Assembly: GCF_042453785.1 (NCBI RefSeq)
Contig: NC_091668.1
Coordinates: 1,433,501 to 1,497,500, forward strand
DNA from: Malus domestica
Lineage: Eukaryota; Streptophyta; Magnoliopsida; Rosales; Rosaceae
DNA length: 64,000 bases
Direction: 5' to 3'
In this document: piece by piece, positions 1 through 64,000 of the stretch
Layout: every line of letters starts with the position of its first letter
How positions within the stretch are numbered: the stretch's first letter is position 1
The notes under the pieces: model-generated
What the model was told of the DNA's origin: nothing
What the model saw: only the letters and a program-made list of their open reading frames with translations
Databases searched by the model: none
Program-made: the position numbers and the translations under genes

Positions 1-310
1 GTACCTCCTCATTCCACCACCAAGATTCCTTTTGGTGTGGGGCAAAGCTTGGACTCTCCTAATACCTCTTTTGCTACTTTTCGGATACAACTAGCCATGG
101 AATCCCACATTTGGTTAGCTTCCCCCTCTCTATCCCACACACACTGGGTGATTACTTTCTCTTTGAAAATGACTTGTTTTTCTTCTTTTATATTCCACCA
201 TCTAGTCCTTGGGCACTTCCAAGTCTTGTTCTTTTTTCTCACTCTTTTGATATGTACATCCATCACCAATAAGCGATGTTGATTAGCCACGCTCTCTCCT
301 GGTATAACAA
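1..310 (-). mobile_element. RTE-like LINE fragment (region between endonuclease and RT)
   Basis: The minus strand from about 300 down to 9 reads as the segment that lies upstream of the reverse transcriptase in plant RTE-type LINEs (basic stretch HIKRVRKKNKTWK, then TRWWN and KEKVITQCVWD, ending KEVLGESK). The frame shifts near its low-coordinate end, where a WWWNEE-like segment is expected in another frame. No endonuclease or RT domain is present, so this is a dead fragment cut by the window edge. It probably belongs to the same family as the RT copy at 29448-31203. Its high-coordinate end abuts the start of the SH3P2 duplication block at about 320. Family recall is the basis; only the translation is seen. 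Confidence 0.7.
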
Positions 311-1039
311 GCCAATAAAACAATAATTCACTGTATAAATCATTTTTTCAACTTTAAAGTGTGGCTTAAAAAGAAGCTTTAAACAAGTAGCAATAATTTC
401 ATATTGAAAAATAAAACCTATTTCATGGATATTACAAGAGCCATTATTTTGAAAAACACACATTTTGGTTCTTCGCTGCTTGACTTTTAAGAAGATCTTT
501 GTCCTTGTGACGATTCAAATTCTTTAAAATATCTCTGCAACGGAATAAACAAAACCAATCTAGGCCAAAATTGACTTGTTCGATTTGATTATGTTCATTG
601 ATTTTTCTGTTCACATGTTTACCCCTACTTGCCATATAGTTTTGGGGTGTTAGCGCATAGTGCTCTTCTCTTTACACACCAGTTTCAATTTTATTCTTCG
701 TAAATTAAGAGACCGTTTGATAATCATTTCGTTTTCAATTTAAAAAAATATAAAAAACTAAATGAAGTTTTCAAAATTTGACCTAGAATTTTCGCTTTTG
801 GTTTTCAATTTTAATTTTTTTAAAAACAACTGAAAACTAAAAATAGTTACAAAAAGAATTTTTCAGTTTTTAATTTACAAAAAAGTAAAAACTGAAAACT
901 CTATACTATAGACTAAAAATTAAAAAGTGAAATCGAAATGGGCTCTCAACAAAATTGAAAAAAGACTCGGCTGAATTACTGAATTCAAAGCAGGGCTTAT
1001 TAACGTTACGAGGCCCAATGGATCTATATAAATATTTTT

Positions 1040-1197
1040 CGTTTTTTTTTTTAACAAACGATATTATTTATATAGGCTTAATCTTACCGTAGGCTAACAA
1101 TAATGTGATTCAAATTTGTTTTTCGTAAGAATCGAACTTAAAACTTCTCATTTACAAATGCAGACAAAATCCACTAAACTGTAGTATTGAGTGGCTC
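1040..1197 (+). repeat. Dispersed repeat (aacaaacgatatta family)
   Basis: A T-run followed by aacaaacgatattat, then a segment ending at a gagtggctcg-like border. Related copies occur at about 22445-22602 (the block B counterpart), 7665-7835 and 33760-33903. All share the core taacaataatgtggttcaaatt and a cctaaaacttctcacttac-like stretch. The copies outside the duplicated blocks show that it is a dispersed repeat. The transposon class is not determinable from these copies. Confidence 0.6.
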
Positions 1198-2631
1198 GTT
1201 ATTTTATTTTATATTTTAAGAAAAAAGAAAGAAAGCAATGAAAAGCTGTACATAAAATAAATACAAAAAGGAATGAAATGAAGAAGAGTGGGAGACTAAC
1301 GTTTAATTTAAGATAAAGAAAGAAAGGTAATCGCACCACGACGGCGGCGACGTGGCGGTCATTTAACGGAAAATAACAGACAAATCAGCCTCCAGATCAA
1401 GTCTTGAAGCACAACTCTGAAAAATCGAGACTACCTACAGCTGAGCTCCGACCAACCGTTGATGGATGCAATCAGGAAGCTCAGAGATCAGGTCGCCAAG
1501 CAACAGCAGGTACTCCCTCTCGTTTGATTCCGAATTTGTATTTCTGTATGGATTTTGATATGAACATAATCTGCGTTGATTGCGAGATACTGAGATTGCT
1601 TAATGAAATAATATTTATATAATTATTCGAGTTGAATTGGATCGATTCGAATTCAAATAGAATTTCACTAATTCTGAGCTGTTTGGGGATGTGTTGGAGT
1701 GCAATGTTGATGAATTTCTGAAATTTTGAGCTAGGTGTTGCTAATTACTTATCGATTTTTGATGTAACTGGATGCTTAATTTTTACATTTTCGGAAAACT
1801 TGAAGCGAAAATGGCATATAATTCAACGTTCCATGCTTCATTAATGCATATGAGTTAGTCGAAGCTTTATCGAGTTTGCTTTTGATTATTTTGTGAACAC
1901 CGTCAGGCTGTGTTCAAACAATTTTCTGGTGGCATATATGGGGGATCGGATAATGTTGCCTCGGATGAAAATGAATTTCAACAGCATCAGAAACTCGAGA
2001 AGCTGTACATATCAACTCGTGCTGCCAAGGTTGCTACGCTTATTTTTGTCTGTGCTTTAAACGAGCATCACGTTAGTTGTGTTACCTATCGTTTTTTGCT
2101 TCTTCTTTAACAGCATTACCAAAAGGAAATTGTCCGCGGAGTGGAAGGTTACATTGTGGCCGGTTCAAAGCACGTTGAAATAGGTATGTTGCTTGAAATG
2201 CGTTGTCTTTTCTTGGGAGTTTGGATATGAATTCATGTTGGTTTTATCAGTTGGTATACATAATACTTTTTCAACAGGTACCAAGCTATCAGAAGATAGC
2301 AGGAAATATGGTTCTGAAAAGACTTGCACCGGTGGTAACACATTGTCGAGAGCTGCACTGAGTTTTGGAAGAGCTCGGGCCCAAATGGAAAGAGAGTGCG
2401 GAGTTCTACTGAAAGCCCTTGGCACACAGGTTTAAGTCAAATTATTACTATACAATGGCTCATTAAGTAAAAATCAAATATTGCCAGGGCCGGTTTCATA
2501 CAAATGGAATTTCAACCTACTAATTTTCGTGTGCATTTGATCATTTCGAAAGAAATTTACAGTAAAAATTGTTTCCATTTTCACGTGTGGTTCAAGAACT
2601 GGACTACTTTTTGTGTTATTATGCATCATAT

Positions 2632-2796
2632 AAGAGGTCGCACTTGGTGCGATGGCAAGTGCCTTCGCCCATGAGCGGTAGGTCTCGGGTTCGAGACTTG
2701 GGAGCAGCCTCTCCATAAATGGGGGTAAGGTTAGCCGACATTCACCTCTCCCAGACCCTGTGTAAAGCGGGAGCCTTGTGCACTGGGTACGACCTT
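2632..2796 (+). mobile_element. tRNA-derived SINE (Au-like)
   Basis: About 165 bp with an RNA polymerase III A-box-like segment (cttggtgcgatggcaagtgc) and a B box (ggttcgagacttgg). It ends in gcgggagccttgtgcactgg and gacctt. It is flanked by the perfect 12-bp target duplication tatgcatcatat (2620-2631 and 2797-2808). The orthologous position in block B (about 24020) is an empty site, so insertion came after the duplication or was lost there. The 3' motif resembles that of the plant Au SINE family (from memory). A second copy lies at 49428-49593. Confidence 0.88.
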
Positions 2797-2887
2797 TATG
2801 CATCATATGACAAACTGGTTCACCATTTCTTTCTATAGGTTTGCATAATAACTCTTTCTGTGCTTATCAATTTGCCTGTGTAGGTTG

Positions 2888-3541
2888 TGTTAGGTTTTTG
2901 GCTCAAAATTAGGATGATGCAATAAATTAGGTTTCTGTTAACTATTTGGTTTTGGTGTTCTATTTGGGTTTGGTTTTGACTTCTTAGTTAGTTTCCTTGG
3001 TGGAGAGATTTTGTTAATTACCTATTTGATTTGGATTTGGATTTATTTCATATTAGGATTCTTATTGTAACCTAAGTCCTATGCACTATAAATAGGACCT
3101 TAGGGTTAGTGTATTTAGTGTGCTTCATCATGGTTTAGAGAGCTTTTCTCTATTTTGGTTTTGGGTGGAGGTCACCGTTTGGAGTCACGAGCGTGGCAAA
3201 TTCATGGCTCATTCGTTTGGCAAATTTGGTGAGAGTCAATTTGTGAGTTTGTGAGTTAGAAAGCAATTTGGGAGAATCTTCTCCGTTTGTTTTGAGTTCT
3301 CTACTCATTTGGTTTAGGGTTTGTAATTTGTGGGATTTAGGTTGTGAGAGTTTAAACACTCTTTTGTAATCTCCATTTGTTTAGTGAAATTCCTTGCCGT
3401 GCTTCGCCCGTGGAGTAGGCTTTACGCCGAACCACGTAAATCTCGTGTTAGTTTGAGATTGTTTGTTTTAGCTTTCACCTATGACGTTGATATTTGGTAC
3501 TTTGTTATAATTCGCTTCCGTTTGCGCATAAAAGTACAACA
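2888..3541 (+). repeat. 5' LTR of the copia-type element
   Basis: Begins tgttaggtttttggctc and ends aagtacaaca. It is nearly identical to 4136-4792, which implies fairly recent insertion. The primer-binding site starts 3 bp after its end. Confidence 0.95.
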
Positions 3542-3571
3542 AGTGGTATCAGAGCCCAGGTTTCGGCTTGG

Positions 3572-3850
3572 GCTTTGCTTAGCAGTCACTCTGAAGCCTT
3601 CTGTGTTGATATTGAAAAGTTCGAAGGTAATGACTTTGGTATTTGGCAATTGAAGATGCGTGCTTTGGTAGTTCAAGGAAGGAATAAGGAAAAGAGCAAA
3701 CTTGGAAAGAACACTTGTAGCTATTGTTATAAGGAAGGCCATTGGAAAGTAGATTGCCCTAAACTCAAGGGCAAAAACAAGCCGTTTGATAAGTCTTTTG
3801 CTAATGTTGATGCAAACATTGCAGAAGATCATTGTTCTGAACTCCTCTAA
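3572..3850 (+). pseudogene. gag remnant with CCHC zinc knuckle
   Basis: An open frame just after the primer-binding site encodes the copia gag start (EKFEGNDFGIWQLKMRAL). It then jumps to a zinc knuckle of the form C-x2-C-x4-H-x4-C (CSYCYKEGHWKVDC) followed by a short tail ending EDHCSELL. The central gag region that normally separates these parts is deleted. The product could at most be a small nucleic-acid-binding peptide. From about 3851 to the 3' LTR no polymerase domain is seen. Confidence 0.75.
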
Positions 3851-4135
3851 ATGTTATGTGAGGAGGTGGAGCTTGGTACTCAAGCTCTTTGGGTGGAGTG
3901 CAATTCACACTTTTTGTTCATATGTTCAAGCTTTTGCTTGGATTTTGTTTCGTATTTGTTAGTTTCCATAATGGAATTTGTTGGAGAAGGCATTGGAGGA
4001 AATTTCAAGTTTGAAGACTTTTGGATTTTTTGAGTCTAGGTGGAGATCAGTTTCAAAAGAATTTGGTGCACGTTTGCGTTTGTATTTTGGTATCCCAAAT
4101 TTGGAAGTTTGCTAATTTCTCGCCGAGGTGGAGAT

Positions 4136-4792
4136 TGTTAGGTTTTTGGCTCAAAATTAGGATGATGCAATAAATTAGGTTTCTGTTACCTATTTGGTTT
4201 TGGTGTCCTATTTGGGTTGGGTTTTGACTTTTTAGTTAGTTTCCTTGGTGGAGAGATTTGTTAATTACCTATTTGATTTGGATTTGGATTTATTTCCTAT
4301 TAGGATTCTTATTGTAACCTAAGTCCTATGCACTATAAATAGGACCTTAGGGTTAGTGTATTTAGTGTGCCTCATCATGGTTTAGAGAGCTTTTCTCTAT
4401 TTTGGTTTTGGGTGGAGGTCACCGTTTGAAGTCATGAGTGTGTGGCAAATTCATGGCTCATTCGTTTGGCAAATTTGGTGAGAGTCAATTTGTGAGTTTG
4501 TGAGTTGGAAAGCAATTTGGGAGAATCTTCTCCGTTTGTTTTGAGTTCTCTACTCTTTTGGTTTAGGGTTTGTAATTTGTGGGATTTAGGTTGTGAGAGT
4601 TTAAACACTCTTTTGCAATCTCCGTTTGTTTAGTGAAATTCCTTGCCGTGCTTTGCCCGTGAAGTAGGCTTTATGCCGAACCACGTAAATCTCTTGTGTT
4701 AGTTTGAGATTGTTTGTTTTAGCTTTCACCTATGACGTTGATATTTGGTACTTTGTTATAATTCGCTTCCGTTTGCGCATAAAAGTACAACA
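4136..4792 (+). repeat. 3' LTR of the copia-type element
   Basis: A second copy of the 2888-3541 repeat. Its terminal CA plus the first G of the target duplication forms the AG in front of SH3P2 exon 5 (4794), so the insertion recreated a splice acceptor. Confidence 0.95.
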
Positions 4793-6086
4793 GGTTGCAG
4801 AGCCTTTAAGAGCAATGATAGTGGGAACACCCTTGGAGGATGCTCGACATCTAACTCAACGATATGCTAGAATGCGGCAAGAAGCTGAAGCTCAGGTATA
4901 TGCAGTTTCTTCTGTTTCCTACCAATTTTATACTACAGTGATTTTACATGTTACATGGTGATCATACATTTCTCGGTTAACTTTTTTTGTTTTCTTTTAA
5001 AAGTGTTTGTTCATTTTGAGACAATCATGCATTGGTATTTATAGAGAACGCAAAATCTTAAGATGTTTAATGTAACTTGTTGAGATTGCTTCATTACTTG
5101 AAGCTTTGTTGTAATTTGGTTTTTGTTTTTTTTTTATTACTCCTTCAGATTTGTCTATATATACTAACTTGCACCGGGATAGGCTATAGATGTTTCCAGA
5201 CGCCAGGCCAAAGTACGGGATTCTGCAGGTAATGCTGACATTATCATGAAACTAGAAGCTGCTGAAGCCAAGCTTCAGGAGCTGCAGTCTAGCGTTGCAA
5301 TATTGGGAAAAGAAGCTAGTGCAGCTATGGCTGCTGTTGAAGGTCAACAACAAAGATTGACTCTTCAGCGGCTTCTTGCGATGGTAAAGGATTGCCTTCT
5401 CCTTTTTATTTAAGTGTTAAGACCTTGGCCTGTTCTAGTTACAAGACTGAAAAGGAAATTAATTTTGTAAATTTGTGATTTTTCGTCCCCATTCAAGGTT
5501 GAAGGAGAACGCAACTATCATCAGAACGTTCTTTAGATACTTGATCAGCTTGAAGGCGAGGTATGAAATATCCTAAAGTCTTCCTTTCAGCATGACAATT
5601 TCTTTTCCCAATTCATTTGGCTGTATATTATTCTAGTGTCTTGCTACTAAAAGCAGAGATCATTGACAGTATTTGTTGGGACAGATTTTATCAGAAAAGC
5701 AGCGAATTGAAGCATCGCATAGTCCGCCTACCGAGGACACTATGCCTCCACCACCATCTTATGAGGATCTCGGCCGTAGCTTTGCTTCTGAAACCTGTGA
5801 TGAATTGACAGAGTTGAGGGACTCTTCTCTTTCTTAGGAGAGGTATCTTTATGCTATTGTTGTTGTATCCAAGTTTTAGTCTGTTCGACTCTTTAGTTTC
5901 TAGTAACTGTTTCTTTTCGCCTACCGCAGGTTATTTACACCTTCCACGCTGTAACTGATGTGGAGTTAAGTTTGTCATTCGGGAATTACGTTGTCGTCCG
6001 GAAGGTTCTGTCGTCTTTCCTGCTTGCATGCTTTCATCTTATATTCATGTTCGGATTTATTTCTTTCGTATTGAGGTTAAATTTTC

Positions 6087-7076
6087 ATGTTCAAAGACGT
6101 TCACTCAGGTATGTTCGTCAATGCATAGGCATTAGCACACCACCGAGTGCATTAGAATATGGATTTCAGTTTTGGGTGCTGCATGCATTAATGTAGTTTG
6201 TCTGGTTTTGGTTATTGCTGCCGCTGAGCATGAGTGGCTTTCTGTAGTTGCTGAGAGTTATATTGTGAGCATAATTCATACAGCAGCTTTCATATACGGC
6301 ACATGTAGTCGGCAGCACTGCATTTAGAAAGAGAAAGTTATATTTTCTTCACTGTTTATTGAAAACTTATATGTTGCATGTTCTGACTTTTAAAGTGAGT
6401 CGGCATCAGAGTTTTTATTTGAGAAAAATCAGTTTTGTGTCCATGTGTTTTCAAAGAAAATATTTTAGTTTTTAATCACTGATTTTTCATTGTGCTTCAA
6501 TTAGAAATCAATTATGAGAATGTGCCTTGTGATTTTCGTAATTGGTTGATTTCAAAAAATCTTTACATTTCATACATTCTGCATGATCACATTAGGATCT
6601 TGCAAAGTTCAAGGACACAGTGATTGACTGTCGCGTTAGTGTCGTGCCACTTTCACTTGAAAGCTGAAGAGAGATCGAGTAGCAAAGCTCAATGAAAAAA
6701 ATTGCCTACTAGTATGTGGGTCTAGTTAATGAGTTTTGTAAGTCTTTCTATACTCATTTGTCCTGGCTTAAGAGTTTGAGGATTTTCTCAATGATGAGTT
6801 TTACCTTATTAAATCCTACATCATGTGTACACTTGTTATTTGTCTTTTTAATTGCAAATGTGTAGGATAATCTTTCACTTATTTTCTTGTAGTGAACTCT
6901 ATCTTAGACATTCATCAACATTTAGAGTTTACGACAGAGGACTTTGCTACCATATTATCAGTGCATTGATTAATTTGTAAAGCGCCCATTTATCCTAATT
7001 ATAAAATATATCCTAATTATAAAATATAATCTGTACAAGACATTAACAGTTTGGATGTCATGTATGGCCACATCCT
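6087..7076. other. Intergenic, no gene seen
   Basis: Sequence after the break in SH3P2 copy A. There is no protein of recognisable family on either strand. The first few hundred bases could be the original 3' untranslated region left after loss of the last exon, but copy B cannot confirm this because its own 3' flank is replaced by a gypsy fragment. Confidence 0.4.
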
Positions 7077-7085
7077 TTATTTTCA

Positions 7086-7388
7086 GAATAATGCTATTCA
7101 TACCATGTTTTTATATCATATTTATATACCACTTTAAGTGGCATCTGATGTAAACAACCACATTATTTGAAAAATTTGCAAAACTCAAGGAAAGGAAAGA
7201 GAAAGACTCTTTGTATACCATAATTGTCATTTAATTAACTAATTTTTCTTAATTATGAGTTTATTAAATAATGAACTAAATTTAAAAATCTGATTAATTC
7301 AAATTATGTGTCAGTTCACATCACATCAAATGCCACCGAAAATGGTATGAAAATGTTGTATAAAAACATGGTATGAATAACATTACTC
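7086..7388. mobile_element. MULE-type MITE
   Basis: A 303-bp element with long terminal inverted repeats. The left end reads taatgctattcataccatg and the reverse complement of the right end reads taatgttattcataccatg; similarity continues for about 70 bp. The flanks are 9-bp near-identical repeats (ttattttca at 7077-7085, ttatttcca at 7389-7397), the length made by Mutator-like transposases. It is non-coding. Confidence 0.8.
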
Positions 7389-8123
7389 TTATTTCCACCA
7401 TTCTTATCAACTGGATGGGGATAGATTGTCTTTATCTCACAAACCCATAATGTGGCAATCGTCCATTAGAAAGGTAATGTACGTTTTGAAAATCGTGGTA
7501 AATATTGAATAAGTAATGACGCCTCTAAAAATAAAATTTAGTTATTTGAAAGAATCTTTCATAAAATAAAGTAACGAATAATCAACAAAAGTAGCAGTAC
7601 ACCAAGTTGAATCCTTTTCAACGTTGAAATGAAATATGAAAGTAGATCAAGTTTATATTATTCATCTACTTTTTTTTTTATTTTAATAAACGATATTATC
7701 TACACTAAAGAGATAGAGTTGGCTAAGTCTCACAATGGACTAGCAATAATATGGTTCAAATTCACATTTGACGAGAATCAAACCAAGTGAAGAGAAATAT
7801 CATTAGACCGTAACATTATTCATCAACTTTTAAATTCATCCACTTTTAAATAATAAACAATCAAGAAAAACATTGCACGGGGTCCCCTCTCGTCACTTAC
7901 CACTAGTGCCATCACTTACCTGAGCAAAAGAGATATTTCCAATTGCTTGACCCAAACAAGCATTGAGTTCATCCATCAATAACAGGTCCACATCTCAACC
8001 CAAATATAATAACGTCAAAGGAGAGGGGAAAATGAGAAGGAAACTCTGGAGGGTAGAGGGAAGGAAAAGGAGAAAAGGACAAAGGAGAAAAGGACAAAGG
8101 GAGAAGGGAAAAGTAGAAAGGGA
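7389..8123. other. Intergenic with dispersed repeat and purine-rich tract
   Basis: Contains a degenerate copy of the aacaaacgatatta repeat (about 7665-7835). From about 8030 there is a purine-rich, partly repetitive tract (aaaggagaaaaggacaaagg) into which the hAT element inserted; the same kind of tract resumes at 14533. No gene is visible. Confidence 0.5.
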
Positions 8124-9469
8124 AGGAGGACCACAGTAGAAAATATCGATAATATCGGCGAAATATCGCCGATATTATCGTTTTTTTGGGACCCCGATAT
8201 TTTAGTAACTATCCAACTTGTTTTCGGCAGAATATCGCGATATTATATCGCGATATTTTCGAAACTATCGCGATATTTGGTATGGACTCATCGGAGAACA
8301 CGGCCGGAGCAAATAATCCGAAACCCTAAATCCCCAAATGCTAAATCAAAGCAAATGAACTGAATCTACAATACAGGATTCCGAGAAGAACGATTTCAGT
8401 ACAAAAATCAACATGTTTACAAGCCGAGAAGAACGATTTCAGTACAAAATTCAAAGCAAATGAACCGATTCCTTAAATCCCCAAATTCGGATTCAAAGCA
8501 ACTGAACTGAATCCCTAATTCCTAAATCCCTAAAATCTATTTCAGTACAAAAATCAAGCAACATGCAGATAAATCGCAATCTGTACAAAAATAGAAACCC
8601 TAATTCCTAAATCCCTAAAATCAATTTCAGTACAACAAAGGTGCAACATGCAGAAAAATTGAAATCTGTACAAAAATTTAAAGTAATAGAGGGGAAGAAG
8701 AGAAGTAGGAGCCTGGAACATCGTCTTCCTCACGAATCCAAGACGGCTGGGACAAGTTCGTGCTCCTCAGTGGTGTCGACGGCTTGGACTACGGAGACAG
8801 AGGGAGACACGGAGACACGGACGGTTATGGAGTGGTGTCGACGGCTGGGTTTAGGGCGGGTGAGATAGGAGGAGCAGAGGGAGACAGGGAGACACGGAGA
8901 CACGGACGAAGAGGATCGAGATTCGAGAGATGATGTCTCTGTGTGTGTGTGGAAGAACTGGAGAAGGGGGAAGGGAGGGAGAAGACTGAGAACTTCTCGG
9001 TGAGAACGAAGGCTCAGACCGACCTCAGAGAGAGAAGAGAGAAGAGAGAAACTGAGAGGATTCGAGAATATGGTAGTGGAGTGGGAAATGAAAGATCGAG
9101 AGAGAGACCTCCGTGTGTGGTGTACGTGTGTGGTGTGCGTGTGTGGTGTGGTGGGGGGGTCTCGAAGTGTGTGTGTGGTGGAGTGTGAGTTCTTCAGTCT
9201 TTTTGACTGTCTGAGTGATGGTGTCTAAGAGAAAAAAGCATCCAATGCTCCAAATTATTCAAAACCAAATCATTCCAAACCTATGTCTACCTCTCTGATC
9301 CAATGATCCAAAGAACTTTTTGCAATTTCAGAACATGCACAACAAATACTACTGCTTTAATAATGAAAGCGTGTGACAGTCTTTCACATGCAAAACAGTG
9401 TCAATGTCTGTTATATACTTACATTCTTTCATCATCAGAGGCATTCACCGAATTTTAACTTACATTCTT

Positions 9470-10075
9470 CTTCCCATACCATTTTCAAAACCATTCCAGA
9501 TCCTTTCCAAAGCCAAGCAACACAAAGGCTTCCATATTTAAGGTAAGTTTACAAACTTAAATTTATATTATTGTAATTTATACAAAAACAAATAAATTTG
9601 TGTGCACTCGTATGTTAATTTTTTTTAAGTAATTACTTGCATGTTAATTATGTTAATTTTTGTAAGTAATTAAGTAATGTTAATATTAATTGTTTTAAGT
9701 AATTAAGTAATGTTGTATAATTATTCCCTAGGATAATTTTAATATGTTTAATGTTATTTATTATTTTATTTTCCTTACCATTTTCAAAGTCATTCCAGAT
9801 CCATTCCAAAGCTTGAACACAAAGGCTTCAATATTTAAGGTAAGTTTACAAACTTAAATTTATATTATTGTAATTTATACAACAACAAATAAATTTGTGT
9901 GGACTCGTATGTGAATCTTTTTAAGTAATTAATACTTGCATGTTAATTTTTGTAAGCAATTAAGTAATGTTAATATTAATTGTTTTAAGTAATTAAGTAA
10001 TGTTGTATAATTATTCCCTAGGATAATTTTAATATGTTTAATATTATTTATTATTTTATTTCTCTTACCATCTTC
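9470..10075 (+). repeat. About 0.3-kb direct repeat in the hAT leader
   Basis: The segment starting cattccagatc near 9490 recurs near 9790. Both copies contain cacaaaggctt, atatttaaggtaagttt and the AT-rich following 200 bp. Both carry a good splice-donor string (aaggtaagttt), so the 5' untranslated leader may have alternative donors that join the acceptor tatag just before the transposase ATG. Inference only. Confidence 0.7.
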
Positions 10076-10790
10076 ATTATCAAATTGGATTATTATTCAT
10101 TAATATTAGGTTTTTTTATTATCAAATTGGATTATTATTCTTTAATATTAGATTTTTTTATTATCAAATTGGATTATTATTCTTTTATATTAGGTTTTTT
10201 TATTATCAAATTGGATTATTATTCTTTTATATTAGGAATTTTTTTTATCAAATTGGTGGATTATTCATTAAATTTGATTATTATCAAATTGGATTATTAT
10301 TCATCACCATGTTTTATATTAGGATAATTTTTTTATCAAATTGGTGGATTATTCATTAAATTGGATTATTATCAAATTGGATTATTATTCATCACCATGT
10401 TTTATATTAGGATAATTTTTTTATCAAATTGGTGGATTATTCATTAAATTGGATTATTATCAAATTGGATTATTATTCATCACCATGTTTTATATTAGGA
10501 TAATTTTTTTATCAAATTGGTGGATTATTCATTAAATTGGATTATTATCAAATTGGATTATTATTCATCACCATGTTTTATATTAGGATAATTTTTTTAT
10601 CAAATTGGTGGATTATTCATTAAATTGGATTATTATCAAATTGGATTATTATTATCAAATTGGATTATTATTCATCACCATGTTTTATATTAGGATTTTT
10701 TTTTTATCAAATTGGATTATTATTCATTAAATTGAATTATTATCAAATTGGATTATTATTCATTAATATTAGGTTTTATTATTCCATATT
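10075..10790 (+). repeat. AT-rich minisatellite inside the hAT element
   Basis: Tandem copies built on atcaaattggattattatt. The 5' part has simple units of about 50 bp. The middle has about four copies of a unit near 90 bp containing catcaccatgttttatatta and attggtggattattc. The array lies between the leader repeat and the transposase start, probably within a leader intron. Short open frames across it (IKLDYYS repeats) are translations of the repeat, not genes. Confidence 0.85.
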
Positions 10791-10938
10791 ATTTGTATAA
10801 TTACTTAACTTTTTACAATCATTTTCTTTACTTTGTATTTAATTCTTCTGTAGAATAACTTTATTATTTAGGTTCTCTTATTTTTATCAAAAAATAATTG
10901 TCTAATTTTAATGAAAAATAAATATAGGTACATTTAAG

Positions 10939-13900
10939 ATGTCAAGTAAACGTGATCCAGCTTGGGAACATGGAGACCCAATAGACGGAAACAAACATGG
11001 CACAATTTGCAAATATTGTGGTCGGGTAATGAAGAGTGGCGGAGTGACACGACTGAAGTATCATCTTAGTGGATTAGATCCATCAAAAAATGTCCAACGA
11101 TGCGATAATGTCCCCCCAGAAGTGAAGGCATTCATCAGCACATTATTAAAAAATAAAAAACAGCAGAAGGAAAAGATGACACAAGGAATGGAAAATATTC
11201 GAGCTGAGCTACGGGGAGAAGTCTATGGCCAAGCGGTTGACAGTGATGATGATGACGATGAGGACGAATGTGATGATGACATGGGACCTGAAGAACGACG
11301 CAGTTTGAAACAAGCATTACGTGCCTCCAAACAGTCAGCATGGGAAAGAGAACACCTTCATAAAATTCCTAATAGGGGACATGGTTCCGGGACAAGTGGT
11401 GGTGCACAAATGAGACGGGGAGGCAGTCTTAGAGAATCACAACCAACACCACCAATAGCCCCAAGTTTATATAAGTCATCCAACGCACGTCAAAAGAGTG
11501 TTTGGAGTTATTTCAAGGGAGGTAATGTGAAGGAGGGAATGGGGCGTCTAATTAGCAAGTTCTTTATCTATGAAAATGTCCCTGCTGCGAAGGCTTCATC
11601 ACATCATTTCAAAAATATGGTAGTGGGATGTCAACAGGCCGGTGTTGGAGTACAACCTCCCACTCCCTATGAGATAAGAAACAAATATTTGGATATGGAG
11701 TATAAACACATTGGCGAGTATGTTAACAAGTTGAGGTCAAAGTGGGAAACTAATGGTTGCACAATCATGTGTGACGGATGGACCGGCCCGACCAGATTAT
11801 CTATCATCAACTTCATGGTATATTCCAAGGGCAAGACAATTTTTTTGAAGTCTGTTGATGCTTCAGACCATATAAAGAATTACAAATATATTTACAAATT
11901 ATTGAGGGATGTAATCATGGAGGTGGGAGAGCATAATGTTGTCCAAGTCGTGACCGACAACGGTTCTGCATTTGTCAAAGCTGGAAAAAAGTTAATGAAG
12001 CATCATAATGTGTTTTGGACATCATGTGCAGCACATTGTATTGATCTTATGTTTGAGGCAATGGGGAAGAGAGAGAATGTTGCTACTGTGGTCAAAAGAG
12101 CTAGAACGATCACTAATTATATTTACAATCACGGTTGGTTGTTGGCAAAGATGCGTGAATTTTGCAGAGGAGAAATTATTCGTCCAGCTACCACTCGATT
12201 CGCCACCAACTATATTGCATTAAACAGCCTACTCAAGAAGAAAGCAGGGTTGAAACAACTATTCACCAGTGATGATTGGGCCAACCACAATTTTAGCCGC
12301 TCAAATACAGGTCGTTTGGTGGAAAGTATAGTGCTTGATCATGCTTTTTGGAGTCAAACAGAACATGTGTGTCAAGTGTTTGAACCTCTTTACAAAGTTT
12401 TACGGATCGTTGACACAGAAGTGTATTCTACTATGGGGGCTGTATATGAGTTGATGCGTGTAGTGAAGGATGAATTGGAAAGAAAACATGGTGCAAGGTG
12501 GGTCGTAAAAATAATTGAAGACCGATGGTATAAAACATTATACCACGATTTGCATGCAGCAGGTATAAATTATGTCATAATTTGCAATTCATTTCTTTAG
12601 TTGCATAAGTATTATTTATCTTATTAGAGTATGTGTTTCTTTGAACAGCATATTATTTGAATCCCCGATACCAATACAGACCCGGTGTTGGAGATGATGG
12701 TACCCTTATACGTGTTGTACATAATGTATACTCTAAATTAGACCCTGCATCACCAGCAGTTGGCCAATTTGGAAATGAGGTACACAATTACTTAAATTAT
12801 AATAATTACTTTGTTGGATTAAACTAACACAATTTATTGTATTCAGCTAACATGGTTTAAAGATGCAAGAAGAACATTTGGAGAACCAACATCAGTTGCT
12901 GCTCGAACAAATATGTCTCCTAGTGAGTATAAACATATTTCACTATAAGTTTATAATAGAATTTGTTGGAGTTATTAGGCTTATCAACATTATTTTTCAT
13001 TGTAGCTGAATGGTGGATCATGTATGGGACCGATGCACCAACTGTGAGAAAGTTAGCAATAAAAGTATTATCACAAACAGCTTCCTCATCAGCTTGTGAA
13101 AGAAATTGGAGCACATTTGCACTCATCCATACAAAGCAAAGAAATAAGTTGGCTCATAGTAGCTTGGAAAAATTAGTTTATTGCTACTACAACATGAAGC
13201 TTCAAATTCGAGATAAGGAAGCAGAAATCGATCATGTCGACCGTGGTGACCCACTAGATGTGTTTGATATTGTTGGTGAAGATGATGATACGGAGGGTAA
13301 CCAACTTTTTCAATGGATTAGACCTCTTCATTTAGATGATGATGAAGGCAACCCAGCTCCCAGAGTTGCTGAAGAAGCACGTAATGAAGGGATAAATGTA
13401 GAAAGAGTATTAGAGGAGGAGGTGGGATCTAGCAGCGCTGACTCTTTCGAAGAACTTTTGCACCCAATGCCAAGCAACACTGGAATTCCACCTTTTTCCA
13501 ATCCTACACAACCACAACATCGTGCTGATACTAATGATAGCTCTAGTACAAGATCAGGAGACTCACCTACCACCGGAGGTGGGAATGATGAAGGAAATAG
13601 TGGAGCTGGAGGTAGTGGAGCTGGAGGTAGTGGTGGTGGATATGGAAACTATTATGGACCGCCACCTCCCGGATATATGAGCCCCTTCACTGGTGAGGCA
13701 AACTTCACGCATGCAACACAAGATGATGACCATGGCAGTAGGCGGGCAGGACCAGGAATTGGTGCCATAGGGAAGGACTATACTCGCAGAGAAAGAGGCA
13801 AAGGGATTTTGTCAAGTCAAGAAGATGACTCGTTATCTAGAACTTCAGACTCTTTTGGATTGGGAAGTAGTAACTATGGTTATACTCATAACCAACCATT

Positions 13901-14027
13901 TCCCTACCCTTCATATCCCATTCCTGTTGGGATGGAATCGAGCGACTCATGGAATCAATCACAGCCTCAATCTTCAAATGATTTTTCTTATGGACAACCT
14001 CAACCAATCTCGGATCCATATGGGTAG
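10939..14027 (+). CDS. hAT transposase with BED zinc finger
   Basis: Four exons (10939-12562, 12649-12779, 12847-12922, 13006-14027) join in frame to 950 codons and a stop. The start ATG follows an acceptor at about 10928. Domains in order: an N-terminal BED zinc finger (about residues 5-60, ICKYCGRVMKSGG then a His-containing helix), an acidic linker, a DUF659-type RNase H-like region (about 230-420, including MCDGWTGPTRLS and VVTDNGSAFVKAG), a central helical region, and the hAT C-terminal dimerisation block (SSSACERNWSTFALIHTKQRNKL region in exon 4). A long Gly/Ser/Pro-rich tail follows. It would cut and paste hAT ends in the nucleus. There is no frameshift or stop, so it may be active. 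Product length and splicing are inferred from frame continuity. Confidence 0.92.
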
Positions 14028-14532
14028 CATATTAACAATTACATGCAAAACTATTTTGGGGATTTATCATTTGATAACTACTCTTCACAATACACTCATT
14101 CTACACATAGAGATGATGAAGATATTGACAAATTTGAACCTCATAGGAACTCTATGTGGTACTAAAGTGTAAAATATTGTACTAATTCATTATATATAAA
14201 TGATTATGGTGTGTTTAGACTTCTTTCATTAATTACTACATATTTTCTACACTCATAATGTTTGTCAGATCGCTATATAATCAACTTGATAATGTTAAAT
14301 CCATCATGCAATGCATTTCCTTCCAATTTTTTGTGATAAACTAATAGATAATTGACTAAATAAACATCCTACAAAGTTTCAATACAAATTTCCAAGTTTT
14401 TCTTACAATTTCCGTGGTTTCCATGTAATTTTTATCGATATCGATATTTTACCGATATTTCCATCGATATTTCCGTGTTTTCGGACTACCGATATTTCCG
14501 ATATCACCGATATTTTCTTCCTTGAGGAGGAC

Positions 14533-15014
14533 AATGAGAGGAAATTTCGGAGAATAGAGAAAAGGAGAAGGGAAAAGTAGAAAAGGAGAAGAGAAGGGAT
14601 AAGGGGAAGGAAGCTTAGGAGGGTAGGCAGACGAAAAGAAGGAAATGCATAAAAATAAAAAATAAAAAAGGAAAGTTGACTTCATCATTATGTCTCCTAG
14701 CGGAAAGGAGCAATCACATTGTAAATTATATTTCGTATAATGAGAAATTAGTATTCCTACTCGAGGATATAGACACAACTTGTCGAATCTCGTTACTATA
14801 CAGCAAGTCTATAATTGCACAACAATTTGATTAACCACCTTAAGTTCATCCATATATGTACTAAGATTCAAGTTTTTCCAAACTTTCCTTATGAAACTAA
14901 CTGAACATTACAAGTGCCTCATTATTATGCGGTTCGATCAAGTTTTAATTTTTGTCTCATAACCACATTATCTTTAGGACAATAATCTTGTGGTTGAATA
15001 TAAAAACCTTCGAC
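14533..15014. other. Intergenic between two hAT-type insertions
   Basis: Purine-rich host tract (14533-14640) continuing the sequence left of the hAT element, followed by AT-rich DNA. No gene, RNA or bounded repeat is recognised. Confidence 0.5.
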
Positions 15015-15022
15015 ATGGTGAT

Positions 15023-15407
15023 CAATGGCGGAGCCAAGTTAAGGGCTGCCCTGGGCTGCAGCCCAGGTAGCTTGTGGTGAAAAATAAAATTTTACATGTA
15101 AATTAGATTGATTTTCGAATGTAGTCCACCAAATATTTAGTCGCTAATTCAAATTCTCTAGGTTTAACTATATAAAATTATATAATACACTTTGCAAACC
15201 ATCTCTTTTTCTTACATTATTTTTCTCATCGCTTCTTGTACATGTACAAATTTGGATTTGTTTAATTTTAACACGTTTTTGGCTCACCTTGTGAATTTTT
15301 TTAAGCTAACTGATACTATAAGAAATAGGGTATCAAGTTTCTTTATTTAAAAAGATTTAAAATTTTAAACTAGCCCACCCGGTAAAACATTACTAACTCC
15401 GCTATTG
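15023..15407. mobile_element. Non-autonomous hAT MITE
   Basis: A 385-bp element with the 8-bp target duplication atggtgat (15015-15022 and 15408-15415). Its terminal inverted repeats are caatggcggag on the left and caatagcggag as the reverse complement of the right end. There is no coding capacity. The ends differ from those of the 8132-14524 element, so a different hAT transposase probably moved it. Confidence 0.88.
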
Positions 15408-15548
15408 ATGGTGATATTGGAAACACTAGTTGGTGGGTTGATTGGTAGAAATGGTTCCAACAATTTAAAGATGAGAAATGAGTATTGAGCAATGATCAAA
15501 ATGTGTTGTACTTTATCAGAAAAGATCTTTGTGCAATCAAAAGTGCAT

Positions 15549-15838
15549 TTTATCACAAAAAGGTAACAACGATCAATATAATTGTTATTTATAAAATCAC
15601 ACATAAAATAAGAAGTAATCTTTTCTTTTTCTTTTCATCTCTGCCACTATGGGCCGACCATGACTTAAAGAAACGCTTTTTGGGTCAATGGATGGGAACG
15701 ACCCATTTTATAATTGTTTGTAAATTTTTCTGGAAGTAGATGGAAATGACCGAAGTACATATTTCCCCTGCTCACAGACATTTGCATTGCACCTAGCAAA
15801 AACCAGTTTTTTTGTTTGAACATCGATCCACATCAACG
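15549..15838 (+). repeat. Duplicated TNL 5' flank (upstream copy)
   Basis: From aatttttctggaag (about 15722) to cgatccacatcaa (15836) this repeats the DNA just upstream of the TNL start codon (16433-16549) with few changes. An outer piece (15549-15583) also matches 16402-16437. The copy breaks exactly where the TNL ATG would begin and continues instead into the SH3P2 fragment. Confidence 0.9.
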
Positions 15839-16405
15839 TTTAATTCAAGATAAAGAAAGGTAATCGCAACACGACGGCGGCGACGTGGCGGTCATTTAAC
15901 GGAAAATAACAGACAAATCAGCCTCCAGATCAAGTCTTGAAGCACAACTCTGAAAAATCGAGACTACCTACATCTGAGCTCCGACCAACCGCTGATGGAG
16001 GCAATCAGGAAGCTCAGAGATCAGGTCGCCAAGCAACAGCAGGTACTCTCTCTCTCTTGTTTGATTCCGAATTTGTATTTCTCAATGGAATTTTATATGA
16101 ACATAATCTGCGTTGATTGCGAGATACTGAGATTGCTTAATGAAATAATATTTATATAATTGTTCGTGTTGAATTGGATCGATTCGAATTCGAATAGAAT
16201 TTCACTATTTCTGAGCTGTGTTGGAGTGCAGTGTTGCCGAATTTCTGAAATTTTGAGCTAGGTGTTGCTAATTACTTATCCATTTTTGGATTTAATTGGA
16301 TGCTTAATTTTTACATTTTCGGAAAACTTCAAGCAAAAATGGTATATGATTTTTATCATAAAAAGAGTTAGTCGAAGCTTTATCGAGTTTGCTTTTGATT
16401 ATTTT
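15836..16405 (+). pseudogene. SH3P2: SH3P2 5' fragment (copy C): leader, exon 1, part of intron 1
   Basis: This matches the 5' leader, exon 1 and intron 1 of copies A and B, beginning at aacgtttaattcaag. Exon 1 is 15995-16042 and encodes [16 protein letters not shown], with Asp2 changed to Glu, followed by an intact GT donor. Similarity stops in intron 1 at gattatttt (about 16405). There the sequence passes directly into the TNL 5' flank. No later SH3P2 exons exist here. It is not a gene by itself, but it could act as a promoter, leader or alternative first exon for the TNL gene 140 bp downstream. Confidence 0.9.
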
Positions 16406-16547
16406 ATCATAAAAAGATGAGCAACGATCTATATAATTTTTCTGGAAGTTGATGGAAATGACCCAATTACATATTTCCCCTCCTCACAGACATTTGCATT
16501 GCACCTAGCAAACACCAGTTTTTTTGTTTGAACATCGATCCACATCA

Positions 16548-19500
16548 ATGGCTCTTGTGAGAACATCTCCAGGAACCTCCTCTGATTCCAACACTTTTCG
16601 GAGTTATTGCTACGACGTGTTCTTGAGCTTCAGAGGGGAAGAAACTCGCAAGACTTTTACCGACCACCTCTACACAGCCTTGAACAACGCAGGATTTCTT
16701 ACGTTCCGAGACGACGATGAACTTGAGAGAGGAGAATATATAAAGCCAGGACTGCAGAAAGCGATCCAGCAGTCACGAACTTCTGTTGTCGTGTTTTCGA
16801 AAGATTACGCGTCATCCAGTTGGTGTCTTGATGAGCTTGTGCTGATCCTTGAACGCAAGAGGACCACCTCGGACCATGTAGTTTTACCAGTCTTCTACGA
16901 TGTCGATCCGTCCCACGTGAGGAAGCAGACAGGAAGTGTTGGAAAAGCATTTGCTAGAAGCCAGAAAAATCAGTCGCCGGAAAAGGTGCAGGGATGGAGG
17001 AAGGCACTTGCAGAGATTGCAGACCTAGCAGGCATGGTCTTACAAAATCAAGCTGATGGGTAACTTTCATTATCTCCATTTCTCATCTCTTTCCTGGGTG
17101 AATTTGATGTATGATCCGTAGTGACCTAGATTTTTATATGTTTATTAATTCAATCTCAGTAGTGAATAATAATCTCAATTTAGGTCAACTTAAAGAAATC
17201 ACACTCAACTCAACTTAAGGATTAGTCATTTTCCATGTTAATCTACTGGTTTCAGTTGCTTAAATTTTTTTGAAAGCTGGTGTGGAAAAAAGTTAGGATT
17301 TGATATGTCATGTATTTGTCTATAGTTCGTATAAATTATGCGCACTATTCCTTTCTTTTTTTTCAATTTAATTTTGTCAGCAGTCCTTTTTTTTTTTTCT
17401 TATTTAAATAAAGGCAATCAACATATGTTTGAAGGGAATTTTAACGAAAAACCACATTTTTACACTAAAAAGTCAATCATGATACTATTCACTTTACCCT
17501 TTATTTTGTAATTATCTAATTTTCCCAATTCATTTTTTGTTTTGTTTGCAAATTCTTAGGTACGAGTCAACGTTTATCAAAAACATTATTAAAGTGATAG
17601 GAGACAAGTTAAGTCGCACGCCATTGAGTGTTGAACCAAAATTGATTGGAATTCAATCTCAAGCCGAACGCATCAATTTGTGGTTCCAAGATGGATCAAG
17701 TGATGTTGGTATATTTGTTGTGTATGGCATGTCTGGAATCGGGAAGACAACCATTGCAAAACATGTTTACAATTCAAACTTTGGAAGCTTTCAAGGAAGT
17801 AGTTTCATTGAAAATATCAAGGAAACAGCAGATCGACCAAATGGCTTAGTTCAAATACAAATGCAACTTCTTTGTGATATTTTGAACGGCAGAGAAGTGA
17901 AAATACACAGTGTTAGTGAGGGAATAATTAAGATTGAAAGGGCCATAAGCTCTAAAAGAGTTCTACTTGTTCTTGATGATGTTGACCATATGGACCAATT
18001 AGATGCAATCCTAAGGATGAAAGATCAGTTTTATCCTGGAAGTAAGATACTAATAACAACTAGGTGTGAAAGGTTGTTAAAGGCAGATCAAGTTACAGAG
18101 GTGCACAGAGTTCAAACTTTGGATGACAATGAATCATTAAAGCTTTTCAGTTGGCATGCTTTTGGCCAGGACCATCCCATAGAAGAATACATGGAGCACT
18201 CAAAACAGCTAGTGCAACATAGCGGCGGACTTCCATTAGCTCTAAAAGTTTTGGGTTCTTCTTTATCAGGAGGACGTATAGGTGTATGGGAAAGTGCATT
18301 GGAGAAGCTAAAAGTTATTCCTGATGGTGAAATCATGAGTAAACTAAGAATAAGCTATGAAAGTTTAAAAGATGACCATGACCGGAAATTATTCCTCCAC
18401 ATTGCTTGTTTCCTAATAGGAAGGAACAAAAGTTACATTGTTAGAATATTCGATGGATGTGATTTCTATACAATCATTGGCATTCAAAATCTCATTGATA
18501 GATGCTTGGTGACACTTGATGAATACGGCAAGGTGAACATGCATGACTTGATTCGTGCTATGGGAAGAGAAATTGTTCGCCAAGAATCAGAAGAGCCTGA
18601 GAAACGTAGTAGATTATGGCGCCATAAGGATTCTTTCCAAGTATTGAGGAAAAAGAATGTAAGAAACATGTCTTTTATGTCTATATATGTATTTCTTCTT
18701 GTGAAAATTACGCATATTAATGTCTCTATTGTTTCCTTTAGGGTACAAAAAAAATCCAAGGTCTTTTCCTGGATATGCGTAACCATCCTGCAAACAATCC
18801 AATAAACACAAATGAGATAGTCTTGGAAACCAATGCATTTGCAAGGATGCGCAATTTACAACTACTCCATCTTAGTCATGTACGATTGGATGGATGTTAT
18901 GTAGATTTCCCTACAGGATTAAGATGGTTGTGTTGGCTTGAATTTCCTTTGGATTCTATACCAATTGATTTTCCTTTGGAGAACGTAATTGTTCTTGAAA
19001 TGCAATACAGTAGCTTGAGACAAGTATACAAAGGAACAAAAGTATGTTACTCTATGCATTTCAATTCATTTTCCTTATTTTGTTAGTTTTTTATTTGTGG
19101 ACTAACTCCATGTGTTAAAATGAACTATTATGTTTTCTTTAATTCGATAACTAATTTCTTATGTTAGACACTTATTTCATTGTTCTTTTTTTTTTTCTTT
19201 TTTCTTTTTCCTTTGTTTCCACAGTTTCTTCCATCGTTGAAGATCCTTGACGTCAGCCATTCTCATGGCCTTAGTGAAACCATTGACTTCTCACTTTCCC
19301 CCAATCTAGAGGAACTGATTCTTGTAGATTGCACAAGCCTGAAGAATGTTCATGAATCCATTGGAAACCTGGAGAGACTCGTGTACTTGAATTTGAAGGA
19401 TTGCAAGAATCTTAGGATGCTTCCGAAGAACATGTGCATGCTTAAATCACTTGAAACACTCATTTTATCTGGTTGCTTAAATCTTGATGAGTTTCCAGTG

Positions 19501-19941
19501 GAGATGATGAAGAAGATGGAGTCTCTGAAAGTTCTTGAGACGGATGGAATTCCAATAGGTGAATTGTGGCCAAAAAGAAGTTCAACTATCTTGAGTTCTT
19601 TTCCGTGCTCTTTGGTAGAGTTAAGTCTGAAGGGGTGCAATCTTTCTGATGATGTCTTTTCTACGGATTTAAGTGCTCTATCCTACTTGCGAAGACTACA
19701 TTTGGATGCGAATCCAATTTGCAGTCTGCCAGTTTTCATCAAAGGTTTGAGGAGGATCGATGAACTCTCTTTCAAGGGTTGTGATAGGCTCGAATCGCTT
19801 GTGGGGTTGCCGGAAGTACACCAAAGGCTAAGTATAAAAGAATGCATATCATTAAAAAAAATAACTTTTCATTCCCCTGGGCCACATTATCTAACACGTG
19901 TATTTTGCGATGACAACCGGAATCTTGTTGAGTGTGAGTGA
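16548..19941 (+). CDS. TIR-NBS-LRR immune receptor, truncated by an in-frame TGA
   Basis: Exons 16548-17059, 17560-18658, 18742-19041 and 19225-19941 join in frame to 875 codons plus TGA. The chosen ATG gives MALVRTSPGTSS just before the TIR domain. TIR spans about residues 18-165 (YDVFLSFRGEETR; SSWCLDEL with Glu96 at the position of the NADase catalytic residue). NB-ARC begins near 172 with P-loop GMSGIGKTT (about 227), kinase-2 LLVLDDVD (about 306), GLPLALK (about 394) and MHDL (about 498). Leucine-rich repeats follow from about 560. Members of this family sense pathogen effectors and signal through TIR NADase activity. The TGA at 19939-19941 cuts off the post-LRR domain, whose exons remain open downstream. 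A GTGAGT donor overlapping the stop (19934) would not restore the frame with the next exon. Confidence 0.9.
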
Positions 19942-21094
19942 TATTACAAGTTAGAGCCTATTGATAGAGTTGATGTGGAAATGATCAAACTTTTGGGCTT
20001 GTGCAACTTGGAATCCATGCCAGCTGTTCGAATGCATCATCCACTCACAAACTGGGATCTAATAGAGGTCCCCGTCCAGGTGCGCCTCTTTTTCTCTCTC
20101 TCATAAGTCGTAAATATATAATGGGAAAGAAATGACTGAGTAATGTTGTGATGACTGTGGCAAATACATAGGGACTGTATCAACATGGTATATTCAGCAC
20201 CTTTTTTGTTGGGAATGAGGTTCCAGGCCTGTTCAGCTATAAAAGTACCAAGTCCTCGATATCTTTTATTGTCCCTTTACTACTTGCTAGTCACAGAATT
20301 CGAGGCTTGAACATCTTTGCTACCTATGCAAAGGAAAATTCAAATAATTATTCTACTAGACCTAATATTGGTCCAATAATGATCAAAGTGAGAAACAAGA
20401 GTAAGGGTCTGAAGTGGATCTATGACCCATTTTTCTATGGAATCCCAAGTGACGGAGAAGATATGATATGGTTGAGCCATTGGAAGATGGAGAATAAAAC
20501 AATATTACAATGTGGAGATGAAGTGGTGGTTTCGGTAATAACTGGACCACGTGACATGTTTTGGGTCAAGGAGTTTGGTGTCGAGCTTGTGCAAGAGCAC
20601 CAAGACAAGATGAGTACCCAACACAACACCAAATCTGATCCTAATTATCCATTTGTTATTGATGGAGATTTGAAGATGTTTGAGGACAGACCGGGAAAAT
20701 ACTTCCTTGGCAGTTATTTTATAGAAGAAATTGATGACATTGATATCCTCACCATGGACTCTGATGAAGAAGACACAAGTATGTTGTGTTGTTGTATTGC
20801 ATTGAATTATACTTCATCCAAACACTTCCAGGTGTGTCCGTATTCATTTCAAAAACGTTTCCAATAAATTTTATGTTATTTGTATGTTTTTCAGACAAAG
20901 AAGGGCAAGAGGATGAACCTGATTACACAATTGCAAAGACGAGGGCTGCTAGCAATAACTACAGCCTGAGAGGCTGGAAGGTGCGCCTCACAACTGTCGG
21001 CTTCTTTTTTGCGCTTGCTCTAGTAGGTTGGTCCTCATCTCCCAAAAAAAGAAGCGACAATCGTCCACAAGCCCACCATGAGTTTGTAATTTGA
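19942..21094 (+). pseudogene. Cut-off C-terminal (post-LRR) part of the TNL gene
   Basis: After the TGA the same frame stays open to 20079 (YYKLEPIDRVDVEMIKLLGL...). It continues through good splice sites in 20172-20778 and 20895-21094, ending QAHHEFVI and a stop. With the TGA read as sense the gene would have 1190 residues. The region matches the C-JID/post-LRR domain of TNLs and ends with a hydrophobic segment (LTTVGFFFALALVGW) that may be a membrane helix. Preservation of all phases suggests that the nonsense change is recent or that readthrough or another allele matters. Trp is the likely ancestral residue at the TGA, from family recall. Confidence 0.8.
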
Positions 21095-21728
21095 CTTCAA
21101 ATGTGCTTGCTCTAGTAGCTAAGCACTTTTAACCGCTTGAGATATAAAAGCCCATTGCAACTAGATACTAACTTCAAATGTGTTCAACGCCATCAAATAT
21201 AGCATAAAATACATCCAGCATTAGGTTCCAAGCCCACTATTGAAAATCATGTTCATCCACTCCACATCCAAAGCAGCAAACTAACTAGGATACCAGGTTG
21301 GGAGGATACAATCATTAACAATTTCAAAAGCTTTAAATGCAATCCGAATACATGGCAAGTAGGGGTAAGCATGTGAACAGAAAAATCAGTGAACATAATC
21401 AAATCCAATACGTCAATTTTGGCCTAGATTGAAATGAAAAAAACAAGGAAATGCTTTGTGTATCGATTTGTTTATGAAGGAAATAAAACCTATTTCATGG
21501 AAATAAAACCTGTGGTTACCTTTGTCTTCCTCTGCCATTTGTCTATCGATTTGTTTCTGAAAGTGTCTATTCTACAAGATACAACATGACAGGTCTTAGG
21601 TAGACCAAGTAACCGGCATGGAAATGCTTTCTGAAGCAAGAATCTGAACTCAAGAGTTTTGTGCCAGAGAGACTTCAGAAAAATGTAAAAAACAACATAG
21701 AATATGGGTAAGAATAAACATCGATTAG
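21095..21728. other. Intergenic with an inverted piece of SH3P2 flank
   Basis: AT-rich DNA after the TNL gene. Positions about 21356-21433 are the inverted copy of 21960-22045 (ggcaagtaggggtaagcatg against catgtttacccctacttgcc), so part of the SH3P2 upstream flank also exists here backwards. No gene is seen. Confidence 0.7.
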
Positions 21729-22862
21729 ACAATAATTCACTGTATAAATCGTTTTTTCAACTTTAAAGTGTGGCTTAAAAAGAAGCTTTAAACAAGTAGC
21801 AATAATTTCATATTGAAAAATAAAACCTATTTCATGGATATTACAAGAGCCATTATTTTGAAAAACACACCTTTTGGTTCTTCACTGCTTGACTTTTAAG
21901 AAGATCTTCGTCCTTGTGACGATTCAAATTCTTTAAAATATCTCTACGACGGAATAAACAAAACCAATCTAGGCCAAAATTGACTTGTTCGATTTGATTA
22001 TGTTCACTGATTTTTCTGTTCACATGTTTACCCCTACTTGCCATATAGTTTTGGGGTGTTAGTGCATAGTGCTCTTCTCTTTACACACCAGTTTCAATTT
22101 TATTCTTCGTAAATTAAGAGACCGTTTGATAATCATTTCGTTTTCAATTTAAAAAATATAAAAAACTAAATGAAGTTTTCAACTAGAATTTTCGCTTTTG
22201 GTTTTCAATTTTAATTTTTTTTAAAACAACTGAAAACTAAAAATAGTTACAAAAAGAATTTTTCATTTTTTTTTAATTTACAAAAAAGTAAAAACTGAAA
22301 ACTCTAAACTATAGACTAAAAATTAAAAAGTGAAATCGAAATGGGCTCTCAACAAAATTTAAAAAAGACTGGGCTGAATTACTGAATTCAAAGCAGGGCT
22401 TATTAACGTTACGAGGCCCAATGGATCTGGATAAATATTTTTCATTTTTTTTTAACAAACGATATTATTTATATAGGCTTAATTTTACAGTGGGCTAACA
22501 ATAATGTGGTTCAAATTTGCTTTTCGCAAGAATCGAACCTAAAACTTCTCACTTATAAATGGAGAGGAATACCATTAAACCGTAGTCCTGATAGGTTCGT
22601 TATTTTATTTTATATTTTAAGAAAAAAGAAAGAAAGCAATGAAAAGCTGTACATAAAATAAATACAAAAAGGAATGAAATGAAGAAGAGTGGGAGACTAA
22701 CGTTTAATTCAAGATAAAGAAAGAAAGGTGATCGCACCACGACGGCGGCGACGTGGCGGTCATTTAACGGAAAATAACAGACAAATCAGCCTCCAGATCA
22801 AATCTTGAAGCACAACTCTGAAAAATCGAGACTACCTACAGCTGAGCTCCGACCAACCGTTG

Positions 22863-25800
22863 ATGGATGCAATCAGGAAGCTCAGAGATCAGGTCGCCAA
22901 GCAACAGCAGGTACTCCCTCTCGTTTGATTCCGAATTTGTATTTCTGTATGGATTTTGATATGAACATAATCTGCGTTGATTGCGAGATACTGAGATTAC
23001 TTAATGAAATAATATTTATATAATTGTTCGAGTTGAATTGGATCGATTCGAATTCAAATAGAATGTCACTATTTCTGAGCTGTTTGGGGATGTGTTGGAG
23101 TGCAATGTTGATGAATTTCTGAAATTTTGAGCTAGGTGTTGCTAATTACTTATCGATTTTGATGTAATTGGATGCTTAATTTTTACATTTTCGGAAAACT
23201 TCAAGCGAAAATGGCATATAATTCAACGTTCTATGCTTCATTAATGCATAAGAGTTGGTCGAAGCTTGATCGAGTTTGCTTTTGGTTATTTTGTGAACAC
23301 CGTCAGGCTGTGTTCAAACAATTTTCTGGTGGCATATATGGGGGATCGGATAATGTTGCCTCGGATGAAAATGAATTTCAACAGCATCAGAAACTCGAGA
23401 AGCTGTACATATCAACTCGTGCTGCCAAGGTTGCTACGCTTATTTTTGTCTGTGCTTTAAACGAGCATCACGTTAGTTGTGTTACCTATCGTTTTTTTGC
23501 TTCATCTTTAACAGCATTACCAAAAGGAAATTGTCCGCGGAGTGGAAGGTTACATTGTGGCCGGTTCAAAGCACGTTGAAATAGGTATGTTGCTTGAAAT
23601 GCGTTGTCTTTTCTTGGGAGTTTGGATATGAATTCATGTTGGTTTTATCAGTTGGTATACATAATACTTTTTCAACAGGTACCAAGCTATCAGAAGATAG
23701 CAGGAAATATGGTTCTGAAAAGACTTGCACCAGTGGTAGCACATTGTCGAGAGCTGCACTGAGTTTTGGAAGAGCTCGGGCCCAAATGGAAAAAGAGTGC
23801 GGAGTTCTACTTAAAGCCCTTGGCACACAGGTTTAAGTCAAATTATTACTAACAATGGCTCATTAAGTAAAAATCAAATATTGACAGGGCCGGCTTCATA
23901 CAAATGGAATTTCAACTGACTAATTTTCGTGTGCATTTGATCATTTCGAAAGAAATTTACAGTAAAAATTGTTCCCATTTTCACGTGTGGTTCAAGAACT
24001 GGACTACTTTTTGTGTTATTATGCATCATATGACAAACTGGTTCACCATTTCTTTCTATAGGTTTGCATAATAACTCTTTCTGTGCTTATCAATTTGCCT
24101 GTGTAGGTTGCAGAGCCTTTAAGAGCAATGATAGTGGGAGCGCCCTTGGAGGATGCTCGACATCTTGCTCAACGATATGCTAGAATGCGGCAAGAAGCTG
24201 AAGCTCAGGTATATGCAGTTTCTTCTGTTTCCTACCAATTTTGTACTACAGTGATTTTACATGTTACATGGTGATCATACATTTCTCGGTTAACTTTTTT
24301 TGTTTTCTTTTAAAAGTGTTTGTTCATTTTGAGACAATCATACATTGGTATTCATACAACAACAACAACAACAACAACAACAAAGCCTTTTCCCACTAAG
24401 TGGGGTCGGCTATATGAATCCTAGAACGCCATTGCGCTCGGTTTTGTGTCATGTCCTCCGTTAGATCCAAGTACTCTAAGTCTTTTCTTAGAGTCTCTTC
24501 CAAAGTTGTCCTAGGTCTTCCTCTACCCCTTCGGCCCTGAACCTCTGTCCCGTAGTCACATCTTCGAACCGGAGCGTCAGTCGGCCTTCTTTGCACATGT
24601 TCAAAATCACCGGAGCCGATTTTCTCTCATCTTTCCTACAATTTCGGCTACTCCTACTTTACCTCGGATATCCTCATTCCCAATCTTATCCTTTCTCGTG
24701 TGCCCACACATCCCACGAAGCATCCTCATCTCCGCTACACCCATTTTGTGTACGTGTTGATGCTTCACCACCCAACATTCTGTGCCATACAACATCGCTA
24801 GCCTTATTGCCGTCCTATAAAATTTTCCCTTGAGCTTCAGTGGCCTACGACGGTCACACAACACGCCGGATGCACTCTTTCCATCCAGCTCGTATTCTAT
24901 GGTTGAGATCTCCATCTAATTCTCCGTTCTCTTGCAAGATAGATCCTAGGTAGCGAAAACGATCGCTTTTTGTGATCTTCGCTAGATTGCTCCGGTCATT
25001 AGTGTGGATAAGTATATAAATGGATAGAGATAGGAAAGCAAACACAAGATGTACGTGGTTCACCCAGATTGGCTACGTCCACGGAATAGAAGAGTTCTCA
25101 TTAATTGTGAAGGGTTTACACAAGTACATAGGTTCAAGCTCTCATTTAGTGAGTACAAGTGAATGATTTAGTACAAATGACATTAGGAAATATTGTGGGA
25201 GAATGATCTCGTAATCACGAAACTTCTAAGTATCGGAGTGTGGTGTCGTCTTGACTTGCCTTATCTGTCTCATAGGTAGATGTGGCATCTTCTCTGGAAG
25301 TACTCTTCCTCCATCCAGGGGTGGTATCTTTAACTGGTGGAGATGCACAAGGTAATGTATCAATTTCACTTGAAGCTTACTTGTAGTTTCAGGCTTGGTC
25401 AAGCGCGATACAAACCATGTAGTAGGAGTCCCCCAAGTCGCCGAGCTAGGGGGTCTGCTGAAAGAGGTGACAGACAAGGTAAGCAATCAGAGCTCCGACT
25501 GATTGTTCACCTTCTCCCCATCTTGCAGCAGCATGAAGGATAAAGAGAAGAAAAATGAGAAGAGATGATATGAGATACTTTTGCTTTTGAAGAAGTAACT
25601 TTCCACAGGCTTATTCTTGAACTGAGCTGGAGGGTTTTCTGGTTTCCTCCAAAGTATAAGGCCGACTGAAGAATTTGAGGGTCAAAACAAGTCCATCAAA
25701 TCTAGAGTACGTTCCACCCTGCTGATATGGGATACTTTTGCTTTTGACAGAGTAATGAATGTATCGGCACGTGTGCTGTTACGCTTGTCTCCACATGCTT

Positions 25801-28800
25801 CCTTGTATCCTTCGCACTTGCCCTATCTGTTCCTCAAGCAGATGCGGAATCTTCCCTGGAAACATAAGATGTTGAAGATGAGTACTCGAGAGCAATGCCA
25901 GGTAAGTAATCAGGTAAGGGGTTCCAGGCAGTCAGTTCCTGGCTGGAAGCTTGATTCCAAGTGCTGACTGATTGCTCTCTTTCTCCTTGTCTTGCAGGTA
26001 AAAACAAGGCCAAAAGAAAAGACAGGGAAAAAGCATGATATGGGATACTCTTGCTTTTAACCCTGATGATATGAGATATTCTTGCTCTAGTATAGCTTGT
26101 TTGCAGAGGTATTATCGGGGGGAAAGAAAGCTGAATATTTCGAAAGGCTTCGTTGGGAGTGCCCTCTCAGATATGATGAAGGGTTGAGCATTTTTGCAGG
26201 TCTGCCTGTCCGTTGGGGATGGAGGTCGACATATATAGGAGTCTCCCTAACAACAAGTAGTAATGCTATTCCTTTACCCTGCTTGGTCATAGCACGGTAG
26301 TGGGAGCTGCCAGTTTCACATGTTTTAACTCTGTCAGAGCACTTTGAAAAAGTGGTCTGTGGTATCTGGCTCTCGAGATTCGGAGAACGATGCCTCTTCG
26401 ATTTTTGAGAAAGCAATCATGCTGGGTGTATGACTCTCGAGATTCGGAGAGCAGTGTCTCTTCGATTTTTGAGGAAGTAATCATGTTGGGAGTCTGGCTC
26501 TCGAGATTCGGAGGGTGGTGCCTCTTCGATTTTGGAGCAAGCAATCTTGTTGGGAGTGTTGTCTCGAATGTGAGTAAAGGTTGGGCATGTTTGCTAGTCT
26601 ACCTTGCCACGAAGCACAAAGGTTGACACACAGGGACTTTCCAATTATCCAGCAATGGTACTGTTCCTTTACCCTCTCTTCGATTTTGAGAAAGTAGTCA
26701 TGTTGGGAGTCTGGCTCTTGAGATTCGGAGGACGGTGCCTCTTCGATTTTGGAGCAAGCAATCTTATTGGGAGTGTTTTCTCGAATGTGAGTAAAGGTTG
26801 GGCATGTTTGCTAGTCTACCTTGCCACGAAGCACAGAGGTTGACACACAGGGACTTTCCAATTATCCAGCAGTGGTACTGTTCCTTTACAGTTGTGGGTA
26901 ATAATATGGTAGCTAGACCTTCAAAATTTATGTGTCTAAACTTTTGTTAGTGCTGTTTCTTTGCTATTCTTTTACCTTTCTTGGTCAGAGCGATGTAGTG
27001 GGAGCTGCAAGCTTCACGTGCTCAACTTTGGCAGAGAACTTTGGCAAAGTTATTTGTGGTACCCATGAGCTATTGTTGCGTGTGGGAAGTGGGTGATTGA
27101 ACAGTAAGATTCATGTGCTTTCTACTTCACCAGAAGTCTTCGACAGAATGCCCATAATTTCTGCAAAGCTGAGTGTGCGTGTGACAGGTGTTGACAAGGC
27201 TAGAAAAGTAGGTGCCTCTTCGATTTCTGAGATCGGCCCTCGTGGTCTCTGAGCAGCCCAGCTTTTGAGAAAGCGAGCGCCTCTTCGATTGATTCGGAGA
27301 ACGATGCCTCATCGATTTTTGAGAAAGCAATCATGCTGGGGGTCTGGCTCTCGAGATTCGGGGAGCAGTGTCTCTTCGATTTTTGAGAAAGTAATCATGT
27401 TGGGAGTCTGGCTCTCGAGATTCGGAGGGCGGTGCCTCTTCGATTTTGGAGCAAGCAATCTTGTTGGGAGTGTTTTCTCGAATGTGAGTAAAGGTTGGGC
27501 ATGTTTGCTAGTCTACCTTGCCACGAAGCACAGAGGTTGACACACAGGGACTTTCCAATTATCCAGCAATGGTACTGTTCCTTTACCCTCTCTTCGATTT
27601 TTAAGAAAGTAGTCATGTTGGGAGTCTGGCTCTCGAGATTCGGAGGACGGTGCCTCTTCGATTTTGGAGCAAGCAATCTTATTGGGAGTGTTTTCTCGAA
27701 TGTGAGTAAAGGTTGGGCATGTTTGCTAGTCTACCTTGCCACGAAGCACAGAGGTTGACACACAGGGACTTTCCAATTATCCAGCAGTGGTACTGTTCCT
27801 TTACCCTTGTGGGTAATAATATGGTAGCTAGACCTTCAAAATTTATGGGTCTAAACTTTGTTAGTGCTGTTTCTTTGCTATTCTTTTACCCTTCTTGGTC
27901 AGAGCGATGTAGTGGGAGCTGCAAGCTTCACGTGCTCAACTTTGGCAGAGAACTTTGGCAAAGTTATCTGTGGTACCCATGAGCTATTGTTGCGTGTGGG
28001 AAGTGGGTGATTGAACAGTAAGATTCATGTGTTTTCTACTTCCCCAGAAGTCTTTGACAGAATGCCCATAATTTCCGCAAAACTGAGTGTGCGTGTGACA
28101 GGTGCTGACAAGGCTGGAAAAGGCTGGAAAAGTAGGTGCCTCTTCGATTTCTGATATCGGCCCTCGTGATCTCTGGGGAGCCCAGCTTTTGAGAAAGCGA
28201 GCGCCTCTTCGTTTTTTGAGATCGGCCTTCGTGGTCTTTGAGCAGCCCAACTTTTGAGAAAGCAAACGCCTCTTCGATTTCTGAGATCAACCCTCGTGAT
28301 CTCTAAGCAGCCCAGCTTTTGAGAAAGCAAACGCCTCTTCGATTTCTGAGCAGGCGCCTCTTCGATTTCTGAAGCTTCGTCGAGTGCAGATTTTTATAGG
28401 GACTGGCATTAAGTTCCAAAGCACACTTGAATCTCCACCAGTAGAAGCTTCATTCTTGCACTTCTAAGATCTTGATTTGTCCGACCTCTTCTCTCTTCAA
28501 CACCTTTGAAAATGTCTGGCCCCTCCGACCGTCGTTTTGACTTGAACCTTGTTGAAGAGGCAGCCCCGCCTTCTCCAGACAACATATGGCGCCCATCCTT
28601 CGTCTCCCCTACTGGTCCTCTTACCGTTGGGGATTCCGTGATGAAGAATGATATGACCGCTGCGGTGGTGGCCAGGAACCTTCTCACTCCCAAAGATAAC
28701 AGACTACTTTCCAAACGATCTGATGAGTTAGCTGTTAAGGATTCGCTGGCTCTCAGTGTTCAGTGTGCAGGTTCTGTGTCTAATATGGCCCAACGCCTAT

Positions 28801-31800
28801 TTGCTCGAACCCACCAAGTTGAATCATTGGCGGCTGAAGTGATGAGTCTCAAACAGGAGATTAGAGGGCTCAAGCATGAGAATAAACAGTTGCACCGGCT
28901 CGCACATGACTATGCTACAAACATGAAGAGGAAGCTTGACCAGATGAAGGAAACTGATGGTCAGGTTTTACTTGATCATCAGAGATTTGTGGGTTTGTTC
29001 CAAAGGCATTTATTGCCTTCGTCTTCTGGGGCTGTACCGCGTAATGAAGCTCCAAATGATCAACCTCTGATGCCTCCTCCTTCTAGGGTTCTGTCCAGTA
29101 CTGAGGCTCCAAATGATCCCCCTCCGGTGCCTTCTCTTTCTGGGGCTCTACCGACTGCTGAGACTTCTCCTAAGCAACCTTTGTGAAGGCTCCCTCTTGT
29201 GTGCTTATTTTGACTCATGTATATGTACATATTTGTAGCTTATCGGGGATATCAATAAATAAGCTTTCCTTCATTTCAACGTATTGTGTTAAATACACCA
29301 AAGCCTTCTTCGCTAAGTTCTTTGAATTTTCTTTTGTTAAAGCTTGTATGTTGAAGCTTTCTGAGTGGAGCATGTAGGTTGGGGTAGTGTTCTCTTAATT
29401 TCCCGAATGAGGAAAACTTCTCGGTTGGAGACTTGGAAAATCCAAGTCACTGAGTGGGATCGGCTATATGAATCTTAGAACGCCATTGTGCTCGATCCTG
29501 TGTCATGTCCTTCGTTAGATCCAAGTACTCTAAGTCTTTTCTTAGAGTCTCTTCCAAAGTTTTCCTAGGTCTTCCTCTACCCCTTCGGCCCTGAACCTCT
29601 GTCCCATAGTCGCATCTTCTAATCGGAACGTCAGTAGGCCTTCTTTGCACATGTCCAAACCACCGTAACCGATTTTCTCTCATCTTTCCTTCAATTTCGG
29701 CTACTCCTACTTTACCTCGAATATCCTCATTCCTAATCTTATCCTTTCTCGTGTGCCCACACATCCAACGAAGCATCCTCATCTCCGCTACACCCATTTT
29801 GTGTACGTGTTGATGTTTCACCGCCCAACATTCTGTGCCATACAGCATCGCCGGCCTTATTGCCGTCCTATAAAATTTTCCCTTCAGCTTCAGTGGCATA
29901 CGGCGGTCACACAACACGCCGGATGCACTCTTCCACTTCATCCATCCAGCTTGTATTCTGTGGTTGAGATCTCCATCTAATTCTCCGTTCTTTTGCAAGA
30001 TAGATCCTAGGTAACGAAAACGGTCGCTCTTTGGTATTTCTTGATCTCCGATCCTCACCCCTAACTCGTTTTGGCCTCCATTTGCACTGAACTTGCACTC
30101 CATATATTCTGTCTTTGATCGGCTTAGGCGAAGACCTTTAGATTCCAACACTTCTCTCCAAAGGTTAAGCTTTGCATTTACCCCTTCCTGAGTTTCATCT
30201 ATCAACACTATATCGTCTGCGAAAAGCATACACCAAGGAATATCATCTTGAATATGTCGTGTTAACTCATCCATTACCAACGCAAAAAGGTAAGGACTTA
30301 AGGATGAGCCTTGATGTAATCCTACAGTTATGGGAAAGCTTTCGGTTTGTCCTTCATGAGTTCTTACGGCAGTCTTTGCTCCTTCATACATATCCTTTAT
30401 AGCTTGGATATATGTTACTCGTACTCCTTTCTTCTCTAAAATCCTCCAAATAATGTCTCTTGGGACCCTATCATATGCTTTTTCCAAATCTATAAAGACC
30501 ATGTGTAAATCCTTTTTCCCATCTCTATATCTTTCCATCAATCTTCGTAAGAGATAGATTGCCTCCATGGTTGAGCGCCCTGGCATGAACCCGAATTGGT
30601 TGTCCGAAACCCGTGTCTCTTGCCTCAATCTATGCTCAATGACTCTCTCCCAGAGCTTCATTGTATGACTCATTAGCTTAATACCCCTATAGTTCATGCA
30701 ATTTTGTACGTCGCCCTTATTCTTGTAGATAGGCACCAAAGTGCTCATTCGCCACTCATTTGGCATCTTCTTCGTTTTCAAAATCCTATTGAAAAGGTCA
30801 GTGAGCCATGTTATACCTGTCTCTCCCAAAAGTTTCCAAACTTCGATTGGTATATCGTCTGGGCCTATTGCTTTTTTATGCTTCATCTTCTTCAAAGCTA
30901 CAACCACTTCTTCCTTCCGGATTCGACGATAAAAAGAGTAGTTTCTACACTCTTCTGAGTTACTCAACTCCCCTAAAGAAGCACTCATTTCATGTCCTTC
31001 ATTGAAAAGATTATGAAAATAACCTCTCCATCTGTCTTTAACCGCGTTCTCTGTAGCAAGAACCTTTCCATCCTCATCCTTGATGCACCTCACTTGGTTT
31101 AGGTCCCTTGTCTTCTTTTCCCTTGCTCTAGATAGTTTATAGATATCCAACTCTCCTTCTTTGGTATCTAGTCGTTTATACATATCGTCGTAAGCCGCTA
31201 ACTATACATTGGTATTCATAGAGAACGCAAAATCTTAAGATGTTTAATGTAACTTGTTGAGATTGCTTCATTACTTGAAGCTTTGTTGTAATTTGGTTTT
31301 TGTTTTTTTTTTATTACTCCTTCAGATTTGTCTATATATACTAACTTGCACCGGGATAGGCTATAGATGTTTCCAGACGCCAGGCCAAAGTACGGGATTC
31401 TGCAGGTAATGCTGATATTATCATGAAACTAGAAGCTGCTGAAGCCAAGCTTCAGGAGCTGCAGTCTAGCGTTGCAATATTGGGAAAAGAAGCTAGTGCA
31501 GCTATGGCTGCTGTTGAAGGTCAACAACAAAGATTGACTCTTCAGCGGCTTCTTGCGATGGTAAAGGATTGCCTCCCCTTTTTGTTTAAGTATTAAGACC
31601 TTGGCCTGTTCTAGTTACAAGACTGAAAAGGAAATTAATTTTGTAAATTTGTCATTTTTCGTCCCCATTCAAGGTGGAAGCAGAGCGCAACTATCATCAG
31701 AACGTACTTCAGATACTTGATCAGCTTGAAGGCGAGGTATGAAATATCCTAAAGTCTTCCTTTCAGCAAGACAATTTCCTTTCCCAAATCATTTGGCTGC

Positions 31801-32391
31801 AAATTATTCTAGTGTCTTGCTACTTTAAGCAGAGATCGTTGACACTATTTGTTGGGACAGATTTTGTCAGAAAAGCAGCGAATTGAAGCATCTCCTAGTC
31901 CGCCTACAGAGGACACTATGCCTCCGCCACCATCGTATGAGGATCTCAGCCGTAGCTTTGCTTCTGAAACCTATGATGAATTGACAGAATTGAGGGACTA
32001 TTTCTTAGGAGAGGTATCTTTATGCAAATGTTGTTGTATCCAAGTTTTTTAGTCTGTTAGACTTTTTAGTCTCTACTAATTGTTTCTTTTCGCCTACCGC
32101 AGGTTATGTACACCTTCCACGCTGTAACTGATGTGGAGTTAAGTTTGTCATTCGGGGATTATGTCGTTGTCCGGAAGGTTCTGTCATCTTTCCAGCTTGC
32201 ATGTTTTCATCGTTATATTCATGTTCGGATTTTTCTCTTTTGTATTGAGGTTAAATTTTCTTGCAATTGAGCAGGTATCAAACAATGGCTGGGCTGAGGG
32301 TGAATGCAAGGGAAAAGCCGGTTGGTTCCCCTTTAATTACGTTGAAAAGCGGGAGCGTGCGCTTGCTAGCAAGGTGGCTGCGGTCTTTTAA
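22863..32391 (+). CDS. SH3P2: SH3 domain-containing protein 2-like (SH3P2), intact copy B
   Basis: Ten exons (22863-22910, 23307-23429, 23515-23584, 23679-23830, 24107-24208, 31360-31560, 31674-31736, 31861-32013, 32103-32177, 32275-32391) join in frame to 367 codons, about the length of Arabidopsis SH3P2. The start [16 protein letters not shown] is the family start; the upstream in-frame ATG-less leader is not used. Residues about 1-250 form the BAR-like coiled-coil region ([42 protein letters not shown]). A Pro-rich linker (MPPPPSYED) precedes the C-terminal SH3 domain (ALxxY-like start, [24 protein letters not shown]). SH3P2 proteins bind membranes and act in clathrin traffic, cell plate formation and autophagosome growth. 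Intron 5 is 7.15 kb because of a retroelement composite, and an antisense gypsy fragment starts about 54 bp after the stop. Confidence 0.95.
24358..24970 (-). mobile_element. LINE 3' segment with (TTG)n tail
   Basis: On the minus strand this encodes the C-terminal part of the LINE protein ([43 protein letters not shown], then [15 protein letters not shown]) with frame breaks between pieces. It ends in nine or so CAA triplets on the plus strand (24358-24383). It is the diverged counterpart of 29448-30030. The microsatellite tail is typical of RTE-clade LINEs. Confidence 0.88.
26395..28380 (+). repeat. Nested tandem repeats (about 912, 218 and 60 bp)
   Basis: A segment of about 0.85 kb starting near 26395 recurs near 27308 (period about 912 bp). 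Inside each copy, a 210-220-bp unit is doubled (cagggactttccaattatcc occurs near 26631, 26847, 27546 and 27764). Downstream, a unit of about 60 bp (cgcctcttcgatttctgag, ggccctcgtggtctctgagc, cagcccagcttttgagaaag) is repeated near 27215 and four or more times over 28135-28370. The short motif cctcttcgatttt recurs throughout. Confidence 0.85.
28512..29186 (+). CDS. Uncharacterised coiled-coil protein of a repeat element
   Basis: An uninterrupted 224-codon ORF from ATG ([20 protein letters not shown]). The N-terminal 90 residues are polar. Residues about 90-150 are a predicted coiled coil with heptad-like leucines ([42 protein letters not shown]). The tail is Pro/Ser-rich with a repeated unit ([38 protein letters not shown]). 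I believe similar ORFs occur repeatedly in apple as hypothetical proteins, but know no function. It resembles neither a known gag nor a known transposase. It might be a structural gag-like protein or a captured host gene. Confidence 0.6.
   Translation: MSGPSDRRFDLNLVEEAAPPSPDNIWRPSFVSPTGPLTVGDSVMKNDMTAAVVARNLLTPKDNRLLSKRSDELAVKDSLALSVQCAGSVSNMAQRLFARTHQVESLAAEVMSLKQEIRGLKHENKQLHRLAHDYATNMKRKLDQMKETDGQVLLDHQRFVGLFQRHLLPSSSGAVPRNEAPNDQPLMPPPSRVLSSTEAPNDPPPVPSLSGALPTAETSPKQPL
29447..31183 (-). CDS. LINE reverse transcriptase (RTE-like), 5'-truncated element with open RT frame
   Basis: A 578-codon open frame on the minus strand, ATG at 31183. RT signatures appear in order: [55 protein letters not shown] and the catalytic [12 protein letters not shown]. 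The thumb/C-terminal region follows ([40 protein letters not shown]). The endonuclease and N-terminal part are absent because the insertion was 5'-truncated at 31203, a typical outcome of target-primed reverse transcription. The frame has no stop, so this copy is young. It lies antisense to SH3P2 in its intron 5. Confidence 0.93.
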
Positions 32392-32444
32392 ATCTTTTGG
32401 TTGCCTGTTTAATTTGCTTGTGTTTGTGTTTCTGCTCTGGGATT

Positions 32445-33362
32445 ACAACTTCTTTTATATTGGGATTCAGTCGTCTTTGATGATCTCTAGTTGGCTTAGC
32501 GTCATCTTCAAGAAAAATGCGATGCATACACATGGAATGGCTAATACCTTTTATATACGCTATAGTCCAACCCAATGTCGTCCTGGGCTCTCTCAGCACC
32601 CTCAAAAGCTTTTCTTCTTCCACCTTAGTCAACTTAGAAGCAATAATAACGGGCAACGTTTCCTACTCACCAAAGTAGGCATACTTCAAGTGCTGGGGTA
32701 GTTGCTTGCGTTCCAACTTCAGAGGTTTCTTGACTGACGGAACAAGGTTTCTGAAAGTGAGAGGAAGTTCCTCAAAAAGCTGGCGACCTCGGACATGATT
32801 ACCTGGAACTTGTTGCACACTATTGACCTTAACAATCGCTGGAAGTGCGTTAAGTGCAGCTTGCATTTCATAAAGTTCACTTTCTAATTCGTACTCATCA
32901 CAGTTTTGAGTAAGGCATGTCTCCAAAGCATTTGAGGATCTAGTAAGCTTGAACAATTTTGGTATCTACTCGAAAACAGTCATATACCTTCCCAGGTTGC
33001 TTCATGGCATAAAAATTTTTGAATTCCATCGTCTCCTCAAAGACTGTCATTGTTAAGAGACCTTCTTTCACATCGATCTTAGTCCCTGAGGTAGCCATGG
33101 ATGGTCTTTCCAAAATAATCGGAATCTCCCTCTCAGGCATAGAAACAACTTCCATATCAAGCACAATAAAATCCGTTGGTAGGATGAAGTGATCAACTCG
33201 AACAAAAACATTCTCCAGAATTCTCTGTGGATATTTTACTAATCGGTCTGTGAGTTGTAAGACTACTAAAGTTGGTAGAAGCTCTCCTAAACTTAGCTGT
33301 TCATACACTAAAAAAGCATCAAATTTACGCTAGCCCCCATATCAAGGAGGGCTTTTTTAAAC
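32445..33362 (-). mobile_element. Athila-type Ty3/gypsy pol fragment
   Basis: On the minus strand a retropepsin region (DMGAS active-site motif near 33330, then YEQLSLGELLPT, ILPTDFIVLDMEV, REIPIILERPSMAT) is followed by the protease-RT linker (KLERKQLPQHLKYAYFGE, PVIIASKLTKVEEEKLLRVL, RRLNPNIKEVV). Frames change between pieces (near 33310, 32950 and 32660), and the RT itself is missing after KEVV at about 32445. It is a dead fragment. Its low end lies about 54 bp after the SH3P2 stop codon, so it probably supplies antisense-oriented sequence to that gene's 3' untranslated region. Confidence 0.85.
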
Positions 33363-34874
33363 GTGTGATAACCAATTTTTCAAGAGATAATAAGTGTAGC
33401 ATTACTTTTTGTCAATTAAAAAGTGAACCACCCGTTTAAAAAATAAACATCCGTCCAATAAGAATTTGCCAAAATAAGCATGTGAAGCAAACATGGCCCA
33501 TGGTTGTGTAAATTGATCGAGAATTTGTACGGAATTTAAACTCGCAGATTTTTTTCAAGAAAGCTAACGCTAAGAATTCTATCTATCTAAATTATATTTT
33601 ATAAATCATATAATGTGGTTATTAATGATTTGATTATCACATAAGTGTTGATTAACGTGCTTATTTTCTATTATTAATAACACATCACACAATTCGTTAA
33701 TTGATTTAAAAGATTGGTCTATCTAGCATTTTTTTTTTCCAGGTGCAACTGTGCTAGTAGGGTTAGCATTAGGGGGTGCGTTTAGTCTCACAATGGGTTA
33801 GTAATAATGTGGTTCAAATTTGTCTTTGATAAGAATTGAACCTAAGACCTCTCACTTACAAATGAAAATGAATACTACTAGACCGTAGTACTAAATGGTT
33901 CACTCTTCCACTTCTTTAGTATAAATAATATCCGTTTATTTGAAAGAAAAAAAAAAGTTTTGAAGATTACTAGCTTAGCTTGACATGAAATTCAAATATC
34001 CAAACCAAAAGGATTTTTATATATTCTTGGAGATCTCTTAGACAATTAACTGGACCCCACAACAAAATGACCATTTACTCGACAGTCGCTAGGGTTTCTC
34101 TCCTCATTTGGCATTCAGTCGACACTCGCTAGGGTTTATCTCCTCATAATCACACTTCACATCGATGTTAATCACACTTCACATCGATGTTAACCACACT
34201 TCCCAAAAAAAAAATTAAAACAAAAAGAAAACCTTCTGTTTAATGTTTATCCACCAAGATTTTTATATTTGGACTACCAGTCAAAGTGGATATTTCATAC
34301 ATGATTGGACTTTGAGGTTTTTCCTTATGAACAAATCACAATTTTCGACTAGATATGTCGTATACAAATAACAATTTTCGATGTTCACCAAATAAATAAA
34401 TAAAATAACAATTTTCGACTAGATATGTCGTATAAAATTTGTATGTATTCAGATTTTGAACTTAAAACAAAGTGTTACGTGTGTATACATTTTTATTTTC
34501 GAGATTTTAACGAATTTAATTTTGTATGTATACAGAGACAAAGGCACATAGAACCCAATGGGAGAGTGTCCTCAACTTATATGCATTTTATTTCACTCTC
34601 GTCAACAAACACAGCACACTTCATTGTATACTCTAATTCCACATGTATACATATCAAACTGTAATTAACAGAATAATTGACTCGTGGCAAGCAATGTTGA
34701 TGCGTAATATAATCAACAAACTAAATGCGTTTGCAGTGATGTTGGACCGTATGAGGTTTTAATTATACCAAGACAAAACCAAACGAGCTTTCGAGTTTTG
34801 TAAATGAAAGTGACGCTGCATTTGCCCATACGACATAAAACATAGTGCCTCAAGACAAAACATGACCATCTCTC
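33363..34874. other. Intergenic, no gene seen
   Basis: AT-rich DNA with a copy of the aacaaacgatatta-type dispersed repeat (about 33760-33903) and short local duplications: cgctagggttt near 34089 and 34130, cacacttcacatcgatgtta twice near 34150, and caattttcgactagatatgt at 34340 and 34410. No coding region is supported. Confidence 0.5.
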
Positions 34875-35090
34875 TAGAATGAGGATTTTCTCTTCATTTT
34901 TTTTTTCAAGGATTCAAAAATCTTTTAATCGTATCCGTTTATTATAAATCGTACGGTTAATTTTTATCAGATACTATATATATTTAATTTTGTATAAAAA
35001 ATTTAAAATAATTTATGATCACTGAATTGACACGATTAAAAAATCTCCTAGATCCTCATAAAGAGGATCACGAGAGAATCCTCATTCATC
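34875..35090. mobile_element. Foldback MITE, copy 1 (diverged)
   Basis: An imperfect inverted repeat of about 215 bp: tgaggattttctc on the left, gaggatcacgagagaatcct on the right, and an AT-rich centre (tatttaattttgtataaaaa). It shares arm and centre sequence with the foldbacks at 43501-43718 and 46412-46636. The exact ends and target duplication were not resolved. Confidence 0.6.
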
Positions 35091-35494
35091 TTTCCATGCC
35101 TTCCTGTACTTTTTTTTTTGCTTTTTTTTTTGTCAATTGCCTCTCTGTACTTATCTTTCCACATCCGAACGTCAACTTCTTTATCATTAACCATCTACTT
35201 AAAATTTCTCTACCTTCCATTCCAATGTCACCCCTCTTGATTAGTGACTTCTTTTATATGATCGTCGTAACTTTACCTGTCGATACAAGTTCATTCATGT
35301 TATAACATGCTCTAAATTCCTTTTAACATGCATGATGGTATAAATTCATTCCGCGTGATGTTACACAGGCTTAGCCAAGTTCCCCTAGCATGCATGGTTT
35401 TATAAATTCATTCCGCATGATTGTGTAAGTTCACTCCCCGCGTGATGTTACACCACTCTGGCTAGGTCAATAACAAACGGACACTGCTTCGTCG

Positions 35495-35626
35495 CTGAAC
35501 ATTGCAGCAGGAGGTCCTGCTTACACCCAATCTCAGATGAACACGTGTTCAAGTTTTAATCAAAACTTAAACATGTGTTCATCCGGAATTGGGTGTAAGC
35601 AAGACCTCCTGTTAAAATGTTCAGAC
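35495..35626. repeat. 132-bp near-perfect palindrome
   Basis: The left arm from ctgaacattgcagcaggagg through cttacacccaatct and acacgtgttcaag is mirrored on the right as cttaaacatgtgttc, attgggtgtaagc, gacctcctg and aatgttcag. The arms are about 60 bp with few mismatches and a very small loop near 35560. The RNA or single strand would form a long hairpin, so it may be a small foldback MITE or a small-RNA source. It lies about 0.6 kb beyond the 3' end of the BBX21-like gene. Confidence 0.85.
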
Positions 35627-36226
35627 CCAAATCTTATTCATAACAAACTATGTCACTCGTCCAAATTATAACGCATATATCTATAACATGACGTGCCAAT
35701 ATAACCGTCACACATTTAAAATCTTTATCGAAAAAGTACTCTTCAGTCATATCGACTAAATCTTTCCTACCATTTCCCGAAAATCTTTTCACTTCTCCAA
35801 TTCCACACATTTCAGATACAGAAAGCAAATGAAAAATCACAGAAAGTTGCAGTTGACATTTACATTGATGCTTGCATTCCGAAATAAGTACAAAGGGGGG
35901 AGAGAGAGAAGAGGAAGATGAAGGACCCCAACTGAGTTTGTTGAAAGCCTTTAAAACTCCCCTCATACAAAAGTGGGAAGAAGAGACCGAAGTAAAACCA
36001 CAAGGAAAAAAAAAAAAAACAAACAAACAAACAAACGAAATCCCTGCGTTAAAATTTACTTCAGAAGGATTGAAGGATTGGATCTTGTGAGGCTTAATTC
36101 TAAATGGGTGATTTCCGCACACCATTTTTCTTCGTCTGCGCTCCTTCGAGAATCAAGCGACAAAAACATAAAGCGCAGAAGGAGAAAAAAGTGTGCGGAA
36201 ATCGCTTCCCACTCTAATTTGTTGTA

Positions 36227-37508
36227 TCATAAAGGTCTGAACCTCTTGGAGCCAAGAGACGGAGGACTGATCTGAGGAACTGTGAAGCCATCGTCCATCC
36301 AGAGTCTTTTGCCGGCATTCATGTTTGTACCCTCCTTTGTCTCTTTGAACCCGACGAACCCACCGCCCACCTGTGAATACTGATGCGGAGGAGCTTGCGG
36401 TGCCTGCGGGACCCACATCCCCATATTTTCCGATGAGAAAGAGTTCAGATTGCTTCCCGGATAGGCATCGGAAAACGGCAGCATCATATCGTTGTCGGCC
36501 TGCCATCACCAATCAAAAAAATGCAAAATGTCAGATCCAGCAGGCTAATTAACTAATTGATGACCAATCATATCGTTTCCGCAAACTCATCCTCTCTTAT
36601 TGTCGTTAGGATGAAATAAATCAAACGAGAATCGAGAGACTAAAATAAACAGAAGTGTGCAGAAATCATTTCTGGACGGAAATTTCAAAATATTATAGCG
36701 AAGAACGAGATCAATCAATGCAAACCTTAGAGAAACCAAAGGGGGCAGAAGAAAAATCAAGAAAGTCCTCAACGTGCCAGCCCGGAAGCGTCTCTATCAA
36801 GTACTCCGATATGCTACTAGTCGCACCCACCAAATTTCCACCGCCTTTGTTGCCTGCAGCGCTTGAAGTTGAATTCCTGGCAGCAACTGGAGGTGGGTTT
36901 GGATTTGAAATTGGAGGGGAGGAGGCGGAAACAGATTCCTTGGTCAAAGGTTGATGCTTTTTGAGATCGGTAGCGGCGGTTTCAGAACTAGCAGTTGCTA
37001 CAGTTGGCGGCGGTGGAGATTCGTAAAGGGCGGAGGTGGCGGAGAGCTTAATACCTGTTAGAAGAAATCGGTTGTGCTTCAGGGTGTGCTCGTTGGCGTT
37101 GTGAATTGAAAGGTCGCACTCCCTGCAGAGAATCGCTCTGTCCTGCTGACAAAACAAGAAGGCTCTTCTCTCCTGTAGATCAAGATTAAGAAACCCAAAT
37201 CAGAAAATCGAGCGATCATGCGCGCTAACTAGTTAGTAAGTTAATATCTTTCCCGGATGGAGAATTAAAGGGAAGGAGGGAAGATATATATAGTAACAAT
37301 CGAGCGGTAACCTAGTTAATACCTGACAGATATCACAGACGGGGAACTCCTTAGAGGAGGGGTGGATGAGAGAGAAGCGGTGGTGCTTGGAAGCGAGCTT
37401 ATTGGCATGGTGGACACGGTGGTCACAGGCGTCGCAGAGGGCGGCCTCGTCGGCGGTGCAGAACACCGAGGCATCGTCCTTGTTACACACATCACACTGG
37501 ATCTTCAT
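36227..37508 (-). CDS. BBX21: BBX21-like double B-box zinc finger protein
   Basis: Three exons on the minus strand (37323-37508, 36726-37172, 36227-36499) join in frame to 301 codons, near the length of Arabidopsis BBX21. Two tandem B-boxes fill residues 1-107: box 1 CDVCNKDDASVFCTADEAAL... with KLASKHHRFSL, and box 2 CDICQERRAFLFCQQDRAIL... with EHTLKHNRFLLTG. A Ser/Pro/Asn-rich linker, the conserved ISEYLIETLPGWHVEDFLD motif (about 180-200) and a C-terminal DDGFTVPQISPP motif with the Val-Pro pair used for COP1 docking complete it. There is no CCT domain. Relatives work with HY5 in the nucleus to promote photomorphogenesis and anthocyanin genes. A CT run at 37704-37724 lies in the 5' flank. 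BBX20 is the main alternative name. Confidence 0.93.
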
Positions 37509-39237
37509 CAGTTTGAAGTTCCAAAACAGGAAGAGAAGCTAAACCTAAGGGAAGTAGGTAAAGAGGGGAAAGATGGAGGCAGTGGGAGTGGAAGTTCTCT
37601 GAAGAAAACAGGGGATAATTAAAGAGAACAAATATAAGGAGGGTAAAAAGAACTGGAGAGTAATAATATAATATCTGGGAAATCTTGGGGAGCCATTTAT
37701 GGCACTCTCTCTCTCTCTCTCTCTAACTTTTACCAGAGCCAGGATGGTGGGAGTGAGTAAGTAAAAGGAAGGGATGCTGAGAGGTTGGGAGGTTGTTGCT
37801 TTATTAAATGGTTTTGGTCAGTGAATATTCAACAAATTACAGTAATCCAGTTTTAGCTATATGAAGTGAGTGGGATAAAAGTTCCAAATGTTTTGGGGTT
37901 CGTTTGTTTACTATTTTTAGTTATGGATAAGCTTTGGTTCCCGTTTTATTGTTTTTTATTTCCGGCTTTGGTAATCGGTTCCACTTTAGGCCAAAGTTGC
38001 ATTTTTTGCTTAAGCACCCTCGAGTGGTGGTAATCCTCACTTCGGAAGATTCTCTGAAGTAGGTGGCAAGAGAGGAAGTGAGCAAATCGGGTAGGATTAC
38101 CGTATAGGACAGTTTTCTCACATGCTAAAATTGACTTACGTGCAACACAAACGCTAATGTGACTAATGTGATAATATAGATGCATGAGAAAGTGAAAATA
38201 TGTTGCAATTTGTGATAGTTTGAGACATTGTCAAATTGTTATTTTAGTTTTATGTCAATCTGTTTTTTTATATGTATTAGACTCTGTTTATAAAATAAAT
38301 GAATCACGTGATGACATTGTTGTAACTAAATTTTCTTCTCCTAACGAAGTGCATCTTTCTTCCTTTTGTTTCTTTCTCAAATTGCTCTTAATCAATCGAG
38401 AAATAATCGGTTCATCGTGAATTTCAAGTAACGTAATCTATTTTTTATTTTTTGTTTATTCTTTCAATAATACCTTTATACCCCATTTTATGGGACCACC
38501 TTATTATACGTACCCATGCTGGCTCGACATTGCAAGTTGCAACTGATACCATGTGATCTCCAAATCTAGGAGGAGGAGGGCTTCGTTTATCGGAACAAGA
38601 CCTCGAGCCTGCTAACGTTGCTGGCTACTACTTCCTCGCCACCCCACTCCACCACACACAGAAAGTAAACTTGAAAATTCGTTTCATAAATGGTGGTGGT
38701 GACAAGACAAGAGAAGATATCATGTGATCTCGGAAAAGAATAAGGGACCTTTCATAGTTCATGCTCATATATAATTGGCGAAAGTGACCAAATTGTGCTT
38801 TCCCTTTGAGGTTGGCATGCATGTATATATATAAAAGCATAAATGAACAAAATAAGCTCACGCACGCATGTGAAACTACTAATTCTAGCACTCTTCAATA
38901 AGATATATCATGTGTTTTTGGTAATAAATACTTGATATCATGTTCAAATCAACATTAACAGTAAAAAAAAATATCAGTAATGTTTTTACAACCGAAAAGT
39001 CAAATCTGATATGACATGACATGAATTACCCGCTCACCTTTGCTGGCAAAATTGACAACAACTTCAAATCTTTTTTTAAATTGATTATTAAATGCATTTT
39101 ATTACTTTAATAATAGTTTAATGTAATAAAATAATAATATAATATGACATATCAAATGAAAAGAAAAACTTGTATCAAATGTCACATAAACTGTCAAATT
39201 TAAATTTTATGTTTAAAATTTAGCTCTACAAGCACAA
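37509..39237. other. 5' flank of the BBX21-like gene and intergenic DNA
   Basis: The first 0.4 kb is the leader and promoter of the B-box gene on the minus strand and includes a (CT)n run (37704-37724). Beyond that is AT-rich sequence without coding signal or bounded element. Confidence 0.5.
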
Positions 39238-39246
39238 AATTAACTA

Positions 39247-40150
39247 GGCTAAATTGGATTAATGGTCCCCGTGGTGAGAGGGTAATTGGAAGATAGCCCC
39301 CGTGGTGAAAAAATTCGGATTTAAACCCTCGTGGTGAACTCTGTTAGGATTTAAGCCCAAAATTAACATTTTCCTCATCTGTCGGTTAACCCATTCAACC
39401 TTCATAACCAAAAGAGAAAAAAATCATTCATCCAAGGCTATGAATTTGTTGATCCATGCTTCGATTCCATTCAAAGATCTTTTGTCCATTAATCAGTGAA
39501 TTCCCTAAATATGCCCATTTGAGAAAAAAATGATTTCAAAGAAGATCCTTCAATTGTCATATTATAGAAGGATTGTGATTTTCTGCTCGCAAAAAGCAAA
39601 ACGAAAATGAATATTACAATTATAAACAATAGGAGGAGAAAATTGGCGATGAAAATCCAAAATACGTAGTGGTTTCATTTGCAAGGAAATGGGTTTCTTC
39701 TGTTGGATGCGTCTATGGAGATTGAAGAAACATGAAAATGGGTTTCTCTTTTGGATGGGAGATGGATTTGGATTTTTTTGGTGCCATTTGTTTTATGGTA
39801 AGAATGTTGCTACTTTGATTGCACTCCCTATCTCAATGCTCACACAAATTTTCTTTCTTTTGCTTTTCTGATCAAAAGATTGAGGTTGCAGCTATTCAAA
39901 TACGAGACGCGGGGAGAAAAATGCAGGACAAATTGAGATTGAACACATACTTCGTGGTTTTAAAATCCAATGAAATCTTTGGGGGAAGGGTGGGATTGTT
40001 AATTTTGGGTTAACGGAGAGTTTACAGAAATGTTAATTTTGGGCTTAAATCCTAATAGAGTTCACCATAAGGGTTTAAATATGATTTTTTTCATCACAAG
40101 GGCTATCTTCCGATTACTCTCACCACATGAACCATTAATCCAATTTAGCC
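39247..40150. mobile_element. Non-autonomous MULE with long TIRs
   Basis: A 904-bp element whose ends are long inverted repeats of about 130 bp: ggctaaattggattaatggt on the left, and the reverse complement of the right end is the same with small changes. Both arms include the rc-matching stretch gttaattttgggcttaaatcc. Flanking 9-bp repeats aattaacta (39238-39246) and aaataacta (40151-40159) fit Mutator-like insertion. The inner 0.6 kb shows no recognisable gene; a captured host fragment cannot be excluded. Confidence 0.85.
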
Positions 40151-40159
40151 AAATAACTA

Positions 40160-42590
40160 TTAACTTATTGTGATGCTGGAATATTATTTTATTCTGAAGC
40201 ACTAAATAATAGAGGTCCTTTGTGGATGCTAGAACCTTTTTGAGCAAATTGATTACATATTTATATATAATACAATATAATGTTGCCCTATAGGGTTCTG
40301 GTAGTGGAGTATTACAGAAAACATATTATTTGTTAATGTCATATAATATTACTGTCTAATGAGATATAATTAAGTTACGTTTATTAGGAATTAAGGATTA
40401 CAATCTAATGAGATCTAATTAAGTTATTTTTATTAGGAATTAAGGATCATGGTGCAGGGGCGGTTGGACTTAGAGACCAAGGTGGTCTCATGATCATATG
40501 AAGTGCAGAAAATATACATGTGAAGGCCTTGTAAGGACATTTCAAATGCTTGGTATGAGTCATTTTTGTGCATATACTAAGGGTTTGATGTAATGCCTGC
40601 TAAGCATATCTCGACAGATTGTGTTAAAAACACTCGACAAATTCTCTCTATATCAATCATTAGAATGTTTCGGCATATGTCGATATCTGTTGAAATGTGC
40701 GCAATTTGATTTGGTTGACGACAACAAGGTCATCAAGTATTCAATGAAATACCTATGGAATAAACTGAAATTTTTTTACACACTTCACGCTCTGTTTCTA
40801 TCTATAAACTTGTATTTAACACTATGACCCTTAATATTTAAATCTTGAATCCGCCGCTTTGCACTTTGCAATTGGGGCATGGGTGGCTTAAATTTTGAAT
40901 TTATGAAATCATGCACGTCTTTATGGTAGCATGGACAAGTAGGCCAGATTGAGCCTGCATCTCGGCCGTCGAGTATATGTACATACCGAAAACCTCCTCA
41001 TGTTGCTAGTACTACTGAAATCTATTTATGCACCTTTGTTTTGTTTTGTTTTTTTTTTTTTTTTTGTGTGGGTGTTTTGTTATATTAAAGAGTTTCGAAC
41101 TTAGACCTAATTTATATCAATCACCGAACTCATGCCAACGACTACTAACCCTAATAAGTACAATTTGATTAATTTTGCCTTTTCGTTTGGATACAATTTT
41201 ATGCATCCTTTACCTTGCAGTTCTTCTTTTTTTTTTAAACGAACATTTGACCTTTAATTTTTATACAAATATTTTCTTGGAATGGCAGTATGGGGGCAAT
41301 ACTCGAGAATCCTATATGTCCTTTTATTGCTAAAGATCAACCTTATTTTAATATCAAGAAGGAAGTTGAAACGTTTAATTCAAAAAATTGGTAATAGTTC
41401 AAGGGAGTGACCGAATTCGTCCTAATTCTAGACTAACTCCAATAATGACGTGCAAAGTTTTTAACTTTTCAACGTAAAATAACAATCCTCATCCGCAGAC
41501 ATTATAAGTGACATTTATCTATACAAAAAAAAAAAACATGATTGTTGATTAATTAGTAATTAATGAATAATTTAGTAGCAAAAGTACATATTCTTTTGGA
41601 AAAATTTGTACGAAATTAATTTCAGCTTGTTAAAGTTCGATGGCAAGTTGCTATCATGAATAGAATATTGGCCATACCTGTAAGAATTTGAAGTTTTGAT
41701 GAAAAGAGGGAATCGGTCACCGGGCAGCATCCTACCTATTTCGGACAAGAAACAGTATTCCGTAGATTTTTCCGGAAATAATTTGAAGCTTTATCGTGCT
41801 TTGTTCATTCAAATGATTATTCTATGATTGTTAATTTGTTAACTAGTTTGATAAATAAAGTATATATCTAAAAATATCTAGCCCATCAAGTTGACTAGAA
41901 CCCCATGATAAAGATCTAGCTAGATAGCTACAAATTAACGCACACTACTAGTACATAAAAATGAGGATTCTAAATCAATAAGGTTTTCCTCTCTCAATCT
42001 TACGAGAATCGGATAAACGTTTATCCTACACTATTTTATCTTTATTTTACAAAAAGACTATATTTAAAATTTTTGTAACTTTTCAATCACAAAAGAACAA
42101 CATATTCATTGCGTGAAGACTACTACATATCAACCCATAATATGAATTTAACTTATCACCTTAATGTCAACATCTAAAATGGTTCCAAGTATCCATTAGC
42201 CAAGCATAAATGAGAAAAACATTTATTAATCGCTAAAAATATATTTGAAGCACTTTTGCTATCAATTTACATCATGTCATATAGGAATTGGCATTTTGAT
42301 TGAAAAACATAAATATTGTCTTTTTTATTGTTATTGATGATTTATACTTTTTTTACTTTCTTTCAGAGATGCTCTAAGCAGCATGTATATTTTGAGGGTG
42401 TGTTTAGATGAAACAAACTGGATTAGAGAGAAGTGTGTATATTTTGAGTGTATTTTTACTCTTCTTTTGGAGATTCTTGCAGTTATTAACCCTCTGATAT
42501 GAAAGTCGACAAAATGGATTAAGAGAAGAGAAATGCAGTTATTTCCCCTTGAAGACATAAAACCATTTTACAGGCTCACCAGTAACCATT
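40160..42590. other. AT-rich intergenic DNA
   Basis: Contains two tandem 50-bp units (40355-40404 and 40405-40454, each starting tctaatgagat). A possible degenerate hAT relic lies between ggggcggttggac (40457) and gaatccgccgctttg (40860); no matching target duplication was found. No gene is supported. Confidence 0.45.
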
Positions 42591-42593
42591 TTA

Positions 42594-43444
42594 GAACAAG
42601 TCCACCCCTAAGGACTTTGCGCCAACACCCAGCGCATTTATCCACTCAAATGAACAGTAATAGACTGGAGTGAACAGTAATAGGCCAAGACATCTCCACC
42701 CCTAAAAAAATGCGCTGGCACCCAGCGCATTTTTTGGTGTGTTTTTTTTTTTTAAGTTTATTTCGGATAAGATTTTTAACCAATTTCAGATAAAATTTCA
42801 AATAAACTTAAAAAAAATACACACTAAAATCAAATTACATACTCATCAAATAAACTATAAAAAAAAACACACTAAAATGAAATTACATAAACTCATCAAA
42901 TACACTTTATTCTTCAACCACAAGTTTTTTGGTATTTTTTTTCACACAAAAAGTATATGAAAGCTTTGGTAGAAAGTGTAGAAAATATTGAAATGTGGTG
43001 TAAGGTGGAAGATGAGAGTTAGGTATTTATAGAAAAAATAAATAATTTTTTTTTAAAATTTTATGTATTTTTTAATATTTTTTCTGTATGTTTTAATAAA
43101 TTTTAATTAGTTAATTAACGTGGATCGTTGATCTGTGATCGGACGGTATATTTTAAAAGTAAAATTTAAATTTTTTTTACCATTGGAAATCCAACGGTCT
43201 AGAAAAACTAGCCGTTGGAAATCCAACGGATATAAGCATGCCACGTCGCTGATGGGATCCGGAGCACAAGTGGGCTGACAGCCCTGTCGGCTACTCGCGG
43301 CAGTGCCTGGCCCTGTTTTTGTGCTGGTCCATTGCCTAGCTCGGGCTGGGTACCAGTCAAAATGAGGGGTGGACTTGGTTGACAGGGTGCTGGCCCTGTT
43401 TTTGTGCTGGGTCCTGGGCAAAATCCACTGGGGTGGAATTGCTC
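42594..43444. mobile_element. PIF/Harbinger-type non-autonomous element
   Basis: An 851-bp element with terminal inverted repeats gaacaagtccacccc and, from the right end, gagcaattccacccc. It is flanked by the 3-bp target duplication TTA (42591-42593 and 43445-43447). A partial second copy of the left end (ctccacccctaaaaaaatgc) occurs inside near 42693. The interior is AT-rich and non-coding. A paralogous empty site lies at about 43735-43815, where the flanks read through without the element. Confidence 0.85.
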
Positions 43445-43500
43445 TTATATGATAATATTTTAATATGATTGTTTCTGATATATGTGATAATTTAACCCAA

Positions 43501-43718
43501 CAGATCCTCTTCAGATCCTGTTAGTGAGGATCATATGAATCCGTGAATCATGTCCATTCATCGTACATCATGCGGTCAGTTTTTGTCAGGTACTGTTTGT
43601 GTTTAATTTTAAATACAAAAATTTTAAATGATTTTTTACCGTACGATGTACGATGAACGAACACGATTCACGGATTCCTAAAATCCTCACAAAGAGGATC
43701 CGGCGAGAATCCGGATTC
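43501..43718. mobile_element. Foldback MITE, copy 2
   Basis: A long hairpin-forming repeat. The left arm carries ttcatcgtacatcatgcggt and the right arm accgtacgatgtacgatgaa, with gatcctcttcagatcc and caaagaggatccgg towards the ends. The centre is tgtttaattttaaatac. It is the same family as 46412-46636 and 34875-35090. Exact borders are uncertain by about 10 bp. Confidence 0.75.
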
Positions 43719-43811
43719 TAATTTAACTAGTTGTTTAAAACCATTTTATAGGCTCACCAGTCACCATTTTATATGATAATATTTTTTTTCTTTCTGACAT
43801 ATGTGATAATT

Positions 43812-44104
43812 TGTGACATCCACATCGCTCAAGGAAATGGATTCTATAAGCTTTATATGTATATTATCATCTCTACCCAGCACGAGGCCTTTTGGGGACT
43901 CACTGGCTTCGGATTCCATTGAAACTCCAAAGTTAAGCGAGTTCGGGCGAGAGCATTCCTAGGATGGGTGACCCATTGGGAAGTTCTTGTGTGAGTTCCC
44001 AGAAACAAAACTGTGAGGGCGTGGTCGGGGCCCAAAGTGGATAATATCGTGCTACGGTAGAGTCGAGTCAGAGATGTGGTGGGAGCCCGGTCTGAGATGT
44101 GACA
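43812..44104 (-). mobile_element. Cassandra-type solo LTR carrying a 5S rRNA segment
   Basis: A 293-bp unit beginning tgtgacatccacatcgc and ending gagatgtgaca, flanked by the 5-bp target duplication taatt (43807-43811 and 44105-44109). It contains the 3' half of 5S rRNA (aagttaagcgagttcgggcg, then ctaggatgggtgaccc), the hallmark of Cassandra TRIM elements described in land plants. No internal region or second LTR adjoins, so it is a solo LTR. The orientation given is a guess; the 5S sense strand reads on plus. Confidence 0.85.
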
Positions 44105-44504
44105 TAATTTAACTGGTTGTTTTGATATAGGCCCTAGAACTTATATTATTGAGTAAATTATAGTTTGCACTCTCAAGTTTTTGTTTAATTTCAAATTCAT
44201 ATAATGTATTTTAACTTTTTTCAATCTCAAACAACGACTATGATTTCGTTCCCAGAAACAAAACTGTGAAGGCGTGGTCGGGACCTAAAGTGGACAATAT
44301 TATGCTACGGTAGAGTCGAGTCAGGAATGTGGTGGGGGCCCGGGCTGAGATGTGACATAATTTAACTGGTTGTTTTGATATAGGCCCTAGAACTTATATT
44401 ATTGAGTAAATTATAGTTTGCACTCTCAAGTTTTTGTTTAATTTCAAATTCATATAATGTATTTCAACTTTTTTTCAATTTCAAACAACGACTATGATTT
44501 CGTT
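43995..44504 (+). repeat. 253-bp tandem duplication including the LTR end
   Basis: Unit 1 (43995-44247) starts gttcccagaaacaaaactg inside the Cassandra LTR and ends ctatgatttc. Unit 2 (44248-44504) repeats it with a few substitutions, so a partial LTR tail and 140 bp of flank are present twice. It post-dates the LTR insertion. Confidence 0.9.
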
Positions 44505-44926
44505 ACAAAAACTTGAGTTTTTGGGTGGGCGGGGGCGGTTGGGTTTTTTGTTCACTTTGTTGTTTGTTTTTAAAAGAGTTTTTTTTTTTAATTTTATTTT
44601 GTGACAGTAACAATGTTAAAGTGAGAGTTTATGAGTGGATATATGCCACGAAATTAGGCGCATAGACGCCACAATTCTTTTCAGGGGGTAGAAGATTTGA
44701 ACTCAGTATTTTAAGTATTCAGAAACTGCAAAATGGGTAGTCAAACAAAATTTATAAATTTGCTTATGTGGAGTTTTATCATTGAGTTTTATTTAAGCAA
44801 AAAAAAAAAAAAAACTATATATAGAGAAACTTGAATTTCAGTGTTTGAAGTCAAATTTTTGGTAATTTAAATGCGGTTAATTATAAATAACTCATATTAG
44901 AAAAAATTACACCATAACTAAATAAT

Positions 44927-45293
44927 GGTTTTTTAGCTAAAGTGGTTCCTGAGATTTGCATAGCTCTTTACTTTGGTCCATGAGATTTGAAATAGATAGA
45001 ATTGGTCCCTAAGTTTGTCCACAATCAATCATTTTGGTCATTCTGTGAAAAATCTCCATAAAATAAGGGTAAAATGACAAAAATGCCCTCAAGTTTGTCA
45101 AATCATTTTGCCCTATTATTTTTTAATTTGAGGGTAGTTTTGTCATTTTGATCCTTATTTAACATAATTTTTTACCCAATGACTAAAATGATTGATGGTG
45201 GACAATTTCAGAGACCACTTATATTGATTTCAAATCTTAAGGACCAAAGTGATGAGTTATGCAAATATCAGAAACCATTTTGACTAAAAAACC
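44927..45293. mobile_element. MULE-type foldback MITE
   Basis: A 367-bp element with the perfect 9-bp target duplication ctaaataat (44918-44926 and 45294-45302). The arms of about 150 bp are inverted copies: left ggttttttagctaaagtggt, right reverse complement ggttttttagtcaaaatggt, each followed by a ttggtcc-containing stretch. It is non-coding. Confidence 0.87.
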
Positions 45294-45302
45294 CTAAATA
45301 AT

Positions 45303-46411
45303 CTTGCAGGGACATAAGAAGGATCAATAGATAGGTGCTGTTGGAATCATCGTATATGGTATAGAAGGGGCGAATATTTGTATTAGAGTTTGATTCCAAT
45401 ACCTTTCATTTGGACGGGAATTTGGAAGAACAGGATGTGTGCTCAGGCTGGAATATACCTATATATGTATGTATGTAAAGTGTGTGTGTGTGTATATATA
45501 TATATAATATAATATAATATGAGGAAGTTTAGATATTTTTACTGGTATGTTGCTTCATAAGCTGTATATGCGCTGGTGCTCTGTGTGTGAGAATATTTTT
45601 CTTATAAACCAATAGTATTTAGTACATGTTAAATTTGTAAACTGATAGCTGTTTTTAGTATCATAATCACAATGATCATCGTCTTCAATTTGTTTTCTCT
45701 TTTACTTTTTCCTTTTTTTTTTTCGATACTGAATTCAAACTAGTAGATAATTGTGTGAGAATAAGAAGTGTTGTGCTACATTTGAACAATAAGAAATTTT
45801 GTATTCACTTACAAAAATGTGTTATTTTTTGTCGTAGTCAATAAATTTTATGATGAAATCTTAATTTTCTTCGAATGAAAGCCTAAGAGATGTAATGATC
45901 TGGTTGTAAAGGAATGAGATTCACTCCGAATTTATGATGTCCAGAACTAGTGGACTGAAATATCCGGATAGTTTAAAAAAGAAAACTAGGACAGTGGAAT
46001 AGACTCCGAACACAACTTCGAAGTAGATATCAATCCGGCTATGAGAGGATAAAAGCATGGAAGAAGAAATGAAGTGATGATATTCATATCATGGCGGCAG
46101 GCATGGTCGTGGGCGTGGGCGTGGGCGTGGGAAAAGGAGTGAAGAGGGAGATTGAGATGGAGGATATGATGGATTGAGAGAAATCCATCGGATATATACA
46201 CACTTGTCATGTCAACCAAAACTCAAAAGGGTCGATTATCTCCCTTTGCTTCCAAATTAATTTATAAATTATTTACCACAATAATTTAGTTATAATTTTT
46301 TATAATAGACGAAAATATTATTCTAATCAACTAATTAATAATATAAGGTTTTCGATCAGACTGAGGACATATACTGGAGAGATTTCTGGACAGTATGAGG
46401 TCCCCCCAACG
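45303..46411. other. Intergenic with simple repeats
   Basis: Holds a (GT)n(AT)n microsatellite at about 45480-45520 and four copies of gtgggc near 46108-46131. No gene or bounded mobile element is recognised. Confidence 0.5.
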
Positions 46412-46636
46412 GGATCCTCTTCGGATTTTTTTTGGTAAGGATTTTAGAGATTTGTAAATAATATTCGTTTATCGTATATTATGCGATCAGTTTTTATCAA
46501 GTATTATTTGTGTTTAATTTTAAATAAAAATATTTAAAATAATTTCTAACCGCACGATATACAATGAACGAACACGATTCATAAATTTCTGAGATCTCCA
46601 CAAAAAGCATCCAGGAAGGATCCGGATTCGAGGTCC
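46412..46636. mobile_element. Foldback MITE, copy 3
   Basis: The arms and centre match copy 2 at 43501: ggatcctcttcgga at the left, tatattatgcgatcagtttt, the centre tgtttaattttaaat, then accgcacgatatacaatgaa and aaggatccggattc at the right. It is more diverged and lies in the same orientation within error. Confidence 0.72.
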
Positions 46637-46817
46637 CCCACCCTTCTTGCATGCCACCGAGTTAGGGCTAGGGCTTGGCTGGCAGCATTCTCTTTGCCTT
46701 GCCCAAGTCCCAAGGGACAATTGACCAATACAAGGGCTAGCCTGTCTTTTTCTCCCAATTTTTTTTTTAACTTTTTGATGATTTTATCTACATTTTTACT
46801 CCCTCATTTGATAACCA

Positions 46818-46878
46818 TCCGCTGTAGCAAACACACAACTTTGGATTTGTTATTCCAGGTTCGACTCCTGGCAGCGGA
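46818..46878 (+). tRNA. tRNA-like sequence with missing D arm (pseudogene or tRNA-derived repeat)
   Basis: The 7-bp acceptor stem tccgctg/cagcgga and a perfect 5-bp T stem (ccagg/cctgg) around a ttcgact loop are intact, and a long T run suitable as a polymerase III terminator begins at about 46886. The whole is only 61 nt. The D arm is reduced to a few bases and the anticodon stem is short (acaa/ttgt with loop ctttggat), so the anticodon cannot be assigned. It is probably a defective tRNA or the head of a tRNA-derived repeat. An antisense open frame here (PGVEPG motif) is an artefact. Confidence 0.4.
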
Positions 46879-46942
46879 ACAAGCTTTTTTTTTTTTTTTT
46901 TTTTTAATTCAGCTATAGGAATGATCAAGCAGTGTACTTTTA

Positions 46943-47201
46943 GGTACCGTTTAGTATGTGGGACGGGACCGAGACGTTCCATCCCACGTTTGGTGCGCCT
47001 AAAACGGATGGAACTCGCTGTTCCACGGAACAAATTTTGAGTGAATTTTCGTTTTACCTCATCCCCTAGAACGACTCGTTCAACATCTGTGGAACACAAA
47101 ATTATAACCTCTCAATCTCCTTCTTCCTCCTTGTTTCCATCCAAGGGTATCTTTGCTCCCTCTCTGTTCCGTTCCGTCCCATCTGCATACCAAACGATAC
47201 C
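46943..47201. mobile_element. PIF/Harbinger-type MITE
   Basis: A 259-bp element with terminal inverted repeats ggtaccgtttagtatg and, from the right end, ggtatcgtttggtatg. It is flanked by TTA on both sides (46940-46942 and 47202-47204). The subterminal sequence is rich in gggacgg/ccgtccc. It is non-coding. Confidence 0.8.
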
Positions 47202-47204
47202 TTA

Positions 47205-47558
47205 TAGAATCACGCTTCCTATTTGGAGACGGGGGAAAGCTTTGTCGTGCCTTTTTGAAAGAACCCACACTTTTTTCTATTCTATAACAATTGAGATTTT
47301 AAATTCGAATTCTCCGTCTAAGCGTGCGTTCATATCAACGAGAATGCTTGATTAGGTTAAAATTAAAAAACAATCAGCAGAAAGTAAATGCATTGCTAAA
47401 TTACAGACCACCTTCTTCAACAGTAGACTAGTTACATGCAACAGAAGAGAAGTGACTTTAACTAGAGAACCCCAGAAGCTGCAGGAAAAATTAGCACCTT
47501 CTGAATACAGTCTGTGGCACCTCCGTTATCATTCACAATCGGTGCTCTTTACCTTCAG
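47205..47558. other. 3' flank of the FHA-domain gene
   Basis: The DNA downstream of the stop codon of the minus-strand FHA gene. It should hold its 3' untranslated region. No separate feature is seen. Confidence 0.4.
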
Positions 47559-50500
47559 CTATTGCGGGATGCTATCCAAATACTGCTTCACGCGTGTTTG
47601 GTTCATCTCGAATATGAATGGCATTCCCCGTATCTGCAAAATTCATCATTTGCAGGAAATCGTTTAGTTAACTGTGACGCAATCAAACTACTGCCTAAAC
47701 ATGTGTCACGTGATAATTATGGCAGGAAAACCGCAATCTATTTGAAACACCATGGCTTATCAATGACTTAAGATATAACATACACAATGTATTGAGCATT
47801 TTGATCACCAAACCGAAAAATTGATGAGTATAAAAACGAATGTTGAGGTATGACGATCAAGACTTACGCACAGCTACAAGGACACATTGCACAAAAAACA
47901 GCTAAGAAACTCAGAAAAACTAAAATTTAGCAAACCAAGAACATACCTCGATCAAGCAACTTGAACTAAGGCTTAGACTTTGTCCAGGGGCTACTTCCTT
48001 GCTATTTACCGAGATTGGACACTTCCCAAGATTTTTCAGATGGAAGGATCCATCTTTGTCCATATTTATCATTACCTAACAAATGCAGAAAAAATAAATT
48101 TTTACGCTCACTTAGAGACAAACCAAAATGCTTGCCCTGGGTTAGCAAGAAGATGTAAACCGCATAATCTGAAGACACCTAAGTTCGGTTCTGTAATTGT
48201 TATCGTGATTTAATGAACTAAATTGTAAATGTCTAAATGATTTCTTTTTTCCACATCATTGAGAACATTACGTAGAACAAACTTTTGGAAGGAAAGGAAA
48301 AGGCAAGTAACTGCATCACTGGTATGGTAAGTTAAGGTGGTCAATAATATTATTACCTGTTTTCGAGATATCTTGTTACCACGCCCTTCTCTTCCCAAGT
48401 CAATATCAACAACAGAATCGTCTGTTGCTCTACCCAATAAAACCTGCAGATATAGATTACCATTCATTCACAGAATCAACCCATGTCTGACATAAACTAA
48501 TTGGACCATGAGTTTTAAATTTTCAATTAAATATGCATGTCATAGCAAAACCTAGATGGATCCCTATGGCAAAGTGATTAAGTTTTACACAGAACTCTTG
48601 CTCCATAATGCAGCTATGGGGTGAAAATATGGGGTGAAAACTTCCCAACCCCAGATAGCGGGAGAAGAGAAAAGGGTCCGTATGGCCAACCCCAATTGGG
48701 TTGGGTAAAAATTTATAGAGCAAATGAAATACCTCAGGCTTCTTAATGTAATGCTTAGAATGACGCCCATACAAAATGGCAAATGCTCCGTGAGTTGCAA
48801 TGGCTCTTTGCAAATATGAATAAGCACACTGCTCCAGCCTTATGATTCTCCTCTTAGCATCCTCATTCTGATATTTTGAGACTGCACATAGAGAACAGCA
48901 TAAAATCACAATTTATAAGGCATACTGATGCAGTGAGCCTCCATCAAATATGACGCAATCGCTTTACAGAAAATATTAGTTCCTTGATTAGGAATGTTCT
49001 ATATGTTTCAAATAATCAACAAATGCAAACATTTTCTATTGTGATGCATTGCAAACTAATGTAGATCAAGAATAATTCCGACATCATTGAGTATAGATAC
49101 CATATCATCTGTCAGTTAAGCATGAATGCTGCATAATAAACAAACTCTTTTCCATTAACAAAACTCATTGCATTAACGCATACCATTTATTACAGGATTT
49201 GATAGGCAGAAGGGAAGTACCAATAAGATTACTTTAATGCATACCATTTTAGAGGATTTGATAGGCAAAGGAGATGTACGGATAAGTCTGTATAAAGAAA
49301 ACAAGTAATGAGCCGGTCATTAGATGTATGATAGTTTGACCAAGTATTACCTTCCTCGCTAGAATACAACTCCTGGTCATCTGGGTCCAAATCCATATCA
49401 AGTACCTGCAGGTGGAACAACAGTCAAAAAAGGTCGTACCCAGTGCACAAGGCTCCCGCTTTACGCAGGGTCTGGGAGAGGTGAATGTCGGCTAGCCTTA
49501 CCCCCATTTATGGAGAGGCTGCTCCCAAGTCTCGAACCCGAGACCTACCGCTCATGGGCGAAGGCACTTGCCATCACACCAAGTGCGACCTCTAGGTGGA
49601 ACAACAGTCAATGAAACTAAAAGATGAATTACAAAATTGATAAGCAAATCAAATGTTTATCGACAAGATGATTCGCATTTTAGCACTTACCAATGCCTCT
49701 ATATCGGAATAACATGGTACATCATCATCGCTCTCGAAAAGCCCCATTTGATCTGATGTCTCAGGGTTTAATTGTGCTTCAGCAATCCCTTCTGTATGTA
49801 ATGATTTATTGTCTCTAATTGTAGCTGATGGATCAAGCTCCTGTTTAATGACACCCAAATCTGGGTTCTCCACATGAAACTCAGTTGAGTTGTAATTGAG
49901 AAGCTTAGCCGATATACTTTCTCTAGTGTCTTCCTTCAGGATTCCAGGTTGAACACTTGTACTTGGATTGGCTGAATAAATTTGATCCAGACCTTCACTA
50001 ACATGACCTGCATTCTTAGATGCCACTTGAATGGCGTCAGTCTTAGACAGCTCAAATTTCACCCCGAAATTACCTAGTGGAGGTTTTAGACCCTTTTCTT
50101 GTAAGAAGTGTGATCCTTTAATCTGAGAGGTACTATGCGGTTCTCCTAGATTTTTTCGCTCTCTGTGCATAAAGCATGACCCTGTGGCATTATTTCTCTT
50201 ATTAACAGGGAAACCTCTAGTGGACAAAGATAATGGCTTATTCACTTCAGAAGTTGATGGACGATTTGGTAGAAAGATATCATCATTGCATGGAATTTCT
50301 GGGTCCTCGGTGTTTAATGTGCAGCAGATAACTCCATCTTTCAATTCAGGATTTTGATAGTTCGAAGCAGTTGAAGATGATAGCATCAGAGTCTCTGAAT
50401 GGCAAACCATATCTTCATCAGCATTTGGGGATCCTTTATTATCATCTACCACTCCAAGATATGTACTAGAAGGATTCATGGAGTCCATAACTGGAGCTAC

Positions 50501-52395
50501 AGATGTTTCTGGCTCAGATTTGACGATCGTCTGTTCTTGATGAACACCATCTTTCGGTGACCTCAACAGAAGGGAGCTCAAGCCATCATAGTAAGACTTA
50601 TCAATCACATCTTTTCCATCAGCAGTCATGAGCATGAGCTCCTCGTTCGTAAAGTTTAAAAGCGAATTGGACAGTTCTGCCAAATAACCTTCAGTACTAA
50701 CAGGAGCTGCTGAACTCTGGAAATCACCACATGGCATTTCAGCATCCACCTCAATCCTAACATGAACTTCAGTCTCTGATGTTCTTGCATTGTCAGCATC
50801 GATATTCTCATGAAGTTCAAAAACATCGCCGGTGCATGTATTATTTTCACTAAGATCAACATCGACTGGCTTAGCTGGAAGTGGAGATGAATACTCCAAG
50901 TTGTTAAACAATGCACCACCGTCTGAAACAGGTGAATTAAAGGCGTTGTTCCCTTCAAATTCTGTGCACATATTTCCCTCGTTGCCATTAATTTGATCAA
51001 GTGTAAATTTCATTCCCAAGCCATCAGCATTGAACAGGCTGCAATCTGGCAATCCCTCTGGATGATTGAATTCATCCACCTCAGATTCATTCCATGTCAT
51101 AATATCTTCATGTATGTTACCTTGTTCCATATGAAAATCATTCCCATCTGGGTTCTGGAGCATATGAAAGGTATCATCAATGCCGACATTCATCAGATTT
51201 TGCATAGCATCCATATCCGACGTCTCAAGGCCAAAAGGGGCTGACATCGGATCACCATTTATGCAATTTCCATAAAGAGGCTCGTCTCCATTTCCATGAT
51301 AGTTGTTATTACTGGGTGCAACAAGAAAATTAAGGCCCATGGAATTAAATGGCTCATTGCAAATCCTTTTACGCATTGCATAGTAACTACTACGAACACT
51401 TTCAGCTTTTCTCTTTCCGGATTCACATTTTTTTTCTTTTGAATTTCCCGACCTGTCAAATGGAACAGCCGTGGTGGAACTCTCAAACTCAATCATGCGA
51501 GCAGAAGCATCTTCAGAAACTACTGGATCATACAGGAGAGAATACCACCGATCTTGCAGCTCACGAACAGTAAATCTTTGAGAAAAATGCACTGCACCTT
51601 TAGCAAGCGACTCCAACGAAGCACCATCCTGCAAACAGAGCAAAAGAATACAAAGTCCGAATATAACTTTTGAGAATACTAACTTCCTGATAAGCTTTCC
51701 TTGTATGATAAATATATTACAAAATCAAAACCAGGGTTTTCTGAAAAGTACCAAATCCTAATTTATTTCCGAAAGGGGAACCCAGGCAGTTCCCCTCCGA
51801 CGCAACACAGTTAATAGAGGCGAATACTTGTTAATTCGACTAAGATACCGCCTATCTCAGTAGGAAAACCAGCAGTGACAATTGTTCTAGCAGTGGACAA
51901 CATAATTTCAACTGCATTCACTTTCAATTTTATCTAGCATTTGTCCAATTTACTGATTATGTTCCTCAATTTCAATCTTAAATACGAGGAACGGTAAATC
52001 CATAACATATTCGGAGAACATAAACCCGAAATCGAAAGTTGAGGTTCCACCATAAAACCAATTGGCAATATGGGGAGTAGCCCAACCTCTTATAAGCCCA
52101 TGCAAGGTCCCTCCTCCCATCAATGTGGGACTCATTCTCAATACAACTCGAATTCATGCTTAAACACACTAAAACCCCAAGAATTTGAAAACCCAAAAAA
52201 AGCAACATACATCATATGTATAACGAAACAAATTACCAGAAAAATCCAGGTTAATAATACACTGCGAGGATGCAAGAACATTAAATTTTCAGAAAAAAGG
52301 GAGGAAATTTAGAGTCGAATTTGTACCTCAACAGCTTTTTTGAGCAGAATATCATCCGCCGGAATCCATTTAGAGAACGGAGCGAGAGCACCCAT
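47559..52395 (-). CDS. EMB1967: Microspherule-like FHA-domain protein (EMB1967 type)
   Basis: Seven exons on the minus strand (52327-52395, 49691-51628, 49351-49405, 48733-48881, 48357-48443, 47947-48075, 47559-47633) join in frame to 833 codons. The N-terminus MGALAPFSKWIPADDILLKK and FTVRELQDRWYSLLYDP match the MCRS_N domain of microspherule protein 1. Exon 2 (646 codons) is a long acidic, disordered region rich in Asn, Asp and Ser. The C-terminal FHA domain (about 720-815) shows GRHSKHY, VLLGRATDDS, GNKISRKQ and the Asn-containing ISVNSKEV loop, a phosphothreonine-binding fold. Arabidopsis EMB1967 is needed for embryo development; animal MCRS1 is a nuclear subunit of INO80/NSL complexes. 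A SINE sits in intron 2 and a CT run (52422-52454) in the leader. Confidence 0.9.
49428..49593 (-). mobile_element. tRNA-derived SINE (Au-like), second copy
   Basis: An antisense copy of the 2632-2796 SINE (166 bp). On the minus strand it carries the same A-box segment, the B box ggttcgagacttgg and the 3' end gcgggagccttgtgcactgg. It is flanked by the perfect 18-bp target duplication aggtggaacaacagtcaa (49410-49427 and 49594-49611). It lies in intron 2 of the FHA gene in the gene's sense orientation. Its left border is only a few bases from exon 3's acceptor region, whose polypyrimidine signal is in the duplicated DNA. Confidence 0.93.
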
Positions 52396-53135
52396 GGCCT
52401 CCACCAGCCTCCCTCCCTTCCTCCCTCTCTCTCCCTCTCTCTCTCTCTCTCTCTAGAGCGTTCTTGTTCACGGGAGCATGGAAAAAGCTTGAAGAAAGAG
52501 GAAAATTACGAAAATAGGCGGACGGGAGAAGGCCTTCGTGGCGGCTGGGGGGGTTTAGAGGGAAAGAAAAAAAATACAAGGATTTTACAGAGGTTTTGTG
52601 AAACGTGGACGGCGGCGAATTGGGCGGTTGGGGCACCGCGTCGTGGTCTCAGGTGACTCTGTTTTGAGGTGGCGAGGTTTAGGGGTTTAGTTGGGTGGGG
52701 CATTAGAGCACGTGCCAACCCACTCAGCCGTATCATCTTACAGGTTGCCTCGGACTCCTATGCTCTCCGTTGACCCAAGAGTGCTCCTCTAGAACCATAA
52801 ACCGTAATGGTATTCATACATCTATTTTACTTGTCAAATATTCATTTTAATTTTTTGCCGTCGTATCAAATGAATTAAAGAAGATTTATGACGAAAATTA
52901 ACAAGGATATATGAAATGTAAAAATAAGTGTGTGAATAATACTTTTTGAAATATAAAGTGTCCTTTTTTTGGTTTGAAAGATCTACTTATCTTGATGGAC
53001 TTTATTTTTTATAGGGAGGCGGTACAGTTTGATGTCTCTAACATTATTCCATTAAACGAGTGATGCAAATTAGCAAAGGAATGTGCTTTCTTTGCGCACT
53101 AAATTTCTAAGTGCGGATATACATTGATGTGTTAT
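52396..53135. other. Promoter side of the FHA gene and intergenic DNA
   Basis: Leader with a (CT)n run on the plus strand (52422-52454), then a short GC-richer promoter-like zone to about 52740 and AT-rich DNA. No further gene is seen. Confidence 0.45.
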
Positions 53136-53143
53136 TTGGGAAG

Positions 53144-53656
53144 CAAGGTTCTAAAAAACGTTAGGCGCTAATCGGGCAGCGGGCTAGCGCCTAGCGCCAA
53201 GACAGATTTAGGTAAATTTCTTGTATATCTTGTAAATAAGTGCATATTGTCACTTACAAAAAATTATACTTTTATGAAATTCATGGATAGGATAATAAAA
53301 AAATGATAAAATGCAAAAAGAGTATCCAACAAGTCCAAAATTTAAAAACGCATTAAGCATATATGCCATATAACCATAGTGAGGAGTATTGTAATGTAGG
53401 ATGACACATGTACAACAAGTTCACAATTTAAAACAACATAAAATGCAAAATAGGAGGAAAATAAGGAAATATAGTAATGTAAGATACATAATCTAAGTTT
53501 TTATTTTTTATTTTTTAAATTTCAAAAAAATAAAAAACGCCTAGCCGCCTAGCACCGCCTAGCCTGCCTAGAGTCACCCCAATTTTTCCAGCCATTTTGC
53601 ACGAAATTGCCTCGATTCCAACCTGCCCAGCGCCTAGGCCATTTTTTAGAACATTG
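53144..53656. mobile_element. hAT MITE with aggcgct-rich ends
   Basis: A 513-bp element with the perfect 8-bp target duplication ttgggaag (53136-53143 and 53657-53664). The termini are caaggttctaaaaaacg and, from the right, caatgttctaaaaaatg. Subterminal motifs of the taggcgct/agcgccta type are repeated at both ends. The interior is AT-rich and non-coding. Confidence 0.9.
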
Positions 53657-53664
53657 TTGGGAAG

Positions 53665-54724
53665 TAGACGAAAAACTCCTAGGACCAACAATAAGAGAGT
53701 ACTAAGAACAAACTCGCGTTGTAACAGGAGGGAGGGTGCTTAACCGTACTTGAACTCCATCCAAATTATGACCCAATAAAGCAAGAGCATTCATCACAAA
53801 ATACACTTTTGTGGCGTTTGTGACTATAAACTTTTTAAATATTCTACTTTGTGAGAAAAGGAATGTCTTTTGGTACATACGAAAGAATAAAGGTGAAGTG
53901 ACCAAATTTGTTGTCAAAAGCTAATGGAGAAAAAAAGTTGTGATGGAGTTTTTGAACCGAAAAGGAAGCACATCAAGCAAATCCAGTAGCTTTCAATTTT
54001 GTTGGGTGTCCACTTTCCCAAAAGGGCTTGTGGGGCCTTCCTATTTTGAAGTTCACACTTGAAATTTTTGAAAAGAAAAGAAAATTTCAAAATCATTACT
54101 CTCTACTCTTTTTCTTCTTCTTTTTTTTTCCAACAAAAAAGGACCAGTTAGATACTATAGTTCACCCTTTTGGAAGCCGAGAAGATTTATAGGGATATTT
54201 TAACCTTCTTACGCACTAGGAATCAAACCGAGGAGGTATCGTGTGAAATAGGGGTCTAAAATTAGTTTATAACTACTAAATCACCCAATGATGGTTAAGT
54301 TGATGTTATTCTTGAAATCCTCTAAAAAAAAAGAGAAACAGAAAAATAGGAATTGAATCCAGCAAACATAATTTACATGGACCGTCATCGTGGAAGAAGT
54401 TTTAGAGGCTTTGTGTTAGTTTACATGGCCCAAACATTTAGGCCCAACCACATATGCAGCCCACCATAACAAAACGACATCGCGATAGGTAATACTGCCA
54501 CTACAAGTCCACAACAAACGAGTTTAATTAAATCTTAACAATACATGGGTAATTAACCAAATGTTTAACTAATTACTGCAGTGGTGGTGGAATCTGATGC
54601 AGCTCCAGCAGCAGTGCAGTGAAGATTAGTGGGATGCGATTGGTTACTACTTCGCAAATATGGGAGGTCCTCCTCCATTTGGTGAGCAGCCACACACTGA
54701 ATCATAATCCCCTTCATTCTCTAC
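53665..54724. other. Intergenic and 3' flank of the AP3-type gene
   Basis: Contains a possible relic of a dispersed repeat near 54170-54300. From 54600 to 54724 lie the remains of the AP3 C-terminal coding region, still partly readable on the minus strand (ENEGDYDSV, then SPNGGGPP, then a second stop), now beyond the in-frame stop codon. Confidence 0.6.
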
Positions 54725-56523
54725 TTATTCATAGTGTATACCTTCCCTCGCATACTAATTAATTAAACAAAAAAAAACAAAACAAAACAAAACAAACAAA
54801 CAAAAAGATTTCAAACGTCGGAAAAGAGTAATATAATTTGATCAATTACAAGAAAGAGATCAAGTGCATACAAGTTCGTGGAGACTCATGTTCACATCTG
54901 CTTGGCTCTTTACCTATAGTGCAATAAACGGAGAAAAATGAGTGATTTCGTTATACAGTACAATTATGTAATCAATATATAGACATCATCATGATATGCG
55001 AAACATGTTAATATGTTTGCACTTTGTTGATATCGAATAAAAAATACAAGGCAACTGATAAGACCGTCTGACTCGTATTTTTCTCCCCAAATGAACCTTA
55101 TATCAACCAAGTAACTTAAAAAACATATAAATTAATTAACAAAGGATTGGCAACCAGGTTTAGATGGTCAATTAGCTAGGGTTAATTACCTTTTTCTTGG
55201 TTGTATCAATCTTATTAGAGATCATCCGAACCTGTCCACCATCGTACACATATATAGTTAATGTAAGATTATGAAATTAAAACATCATATCACAAGTAAC
55301 ACACACACACACACAATATATATATATATATGCAATGCACAATTCACTATAGAGATCACAAACAAAATTGGAGAAACTCATCTACCCTATAGTCTAACAT
55401 ACACCTATAACTGTAAGAGGAGAGAGCTTTACCAACACATTCGGATACAACCATGACGGATTAATGATATAATATTATGTAAAACAGTTAAAACACATGA
55501 TATTGTATCAATAATTGAGAATGCCATAGTAGCATCTCGAGGTGTGGGTAAGTCATTCCCCCTTGTAAGAGGCAAGGCGACCGTTGCCCTCATAACCAAT
55601 ATAAACTAAATTCCTTTATCTTCGAATGGTTTCTAGGATGCATATTAAGAAGACATTTTTCAGAGTGCCGAGAGCACGACTCTATCAAATATCGTAATAC
55701 AAGAAGTTGGATACTTGAAAACATAATATTTCCGATCACTTGTACTATGACATTTAATGTACCGGGTCGTGTTACCAACTTTTGTTATATTAATTGTGAC
55801 TTGCTCGGATTTTCCTTCAAACTAGCTATATCTGATTAGCTTTGAATTTACCACAGTAATCCCTCTAGAAGAATAATATCAATCAACTAAGAACTACAAC
55901 AATGGCAACACATGTACAACCTTGCGCTGGCGAATGACGTCGACGGCGGCTTTCATCTCTTCCTCGAGACCACGCAGTTCATCGAAACTCAGATCGTTCA
56001 GACAATCCCCAACTCTCTGCCTACATATTATACTCCGATTAAGTTGAAAAACAATAATTTGATCAGCAAAAAATTGACTCCTATGCAGTGTTCTAAAAGT
56101 TCTCATCTACTTCTAGGCTCCACTTAAACGCTTAAGCGTTAGGCATCTGCCCTTCGTCCAATTAGCGCCTCTTAGAACCTTGTTCCTATGTAAATATCTA
56201 TTCGTTACCTGATCTGCCTCCGAAGATTCATGTTCACCTCCTTCAGCTTCTTCAAATGCTGTTGCATTGCCTGCAGTGCACACACATTAGCTACCACAAA
56301 TATTTACGCATAACGCTAACCAATTAGTAACTTAAAATGAAAAACGAACGAGGAATACCTCGTAGTGCGAGCTCCAAATATCGATTCCAAGAGTCTTCTG
56401 GTACTGATCCAGCAATTGCTTTGTTCTGGTTGAGCACAAATTCATCACATAAGCAAACGATGAAACCCAGAAAATCCAATAGTTTGAAGAAAAACCTAGG
56501 GTTTTAGGGAGAGAAAATGAGAG

Positions 56524-56580
<57 letters not shown>

Positions 56581-56776
56581 TGGATTACGTGGTGGAGGGG
56601 CTAATGTACTCGTGGACTTTGCCGGAGCTCGAAACCATGATGAGAGAGACCTCGGCGTCGCAGAGGACGGTGAGCTCGTTGGCCTTCTTGAAGAGTCCGT
56701 TCCTTCTCTTGGAGTAGGTCACCTGCCTGTTGGTCGAGTTCTCTATCCTCCTGATCTGGATCTTCCCCCTCGCCAT
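54725..56776 (-). CDS. AP3: APETALA3/DEFICIENS-type MADS-box protein, C-terminally truncated
   Basis: Seven exons on the minus strand (56589-56776, 56359-56425, 56209-56270, 55921-56020, 55190-55231, 54872-54913, 54725-54754) join in frame to 176 codons. The exon lengths 188, 67, 62, 100, 42 and 42 fit the B-class MADS layout. The MADS domain is residues 1-60 ([31 protein letters not shown]); the I region and K domain follow ([39 protein letters not shown]). AP3 proteins pair with PISTILLATA to specify petals and stamens. Normal AP3 has about 230 residues; here a TAA at 54725-54727 falls in exon 7 after GIHYE, where the family has GLVxN. The readable homology continues past the stop, so the terminal PI-derived and AP3 motifs are lost. 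A 97-bp hAT MITE lies in intron 3, a (GA)n run in intron 1. Confidence 0.88.
55303..55330. repeat. (AC)n(AT)n microsatellite in AP3 intron 4
   Basis: A short run of AC dinucleotides followed by AT dinucleotides inside the intron between exons 4 and 5. Confidence 0.85.
56086..56182. mobile_element. 97-bp mini hAT element in AP3 intron 3
   Basis: The ends cagtgttctaaaag and, from the right, caaggttctaagagg match the termini of the 53144-53656 hAT MITE, and the aggcgct-type subterminal motif is present (ttagcgcctc). It is flanked by 8-bp repeats with one mismatch (ctcctatg at 56078-56085, ttcctatg at 56183-56190). It is probably a deletion derivative of the same family. Its right end is only 26 bp from the exon 3 donor. 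Confidence 0.8.
56526..56576. repeat. (GA)n microsatellite in AP3 intron 1
   Basis: About 25 GA dinucleotides just inside intron 1. A CT run also occupies the leader directly before the ATG (56777-56800). Both are GAGA-type sites when read on one strand or the other; such sites recruit BPC proteins at floral MADS genes (family knowledge). Confidence 0.9.
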
Positions 56777-56800
56777 CTCTCTCTCTCTCTCTCTCTCTCT

Positions 56801-58980
56801 CCTCAAATCCGATCTGAAAATATGAATATCTGGAACTCCGAAACGATTAGATTTAATAGAACAAAAATAATTAACAAATAATTAAGAGGAGATTAGGGTT
56901 GCAGAAGGGAATTTACCAGAAATAGAAAGGGTTTCGGGTTGAAATTGGGTCGGATATCGATGTGTGGGGACCCATTGATGGAGATGGAGCATCGTACGTC
57001 CGCTTTCCGTTCTTCACCAAATCACGGTTTCCGTTCCGATGTGACATCCTACGGCCTACGGGGTTTGATAGATTCAGTCAGGGCTACCCTAGCTAGCTTG
57101 ATCAGACGAGGGGAGAGAGAGACAGTCTCACCCTAATCACAATTTTTTAGGAAGTTTTAACAAACACTTCTGGTACTGTTCATTTTAATGAAAAATCATA
57201 TTTTTACCTTTAACTGTCACTATTTACTATACATTTAGAAATAGCTTTTCGTTAAAAATGAAGTTTTTTTTTACTTTTCATTAGTTTTCCTAATTTTTTT
57301 AATGGTAATTAGTAAGGAACCAAACGGCTAGTCTTAAGGTGCACTATTGACTCGTTTGTAAGTACTTTTAAAATTGTTGAAAATCTTTTTGGCGAAAGTG
57401 TTTTGGGTTATAAAAGTACTTGAAGTGTTTCATGTAAGAAGTATATTTCGAGAATTCACTTGCAATTTTTTACTGAAAATTGGTTTCAAAAGCATTCTTA
57501 TAAAAAACATATTCAGTCATTTTAAAAGTACTTCCAAATAAACCCTATAGCTATGTCAAGGAAGCAAAAAAATCTTTAGGCATTGTTGAACTTAATCGTT
57601 GGTGGGATGTATTTTCAGAACTATTATAACGGTAAATTTGACTCGAATCTCTTGATCCACGTGATCCAGACACGGAGATCTGAAATAGATCTAGATCCAC
57701 AAATTATAAGACAAGAGTAACACTGATATATACAATTTAGCCAAACGTCGTTTGCCATTTATTTATTGGCAAGAATAAAAACCAGCGGTCAAAGAGAAAG
57801 CATTGGTGGATGCAATTAGATGTTTCAAAATTGGAACCCCTGGATTTTTCCCTGCAGGCGTAGTGAGGGCGTCGTAGGCTGGAGCAAATAGGTTTGGGAC
57901 AATCACGAAATTTGAACATGTTAACGTTGTTCAAACCTTCAAGTAAAGCCAATGTCAAATCTCTCACGCGTCTAATCGTATTTGACCCACGTCCAATTTC
58001 TTGCCTCGAAAGGTATCTTCTCCAGATCTCTTTGACCAAATCCACATAATCCACCAATCAGAGTTTTTGAAATTTGATCAAACGGCTACAAATAAGGACC
58101 CCTTTAAAAATTATAATAACTTTTGCCGTTAAATTAATTTTAAGGGTCCGGATTTATGAATCATGTTGATTTGGTGGCCTAATATATTAAAAAGGTAGTT
58201 ACATAATGGGCCCTCAACTAGGGAGGCAATGGCCCAATTGCTTCATCGGGCTACTTAGAAGGCCGAGGCCTTACGCTGAGCCTAGACCTGCCTTATAACA
58301 CCCGTCTCATTGTGTGGAAATGGGCGGTCACAATGTTATGTTTTACATCCTGTCAGAGCAAGTACAAGTATTAGTAACATAACAAAAATACGTTCTTCGT
58401 CATTAATATGTTTGCTCGCCGTAATTGTGGCCCCTCGGGTTCTGCGCTTTTCTTTTCATTTTTATCCATTAATTTTGTTTAATTTATTCAATGAAAAAAA
58501 TTGAGAAAAAAATGGAGTGCTAGAAAATAAAAAGAATGCTAAAATCATTTCTCGATGGCAGTTCTACTTGATTTGTAAGTGAAAGGAATTGTAAGTCTAA
58601 AAAATTGATCCAAAACACAGTACCAAACATGAATTTTCTCTTACATTAATCGAGAAGTTCAATGAATAGATGAATCCTAACAGTTATGTATTAGTATATT
58701 TGTACGTTGAATAATATCAATACATTTCTGTTTGGTTGACAACAAAACATAAGCCCGAAAGAAAAGGAAAGACTATATAAAAATATCACGAACCCATGAG
58801 ACCCCAGCTATATCTGCAACTAGTAATCGATGACAAGAAAGAGCATGCTCAAAAAAGACTGAATCCAAACTGCATGACAAACCTCCAGCTGTATCTGTAT
58901 TTTGTACGTTTGTCACACTCGTACCCCCGTTCGAAAATAATTTCTATGCATACAAAAATTGTACAAACGACGGCAGTGCA
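56801..58980. other. AP3 promoter side and intergenic DNA
   Basis: The AP3 leader seems to be spliced or extended to about 56940. From 57140 on the DNA is AT-rich with common low-complexity phrases (aaaaatcatatttttac). A 106-codon open frame on the minus strand (57737-58057) has no family resemblance. No gene is supported. Confidence 0.45.
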
Positions 58981-61900
58981 TCATTCGTCCTCCTCGCTGA
59001 GCAATGCAAATGAGAAGGGATAGAATTTGTAACCAGAGCCCTCATAGAACTTGTTCTGGAACTCCACCCAGTGAAGCCTCAAGGCGTGTAAGAATGCACT
59101 CAAGGTCTCCATCACTAGCAGCACTCCGACTGTCGCGCATATAAAGACGATTATGCCAATGATCAGAATGATCACATTGTTGTACCTGTAGTGGTTCCGA
59201 AAGGATTCATTACTCCGATAATTTGAGTCTCAGACTACCGTGACGAACGAAAGATGAGTAAAACTGTGAAAGAACTTACCCCCAGGCTAGAAGTAGAACC
59301 TTGTCGTAAAATACACTGGACAACTCCGAATGCGCCAAACTGAAGAAAGCAAAACAAGGGCAAACAAGACGGTCATCATCCGGTAGGTGAAACAAAGAAC
59401 CATGTGCTCATAGAATTTTTATTTTCATCAGCCATGTAATATGTGAACCGTACTGACTTAGATGCCTAATTATGCTTCAAGTCGGTGCTATTAGATGGTT
59501 GTAAGTTGTTATTCACTCACCTGAGTGCCCATAAACGTAGATACGAAGCTGTATTAGACACCGCTCCAAGCACAAATTCTATGGTATGTATGAGTTGGTG
59601 TACAAAGACTTCGGTGAATTCAAATTCCTCATGACCATGTAAACTTGGGTGGTGCTCCTCGTCAAGAGGGTCCTCGCCGCTGTGAAGCAGTGCGTAGGAT
59701 TGACCTTGGTGCCTCTGAGAGAAGGTAATAGGGTGAAAAGAGAAAGAAGGAAAAGAATAAATGCAAAGTAAAGAGACTGTTTAGTTTCAAGTTTACCTCC
59801 TCATGCTGTTTCTTCAAGAAATAAGGCTTTGGAAACAGCATCCATGGTACAGCAACAAGAGCCGATAGCAGTAACAAAATCTGTAATTAAACACGGAAAA
59901 TAAAATTGTTAGGAATAGTCACTCTCTTGTACTGATTGAGAAATTTTGCAGCGTAATTGAAGGAAGAAGAACAAACCTGAAGGAATCTTTGCCCCCAAAA
60001 AAGCTGATTTTCACCGAGGTCGTCAGTAGGACTCAGGAACATGTATATCATTACATGGTACAAATCGGCTTGTGAACCAGTGCACCATTTCACAATAATT
60101 AGGAGAGAAAGGTAGCCAAACAGGCTGTTTAAAAATATCATCTGAGGAACAAATTGGTACCTAAAAGAATATGGTTAGATTGTCAACATTAAGAAAGTAA
60201 CTCATAATCCTACACATTCATTCTCCGAAAGAGAGTGAACAAGCTAGAGGAGAAGAAATACATATCAATTTTCACATTTAAGGTGGACGGGCATGTCATG
60301 CAAGATATACGATATCCCAAACAGTCACACTAAATGCTTTATAGGAAGTACGATACACATAAAGATAATTCTTTTTTTTTCTTTTTGCGCGGAGAGATAA
60401 AAGATAAAGATAATTCAATTTCAATTACACACCGATGGAAGTTCCTATTCCTATATATACATATGCATATATTAATTCAATATCGAGGTTGAGTAGTATA
60501 GCTTACCAAATATTCAGTTTATCCGCAAAGAATTTTGCATTAAAGTAACTCAAAACGATTCCAAGATTCATCTGGGCTACTCCAAGTAGGATTGACATCT
60601 TCATCTTCAATGAATTAAGAAATGGTAACTCAGATCGAGAACCATGCCATTTGGGATCCACACCAAACGGATAAGTGTCACGAACCTTAGTCAAACCGAC
60701 TGTAGTAGCGTCTCTGCCACACAACAGAAACCCAAGTTTAATCAACTCAAATGGGATTGAGAGACCACACATATGTCAAGGATCTCAGGCTGATTGTGTA
60801 CCTACAAGATGGGTCACGGCACCCATAGGCAGATTTCCCAAATAACTCAAATGGGACCGAAAAGAATTCATTATATATCAGTCCTGTGTAAATTGAGAAC
60901 AGCGCCATCATCATAATAATATAACGGCCACCAAATGTCATTTCTACGATGTCCCCGAGTTTCTGTTGTCAACAAATCGAGTTAATAGAACCGTGTCAAA
61001 GTTACAAGAAGCAAATAGTCTGTCTACGGTCACAAAGCAATGCAGCATTACCTGGCTAGAAAACTTCCTCTCCCGGATTATGAAATAGAGTGATGCCAGC
61101 AACAAGCAAATACCATGTCCCCAATCTCCAAACATTACAGCAAAAAGGAAAGGGAATGTGATAATGGTGTATACGCCTGGATTAGCCTCCTGATACTTGG
61201 CGACCCTGTGAGGATGATACATTAGACAAATTCTTCCCGAAATGATCTCATTCGGAAACATGAATTGTGCAGTCTAAGTAAAATAACTTAAGTAGGTTAG
61301 GAAATGGTCTTCCTTTCTGCTTGATGGAAGAGAAGGAAGACAAAAGGTAAAGAACAATAAAAATTATGTTTTACCATTATAAACAGGTTAAAAGAAATAA
61401 ACAGGTAATTCCCAAACTTCCCCAAAAGACCTCACCCTCCCCCCTCTGCCACCCCTGCTCTCAGTCTACCATCTCTCACGATCCTCCTACCGAGCATTGT
61501 GCAACACCTTGTATAGGCATAACATGCAAAATGACTCACCCGTATGCATCAACAATTTCTTGAAAAGCAGAAGTGAATTTGTTTGTGCGGAAATATGTCG
61601 GTGGTGGTTCCTTTGTATGCAAAACCTGGAATATGGCGCCAAGTTGAGAGTTGCTATCTAAGGATGCCCGCTGCAATGCGTTTTGAATCTGTGAAACATC
61701 AAGCCTGTGTTAATTGAAAAATTCTTCAAACATACATTGCACTTGCAAATGATTCATGCCAAGTTTTAGCATTGAATACAATTTTGGAAAGTGTTACAGG
61801 ACAAGGATCAAACCTGGTTTGATGCATATACAGGACACCAACCTTCTGCAACAAGACACATTCTACTCACATCAATGCTTAGCATGTTTAACGTATGGTA

Positions 61901-63908
61901 AATGGATTTTTCCTTCTTCACCTATCGAGGCATAAAGGAATAAAACTCAGCGATCAAACAAAACTAAACTCAATGACTATGAAATACAAACATGAATGGA
62001 GAATTAGTAGCTCGAAGCATAAGTATTTGGAATAACAAACCAGAAGGTTCCACTGCTCATATTGATGGCCAATTGTCTGTAATAAACTGCTTCTGTGCAA
62101 CAATCCAGCATCTATGGTAGTCTTCAGCTCTGAAAGTTTTCCAGACACCTAGAAATTAAAGTGGTTATAGAATTCAGAATTTAGATTACAGAATAAGTCA
62201 GTAACTGTAATTAAAGACGGACACACTCATCTCTTATTGAGCACAGAGTTTGATATTTTAATGATAATAAATCCAGACTATTTAAACTCAACATTTAAGG
62301 AAAACCCCTGTATGAAAGATATACACACACACATTAATACAAAAGAAAATTTTCAATCTAAACATAATTAAGTTGTGGTACAGTAAAGCTGTTGATTCCA
62401 CATATATAGAGGTAAGAATACTGCATACCTCGTTAATCATCTGAAATTGTTTTCCCAAGTCATCTGTAAATGGGTAACGGTTTGCTCCAAAAGCTTCACA
62501 TATTTTCAGAATTTTGTTCTTTGCTCTTTCTCCAGAATAGAAGATGATAAACACATTTTTCTCAACCTGTAAAATATTAACTCGTTAATTTCCCGAAAAG
62601 AAAAAAAAAGTATTCAATCATCCTGCAGGAAGACAATGATATCTAGGCATACTAGGATTCACATACACGAAAAAAGTACAGCATGCAACAAGATTAACCA
62701 TCATCTGTGCGTATGCACTTCCGCAATAAGTGAAATAAGACGGACAGTTCACAAAAGATATATATGAACATGAAATAGTTATGTTATTGAGTATTAACTT
62801 TCTCTCCTGACACAGGATCAACGACACGGTCATTGACCACAGCCTGCTTCAGAAACACATTACCCCTGGTTGCACGAAACAGAATCCTTTCAAAAGCCAT
62901 CGATTTTTCTCTTGGAACAAGACCACTAACAGATCCAAGCTTAACATGTTTTGATAGGTCTGTTGTCATTTCCTACAACAGAAAATATCTAAGCATCAGT
63001 CAAAGGATACGATAAAAGAATTCATCTTCAACCAAAAAATGAAACCAAAAACTACAAATCTGTACTTGTTCAAGTAATAATGGACTGTCGATGGATCTTT
63101 CCATACTATGCTGCACTTCAAGTTCTCTCTGCAGAGCTGCAGCAGTGCTTTGAGCTGAATTAAAAAACTCGCCAGCCTGAAACAAGTAAACAAGTCGAGT
63201 TCACTTTATGGATCACATGAAGGAAATCAACGACACAATAACAAATGAATTAGTTAAGTTGCGGAATTTCTCATGACCGCAACAAACTAAAATGTAAACA
63301 ACGCTCTCATAGAACTAACTGCAATAACAGTAAAACAAGCCATACCTTCTGCAGAACAAGTTTATATTCTAACAATTCACTGTAAGTGCGTTGTAATTGT
63401 TCATTGTTCGCATTAATTTCTAACAGATCGGCTTCAAGTTCACCAAGTTTAACCTAGCAAAGGGGGAAAATGATTCAATGTAGACCATAGAAAACTCCAA
63501 AAATATCAACTCAAGTACTGAAACTACCTCCAAGTTATCGAGATCGATGTCATTGCTAATCATGGACCTTGTTGAGGGTGACAAGCCGGCCTTCTTCATT
63601 TGTTCATTGAAGAACCGTAACCTCCGAGCCATTTCACCACACCGTTTGATCTGCATCACACAATTTCAAATCCACAAACAAGATTTTCAGATCAACCACA
63701 TTTTTTGCAAATTTACTCACAAAACCACAGAAACCACGGCAATTAATCGCCGATTTCCAAATACCACATCCAATTACTTTCTTATAACACATTATTTCAT
63801 ATCGTATGAAATTAAATTGGTTCATTAATTCATAAAAATGAAAATAAAATAAAATCTACGCACCTGAGTGGCGTATGTTCGCTGGAACGGGCTCTTTTCC
63901 GCATTGAG
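58981..63908 (-). CDS. VHA-a3: V-type H+-ATPase subunit a, VHA-a3-like (5' partial)
   Basis: Seventeen exons on the minus strand (63864-63908, 63528-63650, 63346-63453, 63066-63176, 62799-62972, 62429-62566, 62041-62148, 61814-61921, 61540-61688, 61052-61205, 60802-60962, 60507-60713, 59977-60160, 59797-59880, 59521-59714, 59280-59339, 58981-59185) join in frame to 770 codons and a stop. The first exon lies beyond 64000. The N-terminal half is cytosolic and coiled ([34 protein letters not shown]). The C-terminal half has the membrane helices and the proton-path arginine in [15 protein letters not shown]. The family phrases [13 protein letters not shown] and [21 protein letters not shown] are intact. 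It forms the proton channel of the V0 sector; VHA-a2/a3 isoforms act at the tonoplast, VHA-a1 at the trans-Golgi. The end [16 protein letters not shown] and QNKFYEG favour the a2/a3 class. Confidence 0.96.
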
Positions 63909-64000
63909 CTGCAAAAAAAAACAAAAAAAACCAAAAAATGAACAGAAAATTGAAAAAAAAAATTGAAAAGAGAAAGAGTAAATGCGAGAGCAAAGATTAC

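Follow-up and report, generated by a model that had tools for sequence, protein, structure and literature searches.

The DNA immediately upstream of the TNL resistance gene in the window, by which the whole analysed stretch of 64,000 nucleotides of the Malus domestica genome is meant (C8:1433501-1497500), carries the leader, the first exon and nearly the entire first intron of an SH3P2 gene between two copies of the TNL upstream flank. This chimeric region is an old, microhomology-joined rearrangement in an alternating TNL/SH3P2 array, and it is probably to be explained by two deletions in a TNL-SH3P2-TNL stretch, a reading to which a probability of roughly 0.55 is assigned from the sequence.

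Structure of the chimeric region and of the array

The DNA before the TNL ATG is present twice, at positions 15723-15836 and 16435-16548 of the window (114 nt, 95.6% identity, spacing 712, E 2.5e-46). Repeat search and self-comparison agree on this duplication, which had been described in the initial annotation; the homology begins further upstream than was given there, since 15548-15579 aligns with 16402-16434, and identity extends through the A of the TNL ATG (16548-16550). Flank 1 (15548-15836, + strand) is a long form that ends at the A of a former ATG. Flank 2 (16402-16547, + strand) is a short form lacking about 143 bp (15580-15722), a stretch which is found in flank 1 and in the TNL copy T1, and partly in T4. 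In T1, the flank (C8:1349356-1349645) runs as an unbroken 289 bp straight into the gene's own ATG and is 94.1% identical to flank 1 over 289 nt; by this comparison, it is taken to represent the undisrupted state of the TNL upstream region.

The SH3P2 fragment between the flanks, termed C (C5 in the window; 15836-16405, + strand), consists of leader, exon 1 and intron 1 minus its last 14 nt, as judged from alignment to the SH3P2 copies. The stretch 15835-16405 matches window positions 1298-1892 and 22699-23292 with 89.5% identity over 600 columns, or about 95% over ungapped columns. The donor genes are presumably SH3P2, as their exon peptides, read by eye (16 residues, followed by AVFKQF...), fit Arabidopsis SH3P2. 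The coding part of exon 1 (15995-16042, + strand) starts with the ATG at 15995, comprises 48 nt for 16 residues and ends in phase 0 with the donor CAG/GTACTC. Intron 1 of SH3P2 ends with ...ATTTTGTGAACACCGTCAG before exon 2, and only the last 14 nt, acceptor included, are lacking in fragment C. An intron piece had thus been recognized correctly, but calling it "part of intron 1" understated its extent, as nearly all of the intron is present by alignment. The alignments also agree with the earlier description of a 5' SH3P2 fragment with an intact donor, lying about 0.5 kb upstream of the TNL ATG between duplicated TNL leaders.

At the 5' join (15835-15836), flank sequence ...CCACATCAA, ending in CATCAA, meets SH3P2 sequence AACGTTTAATT... 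(CTAACG), and AA is common to both; the same join is found at C8:1385002. At the 3' join (16401-16405), SH3P2 sequence ...GATTATTTT meets flank sequence ATTTTATCA... with ATTTT in common. The string catcaa, formerly read as shared between flank and SH3P2, is instead the end of both flank copies; it is AA and ATTTT that the joins share.

The window covers part of an array that comprises five copies of TNL and four of SH3P2, all on the + strand, in which each TNL stands before its SH3P2 partner: T1 (C8:1349645) and E (C8:1358560), T2 (C8:1372200) and D (C8:1379108), T3 (C8:1385737), after which two SH3P2 queries gave no match, T4 (C8:1398997) and A (C8:1434799), and T5, the TNL of the window (C8:1450048), and B (C8:1456200). 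The genome searched comprised 19 contigs and 651 Mb, and C8:1340001-1433500 was mapped with array pieces; the SH3P2 mapping query was the first 1.3 kb of each gene, and A, B, D and E are counted as copies, not as intact genes. As a whole, the alternating tandem array spans C8:1349356-1457531, the part in the window being 1299-24031.

A genome search with window positions 15700-16560 returned 41 matches. Two of these span the whole query, namely the window itself and C8:1384864-1385749, where the 861-bp stretch recurs at full length with 95% identity; the other 39 are the four C8 SH3P2 copies, the two best SH3P2 matches on C15 and 33 shorter flank or SH3P2 matches. The unit of flank 1, fragment C and flank 2 occurs in two of the five TNL copies, T3 and T5. 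The second unit is located 64 kb upstream of that in the window, before T3, and base-level alignment gives both joins as identical. The region being a repetitive array, collapsed or mis-joined tandem repeats have to be considered as a source of the pattern, and an artefactual flank duplication had been named at the outset as something that would overturn the finding. The likelihood of this is nevertheless close to nil: both joins and the 143-bp loss are common to two places separated by 64 kb, whose sequences nonetheless show 10/564 differences in C and 2/146 in flank 2, and such a second, diverged unit with identical joins speaks against an artefact.

In a genome search with the TIR exon, for which 40 of 131 candidates were scored, five of the 40 matches listed fall in the array, the nearest others among them being on C7, C15 and C13. 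C8 and C15 are presumed to be homoeologous. Within 80 kb of C15 that contain two copies and an additional fragment of SH3P2, no TNL match was obtained either on the DNA level or by tblastn with TIR and NB (1e-5), and the 20 kb preceding the array on C8 gave none either. We infer that a TNL would have joined the SH3P2 locus on C8 and that the pair was multiplied afterwards.

Origin of the chimeric region

The proposed pathway would start from a stretch TNL-x/SH3P2-y/TNL-z in the array. One deletion would fuse the TNL-x leader to the SH3P2-y leader, with a loss of about 9 kb as estimated from the T1-E spacing, and the other would join the TNL-z upstream region to the terminal part of SH3P2 intron 1, with a loss of about 4 kb as estimated from the E-T2 spacing. 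Flank 1, SH3P2 exon 1 and intron 1, flank 2, and TNL-z would be left over, and duplication or gene conversion would then have carried the product to a second unit, giving T3 and T5. Because TNL, SH3P2 and TNL follow each other on one strand, two deletions yield exactly the order of flank, SH3P2 fragment and flank. It is this fit of the gene order, together with flanks that differ from each other as much as the flanks of different TNLs do, for which two deletions are favoured. An intact TNL-x/SH3P2-y unit of the postulated kind was not found in the array. The fragment had originally been described as "wedged" into the TNL promoter; such an insertion is doubtful, two deletions fitting at least equally well.

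A possible, though less probable, course would be a single repair event, in which a break at the TNL ATG was followed by copying of about 570 bp of the neighbouring SH3P2 gene and a switch back to the TNL flank on another template, whereby the flank was doubled. The joins and their microhomologies are equally expected from such an event, which also predicts that the divergence between the flanks (4.4-6.2%) be similar to that between C and SH3P2 (4.4-5.5%), as it is. In the flank tree, uniting flanks 1 and 2 as one clade costs no likelihood (p-AU 0.169), and neither this grouping nor that of flank 2 with T1 (p-AU 0.232) is rejected, while the mosaic nature of the array weakens any tree. Against one event stands that the two flanks are no nearer to each other than to T1 or T4. 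Over 113 columns, 5-7 differences are counted between flanks 1 and 2, 3-4 between flank 2 and T1, and 4-5 between flank 1 and T1; over 112 columns, T4 differs from flank 1 by 5-6 and from flank 2 by 4-6. The mean distance between the flanks minus the mean distance to T1/T4 has a median of 0.019 with a 95% range from -0.003 to 0.043, and is below 0 in 5.0% of 2000 column resamples, which is not decisive. The 16-mer TTTTATCATAAAAAGA, which occurs at the 3' join (16402-16417) and a second time at 16351-16366 (+ strand), where it replaces the normal intron sequence, was once taken for a template-switch scar of the founding event. This was abandoned, as the sister fragment C3 before T3 retains the normal intron at that site; by this comparison, the inner copy is a younger, local change in C5 alone and has no bearing on the founding event.

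Capture by a Pack-MULE, Helitron or hAT transposon, which would have carried the SH3P2 piece into the TNL promoter, is brought to mind by hAT transposase domains at 10915-14027 and by a hAT-like MITE at 15023-15407, yet it is very unlikely. A repeat search (length at least 30 nt) detected no inverted repeat of that size at the ends of 15836-16405; the joins share 2 and 5 bases as opposed to a target duplication of 8-9 bp, the repeat flanking the fragment measures 114 to about 290 bp, and the joins before T3 are identical. Neither terminal inverted repeats of at least 30 nt nor a target-site duplication of fixed size, as would be expected of gene capture, are seen at the joins. The short MITE-like element itself, located upstream of flank 1, has the ends CAATGGCGGAG... 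and ...CTCCGCTATTG, which form an imperfect inverted repeat, and ATGGTGAT is directly repeated on both of its sides; its assignment to the hAT type is presumed from this 8-bp repeat and from general hAT features.

The subsequent history of the unit may be traced from the differences between its copies. C3 and C5 have both joins and many changes in common, and at least 10 sites distinguish the two from the four SH3P2 genes, by which sequencing reads could be assigned. When sites are polarized against C15, C keeps the C15 state at 4 sites at which A, B, D and E have one derived state, 10 sites are derived in C, and 3 are unpolarized, in a count that leaves out columns with a gap in any row as well as the last 76 columns. 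By this count, C branched off from SH3P2 prior to the divergence of A, B, D and E; in the SH3P2 tree, C is placed without support for any one position, its stem being lengthened by included junction columns. The tree of the TIR and NB exons has T3 and T5 as sisters (97/96), and kinship in the LRR and post-LRR exons is mosaic, T3 going with T1 and T5 with T2. Between T3 and T5, the coding exons for TIR (9/512 differences) and NB (15/1101) are close as well, unlike that for LRR (54/838). In addition to the values for C and flank 2 given above, 3/113 differences are found in the last part of flank 1, 22/422 (5.2%) in TNL intron 1 and 10/135 (7.4%) in the 135 bp that precede flank 1. C and flank 2 together (12/710) thus differ less than intron 1 and the upstream stretch (32/557; Fisher p 1.4e-4). 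The history which T3 and T5 have in common in the chimeric tract seems to be younger than that of its surroundings, and the smaller number of differences suggests gene conversion between the units.

No substitution separates T3 from T5 over the 298 positions of C that were compared (15863-16162, including one 2-column gap). Selective constraint on the fragment was considered and dismissed, as C has already changed at 9-12 of about 296 sites over the same stretch in comparison to the SH3P2 genes. The identity of the two copies would reflect recent gene conversion or duplication rather than selection.

Integrity of the TNL genes and predicted transcripts

According to its Pfam domains, T5 is a TNL with TIR, NB-ARC and LRR exons in order, all on the + strand. 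Exon 1 (16548-17059, 512 nt, donor G/GTAAC) encodes the TIR domain (E 1.4e-50), and exon 2 (limits approximately 17560-18660) the NB-ARC (E 2.3e-28) and winged-helix (WHD_ROQ1, 6.1e-20) domains. Exon 3 (approximately 18742-19040) has an open frame in T1, T2, T3 and T5, and was read over only 245 nt in T4. The LRR exon 4 (approximately 19226-20078, aligned by eye; LRR_14, 1.2e-11) contains an in-frame TGA (19939-19941) at a position that is Cys in the remaining four copies of the array. The frame of T5 is consequently not open through the post-LRR exon 5 (approximately 20172-20780), which lies behind the stop and is itself stop-free in all five copies; its comparison with solved structures gave no match at E 1. 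The T5 copy looks broken, and its TIR exon has, in addition, an Arg-to-Cys and an Arg-to-Ser change where T1, T3 and T4 have Arg.

All five exons are open in both T1 and T3. In T2, a one-base length change shifts the frame of the TIR exon. T4 has exon 3 in two pieces that are 9 kb apart, a broken first LRR exon ahead of a full one, and about 5.5 kb between the parts of its flank. The flank upstream of T2 was also found interrupted, with about 8.2 kb inserted at C8:1363904-1372123 and TTACATATTT on both sides, and flank pieces are repeated at 1363181-1363696. Of the two copies with a chimeric upstream region, only T3 is stop-free in every exon read, whereas T5 has its stop before the last exon; any consequence of the fragment would therefore be likelier to matter for T3.

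Fragment C includes 159 bp ahead of the SH3P2 ATG. A block that is kept at four C8 and two C15 copies, 0.6-0.7 kb upstream of the leader, lies outside the fragment; for copy A, it corresponds to C8:1434076-1434218, with about 79% identity to C15:1067327-1067473 and 1115853-1115999. As this conserved block was left behind, at most a core promoter and the leader would be retained in the fragment, and the promoter and expression control initially proposed for the TNL are putative. The block at C8:1434076-1434218 may represent either a promoter element or a more ancient repeat. The notion of a conservation edge coinciding with the 5' end of the fragment was rejected: conservation weakens just inside that end in comparison to C15:1116585, but C15:1067870 aligns from about 100 bp further upstream. 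The motif TATATAA is found in flank 2 (16430-16436 in T5), where 118 bp separate it from the TNL ATG in both T5 and T3, and the intron part of C5 also carries it, at 16153. T1 and both copies of flank 1 have only one TATAAAA, 246-248 bp from the flank end, and the part of the T4 flank that was read has neither motif.

From the position of TATATAA in flank 2, it is expected that the TNL would mostly still be started from there. The SH3P2 leader may serve as the origin of a minority of transcripts, in which the SH3P2 ATG would act as an upstream start and lower TNL translation; the effect of such transcripts on translation is likely to be weak or negative. If unspliced, they would open a frame of 54 codons from the SH3P2 ATG in T5 and of 39 in T3. 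Potential acceptors in the TNL leader are ranked by the plant splice consensus. Splicing from 16042 to the pyrimidine-rich candidate TTTCCCCTCCTCACAG/ACA at 16489 would result in 29 codons and a stop 16 nt before the TNL ATG, and splicing to the candidate TTTGCATTGCACCTAG/CAA at 16508 in an in-frame TNL with 29 additional residues, the first 16 of which are from SH3P2; the latter frame is open in T3 and T5. That transcription of T3, and possibly of T5, would begin in the SH3P2 leader, with the donor at 16042 being spliced to the TNL leader and the acceptor at 16508 providing the 29-residue extension, is nonetheless improbable. A chimeric protein formed by skipping of the TIR exon was discarded, because the phase 0 in which SH3P2 exon 1 ends (48 nt) does not agree with the phase 2 required by TNL exon 2 (TNL exon 1 having 512 nt), so that this splice would be out of frame. 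Sixteen SH3P2 residues would presumably be too few for a decoy domain.

Relation to known systems and further elements

RPP7 is reportedly an NLR gene whose expression is altered by COPIA-R7, and the same is said of rice Pit and Renovator. As in these cases, foreign DNA is found here beside an immune-receptor gene and could alter its expression; they differ in involving a retrotransposon with a reported effect, whereas the present DNA is a fragment of a host gene whose effect is putative. The COPIA-R7 insertion of Arabidopsis is mentioned in PMC7529245. In a 379-kb region of maize, breakage, non-homologous end-joining and recombination are described as changing gene structure (PMC2686159), and the apple fragment is different from that region in its position ahead of a TNL, within an array where TNL and SH3P2 alternate, and in being present in two units. 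Peach TNL genes are reported with TIR, NB, NLL, LRR and post-LRR exons (PMC4851768). The five exons of T5 follow this order, an intron likewise separating the LRR exon from the post-LRR exon; T5 departs from the peach genes by its stop before the post-LRR exon and by the SH3P2 fragment upstream.

SH3P2 has been studied in clathrin-mediated endocytosis (PMC11112126), and the Xanthomonas effector XopL is reported to degrade it (PMC9251887). As a reported XopL target, SH3P2 makes a TNL under an SH3P2 leader of interest, and the neighbourhood of the two genes is suggestive; co-amplification of an effector target with immune receptors may deserve a look. A literature search for at least two of SH3P2, TNL and apple had no paper containing SH3P2 among the matches listed, and one for SH3P2 and Malus gave no title about TNL. 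The array provides a clear natural example in which immune receptors were amplified along with an unrelated resident gene, and in which rearrangement has placed the first exon and intron of this gene before two of the receptors. If T3 is indeed expressed from the fragment, it would illustrate how the host genes next to an NLR array can supply it with new leaders, no transposon being involved; if it is not, the fragment would be a scar of array turnover that is ordered relative to other events and usable as a haplotype marker.

Several further elements were observed in the window. Long open frames with zf-BED, DUF659 and hAT dimerization domains at 10915-14027, about 2.5 kb upstream of the TNL, form a hAT transposase-like gene. 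At SH3P2 copy A, an element at 2888-4804 has direct terminal repeats of about 670 bp (96% identity), and 49429-49593 is an inverted copy of a 165-bp stretch at 2633-2797. SH3P2 copy B appears to be split by a long insertion (24357-31203) with a reverse-transcriptase frame on the minus strand (29450-31201), and 26264-28372 is densely filled with nested tandem repeats, among them a duplication of about 0.9 kb (26377-27290/27291-28214).
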